From Chitinophagaceae bacterium (GTDB lineage: Bacteria > Bacteroidota > Bacteroidia > Chitinophagales > Chitinophagaceae), in assembly GCA_019638615.1 (NCBI GenBank), contig JAHBTL010000029.1, positions 29,286-93,285 on the forward strand: 64,000 bases of DNA. The letters are read 5' to 3'. Below the pieces are notes generated by a model. The model ran no database searches and had not been told where the DNA came from. It saw only the letters and a program-made list of their open reading frames with translations. The first letter of the stretch is position 1, and each line of letters begins with the position of its first letter. Positions 1-64,000 of this stretch are shown here, one piece after another. Both the position numbers and the translations under genes were made by a program.

Positions 1-48
1 GTGCGCAAACGCAGCAATCATGTAACCCTCATCGTAGACCAAAAATAA
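1..48 (+). CDS. rplV: 50S ribosomal protein L22, 3' end (partial)
   Basis: The window opens inside a reading frame whose last 15 residues are [15 protein letters not shown], stop at 46-48. The [11 protein letters not shown] ending is typical of the L22 C-terminus, which lies near the polypeptide exit tunnel of the 50S subunit. Position directly upstream of rpsC matches the S10 operon order. Only the end is visible, so length and start cannot be judged. Confidence 0.85.
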
Positions 49-73
49 AAATGAAAATTTTCAAATAATAAAC

Positions 74-895
74 ATGGGTCAGAAAGCAAATCCAATTGGT
101 AACAGGTTAGGGATCATCCGCGGTTGGGAAAGCAACTGGTACGGCGGAAAAAGGGATTTTTCCAGCAAATTGATCGAAGACAATAAGATCAGGACTTACC
201 TGAATGCCCGTATCAACAAAGGCGGTATATCCAAAATTGTGATTGAACGCACGTTGAATAAACTCATTGTTACCATACATACCTCCAAGCCTGGTATCAT
301 CATTGGTAAAGGTGGCGGCGAGGTTGACCATATTAAGGAAGAATTGAAAAAGCTTACCGGTAAGGAAGACGTGCAGATCAATATCCTGCAGGTTCGTCGC
401 CCTGAGCTGGATGCGAATATTGTGGGGGATACCATTGCCCGCCAGATAGAAAACCGTATCAATTACAAACGTGCCATTAAACAGTCCATTGCTTCTGCCT
501 TGCGTATGGGGGCCGAAGGAATAAAAGTGAAGGTTAGCGGGCGTTTAGGCGGTGCTGAAATTGCACGTACAGAAGAGATTAAGCAAGGGCGTGTTCCTTT
601 ACATACTTTCCGTATGGAAATAGACTACGCCAATGTATTTGCGTTGACCGTTTATGGAAAGATTGGTATAAAGGTATGGATATGTAAAGGTGAGGTATTG
701 AGCAAGAGAGATCTGAACCCTAACATTATAGATGGTAAGCTGGAAGGCGGACCAGCCGGTGGCGGCGACCGCAGAGACGACAGGAGAGATGATCGCAGAG
801 GTGGAGACAGAAGGGATGACAGGAGAGGCGGCGGACGCGGCGGAGAAAGAAGAGATGATCGCAGAGGCGGTGGACGTGGCGGAGACAGGAGATAA
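74..895 (+). CDS. rpsC: 30S ribosomal protein S3 with a long Arg/Gly/Asp tail
   Basis: S3 sits at the mRNA entry side of the 30S subunit. The protein has 273 residues. The start [13 protein letters not shown] is canonical, the KH-type RNA-binding domain carries GIIIGKGG at about residues 74-81, and the C-terminal S3 domain ends near residue 225. After that comes a low-complexity tail (226-273) made almost only of G, R, D and E in units such as DDRR and GGGRGG. Typical bacterial S3 is about 210-240 residues, so the tail accounts for the excess. The tail is in frame and ends with a clean TAA. The next gene, rplP, starts 82 bp downstream, a rather long spacer for this operon. Confidence 0.97.
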
Positions 896-977
896 GATAG
901 AAGGTGTAAGGTAAAAGGTATGGTGGTGTTGTAGGTATAAGGGTTAATAATATTTAAAATTTTCAAATTGTAATATA

Positions 978-1400
978 ATGTTACAGCCGAAGAGAACAAA
1001 ACACAGAAAAGCACAGAAAGGACGCATCAGGGAAGTGGCCAAGCGTGGGGCATCCATATCTTTTGGTTCATTTGCATTGAAAGCGTTAGAACCTATCTGG
1101 TTAACCAACCGCCAGATCGAATCTGCCCGTCAGGCAATGACGCGTGCCATGAAACGTGAAGGGAATGTGTGGATCCGGGTATTCCCCGACAAGCCTGTTA
1201 CCCGCAAACCGGCTGAAGTGAGGATGGGTAAAGGTAAAGGTAACCCTGAATTTTGGGCAGCGGTGGTAGAGCCAGGGCGTATTCTGTTTGAGGCAGATGG
1301 TGTGCCGGTGCAGGTTGCGAAAGAAGCAATGGAGCTTGCAGCAGCAAAACTGCCTGTTAAAACAAAGTTTATTGTTCGTCGCGATTATGCCGGGGCATAA
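978..1400 (+). CDS. rplP: 50S ribosomal protein L16
   Basis: 140 residues starting [16 protein letters not shown], the universally conserved L16 N-terminus; RIFPDKPVT-type text (here [17 protein letters not shown]) and the [12 protein letters not shown] segment are also diagnostic. L16 helps organise the tRNA-binding region of the 50S subunit. It lies between rpsC and rpmC as in nearly all bacteria. The ATG at 978 is the only sensible start; no clear Shine-Dalgarno sequence precedes it, as is normal in Bacteroidota. Confidence 0.98.
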
Positions 1401-1439
1401 GCAGAACGGTAAAAGTCATTCATTTTCAAACTGAATATA

Positions 1440-1646
1440 ATGTCAAAGAAAGTTGAATTTTTAAATAGCCTTACCGGTTTGAACGAAGCGGACCTGCAGG
1501 CGCGCATCAAAGAAGATGAAGTGCGTTTGAAGAAGCTGAAGTTCGCCCATGCTACTTCTCCGCTGGAGAACCCCATGAGCATTCAAACGCTTCGCAGGGA
1601 CATTGCAAGGTTAAAAACAGAATTAAAGAAAAAAGCTAAAAGCTAA
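1440..1646 (+). CDS. rpmC: 50S ribosomal protein L29
   Basis: 68 residues, Lys/Glu-rich and helical, with [16 protein letters not shown] and a [16 protein letters not shown] ending that match L29. L29 lies beside the exit tunnel next to L23 and is part of the docking site for trigger factor and SRP. The next gene, rpsQ, begins only 5 bp after the stop, which suggests translational coupling. The assignment rests on both motif and operon position. Confidence 0.95.
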
Positions 1647-1651
1647 ATACA

Positions 1652-1909
1652 ATGGCTGAAAGAAATTTGCGCAAAACAAAGATAGGCGTGGTTACCAGCA
1701 ACAGAATGGATAAAACCGCTACTGTTGCGATAGAAATTAAAGTGAAACACCCTATCTATGGTAAGTTCGTAAAAAAGACTACAAAGTTCCATGCTCATGA
1801 CGAAAAGAACGAGTGTGGGATAGGGGATGTTGTGAAAATCATGGAATCACGCCCGTTGAGCAAAACCAAACGCTGGCGCCTGGTTGAGGTTGTGGAAAAA
1901 GCGAAATAA
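1652..1909 (+). CDS. rpsQ: 30S ribosomal protein S17
   Basis: 85 residues of S17, a primary 16S rRNA binding protein. Diagnostic text includes [20 protein letters not shown] near the start and the C-terminal [18 protein letters not shown]. Starts 5 bp after rpmC. It is followed by a 115-bp spacer carrying an inverted repeat (1934-2014) before rplN. Confidence 0.97.
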
Positions 1910-1933
1910 ATTATTTCTGATTTGAGATTTAAG

Positions 1934-2014
1934 ATTTGAGATTTGATATGTTCTCCGGTTCGTGAACAGTTTATATCGATCCAAATTTCAAATTTCAAAT
2001 ATCAAATTTCAAAT
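1934..2014. repeat. AT-rich inverted repeat in the rpsQ-rplN spacer
   Basis: ATTTGAGATTTGATAT at 1934-1949 pairs with ATATCAAATTTCAAAT at 1999-2014: 15 Watson-Crick pairs and one G-U. The loop is 49 nt. The arms are built from the ATTTGA/TCAAAT microrepeat that also occurs at 4388-4410 and 6190-6285. In mRNA this would fold into a hairpin ending 11 nt before the rplN start codon. Confidence 0.6.
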
Positions 2015-2024
2015 AACAAAAAAG

Positions 2025-2393
2025 ATGATTCAGCAAGAAAGCAGGTTAAATGTAGCAGACAACAGCGGCGCAAAAGAGGTGCTTTGTATTCGCGTACTGG
2101 GCAACAGCGGCCAGGATTATGCGAAGATCGGGGATAAGATTGTTGTAACAGTGAAAGACGCCATTCCTGCAGGCGGTATCAAAAAAGGAACAGTAACAAA
2201 AGCCGTGATCGTTCGTACCAAAAATAAATTACGTCGTAAAGATGGTTCTTATATCCGCTTCGACGATAATGCTGTGGTTTTATTGAACCAGGCAGATGAG
2301 CCGCGCGGCACGCGTATTTTTGGACCAGTAGCAAGGGAATTGCGTGATAAAGGATATATGAAGATTATTTCCCTGGCACCGGAAGTGTTATAA
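2025..2393 (+). CDS. rplN: 50S ribosomal protein L14
   Basis: L14 forms an intersubunit bridge with 16S rRNA. The frame is open upstream to 1962, but the ATG at 2025 gives [18 protein letters not shown], the standard N-terminus, and 122 residues, the usual bacterial length; the upstream codons lie within the inverted repeat. Conserved segments include [33 protein letters not shown] and the ending [12 protein letters not shown]. Confidence 0.97.
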
Positions 2394-2400
2394 CAGCATT

Positions 2401-2475
2401 CAGCTATTAGCTATCAGCTATTAGCAGATATAGAACATAAACTTAAACGGCTGATAGCTGAAAGCTGACAGCCAA
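2401..2475. repeat. AGCTATCAGC-type repeat in the rplN-rplX spacer
   Basis: The spacer holds a run of GCTATTAGCTATCAGCTATT units. AGCTATCAG at 2409-2417 can pair with CTGATAGCT at 2451-2459, and a further CTGAAAGCTGACAG follows. The same decamer recurs at about 3813-3823 (before rpsH) and in the spacer at 23271-23290. It looks like a dispersed short intergenic repeat; function unknown. Confidence 0.55.
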
Positions 2476-2488
2476 AAGCCAAATAAAA

Positions 2489-2824
2489 ATGAGCAACAGA
2501 TTTAAACCCAAGTTTAACATTAAAAAAGGCGATTCGGTTGTGATTATTGCCGGCGATGACAAAGACGTAAAGAAGCCGCGTAAGGTGCTGGAAGTATTTC
2601 CGGAAGACAGCCGCGTGGTGGTAGAAGGTGCCAATATCGTTACCAGGCATACCAAACCTTCGGCGCAAAATACCAAAGGCGGTATTGTAAAAAGAGAAGC
2701 GCCTATTCATATCAGTAATGTTAAGCTGTGGGACGCTAAAAAAGGAGAAGCTGCTAAAGTAAAGCGTTCAAGAGAGAATGGCAAACTGGTACGCGTATCC
2801 AAAAAATCGGGTTCGACTATTTAA
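2489..2824 (+). CDS. rplX: 50S ribosomal protein L24
   Basis: 111 residues with the KOW motif near residues 8-30 (KFNIKKGDSVVIIAGDDKD) that binds 23S rRNA; L24 is one of the two assembly initiators of the 50S subunit. GGIVKREAPIHISNVKLWD is a typical central segment. The start at ATG 2489 follows the repeat-rich spacer. Order rplN-rplX-rplE is standard for the spc operon. Confidence 0.96.
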   Translation: MSNRFKPKFNIKKGDSVVIIAGDDKDVKKPRKVLEVFPEDSRVVVEGANIVTRHTKPSAQNTKGGIVKREAPIHISNVKLWDAKKGEAAKVKRSRENGKLVRVSKKSGSTI

Positions 2825-2841
2825 AATAAATATAACTGCTG

Positions 2842-2858
2842 ATCCGCCTGCGGCGGAT
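2842..2858. repeat. Short perfect hairpin in the rplX-rplE spacer
   Basis: ATCCGCC (2842-2848), loop TGC, GGCGGAT (2852-2858): a perfect 7-bp GC-rich stem in an otherwise AT-rich 56-bp spacer. There is no U-run after it, so it is unlikely to terminate transcription; mRNA stability or processing is possible. Confidence 0.5.
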
Positions 2859-2880
2859 AAACAGTAATAAAATTAATGCG

Positions 2881-3450
2881 ATGAGCACAACAAAATACAG
2901 TCCGAGATTAGCCGAGAAATACAAAAAAGATGTTGTACCGGCTTTGATGAAACGTTTCGCTTATAAGAGCGTAATGCAGGTTCCGCAACTCAAAAAAATA
3001 TGCGTGAACCGCGGGGTGAACGGGGCGGTAAACGATAAAAAGCTGGTGGATATAGCCGTTGAAGAGCTGGGTACTATCACTGGTCAGAAGGCGGTGCCTA
3101 CTACTTCTAAAAAAGACATCTCTAATTTTAAGCTGCGTAAAGGAGTGCCGATCGGGGCAAGAGTAACATTGCGTGGTGTAAATATGTACGAGTTCCTCGA
3201 CCGCCTGATCGCCGCTGCTTTACCGCGTGTGCGCGATTTCAGAGGCATTAATGAAAAAGCTTTCGACGGACGTGGAAACTATACCCTGGGCGTTACCGAG
3301 CAAATCATTTTCCCTGAAATAGATATTGACAAGGTAAACAAAATTACAGGGCTGGATATCACTTTCGTAACTTCTGCCAATACCAACGAAGAAGCGTACG
3401 AGCTGTTGAAAGAGCTGGGAATGCCTTTCAGGAATGTTAAAAAAGACTAG
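2881..3450 (+). CDS. rplE: 50S ribosomal protein L5
   Basis: 189 residues. L5 binds 5S rRNA in the central protuberance. Conserved L5 segments are visible: the N-terminal [19 protein letters not shown], then [21 protein letters not shown] and [20 protein letters not shown]. The length is slightly above the usual ~180. It lies between rplX and rpsN as expected. Confidence 0.98.
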
Positions 3451-3517
3451 TAAGCAAGAATGAGAAGCGGTAATATAAGTGCCGCCTTACCATATACAAA
3501 AAACAGAAAGTAACAAC

Positions 3518-3787
3518 ATGGCAAAAGAATCAGTAAAAGCCAGACAAAGAAAAAGAGAACACCTGGTAGAGCAATACGCTGAAAAACGCGCTGCTTTAAA
3601 AGCTGCCGGTGATTGGAAAGCGCTGGATGCGTTGCCTAAAAACTCATCTAAAGTGCGTTTGAAAAATCGTTGCCAGGTTTCGGGCCGCCCGCGTGGATAC
3701 ATCCGTTATTTCGGGTTATCAAGGGTAGCTTTCCGCGACATGGCTTTAAATGGTATAATACCAGGGGTAAAAAAAGCAAGCTGGTAA
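3518..3787 (+). CDS. rpsN: 30S ribosomal protein S14 (zinc-free type)
   Basis: The frame is open from 3479, but ATG 3518 gives [14 protein letters not shown], the true S14 N-terminus, and 89 residues, the length of the zinc-independent form. The CxxC pairs of the short zinc-binding form are absent; [20 protein letters not shown] is the conserved core. S14 belongs to the head of the 30S subunit and assembles late. It is followed by a 117-bp spacer with no other gene. Confidence 0.96.
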
Positions 3788-3904
3788 GTTGTGGAATATC
3801 CGGAGTAAGCAGTCAGCTATCAGCGATCAGCTTTGAGTGGCTTCCAGGTTTGAGTAATATATCCGGCAGAACAAAATAAATTTTCAACTGATTAATTCAT
3901 AAAA

Positions 3905-4303
3905 ATGGTAACAGATCCTATTGCAGATTTCCTTACAAGAGTGCGTAATGCCCAGATGGCGGGACACCGTATTGTGGAAATCCCGGCTTCTAACCTTAAA
4001 AAACGTATTACCGAGATTTTGTACGATCAGGGGTATATTTTAAAATATAAGTTTGAAGACGATAACAAACAGGGCGTGATCAAGATTGCGTTGAAGTACG
4101 ATGCCCAAACCAAGCAGCCTGCTATCAGGTCGCTTGAAAGGATCAGCCGTCCGGGTTTGCGTCAGTATTCCAAACCAGCCGATTTTAAAAGAGTAATGAG
4201 CGGACTGGGAATTGCCATTGTTAGTACTTCAAAGGGAGTAATGACCGATAAGCAGGCTAAAGCTCAGAACGTGGGTGGTGAGGTATTGTGCTATGTTTCT
4301 TAA
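3905..4303 (+). CDS. rpsH: 30S ribosomal protein S8
   Basis: 132 residues of S8, a central-domain 16S rRNA binder that in many bacteria also represses its own operon by binding spc mRNA. Diagnostic segments are DPIADFLTRVRNAQMAGH at the start, the middle RISRPGLRQYSKPAD and the ending GIAIVSTSKGVMTDKQAKAQ. The 119-bp spacer to rplF is AT-rich and contains another TTTCAAATATCAAAT block. Confidence 0.98.
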   Translation: MVTDPIADFLTRVRNAQMAGHRIVEIPASNLKKRITEILYDQGYILKYKFEDDNKQGVIKIALKYDAQTKQPAIRSLERISRPGLRQYSKPADFKRVMSGLGIAIVSTSKGVMTDKQAKAQNVGGEVLCYVS

Positions 4304-4422
4304 AGCATCGCTGCAGCAATGCAGTTGTGAATAAAGGATTGAATGATAATTTAAGCTCTCTATACGGGGCTGAACACTTTCAATCAGGAATTTCAAATAT
4401 CAAATTATAAATCTGAATTATT

Positions 4423-4977
4423 ATGTCTCGTATAGGTAAACAACCGGTTACAATTCCTTCAGGTGTTACAGTTTCTGTAGGCAACGACAACGTACTTACT
4501 GTAAAAGGTCCTAAAGGTGAACTGAAGCAGCAGGTAGACCGCGATATCACAGTAGAAGTAAAAGACGGCGCTGTTAATTTCACCCGTCCTACCGACCAGA
4601 TCCGTCATCGCGCTTTACATGGTTTGTATCGTGCGCTGGCTGCCAACCTGGTAAAGGGGGTAACAGAAGGATACAAGAAAAATCTTGAACTGGTGGGTGT
4701 AGGTTTTAAAGCTTCCAACCAGGGTAACCTGCTCGATCTTTCGCTGGGTTATTCGCACAATATCGTTTTCGAAGTTCCTAAAGAACTGAAAGTAAGCACT
4801 GCCCAGGAAAAAGGTCAGAACCCTACTATTACGCTGGAAGGAAGCGACAAACAATTGCTTGGCCAGGTAGCAGCCAAATTACGCAGTCTTCGCAAACCTG
4901 AACCTTACAAAGGGAAAGGTGTTAAATATGCCGGGGAGGTATTACGTCGTAAAGCTGGCAAAGCTGCTGGTAAATAA
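4423..4977 (+). CDS. rplF: 50S ribosomal protein L6
   Basis: 184 residues, two tandem L6 folds. MSRIGKQPVTIPSGV at the start and the C-terminal LRSLRKPEPYKGKGVKYAGE are signature L6 sequences. L6 lies near the factor-binding site of the 50S subunit. Followed by a 45-bp spacer that contains a small GC hairpin (4989-5007). Confidence 0.98.
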   Translation: MSRIGKQPVTIPSGVTVSVGNDNVLTVKGPKGELKQQVDRDITVEVKDGAVNFTRPTDQIRHRALHGLYRALAANLVKGVTEGYKKNLELVGVGFKASNQGNLLDLSLGYSHNIVFEVPKELKVSTAQEKGQNPTITLEGSDKQLLGQVAAKLRSLRKPEPYKGKGVKYAGEVLRRKAGKAAGK

Positions 4978-4988
4978 TTATAAAATTT

Positions 4989-5007
4989 AGCCCGGCAGTA
5001 TCGGGCT
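4989..5007 (+). repeat. Attenuator-like hairpin between rplF and rplR
   Basis: AGCCCG (4989-4994) pairs with CGGGCT (5002-5007) across a 7-nt loop, followed by TAAAAAATAAAT rather than a U-run. A similar GCCCG/CGGGC hairpin lies before rplO at 6291-6308. The lack of a U-run argues against strong termination; RNA processing or stabilisation is possible. Function not established. Confidence 0.45.
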
Positions 5008-5022
5008 TAAAAAATAAATAAA

Positions 5023-5376
5023 ATGGACGCAAAAGTTATCAGGAGACAAAAGATCAGGTACAACATCCGTAAAACCGTATCTGGTACTGCACAAAAGCCC
5101 AGGCTGGCTGTCTTCAGGAGCAATACGGAAACATATGCTCAACTGATTGATGACGTTACAGGCACTACCCTGGCATCGGCTTCAACGAAAGACAAAGACA
5201 TTAAAGCGCAGAAAGCTCCAAAAGCGGAACTAAGTGCGCTGGTGGGTAAGGCTATAGCTGCCAAAGCCGCGGCGGTAGGCATCACTACAGCTATATTTGA
5301 TCGCGGCGGTTATCTCTACCACGGACGAGTGAAAGCTGTTGCTGAAGGAGCGCGTGAGGGAGGATTGAAGTTTTAA
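5023..5376 (+). CDS. rplR: 50S ribosomal protein L18
   Basis: 117 residues. L18 binds 5S rRNA together with L5. Characteristic text is [28 protein letters not shown] near the N-terminus and the ending [26 protein letters not shown]. Normal length for bacterial L18, canonical place between rplF and rpsE. Confidence 0.98.
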
Positions 5377-5420
5377 TTTTTGCGATAAACGAATCATATA
5401 CCAATAACAAGTTCTGAATA

Positions 5421-5939
5421 ATGTCAAAAGTTAATTTAAACAAGGTAAAAGCAGGTGACCTGGAATTGAAAGAAAAAGTTGTTGCCATCAATCGTGTGGT
5501 TAAAACAACCAAAGGCGGTCGTGCATTCAGTTTCTCTGCACTGGTAGTTGTAGGAAATGAAAACGGCGTGGTGGGACATGGTTTAGGTAAAGCCAAAGAG
5601 GTGCAGGAAGCCATTACCAAAGGCATTGAAGATGCAAAGAAGAACCTCATAAAAGTTCCTGTCATGAAAGGTACGATTCCTCACGATCAATGGTCGAAGG
5701 AAGGTGCTGCTAAAGTGTTGATTAAACCTGCCGCTCATGGTACTGGTGTAATCGCCGGAGGCAGTATGCGCGCTGTGCTGGAAAGCGCCGGCATAACCGA
5801 CGTATTGGCAAAGTCTTTGGGATCTGCCAATCCGCACAACGTGGTAAAAGCTACTTTTAAAGCGTTGGCCGAATTGCGCGAACCGGTGAGCGTTGCAAAA
5901 GACAGGAGGATCACCTTGAAAAAAGTTTTTAACGGATAA
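5421..5939 (+). CDS. rpsE: 30S ribosomal protein S5
   Basis: 172 residues. The N-terminal double-stranded RNA-binding-like domain shows [20 protein letters not shown] and [24 protein letters not shown]; the C-terminal domain carries [25 protein letters not shown]5 contributes to decoding accuracy at the mRNA entry channel. It stands between rplR and rpmD as in most spc operons. Confidence 0.98.
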
Positions 5940-6010
5940 ATTTATTGCTTTTGTCTTTCCGGGTATTATACCAGGGAATGGATGGAGCCGGTAAATAAAA
6001 AGCAGCTATC

Positions 6011-6193
6011 ATGGCAAAGATTAAAATTACACAGGTTAAAAGCATCATTGACAGACCTGAGCGTCAGAAAAAAACCATTGCAGCACTAGGGTTAAAAAAG
6101 CTGAATGCAACAGTGGAGGTGGAAGCAACTCCGCAAATACTGGGCATGGTAAACAAAGTAAATCACCTGGTGAAGGTGGAGGAAGTGAAGTAA
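6011..6193 (+). CDS. rpmD: 50S ribosomal protein L30
   Basis: 60 residues, the normal size for bacterial L30. [30 protein letters not shown] is the signature N-terminal part. The downstream spacer of 136 bp holds AT-rich inverted microrepeats (6190-6285) and a GCCCG/CGGGC hairpin (6291-6308) before rplO. Confidence 0.96.
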
Positions 6194-6308
6194 TTTGAAA
6201 ATGTATTGAATTTGAAAATTTGAAAATGTGGGATGATCGTCAATCGCCTGATTTCAAATCTCAAATCTCAAATTTGTAATTAATATGCGAGCCCGAAGTT
6301 TTCCGGGC
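6190..6308. repeat. Repeat-rich rpmD-rplO spacer
   Basis: TTTGAAAATTTGAAAATG-type text near 6195-6228 is roughly complementary to TTTCAAATCTCAAATCTCAAATTTG near 6252-6276, so the spacer can fold on itself. The end of the spacer has a separate hairpin, GCCCG (6291-6295) with CGGGC (6304-6308). The layout resembles the rpsQ-rplN spacer. Confidence 0.5.
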
Positions 6309-6329
6309 GTTGAGTAAAAAAAGATAAAC

Positions 6330-6779
6330 ATGAAACTGAATCAGTTACGTCCTGCAAAAGGAGCAACACACAAAGAAAAAAGATTAGGACGCGGAGAAGC
6401 TTCCGGTCATGGTGGAACATCTACAAAAGGTAACAAAGGGCAGCAGAGCAGAACAGGGTATAAAAGAAAAATTTCTCATGAAGGAGGACAGATGCCTATT
6501 CAGCGCCGTCTACCCAAACGTGGCTTCAAAAATCCCCATCGCGTAGAATATACGGTATTCAACCTGGGGCAAATTGAGCAACTAGTAGAAAAATATGGCA
6601 TTAAAGAAGTTTCTGCCAATGAGTTGTATGAAAATGGTCTTATTAAAAAGACAGATCTTGTTAAAATACTGGGTAATGGCGAACTGAGTACCGGGCTCAG
6701 CTTCAAAGTAAACGCTGCAAGCGAAAAGGCAAAAGCTGCCATTGAAGCTGCCGGCGGAACACTGGAGATTGTAAAGTAA
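6330..6779 (+). CDS. rplO: 50S ribosomal protein L15
   Basis: 149 residues. The N-terminal half is the glycine-rich extension that threads into 23S rRNA (KEKRLGRGEASGHGGTSTKG, then GNKGQQSRTGYKRK) and the globular half begins near GGQMPIQRRLPKRGF. L15 is a late 50S assembly protein. It immediately precedes secY, as in most bacteria. Confidence 0.98.
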   Translation: MKLNQLRPAKGATHKEKRLGRGEASGHGGTSTKGNKGQQSRTGYKRKISHEGGQMPIQRRLPKRGFKNPHRVEYTVFNLGQIEQLVEKYGIKEVSANELYENGLIKKTDLVKILGNGELSTGLSFKVNAASEKAKAAIEAAGGTLEIVK

Positions 6780-6854
6780 TTTTCCTTACCTTGCACAGCG
6801 CATGTAACCGATGCGTTGTTTTCTTTTAGCGCTCAACATTAAACGTAACTATTC

Positions 6855-8195
6855 GTGAAGAAATTCATTCAGACACTGAAGAATATCTGGACAATTGAGG
6901 AACTCAGGGGTAAAATACTTGTTACACTATTGCTTGTATTTATATACCGCCTGGGCGCACATATTGTATTGCCCGGCATAGATCCTAATAAGCTCACCGA
7001 CTTTTCGCACAAGGCCCAAAGCGGTCTGCTGGGGCTTTTCGATACTTTCGCCGGTGGGGCATTCTCCAACGCATCCATCCTTGCGTTGGGTATCATGCCC
7101 TATATCTCCGCTTCTATATTCATGCAGTTGATGACCATCCTGGTTCCGCAAATGCAGAAAATTCAGAAAGAGGGCGACAGCGGCAGAAAAAAGATCAACC
7201 AATGGACCCGTTATCTCACCGCTGCAGTAACCCTGCTGCAGGCAGGTACTTATGTGGCCTATTTAACCAACCAGAACAGGGAGGCTTTAATTCCGGCGTA
7301 TCAGCCTTACTTCTGGATTTCAACAGTAATGCTTCTTACTTCGGGTACTTTGTTTGTAATGTGGCTGGGCGAAAAAATTCAGGATAAAGGATTAGGAAAT
7401 GGTACTTCTATTATTATTATGATAGGCATTCTTGCCCGGCTGCCGGAATCATTTATGCAGGAGTTTGCAGCCAAGCAGGTAAAAGGGGGCGGTGGTTTGA
7501 TATTCTTCCTGTTGGAAATAGCTATATTGATTGCTATTATTCTTGGATTGATAGTATTAGTGCAGGGAGTCAGGAAAATTCCGATCAACTATGCAAAGCA
7601 AATAGTTGGAAACCGCCAGTTTACAGGCGCAAGGCAGTTTTTGCCTTTAAAAGTAAATGCTGCGGGTGTAATGCCCATCATCTTTGCCCAGGCAATTATG
7701 TTCTTGCCAACACTGTTCTCTTTCACATCCTTTGAATCCGGGCAGGGTATCGCCAGGATATTTTCCGATCATAGCAATTTCTGGTACATGGTGATATATG
7801 GGGTAATGGTAATAGCATTTACCTTTTTATACACCGCGCTTATATTTAATCCAAAACAGGTTTCTGACAACTTAAAACAGAGCAACGGGTTTATTCCCGG
7901 TGTAAAACCCGGCCAGCCTACTACTGATTATATTGGCCAGATCATGGATAGAATTACTTTGCCCGGCGCTATTTTCCTGGCAATAGTAGGGATATTACCG
8001 GGTCTTGCTCAAAGAGCAGGTGTTACGCCGCAGTTCTCAACTTTCTTTGGTGGAACTTCTCTTTTGATTATGGTGGGGGTTATACTGGATACCCTGCAGC
8101 AGATTGAAACACATTTGCTCATGCGCCAGTACGACGGATTAATGAAAAGCGGAAGAATACAGGGACGTCAGACTTCTTCACCTGTTTCTATATAA
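6855..8195 (+). CDS. secY: Preprotein translocase channel subunit SecY
   Basis: 446 residues with about ten hydrophobic segments, forming with SecE and SecG the channel for Sec-dependent export and membrane insertion. Family signatures are LGAHIVLPGIDP (TM1/plug region), GIMPYISASIFMQL in TM2, the loop GNGTSIIIMIGI and the C-terminal FLAIVGILPGL. The start is GTG at 6855 (KKFIQTLKNIW follows); no in-frame ATG lies at a better place. The 75-bp gap after rplO contains TTACCTTGCA, which is near but not at the -7 promoter consensus, so separate transcription of secY-map is only a possibility. map starts 5 bp downstream. Confidence 0.98.
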   Translation: MKKFIQTLKNIWTIEELRGKILVTLLLVFIYRLGAHIVLPGIDPNKLTDFSHKAQSGLLGLFDTFAGGAFSNASILALGIMPYISASIFMQLMTILVPQMQKIQKEGDSGRKKINQWTRYLTAAVTLLQAGTYVAYLTNQNREALIPAYQPYFWISTVMLLTSGTLFVMWLGEKIQDKGLGNGTSIIIMIGILARLPESFMQEFAAKQVKGGGGLIFFLLEIAILIAIILGLIVLVQGVRKIPINYAKQIVGNRQFTGARQFLPLKVNAAGVMPIIFAQAIMFLPTLFSFTSFESGQGIARIFSDHSNFWYMVIYGVMVIAFTFLYTALIFNPKQVSDNLKQSNGFIPGVKPGQPTTDYIGQIMDRITLPGAIFLAIVGILPGLAQRAGVTPQFSTFFGGTSLLIMVGVILDTLQQIETHLLMRQYDGLMKSGRIQGRQTSSPVSI

Positions 8196-8200
8196 TTTCA

Positions 8201-9013
8201 ATGGTTTATTATAAAACTACAGCCGAGATTGAACTGATCCGGAAAAGTTGTTTATTGGTAAGTGCCACCTTAGCAGAGGTGGCAAACTTCTTAAAGCCTG
8301 GTGTTACTACCCTGCAGGTAGATATACTGGCTGAAAAATTCATCCGGGATCATCGTGGTGTCCCTTCTTTTAAAAATTACAAAGGCTTCCCTTTCACCTG
8401 CTGTATTTCAGTAAATGATGCCGTTGTTCATGGTTTTCCCAATAACAATGCATTGAAAGAAGGAGATATCGTTTCGGTGGATGCAGGTGTTTTTATGAAT
8501 GGCTTCCATGGCGACAGCGCTTATACATTTGCAATAGGCGAATTGAAACCGGATGTAAAGCAGTTGCTGAGAGTAACAAAAGAATCGTTGTACAAAGGGG
8601 TGGAAAAAGCCGTTGTAAACAACAGGGTAGGAGATATTGCGTATGCCGTACAGGAACATACAGAACGTAAGTACGGCTATGGAGTAGTGAGAGAACTGGT
8701 AGGGCATGGTTTAGGCAGGCAACTGCATGAAGATCCACAGGTGCCTAATTTTGGAAAGAGAGGTACGGGCTTAAAAATGAAGGAGGGGCTGGTGATAGCG
8801 ATTGAGCCGATGATCAATATGGGAAGAAAAGATGTGTATTATGATGATGACGGCTGGACGGTAAGAACCAAAGACGGGAAACCGGCGGCTCATTACGAGC
8901 ATACAGTATGCATTCAAAAAGACAGACCACTTATTCTTTCTTCTTTTACGGATATAGAAGCCAACGAAAAAGCGAACTCCAACCTGGATGCCTCTTATTC
9001 AAGCATGTCTTAA
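8201..9013 (+). CDS. map: Methionine aminopeptidase, type I
   Basis: 270 residues of a M24 metallopeptidase that removes the N-terminal Met from new proteins in the cytoplasm. The two metal-site aspartates are in SVDAGVFMNGFHGDSAYTF, the metal-site His in VGHGLGRQLHEDP, and the glutamates in AIEPMI and HYEHTV. It starts 5 bp after secY, consistent with co-transcription. In Bacteroidota infA-rpmJ-rpsM normally follow; here the gene is the last of the operon and its stop codon overlaps the stop of the convergent ClC gene by 4 bp. Confidence 0.97.
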   Translation: MVYYKTTAEIELIRKSCLLVSATLAEVANFLKPGVTTLQVDILAEKFIRDHRGVPSFKNYKGFPFTCCISVNDAVVHGFPNNNALKEGDIVSVDAGVFMNGFHGDSAYTFAIGELKPDVKQLLRVTKESLYKGVEKAVVNNRVGDIAYAVQEHTERKYGYGVVRELVGHGLGRQLHEDPQVPNFGKRGTGLKMKEGLVIAIEPMINMGRKDVYYDDDGWTVRTKDGKPAAHYEHTVCIQKDRPLILSSFTDIEANEKANSNLDASYSSMS

Positions 9014-10896
9014 TCTTTTTGTCTTTTGCTCATAGTGATCAGCCGTTGGCCTTTTACGAGTATCTTTAATACTCTCCGCTTTACAGATATAACCGGCTTC
9101 CGTTGCTGCGATTGAGCTACATCCATTTTATAAGCATCCACAATATGCTGATGGGATAATATACCCGCAATATCACCATCGTTTGAAATCACCGGAAGCA
9201 CATCTACATTTTCTTTTATCATCAGCTCAAGCGCTGTTCTTAAAGTGCTTGATGTATTTACGGCAACAGGCGTTCTGCGGATAAGGTTGCCGATACGCAT
9301 TTCCGCATCGTGCTGCATTCCAAAAAGATTTGAAGCGCTGATAATACCAACAAAAGCATTGTCGCTGTTAGCAATGATAAAATGATTGCTTTTGTCTTCA
9401 GGATGCTGCTTTACCCACTCCCTTGCTTCTGCTACTGAAACATCCTGGCTGATCACAAAACCCTGCTCTCCTGTCACTTCATTCACTGTAAGTTCCCCGA
9501 GCAGGTCGGGTTCAAATGAATCAGGCGTTTTAATGCCGCGGCGCGCTATTTTTTCCGTCATGATGGTATTTTCCATCAGGAAAAAAGAAACCATATAGGC
9601 AGCGGTACAGGCTGCCAGCAGGGCTGGTAATGCGGAAGAGGTTCCCGTTGTTTCAAGGGCGAAGATGATTGAAGTGAGGAGCGCCCTTGACGCGCCGGCA
9701 AACATGGCAGACATGCCTACCAAAGCAGCGAGCGGTGCAGATATTCCGGCGTAAGGAAAAACAGATGCTGCCCAGTTGCCTAACAGGAATCCTGCTGCGC
9801 CTCCAATGGTAAGCAACGGTGCTAAAGTGCCGCCGGATGTGCCGCTGCCCAGTGCTATTGACCAGGAAACAAATTTGAAGATGAACAATAAAACCGCTGC
9901 CTTTATTGTAAGCGCACTGTTCAGTACATTGGTGATGTTATCATATCCTACGCCAAGCGTTGCCGGGAAGAAGTAACCTGTAATGCCGACTGCCAGGCCG
10001 CCAATGGCAGGCCACCACATCCAGTGTACAGGCAGCTTGCTGAATGCATCTTCAATATAATACACGGCTTTGGTAACTCCGGCAGAGAGTGTGCCGATAG
10101 CAAGCCCGAATAAGCTGTAGCATAGCAAAGCTGTATTGCCGGGAGCGCCTACAGCAACATGTATTGCAAAAACCGGCGAAGACCCGAAAAACAAATGATG
10201 CCCGGCTGCACCGGTAATGCAGGCCAGAGCAACCGGTATAATGGAACGTGGAGAAAATTCAAACAGCAATAATTCAATGGCAAGAAAAATAGCAGCTACA
10301 GGGCTGCCAAAGATGGCCGACATGCCTGCTGTTGCACCACAGCTCAGCAGTATCTTACGCTCATTGTGAGTGATATGCAGGATTTGTCCTAAAGTAGAGC
10401 CTAACGCACCCCCTGTGGCTATAATAGGGCCTTCGGCGCCAAACGGACCACCTGTACCTATAGTAATAGCTGATGATAACGGCTTTAAGTAAGTGATTGC
10501 CGGCTTTATTTTACTTTGATTGGTTAGTATTTGTTCCATTGCTTCGGGAATGCCATGCCCGCGTATGGCCCCGGAACCGTAATAAGCCATTAGCCCTACC
10601 AGTATGCCGCCGATAGCCGGTATAAATATTACCCATAGCCCAAGCATATTATCTGATGGACTTACAACGGCTGTAGAAAACCTCCCGAAAAAGGAAACCT
10701 GTGTAACAAAGTCAATGAGTATGATCAGAAATTTTGCAATAGCGCTTATGCACGCCGCTATCACAACCGCATAACATGATATCCGGAAAACTCTTTTTTT
10801 GCCGGCCGGAATTACCGTTCCGATCGCTTCTGATCGTAGATTTTCGGTTAGCGAAACAGATACAGGAATACCGCCTTTTAAGCCGGATTTCAGCAT
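9010..10896 (-). CDS. ClC-family chloride channel/antiporter with two CBS domains
   Basis: 628 residues from ATG at 10896. The frame is open to 11124, but the extra 76 residues would cover the promoter region and part of the divergent regulator gene. The membrane part has about ten helices and the ClC selectivity signatures: GHGIPEA, then GPFGAEGPI containing the gating glutamate, and GTSGGTLAPLL. The conserved gating Glu favours a H+/Cl- exchanger or gated channel; the anion carried cannot be read from sequence. A pair of CBS domains occupies roughly the last 130 residues (VAEAREWVKQHPEDKSNHF and ALELMIKENVDVLPVI), probably binding adenine nucleotides. Divergent from the Crp/Fnr gene with a 139-bp AT-rich gap, so the regulator may act on it (inference). 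Confidence 0.93.
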   Translation of the reverse strand: MLKSGLKGGIPVSVSLTENLRSEAIGTVIPAGKKRVFRISCYAVVIAACISAIAKFLIILIDFVTQVSFFGRFSTAVVSPSDNMLGLWVIFIPAIGGILVGLMAYYGSGAIRGHGIPEAMEQILTNQSKIKPAITYLKPLSSAITIGTGGPFGAEGPIIATGGALGSTLGQILHITHNERKILLSCGATAGMSAIFGSPVAAIFLAIELLLFEFSPRSIIPVALACITGAAGHHLFFGSSPVFAIHVAVGAPGNTALLCYSLFGLAIGTLSAGVTKAVYYIEDAFSKLPVHWMWWPAIGGLAVGITGYFFPATLGVGYDNITNVLNSALTIKAAVLLFIFKFVSWSIALGSGTSGGTLAPLLTIGGAAGFLLGNWAASVFPYAGISAPLAALVGMSAMFAGASRALLTSIIFALETTGTSSALPALLAACTAAYMVSFFLMENTIMTEKIARRGIKTPDSFEPDLLGELTVNEVTGEQGFVISQDVSVAEAREWVKQHPEDKSNHFIIANSDNAFVGIISASNLFGMQHDAEMRIGNLIRRTPVAVNTSSTLRTALELMIKENVDVLPVISNDGDIAGILSHQHIVDAYKMDVAQSQQRKPVISVKRRVLKILVKGQRLITMSKRQKD

Positions 10897-11035
10897 AGAT
10901 AAATAAATTGTTCTCACATTAAAGTGTTCAAAAATATGATTTATATCATGTTTTTTGATAAATGGTTTAATATAATTTGATAATTTCGTTGCATAAACAA
11001 TAAAATAAACCAAACCCGGTAAATCATTTGTACCT

Positions 11036-11719
11036 GTGGCAAAAAATACTTGCGATCTCAGCCGTTGCTTCCTTTGCAGACATAGCCCACCGGCCTGGCA
11101 TGCGCTCATAGGCGCTAATCGCAAAAACCTCCTTTTTAAAAAAGGCGCAGCTATTTTTCATGAAGGAGAGGTGGCGAACGGAATGTATTTCGTGTACAGC
11201 GGAACAGTAAAAGTGCACAGGAAATGGGGAAGTCAGAAGGAGCTGATACTTCGTTTTGGAAAGTCTGGAGATATGCTTGGTTACAGGGGGTTAGGCGATG
11301 AAAGAAAATATACGGTGAGCGCTACGGTTATTGAACCTGCTGTTATATGTTATGTTGACCTTGTTTTTTTTGAATCCCTGCTGCAAACCAATCATCAGTT
11401 AACCTATCAGCTCATGCAATGCTATGCCAACGAGTTGCAGAACGCGGAAAAGAAAATGAGCAAGCTTGCTCATATGAATGTTAAAGCAAGAATAGCAGAT
11501 ACCCTGCTTACCCTGCAGAACCAGTTTGGAAAAACAAAAGAAGGATATATTAATATACAACTGAGCCGACTGGATATGGCTGCTTTTACAGGAACAACCT
11601 ACGAAACGCTTTTCAGGACCATGCAGGAATTTATACAGGAGAAGCTTATAAAGGTTTCAGGAAAGAAAATAGTTGTATTGAAAGAGAAAAAGCTGGCAGC
11701 GCTCACATGGATGCAATAG
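11036..11719 (+). CDS. Crp/Fnr-family transcriptional regulator
   Basis: 227 residues from a GTG start. A cyclic-nucleotide-binding-like beta-roll spans about residues 25-120 (KKGAAIFHEGEVANGMYFVY, HRKWGSQKELILRFGKSGDM). A long dimer helix follows (about 120-150), then a helix-turn-helix near 165-215 with RLDMAAFTGTTYETLFRTM. Three cysteines cluster at the N-terminus (C6, C11, C14), with C105 and C129 further on. The arrangement recalls iron-sulfur or redox-sensing members, although the spacing differs from E. coli FNR. The ligand is unknown. It is divergent from the ClC gene. Confidence 0.9.
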   Translation: MAKNTCDLSRCFLCRHSPPAWHALIGANRKNLLFKKGAAIFHEGEVANGMYFVYSGTVKVHRKWGSQKELILRFGKSGDMLGYRGLGDERKYTVSATVIEPAVICYVDLVFFESLLQTNHQLTYQLMQCYANELQNAEKKMSKLAHMNVKARIADTLLTLQNQFGKTKEGYINIQLSRLDMAAFTGTTYETLFRTMQEFIQEKLIKVSGKKIVVLKEKKLAALTWMQ

Positions 11720-11773
11720 GTCAATATACCAAAAGCTGCTTCAGATTGATTTTTAATTTAAAATATCATAATC

Positions 11774-12208
11774 ATGGAAGACGAAAACATGCAAACGCCG
11801 TTTACAAAGGCTTTTATGACAGCCTTATTTGTTGGTATTATTATTTCTGTAGTATGCCTTATTTACAATAGTATTTACCGTGATGAAACCGGGTTGGAGC
11901 CAACGGATATTATAAATGTGGGGTCTATAATTTTTGGCGTTCATATAATTTTTCTTATGCTGGGCATACTTTTCTACCTTATGCGTTTATTAAAAGGCAC
12001 GGGAGAGATCATTTATATTGCCGGGATTGCATTGCTTACTGCATTCCTTGCCTGGAAAGCAGAAGGAGTGGTGCGCAGCTCCAATCCGGAAATAACTGCA
12101 GCATTTCGCGGACTGTTGCTTGGTATTGTATTGATCATTGGTGCAGGGGCGTCTTTAGTAGTGCCGTTTTTGTTTCACAACAAAAAATTTGAACAAAATG
12201 TATTGTGA
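11774..12208 (+). CDS. Small integral membrane protein of unknown function
   Basis: 144 residues with four predicted transmembrane helices, around residues 13-31 (ALFVGIIISVVCLIYNSIY), 47-68, 76-95 and 113-133. No catalytic motif is recognisable. The acidic start MEDENMQTP puts the N-terminus probably in the cytoplasm. It lies 54 bp after the Crp/Fnr gene on the same strand, so co-expression is possible. The family is not identified; it resembles conserved hypothetical proteins of Bacteroidota in style only. Confidence 0.7.
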   Translation: MEDENMQTPFTKAFMTALFVGIIISVVCLIYNSIYRDETGLEPTDIINVGSIIFGVHIIFLMLGILFYLMRLLKGTGEIIYIAGIALLTAFLAWKAEGVVRSSNPEITAAFRGLLLGIVLIIGAGASLVVPFLFHNKKFEQNVL

Positions 12209-12389
12209 GCATGCTGCACGTAAATATAGAAGCAGTGACTGGCGCGAAGATAGATGCTTCTCCTTACGGGCTCAGCATGACAAGCAGCGGTACAGCGCTC
12301 ATCACTTATACCGTTGTTCAGCATAGTTGCCATAATCTGTCATTGGCAGTTCGCCCGGGTAAGCGTTTGATTACTTGAAAGACCGCACA

Positions 12390-13532
12390 TTATGAACCCG
12401 CTCGCGTGTTGGACTGGTTTTTCATTTCACGAAGAAGGGTATACGCGTACATGGCACACCAGCCTGACAAAGGCAATACAGGTACCCATAGTAAAAAATG
12501 AAGCCAACCGGCTGCATGAAGTATAGCAGCAGCCAATAGCATGTATAGCGGGTAAGTAACGGTTATTAACCCGCATAACAGTGCATCATAAAAAATTGAA
12601 TTTCTTGTTTTATAAAAAGCCCACCTGCTGATGGGAAAATAATACAGCCCGTTTAAAATGATGCCTGCTATACCTGGTACAATAAGCAACAGGAAATATA
12701 TAAGTGTTTTATAAAAACCCTTCCTGCCCTTACGGCTGTATTGCCTGGTTATGCTCATCAGGTCTGCAGAACCTGAACCTTCAATTAAATTGCCGATTTG
12801 ATGCAATGCATACAGGTTGTTGCAGGTATAAGGCTGATTAAAAGAGCTGATCACTGTTTGCCAGGCACGGATATTTTCCTTTTTTTGAGATCGCATGCAC
12901 GGTATAAGCGGCTCCATTTTTTGAAATAATATTGAATTAAAAGCCTGTTTCCACATACCATCACTCAATTGTGCATTGATTAAGCCCGGGTAAATGTTTT
13001 CACCCGGTTGTATAATGATTGTTTTGCCGGGATGTTCAAAGTCGCTATAAGTTAATCCTACAGGCAAAACAACAAGCCTGTCTTTTAAAGAGGCATCTGA
13101 AATGGCGTGACGCACAATTTTAGAAACCCCGCTTTTTATGGGTTTTAAATTCCAGTCGTGTAGGGTTTGCCCTTCGGCAAATACGATAATGATACCATTG
13201 TTTTGTAATATTTTTTTACAATGCTCAATTGTGCCGAAATTTTCCCGGAGCTTTTCTTTCTCCTCCGAAGAGCGGTATACAGGAATGCCATTCAGCCTGT
13301 TCAGTAAAAACCTGAACAGCCTGTTGTTGAACATATCGCTTCTTATTGTAAAATGCACCTGTTGCGTGCAGGTACAGCCTATTACGACCGCATCCATTAA
13401 AGAATCAGGGTGATTGGCAGCGATAATTGCCGGGCCTTTTAATTGCTGCAACACCCTGCCGCATACTATTTTTCTCCTGAAAAAAAACAAAAGGCTGAGC
13501 CGCGCAAGGATTTTTATAAGCCTGTAAAGCAA
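12390..13532 (-). CDS. PlsC-like phospholipid/glycerol acyltransferase
   Basis: 380 residues. The acyltransferase block is visible: AANHPDSLMDAVVIG with catalytic H41 and D47 (the H-x5-D spacing of the Bacteroidota branch), NGIPVYRS, FAEGQTLHDW as the EG motif, and LPVGLTYSDFEHPGK. The C-terminal third holds about three membrane helices (near residues 275-300, 315-335 and 340-365). It most likely acylates glycerol-3-phosphate, lysophosphatidate or a related lipid at the inner membrane; the exact acceptor is not determined. It is divergent from the flavoprotein gene with a 50-bp gap. Confidence 0.85.
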   Translation of the reverse strand: MLYRLIKILARLSLLFFFRRKIVCGRVLQQLKGPAIIAANHPDSLMDAVVIGCTCTQQVHFTIRSDMFNNRLFRFLLNRLNGIPVYRSSEEKEKLRENFGTIEHCKKILQNNGIIIVFAEGQTLHDWNLKPIKSGVSKIVRHAISDASLKDRLVVLPVGLTYSDFEHPGKTIIIQPGENIYPGLINAQLSDGMWKQAFNSILFQKMEPLIPCMRSQKKENIRAWQTVISSFNQPYTCNNLYALHQIGNLIEGSGSADLMSITRQYSRKGRKGFYKTLIYFLLLIVPGIAGIILNGLYYFPISRWAFYKTRNSIFYDALLCGLITVTYPLYMLLAAAILHAAGWLHFLLWVPVLPLSGWCAMYAYTLLREMKNQSNTRAGS

Positions 13533-13582
13533 AAAAGATATTTTTATTGTTCAAATTTAACAGGCTTAAATTACGCAAATTA

Positions 13583-14836
13583 ATGAAGCAAAAACATCTT
13601 GTAATAGTTGGCGGAGGTGCCGCCGGTTTTTTCACCGCTGTAAATGCGGCGGCAATGAGTCCCGGAATTAAAGTAACGCTCCTTGAAAAAACCGGCAAAC
13701 TGCTTTCTAAAGTGCGTGTAAGCGGTGGCGGAAGATGCAATGTAACCCACGCCTGCTTTGATATAGCGGAAATGAGCAAGCGGTATCCCCGTGGCGGTAA
13801 TTTTCTTAAAAAAGCATTTCATCATTTTTTTACACGTGATACGATTGACTGGTTTGAACAGAGAGGAGTTAAACTGAAAACAGAGCAGGATGGAAGGATG
13901 TTCCCTCAAAGCAACAGTTCCGAAACCATCGTGGAATGTCTTATCCGGGAAGCCAACCGCTTCGGTGTTGAGATAAAAATGAATACTGAGGTAAAAGACA
14001 TTCTGAAAAATAATGAAAACGGCAGGTTTAATATATCTTCTGCAGATGGCGCACAACTGATTGCCGATTGGGTTTGCATTGCCTGTGGCGGTTTTCCTAA
14101 ACTATCCCGGTTTTTATGGCTGCGGCAACTGGGGCATACCATAGTGGAGCCGGTACCGTCGCTTTTCACTTTCAATATGCCGGGTAATGCCATTACCCAT
14201 TTAATGGGCATTAGTGTGGAGGAAGCGCAGGTGAAGGTGGCCGGCACCCGGCTGGAGGAAAAAGGCCCCCTGCTGATCACTCACTGGGGGTTAAGCGGGC
14301 CTGTCATCCTTCGGTTAAGCGCCTGGGGTGCAAGGATTTTAGCAGAAAAAAATTATGCATTTGATATACATGTTAACTGGTTGCCAGCTTATACAGAACA
14401 CAGTCTCAGAGAAGCCTGGAATGCTATCAGATTGCGGCATGCGGGAGGCAGCCTGGGCGGGCGCAATACATTTGGTTTGCCGGCCCGCTTGTGGGAGTAT
14501 CTGTTACAGCAGAGCGGGATACCGGCATCTCAAAGATGGGATGAGCTGCAGGCGAAGCAACAAAACAGTTTGATACTGCATTTAACCGCTCAGAAATTTT
14601 CTGTAAAAGGCAAAACAACTTTTAAAGAGGAATTTGTAACTGCCGGGGGAATATATTTACCGGAAATAGACGTAAACACAATGCAGAGCAGGAAGCATAC
14701 GGGATTATTTTTTGCAGGTGAAATACTGGACGTAGACGGCATTACGGGAGGCTTTAATTTCCAGCATGCATGGACCAGCGGCTGGATAGCTGCTTCGGGC
14801 ATTGGTAAGCTCGCACAATCCGCCTGCGGATCATGA
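13583..14836 (+). CDS. HI0933/BaiN-type NAD(P)/FAD-dependent oxidoreductase
   Basis: 417 residues from ATG 13583 (the frame is open from 13547, but MKQKHLVIVGGGAAGFF is the natural start). The FAD-binding Rossmann motif VVGGGAAG-type GGGAAG is at residues 9-14. VRVSGGGRCNVTHA near 50 and the C-terminal AGEILDVDGITGGFNFQHAW are signatures of the HI0933-like flavoprotein family. The physiological substrate of this widespread family is mostly unknown; the name BaiN comes from bile-acid work and should not be transferred. No obvious partner nearby. Confidence 0.9.
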   Translation: MKQKHLVIVGGGAAGFFTAVNAAAMSPGIKVTLLEKTGKLLSKVRVSGGGRCNVTHACFDIAEMSKRYPRGGNFLKKAFHHFFTRDTIDWFEQRGVKLKTEQDGRMFPQSNSSETIVECLIREANRFGVEIKMNTEVKDILKNNENGRFNISSADGAQLIADWVCIACGGFPKLSRFLWLRQLGHTIVEPVPSLFTFNMPGNAITHLMGISVEEAQVKVAGTRLEEKGPLLITHWGLSGPVILRLSAWGARILAEKNYAFDIHVNWLPAYTEHSLREAWNAIRLRHAGGSLGGRNTFGLPARLWEYLLQQSGIPASQRWDELQAKQQNSLILHLTAQKFSVKGKTTFKEEFVTAGGIYLPEIDVNTMQSRKHTGLFFAGEILDVDGITGGFNFQHAWTSGWIAASGIGKLAQSACGS

Positions 14837-14860
14837 CTTTTGGTACTCCCATATCAATGT

Positions 14861-14952
14861 CGTTTCCTTAAGATGTTGGTGAAAACACCAACATTGGCAG
14901 TCGCCGTTGCGGGTGAAAACACCCGCAACTACACAGAAACGTTAAGGAAACG
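14861..14952. repeat. Nested inverted repeat with two GGTG-AAAA-CACC hairpins
   Basis: An outer 11-bp perfect inverted repeat (CGTTTCCTTAA at 14861-14871, TTAAGGAAACG at 14942-14952) encloses two hairpins with identical AAAA tetraloops: TGTTGGTG/CACCAACA (14874-14893) and GTTGCGGGTG/CACCCGCAAC (14906-14929). Both share the core GGTGAAAACACC. ACTCCCATAT also occurs directly repeated on both sides (14845-14854 and 14959-14968). The element lies between two co-directed genes and no U-run follows, so it is not a simple terminator. Confidence 0.75.
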
Positions 14953-15062
14953 CCATGGACTCCCATATGCGCACTGCAAAATTTAGTATTCTTGCATGCA
15001 GTATGATTTTCCCTGTAAAGTATCTATTCCTGGTATAAGCGGAACGAATAAAATAAAATGAT

Positions 15063-16307
15063 ATGAATCAAAGAAACTACGCAGCGGTTTTGTTGGTGCT
15101 CCTTACATTTTTTGTTATTTCCTTTATGAGCAATATTATCGGGCCGCTTACACCCGATATTATCAGGGGGTTTAACCTGAACCTGGTTTTGGTTGCTTTG
15201 CTGCCTTTCGCTTTTTTTATAGCATATGGACTGGTGTCGTTGCCAACCGGTATTCTTATTGAAAAGTACAGCACCAAGCTGATCATGACCCTTGCTTTCG
15301 TATTGGCATTGTGCGGATCCCTGCTGCTGGCGTTGTTTCCCAATTACCTGTCTGCCATTGTATCGTTGTTTATTATTGGGGCGGGCATGGCTATGCTCCA
15401 GGTAATCATCAACCCGCTGCTGCGTATAGCCGGTGGCGAGGAAAACTATGCTTTTACTTCTGTTCTTGGGCAGTTGGTATTCGGATTGGCTTCTTTTGTA
15501 AGCCCGTTGGTATATTCCTACCTGGTACTCAATGTTGGCAACAGCGATTCAATTGCTTCGAAAATATTTTCCATGACGCCCGAAGCATTCCCGTGGATAT
15601 CGATCTATTTTCTTTTTGCGATCATTTGTGTGCTGATGATCATTGTAACGCTTAGTTTCAGGTTCCCGAAAATGGAGCTGAAAAGCGATGAGAAAGCGGG
15701 CAACCTGAAAGCTTACCTGCAGCTCATAAAGCGCCCGATGGTGCTCGCCTTTTTCTTTGGTATATTTTGTTATGTGGGAACGGAACAGGTTATTGCCAAC
15801 TGGATGTCGCAATACCTCAGCGTGTATTTTGGGTACGATCCCCAAACCACAGGCGCGCGGGCTGTTGCATATTTCTGGGGATTGATGACGGCCGGGGGAG
15901 TATTAGGGTTGCTGATGGTAAAAATAATGGACAGCCGCAAAGTATTGATCCTGTTCACATTCCTGGCAATATTGTCGCTTACGGCAGCACTGTTGTTTTC
16001 CGGTGAAGTAGCCCTTATAGCGCTGCCTCTTACCGGTTTTTTTGCTTCTGTTATGTATCCTGTAATTTTTTCACTGGCTTTGAATTCCGTTACACAAAAT
16101 TATGGCGTATTTGCAGGGATACTGTTAACGGGCATTACCGGTGGAGCAGTAGTTCCGTTAATTACAGGGTGGATAGGCGATACATGGGGACTGAAAGCAG
16201 CATATTGTTTCCTTTATTTAACCATGGGTTATATACTCAGTGTGGGAGTATGGGCAAAACCTGTTATTACCAATAAAACTGTTCAGTTGTTTAAAAAGAA
16301 ATCCTAG
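15063..16307 (+). CDS. MFS sugar transporter, FucP/GluP-like (FHS family)
   Basis: 414 residues with about twelve transmembrane helices. The first helices (TFFVISFMSNIIGPLTPDI), the loop with GILIEKYSTK and the segment GAGMAMLQVIINPLLRIAGG resemble the fucose-galactose-glucose:H+ symporter group, in which a QVxxNP motif is conserved. Import of a monosaccharide with protons is therefore the likely role; the substrate cannot be fixed. ATG 15063 is chosen because the first helix follows directly. The gene stands alone, followed by a gene-free kilobase. Confidence 0.85.
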   Translation: MNQRNYAAVLLVLLTFFVISFMSNIIGPLTPDIIRGFNLNLVLVALLPFAFFIAYGLVSLPTGILIEKYSTKLIMTLAFVLALCGSLLLALFPNYLSAIVSLFIIGAGMAMLQVIINPLLRIAGGEENYAFTSVLGQLVFGLASFVSPLVYSYLVLNVGNSDSIASKIFSMTPEAFPWISIYFLFAIICVLMIIVTLSFRFPKMELKSDEKAGNLKAYLQLIKRPMVLAFFFGIFCYVGTEQVIANWMSQYLSVYFGYDPQTTGARAVAYFWGLMTAGGVLGLLMVKIMDSRKVLILFTFLAILSLTAALLFSGEVALIALPLTGFFASVMYPVIFSLALNSVTQNYGVFAGILLTGITGGAVVPLITGWIGDTWGLKAAYCFLYLTMGYILSVGVWAKPVITNKTVQLFKKKS

Positions 16308-16464
16308 CTGCGCTGTCTCTTATAATTGATCGTGTTCCGTGCGCATTTTATTTGCATCGGCATTGAAGATCTTCCATAAAAAATTTGTTCAACGATGCAG
16401 CACTTTCTCATCATTGAAGGTAATAGGGTAGGATATGTCTGGTACGGGCGTGTTACTAAGGTCT

Positions 16465-16511
16465 AATAAGGTGAAGACCATTAAAACTAAACCTTCTTGC
16501 CTTATACAAGC
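16465..16511 (+). repeat. AATAAGG..AAACCTTCTT hairpin repeat, copy 1
   Basis: AATAAGGTGAAGA followed by CCATTAAAACTAAACCTTCT and TGCCTTATACAAGC. The segment TAAGGTGAAGA can pair with TCTTGCCTTA at its far end. A second copy is at 17013-17055 and a third partial copy (CACCTTCTTACCTTATACAAG) at about 17078-17099. The copies differ by point changes, so they are old. Confidence 0.6.
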
Positions 16512-16765
16512 AAAACATGGGATATACTTTCGGAGATCGGTGAGGAAATAGGTTGTTTGTAAACCTGAATTATCGCGAAGGTTACAAAATCATCAACCAC
16601 TTGCGCAGTCATGGCGAGCCCGCTTAAACAAATCCTGGAATATCAGTTTGCTTTGCGGGAGAAGCCATCCTCGCAGAAAAAGAGGCAATTGTCTAACTGT
16701 GGACTGCCTCACCCAACCTTCGGTCGGGTTGCCAATGTTATGTTATTCTGTTCACTGTTTATCAA

Positions 16766-16961
16766 TGAAGTATGAACTGCGGGTTTGTTGTTTATAAAAC
16801 TCGCTTTCTTTTAAACCAGAATGCCTGGTGCTGGTTTCTTTGTTACTTTTTTGCGGAAAAAAGTAACCAAAAAGCCGCCGGAAACATATTACTCCCATGT
16901 TTCCGGGAGGAGCTTCGATTTAGCTTTAGTGCTGCTGTGAACTCAGCAACAGAACCCTGAT
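16766..16961 (+). repeat. 195-bp dispersed repeat, copy A
   Basis: Runs from TGAAGTATGAACT to CAGAACCCTGA. It holds two palindromes: GTTACTTTTTT-GCGG-AAAAAAGTAAC (16842-16867, 11-bp perfect arms) and CCGGAAACAT-ATTACTCCC-ATGTTTCCGG (16878-16906, 10-bp perfect arms). An inverted second copy is at 28859-29048. A 62-residue open frame inside it is considered spurious. Confidence 0.85.
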
Positions 16962-17012
16962 GTGTTTGTTGATAACTTAGCCGACTTACATTATTTGCAT
17001 CGGACACAGAGG

Positions 17013-17055
17013 CAATAAGGGGAAGATCATTAAAACTAAACCTTCTTACCTTAGT
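17013..17055 (+). repeat. AATAAGG..AAACCTTCTT hairpin repeat, copy 2
   Basis: GCAATAAGGGGAAGATCATT followed by AAAACTAAACCTTCTTACC and TTAGTAA. It matches copy 1 (16465-16511) with a few substitutions, and is preceded by TTATTTGCATCGG, which also occurs upstream of copy 1. This suggests a larger old duplication later split by other sequence. Confidence 0.6.
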
Positions 17056-17351
17056 AACCGGTAATCAATCATGATCACACCTTCTTACCTTATACAAGCT
17101 AACCATGAAAAACAGGACAAAGCAAGCAATATTTGTATTCCTGCTTTGAAGCGAAAATTTAAACTTTATTGCGGTATGTTTTTATTTCTGATTTTGCAAT
17201 GAAAACAGTTCTCACCGAAAGCAACTTTTTCTCACCTCAGGCAAATGCGCCATAGTGTTCCGCGCTTGCAATAATTACCAATAAAAAGGTTTAACTTACA
17301 AAAGCTACAGTTACCACAACGTGATTAAGTTATAAATCTATTTTAGTATTT

Positions 17352-18236
17352 ATGCCGGCAAAAAACACAAGGTTCCTGCTACCATCTACTGTTCAATTGC
17401 TTCGTTTTCATTTCTCATTTTTTTTAATGCCGGTATTTTGGTTTGCAGTAAGCCAACTGGTATACCTGAATGTGAGTGATGCCCTATGGGTGTTTTTTAT
17501 TTTGCACCTGCTGGTATATCCCGCAAGCAACGGCTATAACAGTTTCATGGACAGGGATACAGGTAGCATAGGCGGCGTTAAAAAACCGATGGAGCCTACC
17601 CGGCAATTGCTATATGTTACTGTGGCGCTGGATGTTGTTGCCGTAATAGCAGGATTGTGGATCAGCTATTATTTTGCTGCCGGCATCCTGGCGTATATTT
17701 TAGTATCTAAAGCCTATAGCTACCGGGGGATCCGGTTAAAGAAATACCCTGTTTGGGGATATCTTTCCGTCATTATTTTCCAGGGAGCAGTAACTTTTTG
17801 GCTGGTATATCATGGCTGCAGCGCCAATAAAACACTGGATGTTCCATACATTCCCATGATTGTTGCCAGCCTGCTGATAGGAGGATTTTACCCGTTAACC
17901 CAAATATATCAATACGATGACGACAGGAAGGACGGGGTAACCACAATGAGTTACCTGTTAGGATATAAGGGCACTTTTTTATATTGTGGACTCGTATACG
18001 GTATTGCTTTTGTGTTGCTTTCGTACTACTTTTTTTATACGTTGCAACAAACGGCGTTTTATATTTTTTCTGCGGGCATGCTGCCTGTTTTAATATATTT
18101 CTTTGTGTGGGCAAAAAAAGTATGGCGTAATTCTTTGAATGCAGATTACACGCATACCATGCGCATGAATTCAATAGCTTCCATATGCATCAACACCACG
18201 TTTATTGTCATTTTTTTAATCAATCATTTTGAGTAA
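17352..18236 (+). CDS. UbiA-family prenyltransferase
   Basis: 294 residues with about eight to nine membrane helices. The first prenyl-diphosphate/Mg2+ motif is SNGYNSFMDRD (N60, N63, D67, D69) and the second is YQYDDDRKD (D190, D194), as in the UbiA superfamily, which transfers isoprenoid chains to aromatic acceptors in the membrane. The gene overlaps the start of the type III polyketide synthase by 8 bp, so the two are surely translated together. The likely acceptor is then the phenolic product of that synthase (inference). A quinone-pathway role such as MenA/UbiA is less likely because no quinone genes are nearby. Confidence 0.88.
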   Translation: MPAKNTRFLLPSTVQLLRFHFSFFLMPVFWFAVSQLVYLNVSDALWVFFILHLLVYPASNGYNSFMDRDTGSIGGVKKPMEPTRQLLYVTVALDVVAVIAGLWISYYFAAGILAYILVSKAYSYRGIRLKKYPVWGYLSVIIFQGAVTFWLVYHGCSANKTLDVPYIPMIVASLLIGGFYPLTQIYQYDDDRKDGVTTMSYLLGYKGTFLYCGLVYGIAFVLLSYYFFYTLQQTAFYIFSAGMLPVLIYFFVWAKKVWRNSLNADYTHTMRMNSIASICINTTFIVIFLINHFE

Positions 18237-19317
18237 AATTATTTCCATAGATACAGCAGTACCTGCTTATAAACACTGGCAGGACGACATACTTGGCTTT
18301 ATGCAGAAGGTATATGCTGCCGATACAACGGACATGCGCAAGATGAAATACCTGTATCATCAGAGCGGCATCAAAAGCCGTTATTCTGTTATACCCGACT
18401 ACAGTCGCCCGGTGCAGGAATGGAAATTTTATCCGAAGAGTGAAAACCTGGAGCCTTTTCCATCGCTTGAGCAACGCATGTATTTGTATCATAAATACGC
18501 AGCGCCCCTGTCTGTAGATGCTATCAGGAATTGCATAGACGGGATGATACCTGCTTCAGACATTACGCACCTGATAACAGTGAGTTGCACCGGGATGAGC
18601 GCGCCCGGGCTTGATCTGCAGATTGTAGACATGATGGATTTGCCCTCTACCCTTTACAGGACTTCCGTAAATTTTATGGGATGTTATGCAGCTATTCATG
18701 CTTTAAAAATGGCAGATGCCATTTGTAAAACAGATGAAAATGCGCGGGTGATGATTGTGTGTACGGAATTATGTACTCTGCATTTTCAGCGGGAAGCAAC
18801 AATGGACAATATAGCTTCCAGTATGTTATTTGCCGATGGTGCCGCTGCCGCATTGGTTACCCATAGCCATTTTGCGCGCCCGGGGCTGGAACTGAAAAAT
18901 TTTTACGCGGAAATCATACCCAAAGGCAGGAAGGATATGGCATGGGAATTATCTTCTTCCGGTTTTTTGATGACATTGAGCGGTTACATACCGGAGCTGA
19001 TAGAACAGGATTTTGATCAGTTGATTGCCCGGGCCATTGCCGCCGCGGGATTAAAAAAAGAAGATATGGATAGCTGGTGCATACATCCGGGGGGTAAACG
19101 CATACTGGAGGCGGTGCAAAGAAGTCTTCATCTCCATGATCATGCACTTGATCCTTCTTTTAATATATTGGAACGGTATGGAAATATGTCGTCGCCAACA
19201 GTATTATTTGTTTTAAAAGAAATTTTTCAAAAGGCTCAACGTTCGCAAAAAATAATGGGTGCCGCTTTTGGGCCGGGATTAACAATGGAAACTTTTATTG
19301 CGGAAATGAATGCCTGA
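18229..19317 (+). CDS. Type III polyketide synthase (chalcone/stilbene synthase superfamily)
   Basis: 362 residues, the usual length of bacterial type III PKS. The catalytic triad is visible: C152 in NFMGCYAA, H286 in SWCIHPGGK and N319 in RYGNMSSPT. The enzyme extends a CoA or ACP starter with malonyl-CoA and cyclises the chain to a resorcinol, pyrone or phloroglucinol ring. The start is TTG at 18229 inside the end of the UbiA gene (8-bp overlap). Starter length and ring type cannot be read from sequence; coupling to a prenyltransferase, a methyltransferase and a flavin oxidoreductase suggests a modified phenolic lipid or quinone. Confidence 0.93.
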   Translation: MSKIISIDTAVPAYKHWQDDILGFMQKVYAADTTDMRKMKYLYHQSGIKSRYSVIPDYSRPVQEWKFYPKSENLEPFPSLEQRMYLYHKYAAPLSVDAIRNCIDGMIPASDITHLITVSCTGMSAPGLDLQIVDMMDLPSTLYRTSVNFMGCYAAIHALKMADAICKTDENARVMIVCTELCTLHFQREATMDNIASSMLFADGAAAALVTHSHFARPGLELKNFYAEIIPKGRKDMAWELSSSGFLMTLSGYIPELIEQDFDQLIARAIAAAGLKKEDMDSWCIHPGGKRILEAVQRSLHLHDHALDPSFNILERYGNMSSPTVLFVLKEIFQKAQRSQKIMGAAFGPGLTMETFIAEMNA

Positions 19318-19350
19318 CTGAACAAAATAAAGCAGGCCTGCAAAACACGG

Positions 19351-19436
19351 GATATACCCTCGCTTTTCAGCCACAGGGTTTCCAACTTTCTTCCGAACAT
19401 TCGGAAGATTGGAAACCCTTTTCCGATGGGGTATAT
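19351..19436. repeat. Long nested hairpin after the polyketide synthase gene
   Basis: AGGGTTTCCAA (19375-19385) pairs perfectly with TTGGAAACCCT (19409-19419); inside it TCTTCCGAA (19389-19397) pairs with TTCGGAAGA (19400-19408), with only a CTT bulge between the two stems. An outer ATATACCC (19352-19359) can pair with GGGTATAT (19429-19436). This gives about 28 bp of stem. It could terminate the synthase transcript, but there is no U-run right after the main stem. Confidence 0.75.
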
Positions 19437-19455
19437 ATAATTTTAGCAGGCGGGT

Positions 19456-19620
19456 GGTGTCTCTCCATAGCCGTCAAATTAAGAAACCTACTCCGAATGG
19501 GGTTCAACAAAAAATTCGGCATTTTTGTCCCCCAACTTTGTTGGGGGCTATTCAAATTCAAGTCCGCCCGTGCCGGTACGGACGGGCCCTCCGGGCTTAA
19601 GACGGCTATGGTGAGACACC
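19456..19620. ncRNA. Candidate structured element closed by a 20-bp stem
   Basis: GGTGTCTCTCCATAGCCGTC (19456-19475) and GACGGCTATGGTGAGACACC (19601-19620) are complementary at 19 of 20 positions. Inside lie further stems: CCCCCAAC-TTT-GTTGGGGG (19529-19547), CCGAAT..ATTCGG (about 19493-19519) and GC-rich short stems near 19563-19596. The whole resembles a multi-branched RNA or a cruciform-prone DNA repeat. It sits in the 376-bp gap between the synthase and the methyltransferase. Whether it is transcribed as an RNA with a function is unknown; a dispersed palindromic repeat is the simpler alternative. Confidence 0.4.
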
Positions 19621-19693
19621 GACCGGAAAATTTGCATAGCGCGAAAATTTAAAATGCGCCCCGAAGTTTTTAACAAGTTCCGTAAATTGTTGC

Positions 19694-20392
19694 ATGTTTC
19701 TTTCCAGCCGCTCATACCAGGAAGAGTTACTAGATAACGAGGATATTCCTTTTGAAGATATCAGGCAGAACATGAAGGAACTTAACTTTATCAATACCTG
19801 GTTGGGCGGACACCGCATCAGCATTGCAGGCTTGAAGAAAATATGGCTGAATGCCGGGCAGCCCCGGAGCCTGCACATTTGCGAAATCGGGTGTGGCGGC
19901 GGCGATAATTTACGGGCGATTGAAAAATGGTGCAGCCGCAACAAGCTGAAAGTAATATTAACGGGCATTGACAAAAAAAAAGAATGCATTGATTTTGCCG
20001 GGCGGCAGTTCCGGGATCCTTTATACCGGTGGGTGGTGGCGGATTATAAATCCGTTCATTTTGAACACCCTGTACCCGATGTGATATTTTCTTCCCTTTT
20101 CTGTCATCATTTTTCCGAAAAAGATCTTGAATATATGATGACATGGATGCAGAGGAACAGCCGTTTGGGGTTTTTTATCAATGATCTTCACCGGCATCCG
20201 CTGGCTTACTATTCCATTAAATGGTTAACTTTTTTGTTCTCAAAAAGCTATCTCGTTAAAAACGATGCGCCCCTTTCGGTTTCACGCGGATTTAAAAAAG
20301 AAGATTGGGAAATGATCATGCAACGTGCCGGCATACAACAATACTCAATCCGGTGGAAGTGGGCCTTCCGGTGGCTTATAACAGCAGCATGA
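19694..20392 (+). CDS. Class I SAM-dependent methyltransferase of the polyketide cluster
   Basis: 232 residues. The SAM-binding motif I is ICEIGCGGGDNLRAI near residues 63-77, followed by an acidic loop (LTGIDKKKE) and the motif IV region VIFSSLFCHHF. A C-terminal FINDLHRHPLAYYSIKW and a basic end complete the fold. It probably O- or C-methylates the polyketide product (inference from context). Its last bases overlap the start of the FAD oxidoreductase (ATGA), showing tight coupling. ATG 19694 is used; the ATG at 19654 is in another frame and closes quickly. Confidence 0.87.
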   Translation: MFLSSRSYQEELLDNEDIPFEDIRQNMKELNFINTWLGGHRISIAGLKKIWLNAGQPRSLHICEIGCGGGDNLRAIEKWCSRNKLKVILTGIDKKKECIDFAGRQFRDPLYRWVVADYKSVHFEHPVPDVIFSSLFCHHFSEKDLEYMMTWMQRNSRLGFFINDLHRHPLAYYSIKWLTFLFSKSYLVKNDAPLSVSRGFKKEDWEMIMQRAGIQQYSIRWKWAFRWLITAA

Positions 20393-21531
20393 CTACACTG
20401 GAACAAACATATGATGCAGCTATTATAGGTGGAGGACTGGCAGGCTTATGTCTTTCCGTTCAATTGTCGCGCGCCGGGTTTAACGTGATTTTGTTTGAAA
20501 AGGAAAAATATCCTTTTCATAAGGTATGCGGCGAATATATAAGTTTTGAGTGCTGGAATTTTTTGGAAGAGCTGGGTGTGCCGCTGAGCGATTGGGATCT
20601 TCCGCAAATCAGGCAATTGATTGTGTCGGCTCCGTCGGGGAAGACCATCCGGCATAAATTAGACCTGGGCGGTTTTGGCCTCAGCCGTTACAAGCTGGAT
20701 GCTTTCCTCGCCAGCCTTAGCCGCAGCGCAGGCGCAACCATACTGGAGGAAACACGTGTAGACCATGTTTGGTACAGCAACGGGCATTTTCATATACAGT
20801 ACGGAACAAAAATGTGTAAAGCGAAGCTGGCCGTCGGTACATATGGTAAACGCAGTAATCTTGATATTAAGCTGAAGAGAGGCTTTATCCGGAAAAAGCA
20901 AAACAAGCTGAACAATTATATCGGGGTAAAGTATCACATTCAAACAGATTTCCCGCCTGATCAAATAGCCCTGCATAATTTTGATAACGGTTATTGCGGT
21001 ATATCGCAGGTAGAAGAAGGAAAATATTGTCTCTGTTATCTTACCACTGCGTTTAACCTTCAGCGTTCGGGTAATTCCATCAGAGAGATGGAGGAAAAAA
21101 TATTAAGCAGGAACCCCCACTTAAATGCAATCTTTGATAAAGCTGAATTTATAAGCCGGGATCCTGTAACCATCGCCCAAATCAGCTTCGATAAAAAGAC
21201 ACAACTGGAACATCATTTGATGATGGTGGGTGATGCCGCCGGGATGATAGCTCCTTTGTGCGGGAATGGGATGAGCATGGCCATGCATGGCAGTAAGCTG
21301 GCTTTTGAACAAATCAACGCCTTTCTCCGGGACAGGATAAGCCGTTATGAAATGGAATACAATTACCAGCAGCAATGGGATGCCACTTTTAGCCGCCGCC
21401 TTAAAGCCGGGCGTTTTATCCAGGGACTGTTTGGTAAAGATTGGGTAACCAATTACTTTATTAGTGTTTTGTCGCCTTTTCCGTCTCTTATAGATAAATT
21501 AATACGTCAAACCCACGGAGAGCCGTTTTAA
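20389..21531 (+). CDS. FAD-dependent oxidoreductase/monooxygenase (geranylgeranyl-reductase-like)
   Basis: 380 residues from ATG 20389, which overlaps the methyltransferase stop; the frame is open upstream but those codons lie in the previous gene. FAD motifs: AAIIGGGLAGLCLSV near residues 9-23, FHKVCGEYIS near 45-54, and the second flavin motif GDAAGMIAPLCGNGMSMAM near 280. The family includes aromatic hydroxylases and polyprenyl reductases. In this cluster it may hydroxylate the ring to a hydroquinone or quinone, or reduce the prenyl chain; the sequence does not decide. Followed by an 82-bp gap before an unrelated-looking oxidoreductase. Confidence 0.88.
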   Translation: MTTLEQTYDAAIIGGGLAGLCLSVQLSRAGFNVILFEKEKYPFHKVCGEYISFECWNFLEELGVPLSDWDLPQIRQLIVSAPSGKTIRHKLDLGGFGLSRYKLDAFLASLSRSAGATILEETRVDHVWYSNGHFHIQYGTKMCKAKLAVGTYGKRSNLDIKLKRGFIRKKQNKLNNYIGVKYHIQTDFPPDQIALHNFDNGYCGISQVEEGKYCLCYLTTAFNLQRSGNSIREMEEKILSRNPHLNAIFDKAEFISRDPVTIAQISFDKKTQLEHHLMMVGDAAGMIAPLCGNGMSMAMHGSKLAFEQINAFLRDRISRYEMEYNYQQQWDATFSRRLKAGRFIQGLFGKDWVTNYFISVLSPFPSLIDKLIRQTHGEPF

Positions 21532-21613
21532 AAAAGCTTTTAAAAAACTCCAAAGTTCAATTGCCGATTTTGGCTTATCTTCCCCCAACTTCTCTTTTAA
21601 ACTGATGATTGCC

Positions 21614-22972
21614 ATGAATGAAAAAAGATCTATCTCCCGGAGGGAATTTGTATCGACAGCTGCCGCCCTGTCATTGCCACTGTTAATGAGCCATACTGCC
21701 GGTATTGATTTGTCCAACGCCCAGCTCAGGCATGCCTGCATTGGGGTAGGGGGCATGGGCGGGTACGACCTGCAAAACTTTAAGCAGCATCCTGATGTAA
21801 AAATTGTTGCATTGTGCGATACAGATGCCGGCGTACTGAAAAAAGCTGCGGAATTGTTTCCCGAAGCGCGTACGTACAGCGACTGGAGAGAACTGCTTGC
21901 AAAAGAAAAGAACAATATTGATTCGGTAAATGTAACCGTACCTGATCATAATCATTTTATCATCGCCGTCAATGCCATCAGGTTGGGCAAACATGTATAT
22001 TGCCAGAAGCCGATGTGCCATGATGTAGCTGAAGTACGCGCACTTACAAACGCCGCCATTACAAAAGGAGTAGTAACACAATTGGGTACGCAGCATGCTT
22101 CGGGCAAAGGCGACCGTACGGCTGTGCAATGGATCAGGGAAGGTGTGATTGGTAAGATAAAAAATGTTTATCTCTGTTCCAACAGGAGCGGCATAGCAGG
22201 TTACCGGTTAGAAGGGCCGAGACCTTCCGGAGCAATTCCTGTGCCTGACGGGCTTAACTGGGACGTTTGGATAGGAACTGCGCCTGTTCGTTCTTATGCT
22301 CCGGAAATATATCATCCTGCCAAATGGCGTACCTGGCAGGATTTTGGAACGGGCTGGTCAGGTGACATCGGCTGTCATATCTTCGATGCAGTGTGGAAAG
22401 GAATGAATTTAAAAGCTCCTTTATCAGTAACTGCTGAAGTACAATCTTCCTGGCAAAACAGCCCGGCCCGGCGGGCAGATACCTGGCCACAGGGAGATCA
22501 TATTACATGGATATTCCCTGGTAACGAGTTCACGGCAGGAAATACATTACAAATAGAATGGTTCGACGGGGAATATTATCCTCCTGCAGAAGTGCAGGCA
22601 TTGTATAAAGAAAAATACCCGGAGGAATGTGCGATGCTGGTGGGTACCGAAGGCGCATTGCTGATTCCTCATACCGTTATGCCGGTATTATTGCCGCAGG
22701 AAAAGTTTGCCAGTCACCCGCTTCCGCAACTGGAAGAGCGGAACCACTATCATCATTTTGTAGATGCCTGTTTAAAACGGGTACAGAATGAATCGCATTT
22801 TGCGCAAACGGGCCCTATGACGGAAGCGATCCTTTTGGGTACCGTAGCCATCAGGGAGCCGGGTATTGTGCTGGAATGGGATGCGAAAAATATGAAGTTT
22901 CCCAATCATCCTGCCGCTGACCGGTACATTAAAAGAAAATACCGGAAGGGTTGGGAGGTGAGGGGTTTTTAG
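21614..22972 (+). CDS. Gfo/Idh/MocA-family oxidoreductase with a Tat signal
   Basis: 452 residues from ATG 21614 (an ATG three codons earlier, at 21605, is also possible). The N-terminus MNEKRSISRREFVSTAAA has a twin-arginine motif (R9-R10) and a hydrophobic stretch, so it is exported folded with its cofactor. The NAD(P)-binding part has ACIGVGGMGGYDL and KIVALCDTD; the conserved EKP-type motif appears as VYCQKPMCHD with the catalytic-site Lys. Such exported members in Bacteroidota act on sugars or 3-keto-sugars. It follows the polyketide cluster by 82 bp but is probably functionally separate. Confidence 0.9.
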   Translation: MNEKRSISRREFVSTAAALSLPLLMSHTAGIDLSNAQLRHACIGVGGMGGYDLQNFKQHPDVKIVALCDTDAGVLKKAAELFPEARTYSDWRELLAKEKNNIDSVNVTVPDHNHFIIAVNAIRLGKHVYCQKPMCHDVAEVRALTNAAITKGVVTQLGTQHASGKGDRTAVQWIREGVIGKIKNVYLCSNRSGIAGYRLEGPRPSGAIPVPDGLNWDVWIGTAPVRSYAPEIYHPAKWRTWQDFGTGWSGDIGCHIFDAVWKGMNLKAPLSVTAEVQSSWQNSPARRADTWPQGDHITWIFPGNEFTAGNTLQIEWFDGEYYPPAEVQALYKEKYPEECAMLVGTEGALLIPHTVMPVLLPQEKFASHPLPQLEERNHYHHFVDACLKRVQNESHFAQTGPMTEAILLGTVAIREPGIVLEWDAKNMKFPNHPAADRYIKRKYRKGWEVRGF

Positions 22973-23308
22973 TTTATTGTTTATTGTTTGAAGTGGTGAA
23001 TCATAAACTATAAACCTCAAACTGTCAACTATTTTGTTTCTTGTCATTCAGAGTGAACAAATAACTGTTGGGTAATAATAAATAATTTTCGTGAGCGAAG
23101 AATCTGTGTGGATGGCTGTTGGCTATCAGTTATGGGCTTTCAGCTTTTTTGAACCCTGCCTATGCCGGCAGGCAGGCACGAAGTCACAAGGACACGAAGT
23201 TACACAAAGGGTTTGAGGTGTTTAGTTGTGATATTTGCATATTGCGGGTTAACAGTTTCAGGTTGAACTAATTGCTGATAGCTGATAGCATAAACTACAA
23301 ACCTCAAA
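22973..23308. other. Repeat-rich intergenic region
   Basis: No gene seen. TAAACTATAAACCTCAAACT (23004-23023) is repeated as TAAACTACAAACCTCAAACT (23291-23310), and the same string recurs at the window end (63981-64000). GTCATTCAGAGTGAAC with GTGAGCGAAGAATCT (23043-23105) and CACGAAGTCACAAGGACACGAAG near 23177-23200 look like dispersed spacer motifs. TGCTGATAGCTGATAGCATA (about 23271-23290) belongs to the family seen in the ribosomal operon. Confidence 0.6.
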
Positions 23309-24169
23309 CTACAAACTTACTTTTAACATCCTGTCTTTCCCCTGCATGTCTTTCCTGAGGGTGGTATGAGAAAATCCTGAGGATACGAAAAGACCGGCCA
23401 CAGGTTGCGCCATCTGTTCGTGCAGCTCAAGATAGATCGATCCGTTCTTAGCGAGCGAATGCCTGGCAAAATTTGAAATGGCCCGGTAAAACAGCAGCGG
23501 ATCGTTGTCGTTTACAAACAATGCAAGATGAGGCTCATGATCCAGCACATTCTTCTGCATTCCCGCTTTTTCCTTGACAGGTATATACGGCGGATTACTT
23601 ATTATAATGTCGAACAATGGCAGCGAAGATTCCTGCTGCAGTTGCAGGATATCCGCTGTATGAAAATGGATGGATGTATTTTGCTGATCAGCATTTTTGC
23701 GGGCAACTTCCAGTGCGTTGGCACTGATATCCAATGCATGTATTTCAGATGAGGGCAGATTTTTCTTTAGCGTGACCGGTATGCAGCCGCTACCGGTACC
23801 GATATCGAGTATGCGGACAGGCCGGGCTTCCGTTTTGTTTTTTTCATCCTGTATGATCCAGCTTACCAGTTCCTCGGTTTCCGGCCGGGGAATCAGCACA
23901 TGCTCGTTTACATAAAATGGAATATTATAGAACCATGCTTCCTGCAATACGTACTGCACAGGAACATTTTTGCCAAGACGGGAAATATAATTTTCCAGTT
24001 GCTGCTGCTGCAAGGGGGTAAGCGTTGTTTGCCTGTGAACCAGCCTCTCCATCCTGCTGTGCCCTGTAATATTTTCCATTACCAGGTTGGCTATGTTTGC
24101 CGATTCCCGGTCATCATACAGCGTGATTAAAGTAGTACGTATAAAATGGTATGCCTCCTGCAAAGTCAT
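23309..24169 (-). CDS. prmC: Release factor glutamine methyltransferase PrmC
   Basis: 286 residues from ATG 24169; a longer frame to 24268 would run into the end of the MutS-like gene. The protein methylates the GGQ glutamine of peptide release factors. It has the SAM motif ILDIGTGSGCIPVTLK and the diagnostic NPPY catalytic motif in DIIISNPPYIP, plus the helical N-terminal domain (LTPLQQQQLENYISR) and the linker FYVNEHVLIPRPETEELV. It lies 64 bp downstream of the MutS-like gene on the same strand. Confidence 0.95.
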   Translation of the reverse strand: MTLQEAYHFIRTTLITLYDDRESANIANLVMENITGHSRMERLVHRQTTLTPLQQQQLENYISRLGKNVPVQYVLQEAWFYNIPFYVNEHVLIPRPETEELVSWIIQDEKNKTEARPVRILDIGTGSGCIPVTLKKNLPSSEIHALDISANALEVARKNADQQNTSIHFHTADILQLQQESSLPLFDIIISNPPYIPVKEKAGMQKNVLDHEPHLALFVNDNDPLLFYRAISNFARHSLAKNGSIYLELHEQMAQPVAGLFVSSGFSHTTLRKDMQGKDRMLKVSL

Positions 24170-24233
24170 AGGCAAAGATAGGAAGCAGATGGAGCGTATC
24201 TGCATCGTGCCCATCCTTATACAAAAATTAATA

Positions 24234-25502
24234 TCAGTCCAGCAGCTTATCCAGCCCTTCCTGCTCAAAAATAATTTTACCCAGCTTAAGATCGCACCAG
24301 CCCTGCTTTAATTGATAGGTATAGCCCGGTTTCCCCTCGTCCAGCCTGTAGTCTATATATAAGGCATGAATATCCCCGTCGATACCCGGGGCAATATCCC
24401 GGAGCTGGTGCAGGTGTGTGGATACGATGAAATATGATTTTTTAAACCGGGTCATTCCTTTTAAAGTCCGGTGAGACAGGTCTATGGCATCTTCGATATT
24501 GGTTCCGGAGAACAATTCATCAAAAACGGCAAAGCAGCTTTTCCCTTCAACGGCGTCCGTCAATACCTGTTTTAAGGTTTTTATTTCAGTCATAAAATGG
24601 CTGTATCCATTCCCGATATCATCTGTATGATGAATGGCGACCGAAATGGTATGGAACCAGGGGATTTTACAATAGTCTGCCGGCACTCCTAATCCAAGAT
24701 GAGCCATATACACACAAAGTCCCACAGCTTTGAGAAGCGTAGACTTGCCCGACATATTGGGGCCTGTGAGAAGCGATATATTCTTGTTCAGAGGAAGGTC
24801 ATTTTTTACCGGATCTTTCAGCAGCGGATGATAAAGTCCCTGTATCTCAAATTCGTTGTCTGAAAATTCAGGGAACTGAAATCCTTTTTTCTGTATGCCT
24901 GTCGCGACAGACATATATGCTTCCAGCAGAAATAAATCATTCCAGAAGTTCTCCCAATTGCCATTGCCGGCATTGCTATGGATAACCGTTGTAAGGTGCA
25001 GGATATCTTTTATCGACAATCCTTTTTCTCTCGACAGGTGCTCATAGGTTTCCAGTTGCAGGCCTGAAAGAAAAGAAGACAGGCTCCTGATCTTTTGCCC
25101 GAAGCCCACTGGAAAAGACGATGGGTTGAGTAAACCAAAATAACTTTTTCGAATTTTATTCAGCAAGAGCACTGCTTGTGTTAACCTGCCCGCTTCGGCG
25201 TATCGCTTTTTTTTATTCAGAAGAAAACCAAACCAGGTATGCCCGGTGGAGGAAAGGTTGTTGAAGTGGTTGATATAGCTGTACACTTCATTGAATTCGG
25301 CTCTTCCATAAGCGGGTAAAACAGGCATTTTAGCTTGCGCGATCAATCCTTTTAAAATACCCTGTCTTTCCTTTATTTCCTCCAGGGTAGAGGGGATCGT
25401 GGTAAAAACAGATATCATTACGTCCAGCGAGTGGTCATTGTTCAGAAAATCCAGCAAGGGAAGTATATCTTCCTTAAAATGCAAGTCTTTAATATTGATC
25501 AT
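24234..25502 (-). CDS. MutS-related ATPase (no mismatch-recognition domain)
   Basis: 422 residues, about half the size of true MutS. The C-terminal half is the MutS ATPase: Walker A GPNMSGKST at residues 247-255, Walker B with FAVFDELFSGTN near 335, and FIVSTHLHQL. The N-terminal half keeps only a helical core/lever-like part; the mismatch-binding domain I and the connector domain are missing, and there is no Smr nuclease domain. Its role is unknown; it is more likely in recombination or chromosome handling than in mismatch repair. A CAAATCTA (minus-strand TAGATTTG, -7 consensus) lies at 25522-25529 just upstream. Confidence 0.87.
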   Translation of the reverse strand: MINIKDLHFKEDILPLLDFLNNDHSLDVMISVFTTIPSTLEEIKERQGILKGLIAQAKMPVLPAYGRAEFNEVYSYINHFNNLSSTGHTWFGFLLNKKKRYAEAGRLTQAVLLLNKIRKSYFGLLNPSSFPVGFGQKIRSLSSFLSGLQLETYEHLSREKGLSIKDILHLTTVIHSNAGNGNWENFWNDLFLLEAYMSVATGIQKKGFQFPEFSDNEFEIQGLYHPLLKDPVKNDLPLNKNISLLTGPNMSGKSTLLKAVGLCVYMAHLGLGVPADYCKIPWFHTISVAIHHTDDIGNGYSHFMTEIKTLKQVLTDAVEGKSCFAVFDELFSGTNIEDAIDLSHRTLKGMTRFKKSYFIVSTHLHQLRDIAPGIDGDIHALYIDYRLDEGKPGYTYQLKQGWCDLKLGKIIFEQEGLDKLLD

Positions 25503-25562
25503 ACAGTGAACGGGGCTGCAACAAATCTAAAATATCAAATCTTAAAAACAGTCAGTTCCCGT

Positions 25563-25592
25563 TTTGTTTTTGTGAAATAATTACTAAATTGG
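25563..25592 (+). promoter_or_regulatory. Possible Bacteroidota promoter for the rhomboid gene
   Basis: TTTG at 25563-25566, an 18-nt gap, and TAAATTGG at 25585-25592, which matches the -7 box TAnnTTTG at five of six fixed positions. A start near 25598 would leave a 40-nt leader before the ATG at 25640. Confidence 0.4.
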
Positions 25593-25639
25593 TTCTGCTT
25601 CAAAAATTAAGATAGGATGTACCCTAAAAGCGCATACTG

Positions 25640-26467
25640 ATGGAAATTGTAACCTGGATGCTCATTGCTGCTAATATCATCGTATCCTACACGGGCTTTA
25701 AAGATCCCGCTTTTTTTGCCCGGTATTCCTTTGAGGTCGATAAAATACTGATCTATAAAGATTATAAACGCATCATTACGTCCGGGTTTTTGCATGTAAG
25801 CTGGATGCATCTCATTTTCAATATGCTTTCGCTTTATTTTTTCAGCGGGGGACTCGAATCCTACCTCGGCGTTTTTAAATTCCTGGTCATCTATTTCGGA
25901 AGCCTGGTGTGCGGCAATCTTTTTTCATTATTCGTTCACAAAAAGCACGACAGCTATAGTTCTGTAGGAGCATCGGGAGCCGTATGCGGCATTATATTCG
26001 CTGCCATAGCCTTGTTTCCCGGGCTTAATATAGGACTGTTCTTTATTCCGATACCTGCATGGATCTATGGGATTGTGTTTGTGCTCTATTCCATATATGC
26101 CATTCGTTCGCGCAAAGAAAATATCGGGCACGAGGCGCACCTCGGCGGGGCTTTGGCAGGTCTGATCATCGCCATACTCATGGAGCCTTCTGCATTACTT
26201 ACCAATTACATTACCATCCTGCTCATTTTTGTACCTTCTGCCGCATTCATATACATCATTCTTACAAAGCCGCAAATGTTATATATCGATAATTACTTTC
26301 ATCGTACCAACCGCAACTTTTATTCAATAGATCACTCATACAATGCTCAAAAAATGGATGTGCAGAAACGCGTTGATAAAATATTAGAGAAGATACACCA
26401 AAAGGGAATGAAGAGCCTTACCCAGCGCGAGCGCGAAATACTGGATGAATACTCAAAAAAGCAATGA
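25640..26467 (+). CDS. Rhomboid-family intramembrane serine protease
   Basis: 275 residues with six or seven membrane helices. The catalytic Ser is S112 in VGASGAVCG and the His is H167 in GHEAHLGGALAG; WMHLIFNM (H57, N61) is the oxyanion-site HxxxN motif. Rhomboids cleave transmembrane segments of other membrane proteins. A hydrophilic C-terminal tail of about 60 residues ends in TQREREILDEYSKKQ, which is common in Bacteroidota members. The RDD gene begins 47 bp downstream. Substrates unknown. Confidence 0.93.
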   Translation: MEIVTWMLIAANIIVSYTGFKDPAFFARYSFEVDKILIYKDYKRIITSGFLHVSWMHLIFNMLSLYFFSGGLESYLGVFKFLVIYFGSLVCGNLFSLFVHKKHDSYSSVGASGAVCGIIFAAIALFPGLNIGLFFIPIPAWIYGIVFVLYSIYAIRSRKENIGHEAHLGGALAGLIIAILMEPSALLTNYITILLIFVPSAAFIYIILTKPQMLYIDNYFHRTNRNFYSIDHSYNAQKMDVQKRVDKILEKIHQKGMKSLTQREREILDEYSKKQ

Positions 26468-26514
26468 TACACTTCCACTACAAATCATGATCCCTGCACT
26501 CAAAACTTAAAATT

Positions 26515-26985
26515 ATGAATGAAACCAATGAGGACTTACTCACAGGCATAGAAATGCACCTTGTAAAAGCATCTACCGGTAAAAGATTTGCCAATTTTCT
26601 GATAGACACCATTGTGTTGTACTTTATAATGGGGCTTATTTATACGGCAATTGCATTGGTCGATCCCGATATGTGGACATGGATGGAGGCTGACCAGGTG
26701 TTAGCCCGGGTGATCAACTGGCTTATAGACGCTGTGCTTTTCGGAAGTCTTATGGGATTAATTGAAACGATCACCAAAGGCAGGTCGCCGGGGAAATTAA
26801 TCACGGGTACAAAGGCTATACAACAGGACGGGAATCCGATTACTGCGTCAGAAGCATTTGCGCGTGGGTTTATCAGAATGGTACCATTCGAGGCATTTAG
26901 CGCCCTGGGCTCTCCCTGTTATCCCTGGCACGACAAGTGGACAAAAACATATGTCATAGATATAAAAGAGTCTGCATTGATGTAG
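26515..26985 (+). CDS. RDD-family membrane protein
   Basis: 156 residues. The RDD signature is visible: KRFANFLIDTIVLYF (R and D in the first helix), a second helix pair around residues 75-95 and the short motif ETITKGRSPGKLITGTKAI. Two or three membrane helices. RDD proteins are mostly of unknown function; some act as ion antiporters. It lies between the rhomboid and the metallo-hydrolase genes on the same strand. Confidence 0.88.
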   Translation: MNETNEDLLTGIEMHLVKASTGKRFANFLIDTIVLYFIMGLIYTAIALVDPDMWTWMEADQVLARVINWLIDAVLFGSLMGLIETITKGRSPGKLITGTKAIQQDGNPITASEAFARGFIRMVPFEAFSALGSPCYPWHDKWTKTYVIDIKESALM

Positions 26986-27003
26986 GATGATTCCTTATTT
27001 TTG
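26977..27003 (+). promoter_or_regulatory. -7 box very close to the metallo-hydrolase start
   Basis: TATTTTTG at 26996-27003 matches TAnnTTTG perfectly; TTG at 26977-26979 is 16 nt upstream, slightly short for a -33 element. Transcription would begin about 27008-27011, at or just before the ATG at 27011, giving a nearly leaderless mRNA. Confidence 0.4.
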
Positions 27004-27010
27004 AGATGTT

Positions 27011-27832
27011 ATGCCGCTTTACATCGCATCTTTAAATTCGGGTAGTAATGGTAACTGTTATTATGTTGGCAACAGCAATGAGGCCATACTCATTGATGCC
27101 GGCATTTCGTGCAGGGAAACTGAAAAACGCATGAACCGGCTTGGGCTTTCCATGAACAAGGTGAAAGCTATTTTTGTAAGTCATGAGCATGGCGACCACA
27201 TAACAGGTGTGCCCGGATTGTCAAAGAAATACAGGCTGCCCGTTTACATTACGCATTCCACCCTGCAGGCAGCGGGGATACCCGTTGAAAAAGAGCTGGT
27301 GCGGGAATTTATACCGGATGTGCCGGTTACCGTGGGAGCGCTTGATGTCATTCCTTTTGTTAAGCTGCACGATGCACAGGACCCTCATAGCTTTATGATA
27401 ACGGCAGGTGATACACGGGTTGGTGTATTTACCGATATCGGCAACATTTGCAAAAAAGTAGTTCACTATTTCTCACAGTGTAATTGTGTTTTTCTGGAGA
27501 GTAATTATTGCGAGGATATGCTGATGCAAGGTTCTTACCCCTGGCATCTGAAAAAAAGGATCAGCGGTGGTAATGGTCATCTGTCCAATAAGCAGGCGCT
27601 TGAGCTATTCATCCGGCACAGAAGCGCGGGGCTTTCCCATCTTATTCTTTCCCACCTGTCTAAGAATAATAACCGGCCCGAGCTGGTGGAAACAATGTTT
27701 AAAGAAGCCGCCGGGGAAACGGAAGTGGTGGTAGCGTCGCGGTACAGGGAAACCGCGGTTTATTGTATTGATGGCAAGCCGCAGCGTCCTGCACCTGCTG
27801 CCCTGCGCAGCTTCCCCATTGCTGTACAATAG
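27011..27832 (+). CDS. MBL-fold metallo-hydrolase, YycJ/WalJ-like
   Basis: 273 residues. The metal-binding motif SHEHGDH (H58, H60, D62, H63) and the N-terminal SLNSGSNGNCYYVG followed by AILIDAGIS are typical of the YycJ/WalJ branch, cytoplasmic phosphodiesterase or nuclease-like enzymes. Further metal ligands fit LESNYCEDML and the ending LSHLSKNNNRPEL. In Firmicutes the family sits in the walRK operon; here no such partner is near. Convergent with the SET-domain gene, 17 bp apart. Confidence 0.9.
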   Translation: MPLYIASLNSGSNGNCYYVGNSNEAILIDAGISCRETEKRMNRLGLSMNKVKAIFVSHEHGDHITGVPGLSKKYRLPVYITHSTLQAAGIPVEKELVREFIPDVPVTVGALDVIPFVKLHDAQDPHSFMITAGDTRVGVFTDIGNICKKVVHYFSQCNCVFLESNYCEDMLMQGSYPWHLKKRISGGNGHLSNKQALELFIRHRSAGLSHLILSHLSKNNNRPELVETMFKEAAGETEVVVASRYRETAVYCIDGKPQRPAPAALRSFPIAVQ

Positions 27833-27848
27833 CTTACCTTGTTTTGAT

Positions 27849-28277
27849 TTACCCTCTCCTATTTTCTATGCGTATATTTTCGCGGATCGTATCCCAGTAT
27901 TCTTTTCCATATTCCACCAGTATTTCTTCACCCGGCCGGATGTTTTTTACGGCATGAATAAAAACTTTTTTCCCCTTTACTTTATACACACAATTGTTTT
28001 TTAAATGTTTTACTTTTTCCAGCCCGGCGGCGTCGTTGGCATATCTTGCAAGCGCATGTAAATGCGGCTGGGCATTGATCACCCTGTTCCGTGATACATA
28101 ATAAATATAACCGTTGTTCCAGTCATTTTTGGCTTCATTCCAGGTAGTGATCACTCCGGTATATTCTACTATATCTGTTCCTGCGGGAATAAATACACGC
28201 GTAAACAATCCTTTCCCAGCATTGGGAAGCCCCGATACTTTTACTTCAAGGGCGTCTTCACTAACGTTGTGTTTCAT
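27849..28277 (-). CDS. SET-domain protein (putative protein-lysine methyltransferase)
   Basis: 142 residues from ATG 28277 (28295 would add MYISGF). The whole protein is a minimal SET domain: SGLPNAGKGLFT at the SAM-binding start, IVEYTGVIT, RYANDAAG in place of the NHS-type motif, and the ending IRPGEEILVEYGKEYW that holds the catalytic Tyr region. No pre-SET or DNA-binding part. SET enzymes are mainly eukaryotic and methylate lysines; bacterial members are scattered and their substrates are rarely known. A target such as the Lys-rich protein at 49907 can only be imagined. Confidence 0.85.
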   Translation of the reverse strand: MKHNVSEDALEVKVSGLPNAGKGLFTRVFIPAGTDIVEYTGVITTWNEAKNDWNNGYIYYVSRNRVINAQPHLHALARYANDAAGLEKVKHLKNNCVYKVKGKKVFIHAVKNIRPGEEILVEYGKEYWDTIRENIRIENRRG

Positions 28278-28553
28278 AAAACCTGAAATATACAATGGAA
28301 AACAACAAAAACTGCTATACCTGTGTAAAATTTACCAGCCATGCGCCGGTTTATAAAAGTCGCTTTTAGGAATGTGAGGCCGTAGAGTTATTTCTACGGT
28401 TAACAGGTAAAGCAGGTTGATATGATTGCTTTTTCCCGTTTGAATATTACGGCAGGGTTTATGCAGTTGTAAACAGAGATCAATAGTTTGAATGCGTAAT
28501 GGCTCACGGCGCCTGTTACATCCTTATGGCATAACATAAAACCAGTTTCTTGC

Positions 28554-28829
28554 ATGGAATACTTTGGTATAACATTCAAAATCGATGAGGAAGATATAGT
28601 TGCTTTGGTGATAAAGCGGCAATCGCCGGAGGAAATTGTTTATTACGCTCATATTAACAGGGACATAGCTCCTTTGAAAAATCCCCAGCAGTTTAGTTTT
28701 GTGGACGGAGCGTTTAATGAAGCATTACCCGATAAGCTGGAAGGAACGCCCGGATTGCGGAAGGCTATCTGGACGGAAATATATAAAAAAGAGCAGCCGG
28801 TTTTAACAGAGCGGGCAAACCATAAGTAA
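28554..28829 (+). CDS. Hypothetical protein, 91 residues
   Basis: The ORF MEYFGITFKIDEEDIVALVI.. has balanced composition, an acidic N-terminal half and a basic end (TEIYKKEQPVLTERANHK). No membrane segment, signal or known motif was recognised. It stands alone between the SET gene and repeat copy B; the preceding 276 bp contain nothing else recognisable. It is probably a small cytoplasmic protein of unknown role, and codon use looks like its neighbours, but a spurious ORF is not excluded. Confidence 0.5.
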   Translation: MEYFGITFKIDEEDIVALVIKRQSPEEIVYYAHINRDIAPLKNPQQFSFVDGAFNEALPDKLEGTPGLRKAIWTEIYKKEQPVLTERANHK

Positions 28830-28858
28830 GGATGCAAGTTTTTCCGGAGAAAAATATA

Positions 28859-29048
28859 TCAGGGTTCTGTTGCTGAGTTCACAGTAGTACTAAAGTTTGA
28901 TCAGGGCGCTCCCGAAATCGGCCGTAGTCGATTTCGGGCGGCTTTTTGGTTACTTTTTTCCGCAAAAAAGTAACAAAGAAACTAGCACCCAGCATTGCTT
29001 AAAAAGAAAACGAGTTTTATAAGCAACAAACCTGTAGTTCATACTTCA
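28859..29048 (-). repeat. 195-bp dispersed repeat, copy B (inverted)
   Basis: Reverse complement of copy A (16766-16961). It starts TCAGGGTTCTGTTGCTGAGT and ends CATACTTCA. The palindrome GTTACTTTTTT-CCGC-AAAAAAGTAAC (28949-28974) is the same as in copy A. The second palindrome, CCCGAAATCG-GCCGTAGT-CGATTTCGGG (28911-28938), has other arm sequences than in A but is again perfectly paired. Overall identity outside this part is high, roughly four of five bases. Confidence 0.85.
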
Positions 29049-29160
29049 GTGGTAAACATATAACTGAATAATATGTCATTGACAACATTCATTCCTCTTC
29101 CGGCATATTTTTCCTGGCATGAAATTTTAAATGAATATCATACGAAAATTTAACTGAGCC

Positions 29161-29730
29161 ATGAAAAAAACAGCTTCGGTCATAGCAGTCTTAATGATTC
29201 TTTCGGCATGCAATCATTCCGGGAAAGACCCGGTTGAAAAGGCGGATTCAGCAAATGCAGCCTTCCGCAATGCTATGCCCCGGGAACTTTTGCAGGCGGA
29301 TAAAGAAACAGCAAACTTTCTGGTAGAAGCTGCCGAATCATCTGTTCTGCAATCGCAGATGAGTGAGCTGGCTTTTCAAAAAGGATTGAACCAGCAACTG
29401 AAAAGTTTTGCAGGCAAAATGATGCACGATCATAGCCTCATGAATGAATCAATTAAAAAACTTGCAGAGAGGCTGCAGGTGACCGTGCCCCATGAACCAG
29501 GTGATAATAATCAAAAGAGAATACAGGAATTAAAAGCAAAGGATACCAGGGATTTTGACAGGGAGTTGACAGACGCGATGGTACACATACATGAAGATGA
29601 GCTGGGTTTATTCAACAGCGCTTCCAAAAAAGTAAACAATGCCGATGTAAAATCTTTTATAGATAACGGATTGCCGCAACTGAAGCTTCACCTCGACTCC
29701 TTAAAGCTGCTTCAGAAAATATTGAGATAA
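29161..29730 (+). CDS. DUF4142 lipoprotein
   Basis: 189 residues. The N-terminus MKKTASVIAVLMILSACN is a lipoprotein signal with lipobox LSAC (Cys at 17), so the mature protein is anchored to a membrane facing the periplasm. The rest is a helical DUF4142 domain, recognisable by NFLVEAAESSVLQSQMSELA, SFAGKMMHDHSLMNESIK and the FIDNGLPQLKLHLDSLK ending. The domain is ferritin-like in predicted topology; its function is not established. It is followed after 18 bp by a PF04120 gene, so the two probably form an operon. Confidence 0.9.
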   Translation: MKKTASVIAVLMILSACNHSGKDPVEKADSANAAFRNAMPRELLQADKETANFLVEAAESSVLQSQMSELAFQKGLNQQLKSFAGKMMHDHSLMNESIKKLAERLQVTVPHEPGDNNQKRIQELKAKDTRDFDRELTDAMVHIHEDELGLFNSASKKVNNADVKSFIDNGLPQLKLHLDSLKLLQKILR

Positions 29731-29748
29731 AAAACAGGCATTTATTAT

Positions 29749-30189
29749 ATGAACAATAAAAAATTACCCGCTGAAAAGAATCGTATACAGGTGGTGTTTA
29801 ACCGTATTGCAATATGGGTTACTCAAAAAACCGGTACTCCTGCCGCATTTATCATTGCATTGTCACTTATATTCCTGTGGCTGATTTCGGGTCCTCTCTT
29901 TGGCTTTTCAGATACATGGCAGCTTATTATTAATACCGGTACCACCATCATCACTTTTTTAATGGTGTTTATTATACAGCAGTCTCAAAACAAGGATACA
30001 GCCGCTATTCAGCTTAAATTAAATGAGTTAATTGCATGTAATGAAAATGCCAGCAACAGGCTGGTTGATATTGAAGATCTCACAGAGGATGAGCTTAAAG
30101 TATTAAAGAAGTTTTATGTAAAACTCTCGCAAAAGGCCAAAAAGGAAAGTGATTTGCATAGTTCTCACTCATTGGATGAGGCTGAATGA
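29749..30189 (+). CDS. Low-affinity iron permease family protein (PF04120)
   Basis: 146 residues, two membrane helices at about residues 32-50 (AAFIIALSLIFLWLISGPL) and 60-78 (IINTGTTIITFLMVFIIQ). IIQQSQNKDTAAIQLKLNEL is the family signature, followed by a charged helix (DIEDLTEDELKVLKKF). The family is named after yeast Fet4-type permeases, but the bacterial members are too short to be transporters alone, and iron transport is unproven. Same strand as, and 18 bp after, the DUF4142 gene. Confidence 0.85.
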   Translation: MNNKKLPAEKNRIQVVFNRIAIWVTQKTGTPAAFIIALSLIFLWLISGPLFGFSDTWQLIINTGTTIITFLMVFIIQQSQNKDTAAIQLKLNELIACNENASNRLVDIEDLTEDELKVLKKFYVKLSQKAKKESDLHSSHSLDEAE

Positions 30190-30365
30190 GGTCACCGTAT
30201 AAAGCCGGTAATGCGGAGAATTTTCCACACCCCGGATAATAAAAGTTTTTCTTACGGAATATTTTTCCTGATTCGTTCGGGTATGCCTGCCTGTATTTGC
30301 AAGGCATGATTATTGGCGCTGAATCAGGAGTAAAGCCAAAAACATGGAAATGAAGCAGTAATAAG

Positions 30366-33300
30366 ATGAAGTTATATAATAAAAAAGCGCGTAAGGAAAG
30401 ATTATCAGAATCATTACCACAGGCCATATCTTCTTTTACAAGGAACCTGCTTACACCTTTGTTTTCTCATAATGTTTTCGACAGGTATTCGGATGAAAAG
30501 GCACCCCTGCGTTCGGAACTTTTTACCCAGCAGCAAATGGAACAGCTTGCCCGTTCCATGGCCAGGCAGCATATCCTTATAAAAGGACAACCTTCCGAAC
30601 GAATGCTGAAAAGATTAAATGAAAATGAGGCCGTGCTGGTAGAAGTGCACCAGTTACTTACAGAAACGGTAAAAATAAACAGACGAATTGTCCCTGCGGG
30701 TGAGTGGCTGCTCGATAATTTTTATCTTATAGAAGAGCAGATTTATACAGGAAAAAAACATCTCCCCAAAAAATACAGCAAAGGGTTGCCCCAGCTCGCA
30801 AATGGTTCATCAGCCGGACTGCCCCGCGTTTATGATATGATCGTTGAGCTCATATCGCACAGTGATGGGAGGGTGGATATGGAAAGCCTGAGTGAATTTA
30901 TTCGTGCATACCAGTCTGTAATATCGCTTCAACTGGGCGAGCTGTGGGCTATTCCCATTATGCTCAGGCTTGCATTGATTGAAAACCTTCGTCGCCTTTC
31001 TACACAAATAGCAATCGATATCCTGCATAAGAACCAGGCGGATTACTGGGCAGACCGGATGATAGAAACGGCTGAGAAAAAACCAAGAGACCTGGTAGTA
31101 ATCATTGCGGATATGGCAAAGTCGAATCCCCCTGTTGAGGGCTCGTTTGTAGCAGAGCTGATCCGAAGATTGCAGGGCAGGGGTGCATCGTTGGCATTGC
31201 CCCTGAGTTGGATTGAGCAGCAATTGCAGGACACGGGCATTACAAGCAATGAAATCGTAAACATAGAAAACCAAAAACAGGCAGTACAGCAGGTATCGGT
31301 AAGCAACAGCATTGGCAGCATGCGCTTCCTTAATAATACCGACTGGAGAGGATTTGTAGAACGGGAAAGCATCGTTGAAAAAATCCTTTCGGAAGATCCT
31401 TCCCATGTATATGCGGAAATGGATTTTTACACAAAGGATCGTTACCGTCATGTTGTTGAGCAGGTATCTAAATACAGCACATTAACGGAAGAACAGGTGG
31501 CGCGCCTGGCGATTGAATTTTCCCGGGGCGACGGCCGGCTTGGACATGTAGGGTATTATCTTATTGATAAAGGGATAGAAAAAGTGGAGACGGCTGCAGA
31601 TGTACGTTTACCTTTTACAAAGCGTTTGCGAAAAAAAGCTTCCGGTACCGCATTGCTGAATTACATCCTGGCAATTGCTGCGGGAACATCTTTGCTCGTA
31701 TGGCCTTTAATAAGCTTTGCAAATTACGCGTATACATGGCAGTTAGTGTTGTTTGTAATAGTGTGTATCCTGGCTGTAAGCCAGTCCGTAACCGTAATGG
31801 TAAACTGGGTATGTACTTTGTTCATACGCCCCAATCCTTTGCCAAGGATGAACTTTGCAGCAGGAATTCCTGAAAGCTGCAGGACGCTGGTAGTTGTACC
31901 GGCAATGCTTTCGGGCATTAAGGAGATTGACGAATTAACCGAAGCGCTGGAAGTTCGCTTCGTAGCCAACCGGGGTAAAAATATTCACTTTGCGTTATTG
32001 AGTGATTTTACTGATGCCGGTACGCAAAACACGCCGGCAGATGAGGTGTTGCTGGAACACGCCATAAAAAGGATAGAGGAGTTATGTAATAAATACGCTG
32101 AAGCGGCGCCTGGGGCTTTTATGTTTTTCCATCGCCCGCGTGTATGGAATGCCCGTGAAAAAAAATGGATGGGATATGAAAGAAAGCGTGGCAAGCTTGA
32201 ACAGTTAAATGCCTTGCTGAGAGGAGATGCTTCCCACTTTATGACAGTGATAGGCGATCAGGCAATCTTTTCCCTTATTAAATATATCATTACTCTAGAT
32301 TCGGATACCAGGCTTCCCAGGGAAGCTGCCTGGAAGATGGCTGCAACGCTTGCCCATCCGCTGAATAAAGCAGTATACAATGATAACAAGAAAAGAGTCA
32401 CGGAAGGTTATACGATCCTTCAGCCCCGGGTGTCAAACAGCCTGCCTGGCGCTACTGCATCTTTTTATGCGCGTATCCATGGCAATGAGCCCGGCATTGA
32501 TCCATATACCCGGATCACATCAGATGTATACCAGGATCTTTTTGCCGAAGGGTCATTTATTGGCAAAGGCATTTACGAGATAGACATGTTCAGTAAGGCG
32601 CTGGAAAAAAGATTTCCTGAGAACAGGATTTTAAGCCATGACCTTATTGAAGGGGCTTATGCGCGTGCCGGCTTTTTAAGCGATGTACAATTGTATGAAG
32701 AATACCCCGGGTCTTATTTTACTGATATGAAACGCCGCCACAGGTGGATAAGGGGTGATTGGCAGATTGCAGCATGGCTATTTCCCCAAGTGCCGGCGCC
32801 AGAAAAACAATTCAGGAAAAATCCATTGTCCGCCCTGTCAAAGTGGAAAATCTTCGATAATCTCAGGCGCAGCCTGGCACCCATAGCATTGTTGTTATTA
32901 TTGATCAATGGCTGGGTTACCGGTAGGGGTTTGTGGTGGACATGTATTACTGTATTCCTTTTGATGCTACCGGTTTTGGTAAGGCTGCTGTATGAATTAT
33001 GCAACAAGCCGGCTGATATCGATTTTTACCGGCATATCCTCTATACACTGCAAAATACACGCGATACCTTTTACCGGTCATTACTGGACTTTGTGTTTAT
33101 ACCTTATGAAGCATATCTGAACGCGCATGCTATCCTGCTTACTGTATGGCGTATGTTTATTTCGAAGAAAAGATTACTGGAATGGAATCCGTACCGGTCA
33201 TCCTCTTCCCGTTATAACACATCTTCTCTTGCTTCCTCGTACGCAACTATGTGGATAGCCCCTTTTTTTTCTATGGCATTGGGCGCATACCTGTGGTATA

Positions 33301-36300
33301 TTCCATCGTCCGAAAAGATAGCGGCGCTGCTGTTGGCGGTTACATGGTTAATGTCCCCTGCCATTGCCTGGATTGTTGGAAGACCCGGCAGGCGTATAAA
33401 AAAAATGCTGAGCAGCTCGCAACATGTTTTTTTGCAGAAACTGGCAAGAAGAACCTGGAGCTTTTTTGAAAAATTTGTGACTGCCGAAGACAACTGGCTT
33501 CCGCCGGATAATTACCAGGAGAAGCCGGGACCTAAAATCGCGCATCGTACATCTCCCACCAATATCGGCTTGTCATTGCTTGCCAACTTAACGGCCTTTG
33601 ATTTTGGTTATATTTCAGCCGGCAGGCTGCTTGACAGAACTTCAAGAACGCTGAATACAATACAGGCGCTTGAAAAATACAGGGGACACCTGTATAACTG
33701 GTATGATACAACCACGCTGGCCTGCCTGTACCCGAGATATATCTCAACCGTTGACAGCGGAAATTTTGTGGGGCATATCCTTACTTTCCGGCAGGGATTG
33801 CTTCATCTGAAGTCGGCAAAAATTATTAATACCAATGCTTTCCGCGGGCTGCTTGACACGATGGATATATTGCTTGAAAAAGAAAGTGATCATGCCGGGT
33901 TCATTGCGTTGCGGAAAGAAATTGATATCATACACCAGGATCCGCCTCAATTGTTGCAGGAAGCCATGGATGGGATGGAGCGGATAAAAGCAGCGATTGC
34001 ATCGCTTGCGGCAGGTCGCAGCAAAAACGAGCAGCGTGACCCTGGAAATACAAATGAATGGTTCAACCTGCTGGCCGTACAGGCAGAAGATATATATTCC
34101 GACCTGGCTACAATGGCGCCCTGGCTGCTGTTTCGTGCGCCTTCTGCCAGGTTGAAGCATGTATACGATGAAGTAGATAATATACCTGATTTGCACGGGT
34201 TAAGTGCTATACAGGGCGAAGCGATGCACAAAATAAGAGCCTATTACAGGCACGATAATACACCGGTTGAAAATGAATGGCTGGATGTGTTCGTATCATC
34301 TGTTATTAATGCTTCAGCAAGGGCAAAAGAAAGGGTGGTATTAATAGACGAACTGGCTGAGCTGTGTGCTGCGAACGCAATGGTTGAATACGATTTCCTG
34401 TATAGTAAAAGCCGTCACCTGCTTTCCATCGGGTACAATGCAGAGGAACATCGCCGGGATAACAGCTATTATGATTTGCTGGCTTCGGAAGCAAGGCTGG
34501 CCGATTTTGTGGCAATTGCCCAGGATAAGCTGCCCCAGGAAAGCTGGTTCGCTTTGGGCCGGCAGCTTACCAATGTGGGCGGTACGCCTGTGCTTTTATC
34601 GTGGAGCGGGTCGATGTTTGAATACCTGATGCCATTACTGGTGATGCCTTCGTATGAAAATACCTTGCTTGATCAAACACACAAGTCTGTTGTTCAGAAA
34701 CAAATAGAATATGGCAGGAAGAGAGGCATTCCATGGGGAATGTCGGAATCGGGCTATAACATGGTGGATGCCGCACTTAATTTTCAGTACCGGGCCTTTG
34801 GCGTTCCGGGTTTGGGTTTGAAAAGGGGTTTGGCAGAAGACCTGGTCATAGCGCCCTATTCAGCCGTTATGTCGCTAATGGTAATGCCCGCCGAAGCCTG
34901 TGCCAATTTGCAGGAAATGGAAAAGATGGGCTTTGCCGGCGAATATGGTTTTTACGAAGCCATCGATTACACTTCGTCGAGGTTGCCGCGCGGACAGGGA
35001 TACGCTATTCTCCGCTCTTTTATGGCGCATCACCAGGGAATGTCATTTTTGTCGCTGTCGCACCTGTTACTCAACCAGCCCCTTCAAAAAAGATTTGCAT
35101 CCGATGTCCGCTTCCAGGCAACCCTGTTGCTGTTGCAGGAACGGATACCGCGCGTTTCAGTGCTCGATTTGCATAGCAAGCATATTTCAGACACAGGACA
35201 AACCGGCCAGGAAACAGAAACGCCTATCAGGGTAATCAATACGCCGCATACGCCGGTTCCGGACGTTCAGCTATTGTCCAACGGACGTTATCATGTAATG
35301 ATCACCAATGCGGGCGGCGGCTATAGCCGGTGGAAGGATTTGTCGGTTACGCGTTGGCGGGAGGATGGCACGCGCGACAACTGGGGAAGCTTCTGTTATA
35401 TACGCGATATGGACTCCGGGGAATACTGGTCTTCAGCTTTTCAGCCTTCCCTTACAACAGGAGATCATTACGAAGCTGTTTTTTCACAGGGAAGAGCGGA
35501 GTTCAGGAGGCGGGATCATGGTTTGGAAACGCATACGGAAATAGTGGTATCGCCGGAAGATGACGTAGAATTGCGGAGGTTGCATATAGCCAACAGGTTG
35601 CGGAAAAAGCGTAGCATTGAAATAACCAGTTACGCCGAAGTTGTTTTAACCACGCAGGCTGCAGATATGGCGCATCCGGCATTCAGTAATTTGTTTGTGC
35701 AAACGGAATTATTGCAGGAAAAGAACACCATTGTTTGTACGCGGCGTCCCCGCTCCGAAAAGGAGCAGGCGCCTTCGATGTTTCATCTCATGAAAGTGCA
35801 CCAGGCAACGGTAAAGCAGGTATCGTATGAAACAGATCGCATGAAATTTACAGGAAGAGGTAATAACAGCCAGCATCCTGTTGCATTGCGCAGTCAGGAT
35901 GCATTGTCCTGTACACAAGGGTCTGTGCTCGATCCTGTTGTAGCCGTGAGGTATGTGATAGAAGTGGAGCCGCAAAGTACCGTAATCGTGGATATGGTAA
36001 CCGGTATTGCCGATACGCGGCAGGAATGTCTTGTGCTGGTAGATAAATACCAGGATAAATTTTTAGTGGACAGGGGCTTTGAATTATCATGGACGCACAG
36101 CCAGATAATTTTACAGCAAATCAACGCCTCCGAAAGTGATGCGCAGCTCTACAGCAAGCTGGCAGGTGCCGTTATATACCTCAACCAGTCGTTGCGGGCC
36201 TCGCCGGACATCATTGTACAAAATCATCGCGGGCAATCGGGATTGTGGGGACATTCTGTTTCCGGCGACCTGCCGGTGGTATTGGTGAAAATAGAAAACC

Positions 36301-39122
36301 CTGAAAACATCGAGCTGGTAAAGCAGCTTATACAGGCGCATGCTTACTGGCGCCTGAAGGGGTTGACGGTAGATCTTGTAATATGGAATGAGGATCACGG
36401 CAATTACAGGCATACTTTACAGAATCAAATTATGTCGCTGGTAGCTCCATTGGTAGGCGCGCATATAAATGAAAATCCCGGCGGTGTTTTTATCCGTTCC
36501 GCCGACCAGCTTTCACACGAGGACAGATTATTATTCGAGGCGGTTGCCAGGATCGTACTGTCGGATAAGGACGGCGCGCTTGAAGAGCAGTTGAGTAAAG
36601 CAGTAAAAGGCAAAACGGTCATTCCTTATTTTACTCCGCTGAAATTTTATCCATCGCAGCCATCTGCGCTCCGGCTGTCGGAAGAGCTCCTGTTCTTTAA
36701 TGGCACGGGCGGATTTTCGAAGGATGGAAAAGAATATGTTATACAAACAGATCACTCCGGGTTTACGCCTGTACCGTGGTGTAATGTATTGGCGAACCCC
36801 TGTTTTGGCTCTGTTGTTTCCGAAAGCGGGCAGGCCTATAGCTGGCGCGAAAATGCGCATGAATACAGGCTAACGCCCTGGAATAACGACCCGGTGGGTG
36901 ATCTTGAAGGTGAATGTTATTATGTGCGCGATGAAGAAAGCGGTAAATTCTGGTCGCCTGCACCTTTGCCTGTTCACAGTAATTCGCCTTATATTACCAG
37001 GCATGGTTTGGGCTACAGCGTATTTGAGCATATGGAAGATGGCATTTATTCCGTAATGACGGCTTTTGTTGAGCTTGAAACAGGAGTTAAGTTTACGATA
37101 CTCTCGTTCAGCAATCGATCGGCACGTTTGAGAAAGCTATCGGTTACAGGTTATATTGAATGGGTATTAGGTGAATTCCGTACCAAAACCCAGATGCATG
37201 TGGTAACCAGGGTTGATGCGGAAAGCGCAGCGGTATATGCATCGAATGCGTATAATACCGATTTCGCAAACAGGACAGCTTTTTTTGATGCGAATGAAAG
37301 TCCTGCATCGTACACCTGCGACAGAAAAGAGTTTATCGGGCGCAACGGGTCACTGCGCAACCCCGAAGCGATGAGCAGGGTAAGGCTTTCGGGGAGATCA
37401 GGTGCCGCCCTTGATCCCTGCGCTGCTTTGCAGTTGATGTTTGAACTGGCGGAAAATGAATCGCATGAAGTTATTTTTAAGCTGGGCGCCGGGAAAGATT
37501 TACAGGAGGCTGCTGCCATATTACAGGAGTATAAAACATTGGAGGGCGTATACCATGCATTACAGCGCGTAAAAGATTACTGGACGCATACCTCGTCCGC
37601 TATTATTATTAATACCCCGGATACCGCGGTAAACCTTTTAGCAAACAACTGGCTTACTTACCAGGCGCTTGCCTGCCGGGTATGGGGACGCAGCGGATAT
37701 TATCAATCGGGTGGTGCGTTTGGCTTCAGAGACCAGTTGCAGGATGTATTATCGTTGCTGCACGCACAGCCTCTTATTGCCCGCAACCAGTTGTTGTTAC
37801 ATGCCTCACGCCAGTTTAAAGAAGGCGATGTGCAGCATTGGTGGCATCCTCCTGTCGGCAGGGGAGTACGAACTACCTGCTCCGATGATTTTTTATGGCT
37901 TCCTTACGCCGTGATTAAGTATGTAAATCATACCGGCGATACCGGCATACTCAATGAACAGGTTACGTTTATTGAAGGAAGACCGCTGAACAATGGAGAA
38001 GAATCTTATTATGATCTTCCTGTAAGTTCTAATCTCAGGACCTCCCTGTACGATCATTGTGCCAGGGCAATAAAACATGCAGGCCGGTATGGCCCGCACG
38101 GGTTGCCTTTGATCGGTTCGGGAGACTGGAATGACGGAATGGATAAAGTGGGGGAAAAAGGAAAGGGTGAAAGCGTGTGGCTCGCATTCTTTTTATATGA
38201 AATCCTTGTTTCATTTGCATCCTTTGCTGAAGCACGGGGCGAGAGTGAATTTGCCGGTGAATGCAGAGCCGATGCAAAGCAGTTGCAGAACAATATTGAA
38301 ACTTCTGCCTGGGATGGCGAATGGTACCGCAGGGCTTACTTTGACGATGGCACGCCGCTGGGCTCTGCGCAAAATGAGGAGTGCCGTATTGATTCCATTG
38401 CTCAAAGCTGGAGCGTGCTATCCGGAGCAGGAAAGGGTTCGCGGGTAAAAACCGCCATGGATGCGGCGGCCGGAAAATTAATCCGGCGTGATGCGGGGTT
38501 AATACAATTGCTTGATCCTCCCTTTGACAGATCGGATGTAAATCCCGGGTATATCAAAGGATATGTGCCCGGAGTGAGGGAAAACGGGGGACAGTATACG
38601 CATGCGGCCATCTGGTTTGTAATGGCATTATTGAAGCAGGGAAACAGGTCGCTTGGCTGGGAGATGCTGCAGATGATCAACCCGGTAAACCGTGGAAAAA
38701 CACCCGAAAACATAGCGAGGTATAAGGTGGAACCTTATGTAATGGCCGCCGACGTATATACAGAGCCGTTAAATGCGGGCCGGGGCGGCTGGACCTGGTA
38801 TACGGGATCTGCGGGATGGATGTATCAGCTGATTGTGGAATATTTCCTGGGCCTGCAAAAAAAGGGAGATAAGCTGTATATCAGGCCAAACATACCCGTG
38901 CATTGGACCGGCTTCGGGATCACCTACCGGTATATTGATACCTTTTATAACATTCATGTAAAGGTAAAGAACACGGATAGCGAAGTAAAAATAATAACGG
39001 ATGATCAGGAAGGCAACGGGGAGTATATTTGTTTAGAGAATGATGGTAAAGCACATGAGGTAGAAATACTTTTTTCCATCTCCGAATCGTCGCATACCTT
39101 ATTGCCGCAAAGCAGGGGCTGA
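30366..39122 (+). CDS. Cyclic beta-1,2-glucan synthase homologue (NdvB-like, GT84 plus GH94)
   Basis: 2918 residues, close to the ~2800-2900 of NdvB/Cgs. Order: N-terminal helical region; membrane helices about 425-490; GT2-like synthase domain with TLDSDTRLP (about 644) and RRHRWIRGDW (about 790, the RW motif of processive transferases); more helices about 838-878 and 955-1005; a glucoamylase-like middle domain (about 1058-1590) of the kind assigned to cyclisation/transglycosylation in this family; a beta-sandwich region (about 1618-1905) and a second one (about 2108-2385); and a C-terminal GH94 phosphorylase-like domain with GSGDWNDGM (about 2584) carrying the catalytic Asp. It makes beta-1,2-glucan from UDP-glucose at the inner membrane in Rhizobiales; that the product here is the same is inference. 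The 3' end overlaps the convergent sulfatase gene by 24 bp. Confidence 0.92.
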   Translation: MKLYNKKARKERLSESLPQAISSFTRNLLTPLFSHNVFDRYSDEKAPLRSELFTQQQMEQLARSMARQHILIKGQPSERMLKRLNENEAVLVEVHQLLTETVKINRRIVPAGEWLLDNFYLIEEQIYTGKKHLPKKYSKGLPQLANGSSAGLPRVYDMIVELISHSDGRVDMESLSEFIRAYQSVISLQLGELWAIPIMLRLALIENLRRLSTQIAIDILHKNQADYWADRMIETAEKKPRDLVVIIADMAKSNPPVEGSFVAELIRRLQGRGASLALPLSWIEQQLQDTGITSNEIVNIENQKQAVQQVSVSNSIGSMRFLNNTDWRGFVERESIVEKILSEDPSHVYAEMDFYTKDRYRHVVEQVSKYSTLTEEQVARLAIEFSRGDGRLGHVGYYLIDKGIEKVETAADVRLPFTKRLRKKASGTALLNYILAIAAGTSLLVWPLISFANYAYTWQLVLFVIVCILAVSQSVTVMVNWVCTLFIRPNPLPRMNFAAGIPESCRTLVVVPAMLSGIKEIDELTEALEVRFVANRGKNIHFALLSDFTDAGTQNTPADEVLLEHAIKRIEELCNKYAEAAPGAFMFFHRPRVWNAREKKWMGYERKRGKLEQLNALLRGDASHFMTVIGDQAIFSLIKYIITLDSDTRLPREAAWKMAATLAHPLNKAVYNDNKKRVTEGYTILQPRVSNSLPGATASFYARIHGNEPGIDPYTRITSDVYQDLFAEGSFIGKGIYEIDMFSKALEKRFPENRILSHDLIEGAYARAGFLSDVQLYEEYPGSYFTDMKRRHRWIRGDWQIAAWLFPQVPAPEKQFRKNPLSALSKWKIFDNLRRSLAPIALLLLLINGWVTGRGLWWTCITVFLLMLPVLVRLLYELCNKPADIDFYRHILYTLQNTRDTFYRSLLDFVFIPYEAYLNAHAILLTVWRMFISKKRLLEWNPYRSSSSRYNTSSLASSYATMWIAPFFSMALGAYLWYIPSSEKIAALLLAVTWLMSPAIAWIVGRPGRRIKKMLSSSQHVFLQKLARRTWSFFEKFVTAEDNWLPPDNYQEKPGPKIAHRTSPTNIGLSLLANLTAFDFGYISAGRLLDRTSRTLNTIQALEKYRGHLYNWYDTTTLACLYPRYISTVDSGNFVGHILTFRQGLLHLKSAKIINTNAFRGLLDTMDILLEKESDHAGFIALRKEIDIIHQDPPQLLQEAMDGMERIKAAIASLAAGRSKNEQRDPGNTNEWFNLLAVQAEDIYSDLATMAPWLLFRAPSARLKHVYDEVDNIPDLHGLSAIQGEAMHKIRAYYRHDNTPVENEWLDVFVSSVINASARAKERVVLIDELAELCAANAMVEYDFLYSKSRHLLSIGYNAEEHRRDNSYYDLLASEARLADFVAIAQDKLPQESWFALGRQLTNVGGTPVLLSWSGSMFEYLMPLLVMPSYENTLLDQTHKSVVQKQIEYGRKRGIPWGMSESGYNMVDAALNFQYRAFGVPGLGLKRGLAEDLVIAPYSAVMSLMVMPAEACANLQEMEKMGFAGEYGFYEAIDYTSSRLPRGQGYAILRSFMAHHQGMSFLSLSHLLLNQPLQKRFASDVRFQATLLLLQERIPRVSVLDLHSKHISDTGQTGQETETPIRVINTPHTPVPDVQLLSNGRYHVMITNAGGGYSRWKDLSVTRWREDGTRDNWGSFCYIRDMDSGEYWSSAFQPSLTTGDHYEAVFSQGRAEFRRRDHGLETHTEIVVSPEDDVELRRLHIANRLRKKRSIEITSYAEVVLTTQAADMAHPAFSNLFVQTELLQEKNTIVCTRRPRSEKEQAPSMFHLMKVHQATVKQVSYETDRMKFTGRGNNSQHPVALRSQDALSCTQGSVLDPVVAVRYVIEVEPQSTVIVDMVTGIADTRQECLVLVDKYQDKFLVDRGFELSWTHSQIILQQINASESDAQLYSKLAGAVIYLNQSLRASPDIIVQNHRGQSGLWGHSVSGDLPVVLVKIENPENIELVKQLIQAHAYWRLKGLTVDLVIWNEDHGNYRHTLQNQIMSLVAPLVGAHINENPGGVFIRSADQLSHEDRLLFEAVARIVLSDKDGALEEQLSKAVKGKTVIPYFTPLKFYPSQPSALRLSEELLFFNGTGGFSKDGKEYVIQTDHSGFTPVPWCNVLANPCFGSVVSESGQAYSWRENAHEYRLTPWNNDPVGDLEGECYYVRDEESGKFWSPAPLPVHSNSPYITRHGLGYSVFEHMEDGIYSVMTAFVELETGVKFTILSFSNRSARLRKLSVTGYIEWVLGEFRTKTQMHVVTRVDAESAAVYASNAYNTDFANRTAFFDANESPASYTCDRKEFIGRNGSLRNPEAMSRVRLSGRSGAALDPCAALQLMFELAENESHEVIFKLGAGKDLQEAAAILQEYKTLEGVYHALQRVKDYWTHTSSAIIINTPDTAVNLLANNWLTYQALACRVWGRSGYYQSGGAFGFRDQLQDVLSLLHAQPLIARNQLLLHASRQFKEGDVQHWWHPPVGRGVRTTCSDDFLWLPYAVIKYVNHTGDTGILNEQVTFIEGRPLNNGEESYYDLPVSSNLRTSLYDHCARAIKHAGRYGPHGLPLIGSGDWNDGMDKVGEKGKGESVWLAFFLYEILVSFASFAEARGESEFAGECRADAKQLQNNIETSAWDGEWYRRAYFDDGTPLGSAQNEECRIDSIAQSWSVLSGAGKGSRVKTAMDAAAGKLIRRDAGLIQLLDPPFDRSDVNPGYIKGYVPGVRENGGQYTHAAIWFVMALLKQGNRSLGWEMLQMINPVNRGKTPENIARYKVEPYVMAADVYTEPLNAGRGGWTWYTGSAGWMYQLIVEYFLGLQKKGDKLYIRPNIPVHWTGFGITYRYIDTFYNIHVKVKNTDSEVKIITDDQEGNGEYICLENDGKAHEVEILFSISESSHTLLPQSRG

Positions 39123-40637
39123 GTAGTTCTTTCGCTCATTGTGGCTGTTCCTTATTTTTTCCAGCAGCGCCTGCAATTCTTTTAATACTGCCGGGTGTTT
39201 ACCGGCAACGTTGTTGCGCTCTCCTATGTCGGCCGATAAATTATACAACTGGGGTTGAAGCGCGTTGCCCAGCTCAATATTCACATCATTATTTTTTGCC
39301 GGTCCCGCGCCCGGCTCAATGTATTTCCAGTGGTCTTTCACAACGCTTAGTACTCCGGCGTGCTCAATAATATAAATACGGTTTTGCTTAGATTGCCCGG
39401 TTAATACCGCTAACTGATCAAAGCTGTCTGTAGCTTCATTTTCAGGAAGCTGCTGCCCGGTAAGCTTTGCAAAGCTGGCAAGCATATCTACCTGGCTGAA
39501 CAATGCATCGGAGGTGATGCCGGGCTGTATAACTCCTGGCCATCGCACAATGAATGGCACCCTGGTGCCTGCTTCAAAAGCGCTGTATTTTCCTCCACGC
39601 AGCAGGCCGCCCGGGGTATGCCCGTTTAATCTTTCTACTGCCTGTTCCTGGTAGCCGTCGTCCACAACCGGGCCGTTATCACTGCTGAAAATAACCATTG
39701 TATTTTCTGATAACCGGAGGCTGTCCAGTATTTTCATCACTGCTCCCACGGTGGCGTCCAGTTGAAGGATGACGTCTCCCCGCAACCCCATGCTGCTTTT
39801 GCCTGCAAACCGTTCATGAGGCGTTCGGGGAACATGAACATCGTGCGTATTTAAAAAAAGAAAAAAACGATTGTTTTTATTATCTGTAATAAAAGTTCGC
39901 GCCTTTTGAACCAGTACATCGGCAATCTCTTCATCTTTCCACAATGCATCTTTCCCGCCGCTCATGTACCCGATCCTGCTGATGCCGTTCACAATCGTTT
40001 GATCGTGACCGTGAGAAGGTTTTACTTTCAGCAGCCCGGGATTGCTTTTACCGGTGGGGTTGTTGCCAACCGGGTTGCTGTAGTTTACTTCAATGGGGTC
40101 TGCCGCATTGTAGTTGTATACGCGATGATTCTCAACATATATGCATGGTACTCTGTCTACGGTAGCAGGAATAATAAAGGAATAGTCAAAGCCCAGTTCC
40201 AGCGGGCCGGGTTTAATTTCACCGTTCCAGTTTGGGCCGCCGGCGGCGCCTAACCCCAGGTGCCATTTGCCTACCACTGCAGATGTATAGCCGGCGCTTT
40301 TAAAAACGCTTGCTACGTTTATTTTTTCCTGCGGAATGATTAAGGAAGCATTACCGGGCGCTATACCCGTTCCTGTTTTTCTCCAGGCATAAGTACCTGT
40401 CATCAGTGAAAATCTTGATGGCGTGCAGGTTGCCGACGTTGCATGGGCGTTGGTTAACAGCAGCCCCTGGCTTGCCAGCCTGTCTATATTGGGTGTTTGT
40501 ATTGCGGAGGCCCCGTAACAGCTCAGATCTCCATAACCAAGATCATCTGCATAAATAAATACTACATTCGGCTTTTGCTGCGCATATATCCATACCGTGC
40601 ATAATTGCAGCCATATCAATATTGTTTTTTTGATCAT
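39099..40637 (-). CDS. Sulfatase (arylsulfatase family, formylglycine type)
   Basis: 512 residues from ATG 40637 (an ATG six codons upstream is possible). MIKKTILIWLQLCTVWIYAQ is a signal peptide. The formylglycine motif is CTPSR with the modified Cys at 71; metal ligands appear in FIYADDLGYGDLSCYG and IFSSDNGPVVDD, and WHLGLG follows VVGKWHLG. It hydrolyses sulfate esters outside the cytoplasm; substrate unknown. Activity needs a formylglycine-generating enzyme, which is not in the window. It lies 170 bp downstream of the TonB receptor, so joint use on a sulfated compound is possible. The 3' end overlaps the glucan synthase gene by 24 bp. Confidence 0.94.
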   Translation of the reverse strand: MIKKTILIWLQLCTVWIYAQQKPNVVFIYADDLGYGDLSCYGASAIQTPNIDRLASQGLLLTNAHATSATCTPSRFSLMTGTYAWRKTGTGIAPGNASLIIPQEKINVASVFKSAGYTSAVVGKWHLGLGAAGGPNWNGEIKPGPLELGFDYSFIIPATVDRVPCIYVENHRVYNYNAADPIEVNYSNPVGNNPTGKSNPGLLKVKPSHGHDQTIVNGISRIGYMSGGKDALWKDEEIADVLVQKARTFITDNKNNRFFLFLNTHDVHVPRTPHERFAGKSSMGLRGDVILQLDATVGAVMKILDSLRLSENTMVIFSSDNGPVVDDGYQEQAVERLNGHTPGGLLRGGKYSAFEAGTRVPFIVRWPGVIQPGITSDALFSQVDMLASFAKLTGQQLPENEATDSFDQLAVLTGQSKQNRIYIIEHAGVLSVVKDHWKYIEPGAGPAKNNDVNIELGNALQPQLYNLSADIGERNNVAGKHPAVLKELQALLEKIRNSHNERKNYSAPALRQ

Positions 40638-40809
40638 TCCTGATTTTGTAATCATTGCGGCGTGTGAAGCAATTTCGTGAAAGAGGAATATGTTGCAGCC
40701 AAAGTTCCGGAAGCTTTAGCATATATCAATAAAAAATAAGTCCCGATGCCTTGTTTTTTTGTGGCACCGGGACTTGTGTTTAGTGTGTTTTTTTAAAAAA
40801 CGGAATCGT

Positions 40810-43728
40810 TTAGAAAATATTGTATGCAAAGCTTACATAGTACAATCCACCGATTTGCGGGTTTCCATATCCGTTCATATAATACTTGTTCAATACATTC
40901 GTGGCGCCCAGTTTCATCAGCGAACCAATAGAAGGGAAACGATAACCGATCATGGCATCCATAGTAAAAAATGAAGGAACAGTGCCTGTGGCAAACTCCG
41001 CTTCCCATAAAAACTCGTTCTGCCAGCGGCCTGTAACATTAAATACCACGCGTTTTGTTTTTCCGAAGCCTGAATGTCCTATTCCTGCATTCAGCCTGTG
41101 GCCGGGTGTATTGAACTGCGCGATGAAGTCAGATGGAACATTGCCGAGCTCATCATGAAAGTAATTGACAAAAAATGATAACCCGCTGGTCAGCCGGTAA
41201 TCGAGTCCTATACCATATCCTGAATTTTTTACTTTGATGGGATCGATTTTTACATTGCCGCTTCCATCGCCCGACATGGTTGATGCATTTTCAACAATAG
41301 AATAAATAGTATTGCTGGTAGGCACCAGTGCAGAAGGTTTGGCTACCAGTGTGCGCCCTATAAAGTTCTGGTACTCCCCGGTATAGTAATAAACATCTAT
41401 CAAAAGCTTTTTCGCGATCAACCCTTTGTATCCAATTTCATAAGAGGTAACACTTTCGGGCTTCAGTTCCCGTGGCGTATAAGCACCAATTGGCTCGACG
41501 CTGCTGTTAAGGCGATATACAGGCTGGGTTCCCAGGTTGGGGCCTGGTTTACCCCCGGGCAATGTCGCCTGTTGTATCCAGGGCAATCCTCCCACCAGGA
41601 ACTGACCGCCGCCAATTTCAAGATTGATATATTGTTGCTGGGTAGAAGGGAAACGATAAGCGGTTTGATAGCTCAATCTTACATTGTGATCCTCTGCCAG
41701 CTTTACCAGCGCGGTAGCGCGCGGCGTAAACCTTCCCTTGAAATTATCGTTCTTGTCATATCGCCCGCTAACGCTTAAGGTTAAGCGATCGCTGAACAGT
41801 TTTTTGGTGAGCTGACCGTAGGCCCCATATTCATTGATCTTGATCGGTCCGTCATAATCTATAAATAAAGTGCCCTGCGAGTTCAGTATATATTGTTTCC
41901 AGGAAGCTCCCACTACAAGCTCAACAAAAGGTATCACATCCCTAAAGTTGTATTGTCCTTCCGTCATCCAAAGGTCGGTGCGGTCGAGGAACAATCCACC
42001 CGCGGGAATAGGTGTATTGCGCACCTGGTCGAACAACTGCTTGAATGCTGTCGAACCTGCCAGCGGACGGTCCCGGTCTGCAAAGCCGCGGGCGGCATTA
42101 TGGGCATTCGTTTCATCTGCACCCATAAGTCTTGCCTGCGAAAAAGCTGCCACGTATTGCTGGAACCAATCCGCGCTCGGCTTCCATGCTTCGTTTAAGC
42201 GGCGTGCCGTAATGGTAGCATTATAGGCCTGTCCCGCGTTTTCCTGTGTTGTATATCCGCGTAAAAACCAGTTTTTGCTTTTCAGTTCCAGTTTGTACTG
42301 CCCGATTTTTGCATCTTTCAGCGCATACCGGTCGCTTCCTGTATATACCGTGCTTCCCGTACCAAAATAAGCCGTTAAGGCTGCTTCGAGGTTAGACGTG
42401 ATTTTGTAATGCAGACTACCTGATAATTTGAAATTTATAGTGTTGGGATTGACCATTTCATTTTCGGCGTAGCCGGTGCGCGATACGCTCTGCTCCGGTA
42501 TGATCCCGTTTCTTAACCCAAAATAAAAAGGAACCATATTGGTTACTCCTTCCTGAATAGGGGCAGGTAAGCCTGTAATAAAAGCCCCGATTTGCTGAGG
42601 GGTAGCATTGGCAGGCAGCAAAGCATTCATGGCCTGTACAATGTCTACCGTGCCTCCTGTGCCGTCCAGTATACGTTGGCGCGTTACGTCCTGCACCAGT
42701 TGCGCGAGGCTTTGCATACTGAACCCGTTGTCCCGCATATTGGTCTCATCTCCGTATACATTCACTCCGTCATAATTGGGATCTGTTTGATGATTGCCCG
42801 GTTTCAACTGGCGGGTGCGGCGATCATAGTTTTGTGTGCTGTTGGCAATCCAGTCTTTGGCTTGTATAAGCTGTAAGCCTACTTTAAATGCGAATTTGTT
42901 ATTGAATGCTTTCGCCCAGCGGAGCGACCAGTCGTTGTACCACCCTGGCTGATCACGTTGTTTTTTATCTACATGATTCATACCTGTTTTGATCTGGAAG
43001 CTGAGCCCCTGGTATTTGAAAGGATCTTTGCTGTTGATCAGCAGGGTACCGTTTGTACCGCCCGATCCATACAATGCGGAAGATGCTCCCGGCAACAGTT
43101 CCATATTGTCTACATCCAGCTCTGTTAGTCCCACAAAATTCCCCAGCGAAAAATTAAGTCCCGGCGCCTGGTTGTCCATACCGTCTACCAGTTGGTTCAT
43201 ACGTGTGTTGCCGGAAAAATTAAATCCTCTTGTACTGGGTGTTTTAAAAGTAAGAGAGGAAGTAGTAATATCCACTCCCTTTAATTGCGCTACCATATCG
43301 TAGTAGCTGGTAGCGGGCGAGGTACGGATATTAGCAGAGCTTACTCTTTCAATGGTTACGGGCGATTCCATCACCCGGGTGGCGGTACGTGTGGCGGCTA
43401 CTACCACTTCTTCGCCGAGCACCGCCACGGGAGATAGTGTTATATTAACTTCTCCCGGCCCGCTTACTTCTATCTCTCTGGATTCAAATCCGATAGAGGA
43501 AAACACAAGTGTAAAAGGAGCTGTTTGAGAAACATTTAGTTTATAGAACCCTTTGGGGTCGGTAAATGTGCCTGCGGTAGAACCTTTTACCAGCACCGAA
43601 ACGGCGCCTACAGGCTCATCGGTAGAACCGTTTTTTACGGTTCCGGACACCGTTACAGTTTGCGCGGATAAATGGGTTGAAATAAGTGCAAGCAATAACG
43701 TAATGGCACTACGTAATTTTTTTTTCAT
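40810..43728 (-). CDS. TonB-dependent outer-membrane receptor
   Basis: 972 residues from ATG 43728 (MKKKLRSAITLLLALISTHLSAQ signal peptide; the frame is open further to 43764). After the signal comes a carboxypeptidase-like regulatory domain (VSGTVKNGSTDEPVGAVSV), then the plug (RVMESPVTIERVSSANIRTS to LLINSKDP) and a 22-strand-type barrel ending in the aromatic FAYNIF. It imports a nutrient using TonB energy. No SusD-like lipoprotein accompanies it, so it is not a standard Sus glycan pair; iron complexes or small organic ligands are equally possible. The plug keeps a glycine-rich LYGSGGTNG loop. Confidence 0.95.
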   Translation of the reverse strand: MKKKLRSAITLLLALISTHLSAQTVTVSGTVKNGSTDEPVGAVSVLVKGSTAGTFTDPKGFYKLNVSQTAPFTLVFSSIGFESREIEVSGPGEVNITLSPVAVLGEEVVVAATRTATRVMESPVTIERVSSANIRTSPATSYYDMVAQLKGVDITTSSLTFKTPSTRGFNFSGNTRMNQLVDGMDNQAPGLNFSLGNFVGLTELDVDNMELLPGASSALYGSGGTNGTLLINSKDPFKYQGLSFQIKTGMNHVDKKQRDQPGWYNDWSLRWAKAFNNKFAFKVGLQLIQAKDWIANSTQNYDRRTRQLKPGNHQTDPNYDGVNVYGDETNMRDNGFSMQSLAQLVQDVTRQRILDGTGGTVDIVQAMNALLPANATPQQIGAFITGLPAPIQEGVTNMVPFYFGLRNGIIPEQSVSRTGYAENEMVNPNTINFKLSGSLHYKITSNLEAALTAYFGTGSTVYTGSDRYALKDAKIGQYKLELKSKNWFLRGYTTQENAGQAYNATITARRLNEAWKPSADWFQQYVAAFSQARLMGADETNAHNAARGFADRDRPLAGSTAFKQLFDQVRNTPIPAGGLFLDRTDLWMTEGQYNFRDVIPFVELVVGASWKQYILNSQGTLFIDYDGPIKINEYGAYGQLTKKLFSDRLTLSVSGRYDKNDNFKGRFTPRATALVKLAEDHNVRLSYQTAYRFPSTQQQYINLEIGGGQFLVGGLPWIQQATLPGGKPGPNLGTQPVYRLNSSVEPIGAYTPRELKPESVTSYEIGYKGLIAKKLLIDVYYYTGEYQNFIGRTLVAKPSALVPTSNTIYSIVENASTMSGDGSGNVKIDPIKVKNSGYGIGLDYRLTSGLSFFVNYFHDELGNVPSDFIAQFNTPGHRLNAGIGHSGFGKTKRVVFNVTGRWQNEFLWEAEFATGTVPSFFTMDAMIGYRFPSIGSLMKLGATNVLNKYYMNGYGNPQIGGLYYVSFAYNIF

Positions 43729-43890
43729 AATAAGCAATTGATTGATTAAATGATGCACACACAATTTAATGATTGTAATGCGCTTAGTGAAATTTTTTTG
43801 ATACTTAAATTAACGGATACTTGTCATACCAAACCAGATCAATTTGGTAAAATGCCGTTTTGTATGAATGGTTGCAGCGAATGGGTTGCT

Positions 43891-44682
43891 TTATTTCTTT
43901 TTATACTGTTTTTCCAGGTTCATTATTTCCACTTTTCTGAATTCTACAGGATGGCTTTCACTTTGTAAAGAGATATAGCCCGATGAAAGAAGCTTTCCTT
44001 CTGTTTTATAAGCCGGATCAAAGTCTGTTACCGATCCGCCTCCTGTTTGCGGTTTCTGGTAGACCAATACCGTATCGCCGTTCGCTATGTGCTTTATAAC
44101 CGAGTCTCCTAAAACCAATACTTCTGCCCGGACCCATTCCTCGTTGCGGAAAGTTTTGGAAGTGGAGTTGACACAGTGTTGCGTAACCAGCTTGCCATCC
44201 ATCTCTACGTTGGTGCCGGGCGTACATAAATTACAGGTGGTTCTTTCGCCGGTTGAATCACCGCCCAGCAGTTGTACTTCAATGGAGACCGGGAAATCCT
44301 GGTTTTTGTGCATGGTTGAAGGAGGCTGGCAATGCACCATAATACCGCTGTTTTTATATGCCCAGCCAGGCCCGTTTTTGGCCTGCTTACCCACAAAGCG
44401 ATATTCTACGGCTATGATATAATGTGAATAAGGCGTTTTATAAAAAATATGACCGAATTTCTCGTCAAAGGCTTCGTACTGATCGTACGACACTACCATT
44501 TTTCTATCCTGCACCCTGAATGTATTTCCATAATTCTCTCCAGGCTCGTATCCTCTTATCTTAGGTGTCCATCCCTTCAGGTTTTTCCCGTTAAAAAGCT
44601 GTTTCCATTTTCCTTTGACAGGGGTTTGCGCATACAGGGCGGCGCACAATGCGATCATCACCAGGGTGAATATATATCTCAT
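43891..44682 (-). CDS. DUF1080 family protein (3-keto-disaccharide hydrolase-like)
   Basis: 263 residues. Signal peptide MRYIFTLVMIALCAALYAQ, then one concanavalin-like DUF1080 domain: WKQLFNGKNLKGWTPK at the start, NSGIMVHCQPP and VSIEVQLLGG in the centre, and ISLQSESHPVEFRKVEIMNL at the end. The family is now called 3-keto-disaccharide hydrolase, splitting 3-keto-glycosides in the periplasm. It is 162 bp upstream of the TonB receptor on the same strand. Confidence 0.92.
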   Translation of the reverse strand: MRYIFTLVMIALCAALYAQTPVKGKWKQLFNGKNLKGWTPKIRGYEPGENYGNTFRVQDRKMVVSYDQYEAFDEKFGHIFYKTPYSHYIIAVEYRFVGKQAKNGPGWAYKNSGIMVHCQPPSTMHKNQDFPVSIEVQLLGGDSTGERTTCNLCTPGTNVEMDGKLVTQHCVNSTSKTFRNEEWVRAEVLVLGDSVIKHIANGDTVLVYQKPQTGGGSVTDFDPAYKTEGKLLSSGYISLQSESHPVEFRKVEIMNLEKQYKKK

Positions 44683-44731
44683 GAAAATTTCTTTTAGATT
44701 AACGGAAACAATTTAACGGCTTAACCTCACC

Positions 44732-44800
44732 CCCGCCTGAACGACGTTCAGTCGGGCAGGCTCTTTCCCTCTCCTCGTCCCGAAAATTCGGGAGAGAGGG
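44732..44800. repeat. Two palindromes between rseP and the DUF1080 gene
   Basis: CTGAAC-GAC-GTTCAG (44737-44751) lies inside CCCG..CGGG (44732-44756). A second hairpin has CCCGAA-AA-TTCGGG (44779-44792) flanked by CCCTCTC (44768-44774) and GAGAGGG (44794-44800). The rest of the 210-bp gap holds nothing recognisable. They look like dispersed intergenic palindromes. Confidence 0.55.
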
Positions 44801-44892
44801 ATGGTGCTGCAGAACAATTCCAAATGATATCTCTACCCCATCATCGATAGAATAAATCCACGTTTACATTCTCACATTTCCAAATTCTCAAA

Positions 44893-46278
44893 TTACTTCC
44901 CTCTCCCCCAGCCAAACCAGTCGTTGCCATTGGCATAAATGAGCAGGCTGAAAAGAATGATCATACCTACTATTTGTGCGTATTCCAGGAATTTATCGCT
45001 GGGTTTACGGCCCGTGATCATTTCAAATAAGGTAAACAAAACATGTCCTCCGTCCAGCGCGGGTATGGGCAGCAGGTTCATGAATGCAAGCACTATGCTG
45101 AAAAGAGCTGTAATTTTCCAGAAGCTTTCCCAGTTCCAGCTTATGGGTGAGAAGATAGACCCCATTGCTTTAAAGCCGCCTACGCCTTTGTAGGCGCCGG
45201 TAGACGGTTTTAAGATCAGCTTAAACTGGTCGATATAATCGCTCAGCGTAGTTATGGCCAGTGTTACGCCCGCTGGAAACGATCCAAAAAAGCTGTAACT
45301 CTTTTTTTCAAGTGCGAAAACGCCCAGGCTGTCGTATTGTGCTTCCGTGAGTAAGGGAATACCCAGCTTTCCGCTTTCCGGAACATTGGCTGCAAGCGCA
45401 ACCGTGTCGTTTCCACGCATAACCTTTACCGTAACCGGCTGGTTCTTTTTAGTATTGGTGTAGGCAACGATCTGATCCATGAACTCAACCGGGGCGTCAT
45501 CCACGGCTACCACTTTATCCCAATACTGCAGCCCGGCTTTTTGTCCGTTGGTGGTATCATTGGGTCCAAATTCTCCCACAATAGCAGGTACGCGTTCAAT
45601 GAATAAAGGGACTCTTGCTCTTCGTCTTTCAACAAGATCGCCGATCAGCTTTATCGGAACGTTGATGGTTTCTTCTTTTCCATCGCGGATTATTTTAACG
45701 GTGCTGCCGCTGTTGAAAAGTATCTTCTTGGGTATATCATCAAAATAGGTTATTTCCTGCCCGTTTACTGATACAATTTTGTCCCCGGACCGAAAGCCGA
45801 TATCAAGCATGAGCGAGTCTGTAACCCATAAGCCGTTTTTTAATGAGGCGTTAGGGGTTTTGGTATCACCCCAAACAAACAGGATCATCGCGTAAATAAC
45901 AAAGGCCAGCAGAATATTCATCGTAACACCGGCAACCATTATGATCAAGCGCTGCCAGGCAGGTTTACTTCTGAATTCCCAGGGCTGGGGAGGCTTGTTC
46001 ATCTGCTCCTTGTCCATGCTTTCATCGATCATTCCTGATATTTTAACATATCCCCCCAGCGGCAGCCAGCCTATTCCATACTCTGTTTCGCCTACTTTCT
46101 TTTTGAACAATGAAAACCAGGGATCGAAAAACAGGTAAAATTTTTCAACCCTGCATTTAAACCATTTGGCGGTAAGATAATGTCCTAACTCGTGAATGAT
46201 AACCAGTATAGAGAGAGACAGAATCAATTGTGCTGCCTGCAAACCCACCTGTCCCCAGTTAATCGCTAATAAACTCAT
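44893..46278 (-). CDS. rseP: Site-2 zinc metalloprotease RseP
   Basis: 461 residues. The zinc motif HELGH (H29, E30, H33) is in the first membrane helix and the third ligand in IPALDGGHVLF near the C-terminus. Two PDZ domains lie in between (GDKIVSVNGQEITYFDD and AVDDAPVEFMDQIVAYTN). RseP cleaves anti-sigma factors and remnant signal peptides in the inner membrane. It follows dxr by 64 bp on the same strand, a very common pairing. Confidence 0.95.
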   Translation of the reverse strand: MSLLAINWGQVGLQAAQLILSLSILVIIHELGHYLTAKWFKCRVEKFYLFFDPWFSLFKKKVGETEYGIGWLPLGGYVKISGMIDESMDKEQMNKPPQPWEFRSKPAWQRLIIMVAGVTMNILLAFVIYAMILFVWGDTKTPNASLKNGLWVTDSLMLDIGFRSGDKIVSVNGQEITYFDDIPKKILFNSGSTVKIIRDGKEETINVPIKLIGDLVERRRARVPLFIERVPAIVGEFGPNDTTNGQKAGLQYWDKVVAVDDAPVEFMDQIVAYTNTKKNQPVTVKVMRGNDTVALAANVPESGKLGIPLLTEAQYDSLGVFALEKKSYSFFGSFPAGVTLAITTLSDYIDQFKLILKPSTGAYKGVGGFKAMGSIFSPISWNWESFWKITALFSIVLAFMNLLPIPALDGGHVLFTLFEMITGRKPSDKFLEYAQIVGMIILFSLLIYANGNDWFGWGRGK

Positions 46279-46342
46279 ATTATTTAGGTAGTATATCCAT
46301 GATGTTATTCATGGTGCTGTTAAAGTGTAATTATATTATTTT

Positions 46343-47497
46343 TTAAAGGTTGATCAATGAAGCGGCAAAATTACGCGCCTCCGCATCGCTCTCAAAATAT
46401 TCTTCTAATGTAGGGTTTTCAATAAAATGGATTTTATGCATGGCTCTTTCCACCAGTTCAGTCATATCGAGAAATCCTATCCTGTTTCTCAAAAAGCCAT
46501 ATACTGCAATTTCATTGGCTGCATTCATTACACAAGCTGTATTACCTCCTCTGTGCAGCGCTTCTCCGGCAAGTGCCAGGTTGCGGAAAGTCTTTATATC
46601 GGGTTGCTCGAAATGCAAAGAGGAAGAGCGTGTAAAATCGTATCTTGGAAAGCTGCTGGGAATGCGTTGCGGAAAAGCCAGCGCGTATTGTATAGGCAGT
46701 TTCATGTCGGGCAACCCCATCTGTGCTTTTATACTTCCGTCTTCAAACTGAACCATGGAATGTATAACGCTTTGCGGATGAATGATGACCTGTATTTGCG
46801 CCGGCTGAAGATTAAACAGCCATTTGGCTTCAATCATCTCCAGGCCTTTATTCATCAGCGTAGCGGAATCCACTGAAATTTTTGCCCCCATGTTCCAGTT
46901 GGGGTGCTGAAGTGCGTGCTCCTTTTTTACATTCACCAAAAAGTTGGGCTTTTTACCCAAAAAAGGCCCGCCGGAAGCGGTGAGCACCACTTTTTCAATT
47001 TTGTTCCTTGTTTCTCCTACCAGGCATTGAAAAATCGCCGAATGCTCAGAGTCGACCGGTATTACGGGCACCCTCTTTTCCACGGCTTTCTGCATCACAA
47101 TATCTCCGGCCACTACCAGCGTTTCCTTATTGGCCAGGGCGATTGCTTTGCCGGTTTCAATGGCTTTTAACGTTGATTTCAAACCTGCAAATCCTACGAT
47201 GGCCGCCAGCATCATATCGTAGGTATCAAAGCAGGCCACTTCTTCCAGGGCTTTCTCGCCTGCGAAAACTTTTGTGTGGGTAGAGGCGAGCGCATCCTTA
47301 ACGGCGTTGTATTTATTCTCGTTAACAATTACTACTGCATTGGGATTGAATTTTTTTGCCTGCTCAATCAACAGTGTTTCATTTGAATAAGCAGTGAGTA
47401 TCTCTACTTCAAATTTATCGGCATTATTGGCTATTACATCCAGCGCCTGTGTGCCAATGGAACCGGTGGATCCAAATATTGCTATCCTTTTTTTCAT
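46343..47497 (-). CDS. dxr: 1-deoxy-D-xylulose-5-phosphate reductoisomerase
   Basis: 384 residues. The NADPH-binding start is AIFGSTGSIGTQALDVI; VPVIPVDSEHSAIFQCL and SGGPFLGKK belong to the metal and substrate site, and MNAANEIAVYGFL to the C-terminal part. It makes 2-C-methyl-D-erythritol 4-phosphate in the non-mevalonate isoprenoid pathway, which supplies prenyl diphosphates, e.g. for the UbiA enzyme in this window. It stands upstream of rseP. Confidence 0.97.
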   Translation of the reverse strand: MKKRIAIFGSTGSIGTQALDVIANNADKFEVEILTAYSNETLLIEQAKKFNPNAVVIVNENKYNAVKDALASTHTKVFAGEKALEEVACFDTYDMMLAAIVGFAGLKSTLKAIETGKAIALANKETLVVAGDIVMQKAVEKRVPVIPVDSEHSAIFQCLVGETRNKIEKVVLTASGGPFLGKKPNFLVNVKKEHALQHPNWNMGAKISVDSATLMNKGLEMIEAKWLFNLQPAQIQVIIHPQSVIHSMVQFEDGSIKAQMGLPDMKLPIQYALAFPQRIPSSFPRYDFTRSSSLHFEQPDIKTFRNLALAGEALHRGGNTACVMNAANEIAVYGFLRNRIGFLDMTELVERAMHKIHFIENPTLEEYFESDAEARNFAASLINL

Positions 47498-47592
47498 TCA
47501 ATTGTTTTACGGTATACCGTGTTCAAGATACTGAGTTAGCATCAATGTGGGAAATTATATTATTCATTCAGTTCGCCGCAATAACAGGCATC

Positions 47593-49092
47593 TCAGGTAT
47601 TTTGTACATATTTTGTAAGCTCATCTGCTATTTTCCTGTCATTGCTCAGCCTGGGCACCTTGTTTTGACCGCCCAGTTTGCCGATGCTTTTCATATAATC
47701 GATGAACCCGTTTTTGCGTATGGAACGGATCTGCAGGGTTTGGAGTATATTGCCTGCAATAAGATCGTCGTAATAAATATTTTTTTTACGGAGATTTTCA
47801 TCAACCAATAACGAAAACCTGCGCAGGTCATCAGGTTTGTCTTCAAATTCCACGAACCATTCATGGTAACTTTTGCCTTTGCCCTGCTCTACCATGGGCG
47901 CTACGGTAAATTCTGTTATTTTCAATCCTTCCTTTTCCGCGGCTTTCATTAAGCTGTATTCCACTTCTTCGCCAATTACATGCTCGCCAAAGGCAGATAT
48001 ATAATGTTTGATGCGCCCGGTTACTACAATGCGATAAGGATTTACCGAAACAAACTTAACGGTATCGCCCAGGTTGTAACCCCATAAGCCGGCGTTGCTG
48101 TTAATGACCAGGGCATAATTTTCACCCACTTTTACGTCTTTCAGGCCGATGCGGCGGGGATTTGCCTCAAACATTTGCTGGATAGGCACAAACTCGTAAA
48201 AAACACCAAAATTGGTATTGAGCAGCAATCCTTCCTGTTCCTGCGAATCCTGGAAGGCAAAAAAACCTTCGGAAGCAGGAAAGGTTTCAATGGTGTCGAT
48301 TTTAGTCCCTATGCTTTCAAACAATTTGGCTTTGTAAGGCTCGAAATTTACCCCGCCGTGCACCATTACGTTAAAATTGGGGAACAGCTCTTTTATTTTT
48401 TTACCGCTTCTTTCAATCAGCCGGTCAAAATACATCTGTATCCAGGGTGGAATTCCGCTGATCATGCGCATGTCCTGGTCAATGGTTTCGTCTACTATTT
48501 TTTCCAGCTTTGTTTCCCAGTCTTCAATGCAATTGGTTTCGTATGATGGTAGCTGATTGGTTCGTAAGTACCTGGGAATGAGGTGGTTTGATATACCGCT
48601 CAGGCGCCCGGTCGGGATGCCGCCCATCCGCTCCAGCACCGGGCTTCCGCTTAAAAAGATCATTTTGCCATCGGCGCTCGAATAATTGCCGGTTTCCGAC
48701 ATATAGCAGAAAAAAGCATTGCGGGCGCTGTCAAAATGGTTGTCTACAGAGTCTTTGGTAATGGGTATGTATTTGGCGCCGCTGGTGGTGCCGGAAGTTT
48801 TGGCAAAATAAATAGGCAGGCCCTTCCATAATATATTATGTTTGCCCTGCTTGATAAGTTCAATATAGGGCTTAAAGCCCTCGTAGTCGCGCAGGGGTAC
48901 AGCCTGGCTGAATTCCGCGTAGCTGTTGATACTATTATAGTTATGTTCTTTGCCAAATTCCGTTTTACGCCCGGTTTTAAGCAATTCCTTAAAAATCCGC
49001 TCCTGGTCCTCAAGGGCAGTGAGCATTGATTTTTTGATTTGTTTATGGACATATCCTGCAAATGGCTTTGCAAAAAACGATTTGATCTTCAT
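47593..49092 (-). CDS. GH3-family adenylate-forming enzyme
   Basis: 499 residues. The ATP/AMP motif is FAKTSGTTSGAKYIPIT near residues 103-119, with WGYNLGDTVKFV and VTGRIKHYISAFGEHVI as the later A-motifs. Plant GH3 proteins conjugate amino acids to jasmonate or auxin; bacterial members are widespread in Bacteroidota and their acyl acceptors are unknown. The GH3 label is a family name, not proof of hormone chemistry. A -7 box (TATCTTTG on the minus strand, 49121-49128) lies 29-36 bp before the start. Divergent from rplU. Confidence 0.93.
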   Translation of the reverse strand: MKIKSFFAKPFAGYVHKQIKKSMLTALEDQERIFKELLKTGRKTEFGKEHNYNSINSYAEFSQAVPLRDYEGFKPYIELIKQGKHNILWKGLPIYFAKTSGTTSGAKYIPITKDSVDNHFDSARNAFFCYMSETGNYSSADGKMIFLSGSPVLERMGGIPTGRLSGISNHLIPRYLRTNQLPSYETNCIEDWETKLEKIVDETIDQDMRMISGIPPWIQMYFDRLIERSGKKIKELFPNFNVMVHGGVNFEPYKAKLFESIGTKIDTIETFPASEGFFAFQDSQEQEGLLLNTNFGVFYEFVPIQQMFEANPRRIGLKDVKVGENYALVINSNAGLWGYNLGDTVKFVSVNPYRIVVTGRIKHYISAFGEHVIGEEVEYSLMKAAEKEGLKITEFTVAPMVEQGKGKSYHEWFVEFEDKPDDLRRFSLLVDENLRKKNIYYDDLIAGNILQTLQIRSIRKNGFIDYMKSIGKLGGQNKVPRLSNDRKIADELTKYVQNT

Positions 49093-49120
49093 GATTTTAC
49101 AGCAAGTGTAGTTGAGGCAG

Positions 49121-49128
49121 CAAAGATA
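49121..49128 (-). promoter_or_regulatory. -7 promoter box of the GH3-family gene
   Basis: Reads TATCTTTG on the minus strand, a perfect TAnnTTTG match. No TTTG at the usual distance upstream was found. A start near 49116 would leave a leader of about 24 nt. Confidence 0.4.
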
Positions 49129-49183
49129 GCTTTACCCCTGCAAACGGGGGCGTTAAAGCCCCTAAGAATTTTTCATTCAATTG

Positions 49184-49214
49184 TTTGCAGGAACAAAAAT
49201 TACCCCTACCTTTG
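49184..49214 (+). promoter_or_regulatory. Promoter of rplU-rpmA, perfect Bacteroidota consensus
   Basis: TTTG at 49184-49187, a 19-nt gap, then TACCTTTG at 49207-49214, matching the Bacteroidota sigma factor consensus TTTG-N19-TAnnTTTG exactly. The predicted start near 49220 gives a leader of about 15 nt before the ATG at 49235. Confidence 0.75.
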
Positions 49215-49234
49215 CACTCCTTAAATTTTACCTC

Positions 49235-49537
49235 ATGTTCGCAGTTGTTAAAATAGCCGGTCAGCAGTTCAAAGTTCAGCAGGGCCAGAATTTGTATATT
49301 CCTCATATAACCGGAAAAGCAGGGGATACTGTTGAGTTCTCTGATGTGTTGCTGGTTGATAAAGATGGCGCATTATCGGTTGGAAGCGATGTAAAGCTGA
49401 CAGTAAAAGCTGAAATAGTGAAAGAAGTGCAGGGAGATAAGGTGATTGCGTTTAAAATGAAAAGAAGAAAAGGATTTCGTAAAAAACACGGACATCGTAC
49501 TTTATACACCCAAATTAAGGTAACCGACATCGCATAA
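49235..49537 (+). CDS. rplU: 50S ribosomal protein L21
   Basis: 100 residues from ATG 49235; the frame is open from 49181, but the promoter lies in that stretch. [18 protein letters not shown] is the L21 N-terminus and [23 protein letters not shown] the C-terminal rRNA-binding part. Followed by rpmA after 21 bp. Confidence 0.97.
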
Positions 49538-49558
49538 ACAATCCTAAAACAAGAAACC

Positions 49559-49825
49559 ATGGCACATAAAAAAGGTGAAGGCAGTGTAAAAAATGGTCGT
49601 GATTCGCAGAGCAAACGCCTCGGTGTTAAAATATTCGGAGGCCAGCCTGCACTGGCTGGCAGCATCCTCGTACGCCAACGTGGTACCAGTTATCATCCCG
49701 GTAAAAACGTAGGTGTTGGCAGAGACTATACTTTATACGCATTAGCAGACGGAGTTGTTGAGTTCCGCAAGGGTAAAAACAATAAAACATTTGTATCTGT
49801 CTCTGCAGCAGAAGCTTCTGCTTAA
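49559..49825 (+). CDS. rpmA: 50S ribosomal protein L27
   Basis: 88 residues. [24 protein letters not shown] is the universal N-terminus reaching the peptidyl-transferase centre, followed by [29 protein letters not shown]. There is no N-terminal extension needing cleavage, unlike many Firmicutes. Operon with rplU. Confidence 0.97.
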
Positions 49826-49833
49826 AAAAAAAT

Positions 49834-49863
49834 TTTGCAGTTTAAAAAATGTTTTTACTTTTA
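49834..49863 (+). promoter_or_regulatory. Promoter of the small histone-like gene
   Basis: TTTG at 49834-49837, an 18-nt gap and TACTTTTA at 49856-49863, one fixed position away from TAnnTTTG. The predicted start near 49869 would give a leader of about 38 nt before the ATG at 49907. Confidence 0.55.
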
Positions 49864-49906
49864 TGGCGTTAATCCATTTATTATCTAACCATTAAATTCT
49901 AAAAAC

Positions 49907-50008
49907 ATGGCAACTGCAAAAAAAGCTGCTAAGAAAGCTGCTCCTAAAAAAGCTGCTAAGAAAGCTGCTCCTAAAAAAGCTGCTAAGAAAGCTGCTAAGA
50001 AAAAATAA
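49907..50008 (+). CDS. 33-residue Lys/Ala-rich histone-like protein
   Basis: A short gene: MATAKKAAKKAAPKKAAKKA and so on to KKAAKKK, stop at 50006-50008. All residues after position 4 are K, A or P. The coding DNA is a tandem repeat of a 27-nt unit (KKAAKKAAP) at 49919-49945 and 49946-49972 plus a partial third. The composition is that of histone H1-like C-terminal tails and bacterial Hc1-type proteins, which bind DNA through Lys. It has its own promoter (49834-49863) and is followed 32 bp later by a strong terminator (50041-50068), so it is very likely a real, highly expressed gene. Role inferred: nucleoid or RNA binding. Confidence 0.75.
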   Translation: MATAKKAAKKAAPKKAAKKAAPKKAAKKAAKKK

Positions 50009-50040
50009 GCGTACGCTATTTTTAATAGAGCAAAAAATAC

Positions 50041-50068
50041 AAAGTCCCGCAAAACGGGACTTTTTTTT
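50041..50068 (+). terminator. Rho-independent terminator after the histone-like gene
   Basis: AAAGTCCCG (50041-50049), loop CAAAA, CGGGACTTT (50055-50063), followed by a run of T to 50068. A perfect 9-bp stem with a U-tract. Confidence 0.85.
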
Positions 50069-50120
50069 ATGTCCCTGCTTTCCCCTGCGCATAGTAATTT
50101 AGCGCCTGAACTTACTTATT

Positions 50121-51797
50121 ATGATAGACAACTCACAGGTAGCCGATATCTTTTCACTGCTTTCAAAGCTGATGGACATCCACGGCGAAAACAGTTTTAA
50201 GTCGAAATCGTATTCGGTAGCGGCTTTTAATATTGAAAAGCTGCCCGTAAAACTTGCAGAATTGCCTGCCGATCAACTGTTTGCTTTGAAAGGGATAGGA
50301 GATAACCTGGGGAAAAAAGTGATGGAGATACTGGAAACGGGCAGGCTAAAAACCCTTGACGACTATATTCAGAAAACGCCGGCGGGTGTAATAGAAATGT
50401 TGCAGATCAAAGGACTGGGGCCAAAAAAAATAGCGGTTATCTGGAAAGAAATGGCATTGGAGTCGATAGGCGAGCTTTTGTATGCCTGTAATGAAAACCG
50501 TTTGTTGTTGTATAAGGGGTTTGGTGAAAAAACACAACTGAATGTAAAATCATACATCGAATTTTACCTTCGCAGCCGGGGCAGCTACCTATATGCGCAA
50601 ATAGAAAGTGTAGCGCTTGCGCTGAATGATATGCTGAAAAAAGCCTTTCCTGCGGAAGCATTTGAACTTACCGGCGCTTTCAGGCGGCAAATGGAAACGA
50701 TCGACGTGCTGGAATGGGTAACGACGCTTGATGCGGATGCCCTGGCAAGTTTTCTGCAACGGGAAAATTTCAGGGTAACAGAGCAGGATGAAATAAGCAT
50801 TCGGTTCAGCGCGGAAGAAAATATAAAGCTGAAATTTTATTTTGCCGATAAAGGAAACCTGGGCAGCATTTTGTTTCAAACCTCCTGCTCTGCTGCCTTC
50901 CTTAATGAATGGGAAAAGAGGTATCCGTCGGCACAGGTATGTCCCGGTGAAAAAGACATTTTTGAATCGGCGGGCCTGCCCTGCATTGTTCCCTGCCTGC
51001 GTGAGGAAGGATATATTATAAGCGAAGCCGCAGAGCAAAAACTGCCTCAACTGATCGATCCTGCCGATATCAAAGGCATTATTCACACACACAGCAACTG
51101 GAGCGATGGCGCGAATACGATAGAGGAAATGGCTGCTGCCGCTATTCAAAAAGGGTACGAATACCTGGTGATCAGCGATCACAGCAAATCGGCATTTTAT
51201 GCCAACGGCTTGCAGGAAGACAGGCTGAAGGAGCAACATTTGCATATCGACTTCCTGAATGAAAAGCTAAAGCCGTTTAAGATTTTTAAAAGTATTGAAG
51301 CGGATATACTGAATGACGGCAGCCTGGATTACAGCAACGAGGTGCTGGCTACTTTCGACCTGGTAATTGCTTCTGTTCACTCCAACTTAAAAATGACTGA
51401 GGAAAAAGCGATGATGCGTTTGCTTAACGCGATCAGTCATCCATATACCACCATTCTGGGACACATGACCGGGCGGCTTTTGCTGAGCCGCGAAGGATAC
51501 CCCGTAGATCATAAAGCGGTGATAGATGCCTGTATAGCCAACAACGTGGTCATTGAATTGAACGCGCATCCCCGCCGGCTGGATATAGACTGGCGCCAGA
51601 TCCGCTACGCGCTTGGTAAAGGGGCATTGATTTCCATTGACCCGGATGCCCATTCAGTAGATGGCTTTAACGACATCCGCTACGGGGTGCTGGCAGCTCA
51701 AAAAGCCGGAGTACAGGCTCTGAACAATCTCAGCAGCTTTTCCCTGTCCCGGTTTGAAGCATTTTTGCGGTTGTGTAAAGAAAACAAGGGTACCTGA
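50121..51797 (+). CDS. PolX-like protein: degenerate polymerase domain plus PHP domain
   Basis: 558 residues. Helix-hairpin-helix motifs near residues 52-66 (LFALKGIGDNLGKKV) and 93-104 (LQIKGLGPKKIA) bind DNA. The polymerase X motif is TGAFRRQMETIDVLEW (184-199): the canonical GSxRR..ETxGDID aspartate pair is not present, so nucleotide transfer is doubtful. The C-terminal PHP phosphoesterase domain is complete in outline: IIHTHSNWSDGANTIEEM, VISDHSKSAF, SIEADILNDG, VIASVHSNLK, ILGHMTGRLLL, IELNAHPRRLDIDW and SIDPDAHSVDGF. Expected activity: 3'-5' exonuclease or AP-type repair. Same-strand neighbour of the histone-like gene, with the terminator in between. Confidence 0.9.
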   Translation: MIDNSQVADIFSLLSKLMDIHGENSFKSKSYSVAAFNIEKLPVKLAELPADQLFALKGIGDNLGKKVMEILETGRLKTLDDYIQKTPAGVIEMLQIKGLGPKKIAVIWKEMALESIGELLYACNENRLLLYKGFGEKTQLNVKSYIEFYLRSRGSYLYAQIESVALALNDMLKKAFPAEAFELTGAFRRQMETIDVLEWVTTLDADALASFLQRENFRVTEQDEISIRFSAEENIKLKFYFADKGNLGSILFQTSCSAAFLNEWEKRYPSAQVCPGEKDIFESAGLPCIVPCLREEGYIISEAAEQKLPQLIDPADIKGIIHTHSNWSDGANTIEEMAAAAIQKGYEYLVISDHSKSAFYANGLQEDRLKEQHLHIDFLNEKLKPFKIFKSIEADILNDGSLDYSNEVLATFDLVIASVHSNLKMTEEKAMMRLLNAISHPYTTILGHMTGRLLLSREGYPVDHKAVIDACIANNVVIELNAHPRRLDIDWRQIRYALGKGALISIDPDAHSVDGFNDIRYGVLAAQKAGVQALNNLSSFSLSRFEAFLRLCKENKGT

Positions 51798-51915
51798 ACG
51801 AACCTTTTGCCTGCTGTTTTGCTTTTTATTGAAAGCGGGGGCGCAATTCACTAAATATTCCCGCTAACTACTAAGTTTTTGGCCCAAATAATGCGCTAAC
51901 ATGTCAATTTTGACC

Positions 51916-51953
51916 TGAATGACATACAACCTTTATCCGTACGGTGTCATTCA
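51916..51953. promoter_or_regulatory. Inverted repeat upstream of the sensor kinase
   Basis: TGAATGACA (51916-51924) and TGTCATTCA (51945-51953), perfect 9-bp arms 20 bp apart, ending 18 bp before the gene start. A smaller palindrome GTCAA-TT-TTGAC (51903-51914) is adjacent. Possible operator or mRNA hairpin; not assigned. Confidence 0.4.
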
Positions 51954-51971
51954 TCATAACCATGTCAGGCC

Positions 51972-54900
51972 TTGTTGAACCGTTGCCATATCGTCCTTTT
52001 TTTTTCGATATTCATCCCATGCTGTCTGTTACAGACGGTACGCGCCCAACTGCCTGATTATCACCTACAGTTATTCGATTATACATCCGGCATACGCCCG
52101 GGCAATATACTTTCGGTAGCAAAGGATTCCAAAGGCTTTCTCTGGATACTTTACCCAAGGCAGATACAGCGGTTTGACGGCAAGCACATCAAAACGATCA
52201 GGTTACCGGGCTCATTTCAAAATATGCTGTGCGACAGCAGCGCCGGGGTATGGATTTCTTCGCAGGAAAAAGTATTGTACCTGTCGCCTGATATGAAAGA
52301 CTTTAAGGTGGTTCCTTTTGAGCAGACCAGGAGAGTTCTCCGCATAGGTCCGCTGGTGCAACTGCCCGGTAAAGCCATACTGGCAATTACCGACCGCGGA
52401 TTATTTCAATACGATGATCCATCGGACTCTTTTTTACAATCCGGTTATGCGCTTCCTGCAACAAAGTTCAGCACCAGGATATTGAGTCATCATGGTAATA
52501 TTGTTTTTTTACGCAGCGAAACACAGGTTTACAGGTACAATGTTCTCACCCGCGTAACCGATAGTTTGCCCAACCGTGAAGTGTACAGGTTATATCCCGT
52601 GAACGAAGACAGCGTGCTGGTAAGCTCGTGGACAAACAGGTGTTACTGGTATAATTTTCCGACAGCTACCATATTACCGGCTACTCCGCCTGCCGGGTTA
52701 AAGGAGCCCGGTACTACTTCCTTTGATGTAAAAAGCATGGTTGAGTTTGCTCCCGGGCGCTTTTTTATGGCTTCGCGCGAAGGGATATTCGAATACGACA
52801 CCCGGACAAAAGCATATAAACGCCTCCGGTTTTTTATGAATGGACGGACGGTAGCCACGAACGACTATTCCAATTGCATATATGCAGATGATGATGGTTT
52901 TGCCTGGATGGCTACCATTGACGGTATTGTTCGTTTTTCGTTCAGTCGCCCGGAGATAGGCCTCATGCGCATCCGCCAGTTGAATGATGATTTACCTGTT
53001 GCCATTGATGATGTAAGAAAAATAGTTACCGACCGGCAGGAAAATTTGTGGATGGCTACAGGAAACGGGATAGTATGCTGGGAAACGAGTAAAAAGAAAT
53101 GGTCGGTGTTTCTTCCCGCACAAGGGAAAAAAGACAAGTTGGAGCATCCTTCCATCCGGGGAATGGTATACGACGGGCGTTACCTGATCCTGGGGCCTAC
53201 CGATCTTGGAATATGGCTCTTTGACCCCGTACGCCATACTTACACCCGGCCTTTGTATGCCAATGCATTTGTAAAAAAAATAAGCGAACGTGATTTTGTG
53301 GATGATATGGTAACGCTCAGCAATGGCAATCATGTAATAACGGGGCGCGACGCTTTGTATTTACTTGACGGAAAAACCTATAGGATTGACACCATCAATA
53401 TAGAACCTGCGAAGGGAAATAACAATTATGTATACCAGGCAAAAAATGGAAATATATGGCTTACCACCAACACGGGGTTGTATTATCTTGATTCAACCTT
53501 CAGGCTCCTGAAAGAAGTGGAACTTCCTTTCAGCAATAAATACATCAGTTGCGGCTTTATACTGCCCGACGACCGGCTTCTTTTTCATTGTGCCGATGGA
53601 TTGTATACGGTGTCCTGTACAAATAAAGAGGTTAAGCTTGAAAAGTTTACACCTGTTTTTGATAATGTTTTCCTTACTACTGTTTTCCAGGATACAAACG
53701 GAATCATATGGGCTGCTTCCGAAAATGGTATTTACAGTTTTGATCCTGTAAGCCATAAGCTGAATTTGTTCGATCACTCCGACAATGTGCAGGGCTATGG
53801 TTTTAATAATAACAGCAGCTTCCGGAATAAAGATGGCATTGTTTTTTTAGGAGGCATCAATGGCGTTAATTATTTTCAGCCCGAAAGCTTTAAAGCTTCT
53901 GAAGAAAAGCTGCAGGTATATATCAGCAGGGTAAAAACAGGAGAGAATGATTCTTTATTGCAATCAAAAAATGTGGCGCTTGATTATTCTTTTCAGAGCT
54001 CGCTTGAAATAGAGCTGCTGGCTCCTTACTTTAACAATCCCGATAAGGTAAAATACCGTTACCGCCTGGAAGGGTTCGATCATGAATGGAAAAACCTGGA
54101 TAATACCAATACACTGCAATTTACCTCTTTACCTCCGGGAAGCTATACCCTGCTGGTGCAGGCAAGCGTCAACGGGGTGGATTGGATTTCTGCGAAAAAT
54201 AGTTTTTCATTTTATATTAAACCGCCTTTTTGGTTTAACTGGTGGTTTATCGTATCTGTATTGCTGATTGCAGGCGCCATTATATGGCAAATAATAAAAG
54301 CGAGAAATAAGAAGATATTGGAGCAAAGAGAAGAGTTGGAGGCCGAGCAGGCTGTTAATTATTTTGCAGCCAGCTTACAGGAAACCAGTTCGGTAAAGGA
54401 TATATTGTGGGATGTAGCTAAAAACTGTATAGGCAGGCTTCATTTTGAAGATTGCGTGATATACATTGCCGATTATAAAAAGAAAGTGCTTATTCAAAAA
54501 GCGGCTTACGGTCCTAAAAGTCCGGCATCGTACGAAATAAAAGAGCCTTTGATTATTCCCTTTGGTCAGGGTATAACAGGGCATGTGGCGCTGACCGGCA
54601 AAGCAGAAATCATTCCGGACACTACCCGGGATGCGCGTTATATTGTTGACGATCAGTTCCGTTATTCGGAAATTACGGTACCTATTGTTTATGATGGCAG
54701 GGTTTTGGGTATAATTGATTGTGAACACTCAAAAAAGGGGTTTTTTACTCAAAAACATTTGTCTATACTCAAAACAATCGCGTCCTTGTGCGCAAATAAA
54801 ATTGTAAAAGCCAGGGCGGAAAAGGAGAAGCAACTGGCGGAGAAGATTTTGATGGATACACAAAGAAAAATGGCGGATGTTGAAATGCAGGCGTTAAGAG

Positions 54901-55514
54901 CGCAGATGAACCCGCATTTTATATTTAATTGCCTTAACTCGATAAACAGGTATATCGTTAAAAGCGACCAGGCGACCGCCTCGCTGTATTTAACCCGGTT
55001 CGCCAAGCTGATCAGGCTTATACTGGATAACTCCAACAGCAAATCCGTTACCCTGGCAAATGAGCTGGAAGCGTTGCGGTTGTATATTGAAATGGAGAGC
55101 ATACGGTTTGAAAAGCAGTTTTCGTATACGATCGAGGTAGATGATGACATACAGGCTGATCATTTATTTGTTCCGCCGATGATCATTCAACCCTATGTGG
55201 AAAATGCTATCTGGCATGGTTTATTGCATAAAGAATCTTCCGGTGAATTGACTATCACTGTAAGCATGCAGTCGGCAGGTATGTTATTATGTGTTATTGA
55301 AGACAATGGTGTGGGTAGGGCGCGTGCTAAAGAGTTGCGCAGTAAATCAGCTTCCGCAAAAAAATCGTTGGGTATGAAGCTTACCGAAGACCGGCTGGCA
55401 TTATTGGGTAAGCAGGCTCAGATGGAGGCTTCGGTAGAAGTAAAAGATTTAAAAACGAACGACGGCTGTGCCGCCGGAACGAAAGTGATAATAAAAATTC
55501 CTGTTGATTCCTGA
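51972..55514 (+). CDS. LytS-type sensor histidine kinase with beta-propeller, Y_Y_Y and GAF domains
   Basis: 1180 residues, starting with TTG at 51972 (51975 also possible); a signal peptide FFSIFIPCCLLQTVRAQ follows. The periplasmic part is two-component-regulator propeller repeats (up to about residue 640; e.g. FVDDMVTLSNGNHVI, NNYVYQAKNGNIWLTT), then a Y_Y_Y domain (about 673-748; KYRYRLEGFDHEWKNLD). One membrane helix at about 755-775, a GAF domain (about 790-940; PFGQGITGHVALTGKAEIIP), then the LytS-like kinase with the phosphorylated His at about 981 (AQMNPHFIFNCLNSINRY) and an ATPase lid (IEDNGVGRARAKELR). It senses an unknown extracellular signal. It overlaps the response regulator operon: gap 14 bp. 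Confidence 0.93.
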   Translation: MLNRCHIVLFFSIFIPCCLLQTVRAQLPDYHLQLFDYTSGIRPGNILSVAKDSKGFLWILYPRQIQRFDGKHIKTIRLPGSFQNMLCDSSAGVWISSQEKVLYLSPDMKDFKVVPFEQTRRVLRIGPLVQLPGKAILAITDRGLFQYDDPSDSFLQSGYALPATKFSTRILSHHGNIVFLRSETQVYRYNVLTRVTDSLPNREVYRLYPVNEDSVLVSSWTNRCYWYNFPTATILPATPPAGLKEPGTTSFDVKSMVEFAPGRFFMASREGIFEYDTRTKAYKRLRFFMNGRTVATNDYSNCIYADDDGFAWMATIDGIVRFSFSRPEIGLMRIRQLNDDLPVAIDDVRKIVTDRQENLWMATGNGIVCWETSKKKWSVFLPAQGKKDKLEHPSIRGMVYDGRYLILGPTDLGIWLFDPVRHTYTRPLYANAFVKKISERDFVDDMVTLSNGNHVITGRDALYLLDGKTYRIDTINIEPAKGNNNYVYQAKNGNIWLTTNTGLYYLDSTFRLLKEVELPFSNKYISCGFILPDDRLLFHCADGLYTVSCTNKEVKLEKFTPVFDNVFLTTVFQDTNGIIWAASENGIYSFDPVSHKLNLFDHSDNVQGYGFNNNSSFRNKDGIVFLGGINGVNYFQPESFKASEEKLQVYISRVKTGENDSLLQSKNVALDYSFQSSLEIELLAPYFNNPDKVKYRYRLEGFDHEWKNLDNTNTLQFTSLPPGSYTLLVQASVNGVDWISAKNSFSFYIKPPFWFNWWFIVSVLLIAGAIIWQIIKARNKKILEQREELEAEQAVNYFAASLQETSSVKDILWDVAKNCIGRLHFEDCVIYIADYKKKVLIQKAAYGPKSPASYEIKEPLIIPFGQGITGHVALTGKAEIIPDTTRDARYIVDDQFRYSEITVPIVYDGRVLGIIDCEHSKKGFFTQKHLSILKTIASLCANKIVKARAEKEKQLAEKILMDTQRKMADVEMQALRAQMNPHFIFNCLNSINRYIVKSDQATASLYLTRFAKLIRLILDNSNSKSVTLANELEALRLYIEMESIRFEKQFSYTIEVDDDIQADHLFVPPMIIQPYVENAIWHGLLHKESSGELTITVSMQSAGMLLCVIEDNGVGRARAKELRSKSASAKKSLGMKLTEDRLALLGKQAQMEASVEVKDLKTNDGCAAGTKVIIKIPVDS

Positions 55515-55528
55515 TTAAAAACACGTGT

Positions 55529-56278
55529 ATGATTAAATGTATTTTGATTGACGACGAGCGGAATGCACTCGAAATGATGGAGTGGTTGCTTAAAACCTAT
55601 GCCCCCCAGGTGCAAATACTGGCAATGTGCAATTCCGCAGAGCAGGGCATAGAGGCCATTAACCGCTACAAACCCGATGTAGTTTTCCTGGATATTGAAA
55701 TGCCCAAAATGAATGGGTTTGATATGCTGGAGCAGTTTGAGAAATTGTTTTTCGATGTGGTTTTTTGCACTGCCTACGACCAGTTTGCTATCAAGGCTTT
55801 CCGGTACAGCGCACTCAATTACCTCTTAAAGCCTGTAGATCCCGACGATCTGAAAGCAACCATCAGGCGACTGGAGGAAAGGAAAACACTTCCAACCCGG
55901 GAGCAATTTGATTTGTTGTTGCAGAACATTCAGCATGCAGGCAAAGCTACACCCCAGCGCATAGCGCTTACTACCAATGATGGTTTGATATTTGTGCCTA
56001 CTTCTGATATCTTATATTGCGAGGCGGAAAGTAATTATACGCATGTAGTGTTAACAGGAGGTAAAAAAATCCTGGTATCGAAAGTATTGAAGGACATTGA
56101 TGAGGCGTTGAGCGGCCCCGATTTTTACAGGGTGCATAGTTCATTTCTTATTAACATTAACCGCATTAAAAAATTTGTTCGTGGCGATGGTGGGTACATT
56201 GTAATGGACAACGATGCAACTATTAATATTTCCCGGAGCAGAAGACAGGAGTTTATGGAACTCTTTTCCAGGTTTTAA
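55529..56278 (+). CDS. LytTR-family response regulator
   Basis: 249 residues. Receiver domain about 1-120 with D9/D10-type acidic pair in LIDDE, phospho-acceptor D55 in VVFLDIEMPKMNGF, and the conserved Lys in NYLLKPVD. Then a LytTR DNA-binding domain from about residue 150 (IALTTNDGLIFVPTSDILYCEAESNYTHV ... VHSSFLININRIKKFVRGDG). It pairs with the LytS-type sensor 14 bp upstream and binds direct repeats upstream of target genes; the targets are unknown. A terminator-like hairpin follows at 56301-56332. Confidence 0.94.
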   Translation: MIKCILIDDERNALEMMEWLLKTYAPQVQILAMCNSAEQGIEAINRYKPDVVFLDIEMPKMNGFDMLEQFEKLFFDVVFCTAYDQFAIKAFRYSALNYLLKPVDPDDLKATIRRLEERKTLPTREQFDLLLQNIQHAGKATPQRIALTTNDGLIFVPTSDILYCEAESNYTHVVLTGGKKILVSKVLKDIDEALSGPDFYRVHSSFLININRIKKFVRGDGGYIVMDNDATINISRSRRQEFMELFSRF

Positions 56279-56300
56279 AATGTGTCAATACGGGTAGTTT

Positions 56301-56332
56301 AAAAAGTCCCTGCCTGGTGCGGGGATTTTTTA
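56301..56332 (+). terminator. Terminator after the two-component operon
   Basis: TCCCTGC (56307-56313) pairs with GCGGGGA (56319-56325) with one G-U, preceded by AAAAA and followed by TTTTTTA. Twenty-three bases after the response-regulator stop. Confidence 0.65.
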
Positions 56333-56499
56333 TTGCCATGCCAGATACTCAAAAAAAATGCCGTATGCTCAAAATGATGATCGTAAAAAGAGGATATGTC
56401 ATAAATTAGATCATCAGAAAAGAGCATGGTTGTGGCGGGTGTAAAAGGAGCGAAATGAATAATAAAAAACAATCGGGGCGGTTAATACACAGGGATCTC

Positions 56500-56570
56500 A
56501 GGGGCTGATCAAAAAGGTCGTTATAGACAATCTGGCGAAAGATGATGGACGACCTTTTTGATCAGCCTCT
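56500..56570. terminator. Large bidirectional terminator-like palindrome
   Basis: AGGGGCTGATCAAAAAGGTCGT (first arm, 56500-56521) and ACGACCTTTTTGATCAGCCTCT (second, 56549-56570) are complementary at 21 of 22 positions with one G-U, loop 27 nt, then TTTTCTG. It sits 7 bp beyond the stop of the DtxR-type gene, which is convergent with the response regulator, so it can end transcripts from both sides. The 27-nt loop is long for a terminator; a mobile palindrome reused as terminator is possible. Confidence 0.6.
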
Positions 56571-56577
56571 TTTTCTG

Positions 56578-57228
56578 CTAAAATACCAACAGGTTCCTGC
56601 AAACAGTATTGCTGAAAATGGTTTTTGTTTTGTGGTTCAGTTTTACGCTCATCGATTTATCAAAGTTCTGTATTTCTTTTATTTCAATAGAGGAACCTAA
56701 TGTAAGTCCGATCGAGTCGAGGAACTGCAAAAAAGCAGGATCGTGGTTGGCTACACCTGTAAGTTTGTAAGTTTTATTAAGCGCCCCTTCCGAGAGTGGA
56801 AAGGATTTATAAACCGGTAGCTTCCCGTTAACATCGGGTATGGGTTCTCCATGGGGGTCGAATTGCGGGTATCCCAGCATTTCATCAATGCGGTTAAAAA
56901 AGCGATCTGACTGTATGTGTTCTATCTGCTCGGCTATGTCATGCACTTCTTCCCAACCCAGTCCCATCACCTGCGACAGGAAAAGTTCTGTAAGCCGGTG
57001 CTTGCGTAAAATGTGTAAAGCCTGCTTCCTGCCTTTTTCCGTCAGCTCAATAGCTTTGTATTTTTCGTAGCGAATGAATTTTTTTTCATCCAGTTTTTTT
57101 ACCATACTGTTTACAGTCGGCATTTTTATATTCAGGCTATCGGCAATGTCCTTTACCGTTATTTCCTTGTTCTGCTGCGATAACCTGTACAAGGCTTTAA
57201 GATAATTCTCTTCTGTAAGTGAGATCAT
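56578..57228 (-). CDS. DtxR/MntR-family metal-dependent regulator
   Basis: 216 residues. N-terminal winged helix (about 5-70; YLKALYRLSQQNKEITVKDI and IKMPTVNSMVKKLDEKKFI), dimerisation/metal-binding domain (about 70-140; HRLTELFLSQVMGLGWEEVHDIAEQIEHI), and an SH3-like C-terminal domain. It likely represses metal uptake genes when Fe or Mn is abundant. The perfect -7 box TATATTTG on the minus strand (57233-57240) is so close to the ATG that the mRNA would be nearly leaderless; autoregulation there is plausible. Confidence 0.93.
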   Translation of the reverse strand: MISLTEENYLKALYRLSQQNKEITVKDIADSLNIKMPTVNSMVKKLDEKKFIRYEKYKAIELTEKGRKQALHILRKHRLTELFLSQVMGLGWEEVHDIAEQIEHIQSDRFFNRIDEMLGYPQFDPHGEPIPDVNGKLPVYKSFPLSEGALNKTYKLTGVANHDPAFLQFLDSIGLTLGSSIEIKEIQNFDKSMSVKLNHKTKTIFSNTVCRNLLVF

Positions 57229-57232
57229 GCGA

Positions 57233-57240
57233 CAAATATA
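57233..57240 (-). promoter_or_regulatory. -7 box directly before the DtxR-type gene
   Basis: CAAATATA on the plus strand, i.e. TATATTTG on the minus strand, matching TAnnTTTG. It ends 4 bp before the start codon (57226-57228), so transcription would begin at or very near the ATG. No clear -33 TTTG was found. Confidence 0.45.
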
Positions 57241-57309
57241 AGCAACCTCTTTTTGTTTGGTATTTAGCGGGCACTAAAAGTTATTTTGCCGGATGTGCCG
57301 GAGCGCCCC

Positions 57310-58314
57310 TTAATCAGTGATCAGTGAAAGAAACCGGGTACTGGCAGTATCGGCAATTGTGCCATCGTTGGTTTTATAAATAAAGTAAGCTGCCATGTCT
57401 TTCCTGGCTTCTATAAATTCTAAGCCTCTCTTTACGCCTAAGGCCATCAATACATTGTCGTACGCGTCTGCGGTCATCGCATCTTTTGCCATGACGGTTA
57501 CGCTGATCATTTCATTTTGTACAGGAAGTCCTGTTTTGGCGTCAATGGTGTGGCTGAATTTTTTTCCCCTGTTCTCATGAAACTTCCTATAGCTGCCCGA
57601 AGTAGTGACCGCTGCATTTTCCAGTGTTATTACCTTCTGCATTACCGCAGGCTCATTTTCGTAATTGCCCGGTGCTTCAATACCTATCTTCATTTTTGAG
57701 CCGTCAGGCTTTTTACCCTCCGTTTTTATTTCTCCGCCTATTTCAACAACATAGCTTGTGATGGCATGCGCTTTCAAAAAGCCGGCAATCACATCTACGC
57801 TGTATCCCTGCGCAATGCCGTTTACATCTACGGTAATACAGGGTTTTGTTTTTGAAAGAAAGTTCCCGGTAAGTAAAATGCTATCCGTGCCTACACATTT
57901 CAATAGCTTTTTAACAGCACGTTTGCCCGGATATTTTTTGACGGACTGAGCTCCGAATCCCCAGGCTTTTACCAGCGGCTGGATTGTAATATCGAAAATA
58001 CCGCCCGATTCTTTCCATACTTCCACCGACTTATTAATTACCTGCACAAAGTGAGTATCAATTTCAATACCTCCCGGCGACTGGTTAAAACGATTGATAT
58101 TGGAGCCTGGCTTATACAACGACATGGAGTTATCTATTACCTGCAGAATGCTGTCAACCTGGTATTTTTTTACCGTACTGTCTGTGGCATAATAAGTAAT
58201 ATGATAAGTAGTGCCCTGCGCGAATCCCGTAATTTCTATTTTTTTAATGTCATCATCGGTAGATACGGGATGCGCGAGCATCGAACACAGCAAAAAAATA
58301 ATGATACGGGGCAT
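57310..58314 (-). CDS. apbE: FAD:protein FMN transferase (ApbE)
   Basis: 334 residues. Signal peptide MPRIIIFLLCSMLAHPVS. ApbE signatures: FAQGTTYHITYYA, SGGIFDITIQPLVKAWGFG, VDVNGIAQGYSVDVIAGFL and the magnesium-site HTIDAKTGLPVQNEM followed by KDAMTADAYDNVLMALG. The enzyme attaches FMN from FAD to Thr/Ser of exported flavoproteins such as Nqr subunits. It lies between the DtxR-type gene and the esterase, all on the minus strand. Confidence 0.94.
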   Translation of the reverse strand: MPRIIIFLLCSMLAHPVSTDDDIKKIEITGFAQGTTYHITYYATDSTVKKYQVDSILQVIDNSMSLYKPGSNINRFNQSPGGIEIDTHFVQVINKSVEVWKESGGIFDITIQPLVKAWGFGAQSVKKYPGKRAVKKLLKCVGTDSILLTGNFLSKTKPCITVDVNGIAQGYSVDVIAGFLKAHAITSYVVEIGGEIKTEGKKPDGSKMKIGIEAPGNYENEPAVMQKVITLENAAVTTSGSYRKFHENRGKKFSHTIDAKTGLPVQNEMISVTVMAKDAMTADAYDNVLMALGVKRGLEFIEARKDMAAYFIYKTNDGTIADTASTRFLSLITD

Positions 58315-58349
58315 AAAAGGGGAAGTAAAGTAAAAATATTTATAAAAGC

Positions 58350-59234
58350 TTACCTGAAGCTTTCTCCAATAAATGCCAGGGCATCGGTAATGCCGGTGCG
58401 CCAGTACAGCCAGTTGTGGTCGCCTTCGCGAACGCGGTATTCATGCTTCACCATTTTTTTGCGAAGCGCTATATGCAGCAGGGCATTACCGTTGAATAAA
58501 AAGTCGTCATCGCCACAGTCTATCCAGTAACGTACTTTGTTTAAGTCATCCCCCGACTTTTCATCGATTATCTTAAGAATAGAATTATCATACCATGCTT
58601 TGCTCAGGCGGTTTTTTCCTTTCAGGCCTCTTCCATATAAGGGAGCCATTACCCAGTCCCATTGGTCGTCGGGCATCGTTGCCATTTCTTCATCGCTGAA
58701 TACACCCGAACTTAGCGGCGCTGCAGCAACAAACAAATCGGGATATTTCAAGGCATAGATCAGCGTGCCATATCCACCCATCGAAAGCCCGGCTACACCC
58801 CGGAATATTTTTTCACGCCTGATGCGGTATGTCTTTTCTATTGCAGGTATGAATTCCTGTATGAAAAAATCTTCATAACGCTCTTTGCCATCATATGAGT
58901 TAATGTACCAGCTTGAATCCGCATCCGGCATTACTATAATCATGGGCGGAATCGTTCCATCGGCAATTGCTTTATCGGCATAGCGGTTTACTTCGCCAAA
59001 CTGCAGCCATGCCGTGTTGTCCTCTGTATAGCCGTGCAGCAGGTATACGACAGGGTACCATCGCTGCGAATGATCGTAATCTGCAGGAAGATAGACGGAG
59101 TATCTTACATTTCTCTTCAGAATACTGCTGCTCACCTTTGCTTCCTCTACTACTTTACCGCCCGGCTGCGCCCCTGACGGCAAGCCCGCGCATACACATA
59201 ACACAATTGCCGCGACTCCTGCCCATAATTGCAT
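58350..59234 (-). CDS. Secreted esterase of the esterase-D/PF00756 type
   Basis: 294 residues. Signal peptide MQLWAGVAAIVLCVCAGLPSGAQ. Alpha/beta-hydrolase features: YPVVYLLHGYTEDNTAW for the oxyanion region, nucleophile S151 in AGLSMGGYG, an acidic residue probably in WIDCGDDDFLF, and the catalytic His in REGDHNWLYWR near the end. The family contains feruloyl/xylan esterases, mycolyltransferases and formylglutathione hydrolases; the signal peptide favours a carbohydrate-ester or similar extracytoplasmic substrate. Start of apbE is 35 bp downstream. Confidence 0.9.
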   Translation of the reverse strand: MQLWAGVAAIVLCVCAGLPSGAQPGGKVVEEAKVSSSILKRNVRYSVYLPADYDHSQRWYPVVYLLHGYTEDNTAWLQFGEVNRYADKAIADGTIPPMIIVMPDADSSWYINSYDGKERYEDFFIQEFIPAIEKTYRIRREKIFRGVAGLSMGGYGTLIYALKYPDLFVAAAPLSSGVFSDEEMATMPDDQWDWVMAPLYGRGLKGKNRLSKAWYDNSILKIIDEKSGDDLNKVRYWIDCGDDDFLFNGNALLHIALRKKMVKHEYRVREGDHNWLYWRTGITDALAFIGESFR

Positions 59235-59292
59235 AAGAATAGCTGTGTTTGGGTGATATTAATACAGGGAATATTTATTTACCCTTATATCG

Positions 59293-59850
59293 TTATTTAG
59301 GCGTAAACTGAAAATCTAAAATACGCTCTTCATAGTTTGCAAGGGTATACGCAATCAATATACCGTTGCGCCGGTTGAAAGTATACCTGTTCCTGTTGAT
59401 GCTGGTTTCTTTTTTGTTGGCTTTTTTAAACCATTTTTCCAGGTCGTGAATGTTATTGTCGTATATCTTGATTTTAAGGACCTTGCTTTCGCTGATGCTG
59501 CGGGTAATATAATCGGTATTACCGGTTAGGGGCTCCCAGTTGGTGGGGCGGAACAAAAAGCTGCTCACTGTTTTGCTGCTGTCGAAGTTTACATACAACG
59601 TATCGCCAAGGTAGCCATATACATATTTTTCACCCTGGTCACTGATATTCTTCCTTGTAGGTTCGCCAAACAGCTTTACGGTTTCCCCGGGTGAGGTAAT
59701 TCCTTTCTCCAGTTTTCTTACATCGTCTTCTTTAATCGGGTGATAAACGGCGAAAGGTGTGTTGGCCGGATTGTATTTAGGCGTACAGGCAGCGATCAGT
59801 AAAATAAAAAATAAAACATTTAAAAAAATACGCGTCAGCATGGAAATCAT
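59293..59850 (-). CDS. Lipoprotein with BamE/SmpA-like features
   Basis: 185 residues. Signal and lipobox FFILLIAACTP (Cys at 22); ATG 59841 is an alternative start. The segment KLEKGITSPGETVKLFGEPT with YVYGYLGDTLYVNFDSSKTV recalls the SmpA/BamE small beta fold (KGMT...V..LLG.P then a Y strand), but this is weak. Its function is unknown; the gene lies 17 bp after gluconate dehydrogenase subunit 3 and is probably co-transcribed with the GMC pair. Confidence 0.7.
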   Translation of the reverse strand: MISMLTRIFLNVLFFILLIAACTPKYNPANTPFAVYHPIKEDDVRKLEKGITSPGETVKLFGEPTRKNISDQGEKYVYGYLGDTLYVNFDSSKTVSSFLFRPTNWEPLTGNTDYITRSISESKVLKIKIYDNNIHDLEKWFKKANKKETSINRNRYTFNRRNGILIAYTLANYEERILDFQFTPK

Positions 59851-59867
59851 GATGTTTGGTGAAAAAA

Positions 59868-60536
59868 TTAACTATAGCTTGCGCATTCCTTCAGCTCTTT
59901 TTCTGTATATGCTAAACTGTATTGTTTCAGCACGTCATCCGGAACGCCGTTCCATTGATTAGGCTGGTTGCCCGCATAACCAATGTCTTCAATACCAATT
60001 TTAGCAGTATAGAAGCCTGTGCATACAAGGTCGCGCATTAAATTAAAAAATGAAACCCCCTGTGACATTTCGGGTTTTGCTTTTAACGGGTATGCAATAT
60101 CATCTACGATCTGTATTCTTTGGGCATCGTCCAGGTCTTTAAATGATTTCTTAAAACGGCTGAACGATTCCCTGTCCAGCCATCTTAAGCCGCCACGCAC
60201 AGGTACCTGGTAGTGCGGCATGTCTTTTACAATAAACTCGATGAATTCCGGCACTTTCGCATCAGATGCGCTGCCGCTTACCTCATCTTTAGGAATAATA
60301 ATGTCTCCTAAAATGGTGATAGTGCCCATTTCATGTGTTGTAAAGAAGGTATAGGAAGTTACATTTTTGTAATGTTCTATTTCCTCCGGCTGCCTGTCGG
60401 GACCTGCCGCTGTCCCGGCAGCGGGCTTTGTATCCGTAACATCGGTTTTCTTATCGGCGGGCTTGCAGGCATCCAGCAGCACAGAAGTTGCCAGTGAACC
60501 TACACCTAATATTTTAAGGGATTTTCTTCTGTCCAT
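59868..60536 (-). CDS. Gluconate 2-dehydrogenase subunit 3 family protein
   Basis: 222 residues. N-terminus MDRRKSLKILGVGSLATSVLLDAC with RR and a hydrophobic stretch ending in Cys (Tat-type lipoprotein or signal). The body fits the subunit 3 family: EIEHYKNVTSYTFFTTHEMG, PKDEVSGSASDAKVPEFIE and DLVCTGFYTAKIGIEDIGY. The small subunit usually carries the FAD large subunit through the Tat system. It starts 29 bp after the GMC gene, forming a clear pair. Confidence 0.92.
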   Translation of the reverse strand: MDRRKSLKILGVGSLATSVLLDACKPADKKTDVTDTKPAAGTAAGPDRQPEEIEHYKNVTSYTFFTTHEMGTITILGDIIIPKDEVSGSASDAKVPEFIEFIVKDMPHYQVPVRGGLRWLDRESFSRFKKSFKDLDDAQRIQIVDDIAYPLKAKPEMSQGVSFFNLMRDLVCTGFYTAKIGIEDIGYAGNQPNQWNGVPDDVLKQYSLAYTEKELKECASYS

Positions 60537-60565
60537 AGCAATAAATTTATTAAAATGTCAGGAGC

Positions 60566-62308
60566 TTACAGGTTTTGTTTTTTCAGTTCATCAATGATAT
60601 ACTCGGATGCCCGCATAGACAATGCCAGGATGGTCCAGGTAATATTTTTATCCGCCTGCGATGTAAAGGCAGCGCCATCTACCACGAAAAGATTTTTACA
60701 GTCGTGTGCCTGGTTCCACTTATTCAATGCAGATGTTTTGGGATTGTTTCCCATCCTGGCAGTTCCTGCTTCATGAATGATTTTTCCGGGCGCTTCCAGT
60801 CCATAGTTGTTTTTAGGATCCACATCACCGCCCCAGGTTACCACAGCGCCCATCGCATGCATTATTTCCAGGAATGTTTCTTTCATATGTTTTGCCTGGG
60901 CAATTTCATGCTGCGTCCATTTCACATCAAACTTCAACACCGGTATACCATATTTATCTACCACGTTGGGATCAATAAAGCAACGGTTATCGTGCATGGC
61001 AAGGGCTTCGCCTCTTCCGCCCATGCCTACACTGGCGCCATAAAAGAAACGCTGGTCTTCTTTTAATGAAGCGCCATAGCCGCCGGCTTCTTTCTTTTTG
61101 CCATTTACTTCATGTTTGCCGTTCATGCCCTGGATGCCCATGCCAAAACCGTAACCCGGCATCCCCATTCCTCCCCAATACTCTATGTGGTAGCCGCGGG
61201 TAAAGTTCAGTTTTTTATTGCCCTGTAACCACCAGGGAGTGTACACGTGCATGCCGCCTACACCGTCTTCGTTGTATCTTTTTCTTCCGAATAGCTGGGG
61301 CAGGTAGCCGCCGAGCGATACGCCGGTAGAGTCGTGCAGGTAGCGCCCAACCACATCGCTGGAATTGGCCAGTCCGTTCGGATGGGCTTTTGATTTTGAG
61401 TTGAGCATCAGGCGGGAGCTTTCGCAGGCGCTGGCCGCCAGGATCACCACTTTTCCTTTCACCTCGTATTCATTCATATCCTCTTTATTAATATAGGATA
61501 TGCCGGTAGCCAACCCGTTTTCGTTTGTTAATACCTCTCTTGCCATGGCATTGGCTATAACGTCTATATTGCCGGTGGCCAGGGCAGGATTTACCAGCAC
61601 AGAGCCGGAAGTAAAATCAGCATAAAACTGGCAGGATCTGCCGCACTGACCACAGTACACACAACTGCCTCTTTCGTTGTTGATCGGCTTGGTTAGCATC
61701 GACAGTCTGCCGGGAATAACGGGTATGCCGATCTTATTGGCAGCATTTTTTATGAACAGCTCGTGCAGGCGCGGCTTGGGAGGTGGCAGGAAGTATCCGT
61801 CCGGTTCATCTTCCAGTCCTTCATTGGTGCCAAACACGCCAATTAGCTGGTCTACCCTGTCGTAGTAAGGCTTGATATCAGCGTAACTGATAGGCCAGTC
61901 TTCCCCAAGTCCATCTATACTCTTTCTTTTAAAATCCTTCGGTCCCCAGCGCAGGGAAATCCTTCCCCAGTGGTTGGTCCTTCCGCCCATCATCCTTGCC
62001 CTGAACCAGTCCCATTCCGTACCGGAGGCCCTGGTATACGGCTCCCCTTCAATATCCCATCCGCCATAGCAGGCGTCAAAATCACCAAAAGGCCTGTATT
62101 TGGTGCTTGATCCGCGGCGCGGAGATTCATACGGCCACTTAAACTGGGTTACATTCTTTTTGGGGTCAAACAGCGGGCCTGCTTCAAGCAAACAAACTTT
62201 TACCCCTGCCTTGGCAAGCATATAAGCAGCCATACCGCCACCAGCTCCCGATCCAACAATAATAACATCGTACTTTGTGGGGTTGGTTTTAATCTGGAAA
62301 TCTCCCAT
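60566..62308 (-). CDS. GMC-family FAD oxidoreductase, large subunit
   Basis: 580 residues. FAD motif DVIIVGSGAGGGMAAYM (14-30), MMGGRTNHWGRISLR (106-120), and the C-terminal active-site region HEAGTARMGNNP with NITWTILALSMRA. A four-Cys motif CVYCGQCGRSC (C216, C219, C222, C226) lies next to the FAD domain and is of the kind that binds an iron-sulfur cluster in bacterial FAD-dependent sugar dehydrogenases. No own signal, so export would depend on the subunit 3 partner. Likely oxidises a sugar or glycoside in the periplasm. It is divergent from the FGGY kinase. Confidence 0.93.
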   Translation of the reverse strand: MGDFQIKTNPTKYDVIIVGSGAGGGMAAYMLAKAGVKVCLLEAGPLFDPKKNVTQFKWPYESPRRGSSTKYRPFGDFDACYGGWDIEGEPYTRASGTEWDWFRARMMGGRTNHWGRISLRWGPKDFKRKSIDGLGEDWPISYADIKPYYDRVDQLIGVFGTNEGLEDEPDGYFLPPPKPRLHELFIKNAANKIGIPVIPGRLSMLTKPINNERGSCVYCGQCGRSCQFYADFTSGSVLVNPALATGNIDVIANAMAREVLTNENGLATGISYINKEDMNEYEVKGKVVILAASACESSRLMLNSKSKAHPNGLANSSDVVGRYLHDSTGVSLGGYLPQLFGRKRYNEDGVGGMHVYTPWWLQGNKKLNFTRGYHIEYWGGMGMPGYGFGMGIQGMNGKHEVNGKKKEAGGYGASLKEDQRFFYGASVGMGGRGEALAMHDNRCFIDPNVVDKYGIPVLKFDVKWTQHEIAQAKHMKETFLEIMHAMGAVVTWGGDVDPKNNYGLEAPGKIIHEAGTARMGNNPKTSALNKWNQAHDCKNLFVVDGAAFTSQADKNITWTILALSMRASEYIIDELKKQNL

Positions 62309-62450
62309 AATGATCTAAGAATTGTTGTTCTTTAAAAGTGTGCCTAAATGTAAGATTTTATCTAAAACGGAGCCGGTTTTTTTGTTTTTACGCGATAAAA
62401 AATCGTTCCTTGATCCGATAGCGCTTAATTTTAAAATCTTAAATCAAATT

Positions 62451-63947
62451 ATGGGTGTAATAATAGGAGTTGATATAGGTACATCAAGCGTAAAAGTAGT
62501 GGCTTACAGTAGTAGCAAGGAAGTGTTACACAAGGATGCCGAAGCATGCGCCCTCATTGAAACCTCACCGGAAAAAGCAGAGCAGGATCCCCGGGTTGTT
62601 TTACAATCGGTTAACCATTTGCTGAAAAAGGCTTTTGCTGCAGTTGATCAAAATAAAATAGCAGGGGTTTGTTTCAGCTCAGCCATGCATAGTATGATTG
62701 CAATGGATGATGAAGGCAATTGTTTAACCAATGCATGGCTGTGGGGTGACACTCGAAGCGCTGCGGAAGATATTCAATTAAGGGAAAACGGAATGGCAGA
62801 TGAGCTATACAAAGAAACAGGTGTTCCCATGCATCCTTCGCTCCCCGTTTGTAAAATGGTTTGGTTAAAAAAGAATGATCCGGATTTATTCAGGCGGGCC
62901 GCTAAATTTATATCGCTTAAAGAATACATATATTATCATTTGTTTGGGGTATATGTGGTTGATCATTCTATTGCGGCGGCATCGGGCTTTTTGAACATTC
63001 ATAATTTGTCCTGGAGTGAAAGGGCCATGAGTGTATGCGGAATAAAGTCCGGTCAGCTTTCGGAGGTTGTAGATGTTACCCATGCTGAATCAAAGCTGAA
63101 AAAGGAATATGCCGATTTTTTTCAATTGGATAAACCTGTTCCTTTTATTATTGGTTCCAGCGACGGCTGTCTTGCCAATATAGGAACCGGTGTTTTTCAT
63201 GCAACGGAAGCGGCGCTCACTATTGGCACAAGCGGAGCGGTAAGAACTACGGGAAATCGTGTATTGATCAATGACAAGCCTTCGCTTTTTTGTTACCCGC
63301 TTACAAAAGGGGTATACATCCGCGGAGGGGCTGTAAATAATGGAGGATACGTATTGCAATGGCTTGCTGAATTGTTCATGGATATCCCATTGTCATCGGA
63401 TGAAGACTATGCAGCTTTTGTGAAAAGCGCATTTGCTGTTAGTGCGGGTGCGGATTCGCTGATCTTTCTGCCATACCTGCGGGGTGAAAGAGCGCCGGTA
63501 TGGGATGCCCATGCACGCGGTGTATTCTTTGGATTGAACACCCTGCACAGGAAGGAGCACCTGGTGCGGGCCGTAATGGAAGGTATTAATTATGCTTTGT
63601 ACGATGTATTTAATTCAATGACGGAAAAAGAGGATCGTATTGAAAGGATATTCGTGAGCGGCGGGTTTGTACAATCGGCGGAATGGGTGCAAATGATCGC
63701 AGATATTTTTAATAAAGACATAGTAGTGACCGATGTGGCAGATGCTTCTGCAACAGGGGCAGCTATTGTTGGCTTGTATGCTGTGGGGGCTATCGGAACG
63801 CTGGAGGAGATGGATGCAGTAACCGGTGCAGGAACTGTTTTTAAACCGGATCAGGAAAAACATACGGTTTACCTGCGAAAGTTTGCTGTCTTCAGATCGC
63901 TCTACCAGGCGCTGAAGAATGAGTTTAGCAGGTTACCGGGGTTGTAG
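62451..63947 (+). CDS. FGGY-family carbohydrate kinase (gluconokinase/xylulokinase type)
   Basis: 498 residues from ATG 62451; the frame is open from 62322 but MGVIIGVDIGTSSVKVVAYS is the natural phosphate-1 motif start. Further signatures: FSSAMHSMIAMDDEGN, IIGSSDGCLANIGTG, LTIGTSGAVRTTG and PYLRGERAPVWDA..GVFFGL, ending with FVSGGFVQSAEWVQMIADIF. It phosphorylates a sugar or sugar acid with ATP; gluconate or xylulose is most likely, the exact one unknown. The window end (63948-64000) contains only the ACTATAAACCTCAAAC repeat. Confidence 0.92.
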   Translation: MGVIIGVDIGTSSVKVVAYSSSKEVLHKDAEACALIETSPEKAEQDPRVVLQSVNHLLKKAFAAVDQNKIAGVCFSSAMHSMIAMDDEGNCLTNAWLWGDTRSAAEDIQLRENGMADELYKETGVPMHPSLPVCKMVWLKKNDPDLFRRAAKFISLKEYIYYHLFGVYVVDHSIAAASGFLNIHNLSWSERAMSVCGIKSGQLSEVVDVTHAESKLKKEYADFFQLDKPVPFIIGSSDGCLANIGTGVFHATEAALTIGTSGAVRTTGNRVLINDKPSLFCYPLTKGVYIRGGAVNNGGYVLQWLAELFMDIPLSSDEDYAAFVKSAFAVSAGADSLIFLPYLRGERAPVWDAHARGVFFGLNTLHRKEHLVRAVMEGINYALYDVFNSMTEKEDRIERIFVSGGFVQSAEWVQMIADIFNKDIVVTDVADASATGAAIVGLYAVGAIGTLEEMDAVTGAGTVFKPDQEKHTVYLRKFAVFRSLYQALKNEFSRLPGL

Positions 63948-64000
63948 TTTCTTGTTTGTGGTCTCTGGTTTGAAGCTTTGAACAACTATAAACCTCAAAC

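What the first reader, a model, noticed from the sequence alone, without database searches (positions are those of the whole stretch)
17352..21531. Compact UbiA - type III PKS - methyltransferase - FAD oxidoreductase cluster
The UbiA and PKS genes overlap by 8 bp and the methyltransferase and oxidoreductase genes overlap at ATGA, so this is one tailoring unit. In Streptomyces the srs operon uses a type III PKS, a methyltransferase and a flavin hydroxylase to make methylated alkylresorcinols and quinones; here a membrane prenyltransferase is added, suggesting a prenylated phenolic or quinone lipid. All catalytic residues looked for are present. I do not know of a characterised Bacteroidota product for this gene set.
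Basis: partly seen in the sequence, partly recalled or inferred. Interest (0 to 1): 0.7.

Follow-up and report, generated by a model that had tools for sequence, protein, structure and literature searches.

The report
Prenylated resorcinol lipid gene cluster
A four-gene bacterial pathway, common in one branch of Bacteroidota, probably makes a methylated, oxidised and isoprenoid-decorated phenolic lipid; the kind is known from other phyla, but the product and its use here are not.

Summary
The four genes are real: UbiA 17352-18236, type III PKS 18229-19317, methyltransferase 19694-20392, FAD enzyme 20389-21531, with exact 8-bp and ATGA overlaps. The cluster is less compact than claimed: 376 bp of dispersed repeat DNA separate PKS from methyltransferase, and a same-genus relative carries the two halves about 327 kb apart. 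All four lie together in 45 of 50 fetched same-family loci of this PKS clade. A distinct UbiA subfamily goes with one PKS clade: 21 of 21 genomes among 296 in the phylum, five with UbiA and PKS apart (cut-offs chosen afterwards). Trp239, at the ArsB Trp281 position, predicts resorcinol, not pyrone. Corrections: UbiA lacks the first Asp of its second motif (Gln187, 58 of 58); the FAD enzyme is geranylgeranyl-reductase/QhpG/halogenase-like. A UbiA-bearing precedent exists (agq, mostly recalled); PKS-methyltransferase-oxidoreductase triads are widespread. Best reading: a prenylated, methylated alkylresorcinol or alkylquinone lipid.

The parts
17352..18236 (+). UbiA-superfamily membrane prenyltransferase of a distinct, unnamed subfamily; N63-S-x-x-D67-x-D69 and Q187-x3-D191
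   Evidence: PF01040 6.1e-17; best NCBIfam hit only 28.9 bits; profile hit to 4od4 UbiA 2.6e-5; these residues invariant in 58 of 58
18229..19317 (+). type III polyketide synthase, TTG start, triad C152/H286/N319, Trp239 at the ArsB Trp281 / CHS Gly256 position
   Evidence: Pfam; residues; correspondence
19332..19662 (.). dispersed repeat DNA between PKS and methyltransferase; inverted arms 19375-19390/19404-19419 and 19451-19475/19601-19625
   Evidence: 61 matches in the own genome, its own place included, 40 of 128 candidates scored; inverted repeats
19694..20392 (+). class I SAM-dependent methyltransferase (PRK06202-like)
   Evidence: PF13649 1.6e-9; NF004851 6.1e-35, below its cut-off
20389..21531 (+). 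FAD-dependent oxidoreductase of the geranylgeranyl reductase / QhpG / halogenase-like group; GGGLAG, KVCGEY and GDAAG motifs
   Evidence: TIGR02032 2.6e-28, QhpG 3.3e-21, both below cut-off; profile against PDB; motif columns

Best explanation
The four genes form one pathway to a membrane-embedded meroterpenoid phenolic lipid. The PKS takes an acyl starter (length unknown, long-chain inferred), adds three malonyl units and closes the ring by C2-C7 aldol condensation with decarboxylation to a 5-alkylresorcinol (inferred from Trp239). The methyltransferase methylates the ring or an oxygen. The FAD enzyme hydroxylates the ring to a (hydro)quinone. The UbiA enzyme transfers an isoprenyl chain to the phenol in the membrane. 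Shown here: gene identity, gene overlap, co-occurrence, the resorcinol-type residue. Inferred: translational coupling, every chemical step and the order of tailoring.
For: Four ORFs with overlaps; UbiA/PKS overlap in 35 of 48 codirectional loci. All four genes within the fetched stretch in 52 of 103 sources of all PKS clades, and in 45 of 50 fetched same-family loci of this clade. UbiA subfamily at 288 bits or more in exactly the 21 of 296 phylum genomes with PKS at 343 bits or more, five of them unlinked: G333, G352, G262, G376, G344. In the family sample 80 genomes have both, 2 PKS only, 1 UbiA only (its hit starts 545 bases into a contig), of 194 (PKS at 300 bits or more, plus fragmented G032). 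Tree: the 61 labelled UbiA+ rows lie in one clade of 66 (SH-aLRT 99); the 42 rows outside are UbiA- at the strong cut-off. Trp239 in 98 of 103; ArsB W281G swaps resorcinol for pyrone (PMC6274091 passage). Two sister clusters carry a PHBH/UbiH-like FAD enzyme in the same place (L079, L117), which argues for ring hydroxylation.
Against: No metabolite data. UbiA lacks a canonical Asp (Gln187) and no model of it could be made. Starter length untested. The FAD enzyme is closer to GG reductases and halogenase-like proteins than to UbiH. G056 and G063 keep PKS, MT and FAD without this UbiA, and G376 has no methyltransferase hit at 1e-15, so not every part is indispensable. The 21/21 cut-offs were chosen after seeing the scores (next PKS 338.6 bits), related genomes are not independent events (4 label changes on the tree), and 26 further genomes, each with a PKS, hold a weaker, unlinked UbiA hit at 112-152 bits; 12 of the 42 outside rows come from such genomes.
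Confidence: 0.55

Rival explanations
1. The FAD enzyme is a prenyl reductase, not a ring hydroxylase: UbiA attaches geranyl or longer, and the GG-reductase-like enzyme saturates it, as the dihydrogeranyl group of the agq product would suggest.
For: TIGR02032, the GG-reductase superfamily, is its best NCBIfam hit; the agq product has a dihydrogeranyl group (title of Awakawa 2011 seen in a reference list).
Against: The same FAD type occurs with a type III PKS and no strong UbiA hit in L060, L063, L108, L109 and in the Sphingobium plasmid stretch L120 (its chromosome was not searched); two sister clusters hold a PHBH/UbiH-type enzyme at the same place. It is below the TIGR02032 cut-off.
Confidence: 0.17
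2. The PKS makes alkylpyrones or another non-resorcinol polyketide, and the later enzymes act on that.
For: The nearest PDB sequences include pks18, known to me as an alkylpyrone synthase (recall), and plant chalcone-synthase-like enzymes; one residue does not fix a product.
Against: Trp239 occupies the position that is Gly in the pyrone maker ArsC and Trp in ArsB, SrsA, FtpA, PKS10 and PKS11 (PMC5916927 and PMC6274091 passages); in the printed alignment pks18 has Leu there.
Confidence: 0.15
3. UbiA is a genomic companion that does not modify the PKS product: its Asp motif is altered and it may have another acceptor or no transferase activity.
For: First Asp of motif II is Gln in 58 of 58; a related UbiA branch with a like signature stands without PKS in six fetched loci.
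Against: Co-occurrence with one PKS clade, including unlinked cases, and overlap with the PKS gene.
Confidence: 0.13

Closest known systems
agqABCD of Actinoplanes missouriensis (alkyl-O-dihydrogeranyl-methoxyhydroquinones)
   Same: type III PKS whose alkylresorcinols are then prenylated and hydroxylated (PMC10896814 passage); gene content PKS, methyltransferase, hydroxylase and UbiA-type prenyltransferase is recalled
   Different: other phylum; no agq sequence was available to compare, so FAD type and UbiA subfamily may differ
pkqABC polyketide quinone operon (Mycobacterium smegmatis; homologous operon in Streptomyces sp. MNU77)
   Same: operon of PKS, methyltransferase and oxidoreductase with the Trp of ArsB 281 (PMC9927152 passages)
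   Different: three genes as described there; sequence homology of MT and FAD not tested here
hidABC (hierridins, cyanobacteria) and the planctomycetal triad
   Same: methyltransferase, oxidoreductase, type III PKS; planctomycetal PKS gives pentadecyl- and heptadecylresorcinols (PMC10896814 abstract and passages)
   Different: PKS last in the usual order; a prenyltransferase reported for one cyanobacterial cluster only (PMC8086630 passage)
srsABC of Streptomyces griseus
   Same: PKS, methyltransferase, hydroxylase by class
   Different: no prenyltransferase, and other enzyme families, both by recall; no sequence tested
PKS-MT-FAD triads on plasmids of Sphingobium, Roseomonas, Psychrobacter, Deinococcus
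   Same: PKS 36-40% and MT 24-30% identical; FAD 22-28% identical in three
   Different: no UbiA in the 13-kb stretches nor a UbiA match on any plasmid record; Deinococcus FAD is PHBH/UbiH-like and gave no blastp hit

Membership tests
type III polyketide synthase | chalcone synthase-like domains and Cys-His-Asn triad | tested here: met
   PF00195, PF02797 above cut-off; C152, H286, N319 invariant 103 of 103
resorcinol-forming (ArsB-like) type III PKS | Trp at the ArsB 281 position | tested here: met
   Trp239 aligns with CHS Gly256 through the Sphingobium homologue and keeps the ArsC 284/293 spacing as W239/M248; 98 of 103 loci. ArsB and ArsC sequences themselves were not aligned
resorcinol-forming (ArsB-like) type III PKS | 5-alkylresorcinol product from fatty acyl starter | not testable with these tools
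   needs enzyme assay
UbiA prenyltransferase superfamily | UbiA domain above curated cut-off | tested here: met
   62.2 bits against 34.2
UbiA prenyltransferase superfamily | two Asp-rich motifs, NDxxDxxxD and DxxxD (motifs recalled) | tested here: not met
   N63, D67 and D191 align; the further Asp of motif I is D69, two places early; first Asp of motif II is Q187. Read as a divergent member, not a canonical one
UbiA prenyltransferase superfamily | isoprenyl transfer to an aromatic acceptor | not testable with these tools
   needs assay
agq-type prenylated alkylresorcinol cluster | PKS, methyltransferase, FAD enzyme and UbiA in one cluster (agq gene content recalled) | tested here: met
   52 of 103 sources
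agq-type prenylated alkylresorcinol cluster | orthology of the parts to AgqA-D | not testable with these tools
   no agq sequence was at hand
pkq/hid-type PKS-MT-oxidoreductase triad | the three genes adjacent, with homologous PKS, MT and FAD enzymes | tested here: inconclusive
   adjacency met, homology to proteobacterial triads met; pkq and hid sequences not compared
geranylgeranyl reductase family | TIGR02032 score above cut-off | tested here: not met
   99.6 bits against 158.8
flavin-dependent halogenase | WxWxIP motif (recalled) | tested here: not met
   the stretch aligned with halogenases reads GYCGIS

The most novel reading that the evidence does not exclude
The four enzymes are a polyketide-headed counterpart of the ubiquinone pathway: the PKS supplies the aromatic head in place of UbiC, the divergent UbiA adds a long isoprenoid tail, and the methyltransferase and FAD enzyme finish the ring, giving a new isoprenoid (hydro)quinone that works beside menaquinone as a second membrane electron carrier in this branch of Bacteroidota.
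Probability: 0.12. Interest if true: 0.78.

Novelty: new variant of a known kind. Interest (0 to 1): 0.45.

Why it matters
Type III PKS clusters are common in Bacteroidota (10.74% of predicted clusters in one Flavobacteriaceae survey, PMC10734526 passage), and ten searches of the held library listed no paper that I could see to name a product for this gene set. Here the PKS clade, its UbiA partner and the predicted ring type are tied together, so the product class, the substrate of an unnamed UbiA subfamily and a possible role as an alternate electron carrier can be tested in one laboratory strain by deleting single genes.

Tried and rejected
srs as template: set aside as a class-level analogy; no sequences to test. 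Halogenase: considered because the FAD profile is closest in the PDB to flavin halogenases and hierridin C is chlorinated by an unknown mechanism (PMC8086630 passage); rejected on the missing WxWxIP motif. Extra conserved neighbours: the further neighbour groups reach 21 loci at most; those annotated near UbiA+ loci were a pyruvate dehydrogenase E2, a CoA-binding protein, a MarR-type regulator, an RNase H-like protein, an epimerase and an unnamed protein of about 490 aa; other groups were not annotated; none was taken as a part. Weaker UbiA hits (26 genomes of group f23, 112-152 bits) were left out of the 21/21 count; all 26 also have a PKS hit; six were fetched and show no PKS or MT, and only two weak FAD matches under 27 bits, within about 4 kb. 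Promoter scan uninformative: 8 found, 12.3 expected; terminator-like sites 14 against 5.4 expected, not followed. Rfam and tandem repeats on 16300-21700: none. PHROGs: one weak, irrelevant hit. UbiA on plasmids: no match at 1e-5.

Selection to keep in mind: 100 loci were fetched by coordinates picked by hand from the hits; the family and phylum samples overlap. The FAD profile covers both FAD types, so 'PKS-MT-FAD' counts mix them. The five plasmid rows (L117-L121) are UbiA- on their plasmid records alone. L001 and L004 were in no group in the tree test, though both have UbiA. UbiA matches with one stop codon inside the matched span: 3 of the 21 strong ones and 10 of 81, each with an open frame of 285 aa or more; not examined.
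Full report
What is there. The window holds four codirectional genes: UbiA 17352-18236, type III PKS 18229-19317 (TTG start), methyltransferase 19694-20392, FAD enzyme 20389-21531. The 8-bp UbiA/PKS overlap and the ATGA overlap are exact. Pfam supports the four assignments at family level; no NCBIfam model shown reaches its cut-off for any of the four (for the FAD enzyme the best 25 of 57 were shown). The flanking genes, a sugar-type MFS transporter and a GFO/IDH/MocA dehydrogenase, look unrelated.

The spacer. PKS and methyltransferase are 376 bp apart. The spacer holds dispersed repeats: 61 matches in the own genome, its own place included, with only 40 of 128 first-look candidates scored, and two inverted repeats. 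In the 83% identical relative L001 the genes are 45 bp apart, and in 75 of 87 loci measured the stop-to-stop frame of the methyltransferase already reaches the PKS end. In G027, same genus, UbiA-PKS lie at C43:367282-369217 and MT-FAD at C43:38853-40693, about 327 kb apart, so the operon there is split at this same junction. That repeats caused the split is inference; G027's junctions were not searched for repeats.

How general. PKS-profile matches occur in 114 of 194 family genomes and 171 of 296 phylum genomes at E 1e-3; many are weak and short and look like FabH-type enzymes, which was not tested. I fetched 100 loci. With window, L001 and L004 (103 sources), all four genes lie in the fetched stretch in 52, and PKS-MT-FAD without UbiA in 36, both FAD types counted. 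Of 50 fetched loci of the own family (f1, taken as Chitinophagaceae) that fall in the window's PKS clade, 45 have all four; exceptions are L010 (split), L036 (contig end), L051 and L058 (no UbiA) and L057 (FAD elsewhere). UbiA and PKS are codirectional in 50 loci and not in 8: seven outside the own order, and L059.

UbiA belongs to one PKS clade. With a UbiA profile (A2), 47 of 296 phylum genomes match at 1e-20: 21 at 288-475 bits and 26, all of group f23, at 112-152 bits. The 21 strong ones are exactly the 21 genomes whose PKS scores 343 bits or more. These cut-offs were set after seeing the scores, and the next PKS scores 338.6, so I built a tree: the 61 labelled UbiA+ rows fall in one clade of 66 (SH-aLRT 99), with three UbiA- rows (G056, G063, the Psychrobacter plasmid) and two unlabelled MAG loci that do have UbiA; the 42 rows outside are UbiA- at the strong cut-off (quick method, no bootstrap). 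Of those 42, 12 come from f23 genomes with the weaker UbiA elsewhere and four are plasmid records. Only 4 label changes are needed, so the Fisher values are not independent evidence. The stronger point is that UbiA is kept where it is not next to the PKS: G333, G352, G262, G376, G344. In 14 hand-picked genomes the FAD gene is present in 14 and the MT gene in 13, G376 lacking it.

PKS chemistry. C152, H286 and N319 are invariant in 103 of 103. Trp239 aligns with CHS Gly256 through the Sphingobium homologue, whose Trp it shares (that 1i8b carries G256F is recalled). The review PMC6274091 (passages) reports that ArsB W281G lost resorcinol and gained pyrone synthesis and that ArsC G284W did the reverse in part, with Met293 nearby; the window's W239 and M248 have the same spacing of nine. 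PMC5916927 (passages) lists Trp in FtpA, SrsA, PKS10 and PKS11. Trp is present in 98 of 103 loci; the five exceptions (Phe: L060, L061, L063, L108, L109) form a distant, UbiA-less clade. Prediction: 5-substituted resorcinol. Starter length is not known.

FAD enzyme and methyltransferase. The FAD enzyme's best models are TIGR02032 and QhpG; by sequence profile the nearest PDB chains are flavin halogenases, then digeranylgeranylglycerophospholipid reductase. The halogenase WxWxIP motif (recalled) is replaced by GYCGIS. The same FAD type stands in clusters without a strong UbiA (L060, L063, L108, L109) and in the Sphingobium stretch L120, and L079 and Deinococcus L117 have PHBH/UbiH-like enzymes in its place. 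I therefore favour ring hydroxylation over prenyl reduction. The methyltransferase is PRK06202-like and homologous to those of the Sphingobium, Roseomonas, Psychrobacter and Deinococcus triads.

UbiA. Against 4od4, N63 and D67 align with the first motif and D191 with the second, but the first Asp of motif II is Gln187, invariant in 58 of 58. The genome has six other UbiA matches; four of the six show the usual NxxxDxxxD string. Among the six, a heme O synthase, a TIGR01475 UbiA-like polyprenyltransferase (also hit by MqnP models below cut-off) and EboC pass their cut-offs, so respiratory quinone prenylation is likely served by another gene (inference). The cluster UbiA is a divergent member whose activity is inferred.

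Known relatives. PKS, methyltransferase and oxidoreductase triads are known as pkqABC (PMC9927152, passages), hidABC and planctomycetal operons (PMC10896814, abstract and passages; PMC8086630, passages). A UbiA-type gene near such a PKS is known in agq (one sentence in PMC10896814; title of Awakawa 2011 in a reference list; details recalled) and near losA (PMC7587189, table). The kind is therefore known. What seems new is its wide, coherent presence in Bacteroidota with a distinct UbiA subfamily and FAD type.

Verdict. A new variant of a known kind; product class plausible, product unknown. Ten searches of the held library (listings only, apart from passages of the papers named) showed no characterised product for this set in Bacteroidota; subscription journals are mostly not held.

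Noticed in passing
window 19318-19693: Spacer of dispersed repeats with inverted arms, 61 matches in the 7.18-Mb genome, its own place included; looks MITE-like, no transposase looked for.
   Followed up: partly
L134 (G027:C43:36000-43500) and L010: Same-genus relative with the operon split into UbiA-PKS and MT-FAD halves about 327 kb apart.
   Followed up: partly
L136-L141: A second UbiA branch with the NSxxDxD...IGG signature in f23 genomes, beside a thioredoxin-like protein and an unnamed protein of about 307 aa in 6 of 6 fetched loci, without PKS. All 26 genomes with this weaker hit also have a type III PKS elsewhere; whether the two work together is open.
   Followed up: partly
L060, L061, L063, L108, L109: UbiA-less clusters with Phe instead of Trp at PKS position 239 and a GG-reductase-like FAD enzyme: perhaps a different polyketide ring.
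   Followed up: partly
L076 8150-9532 and 14 like loci: A MATE-type transporter gene close to UbiA-less PKS clusters in 15 loci, median distance 65 bases.
   Followed up: partly
window 30366-39122: 2918-aa open frame with glycoamylase and GH94 domains, cyclic beta-glucan synthase-like.
   Followed up: no
window 13547-14836: HI0933-like / TIGR00275 flavoprotein upstream of the cluster, unrelated to it.
   Followed up: no
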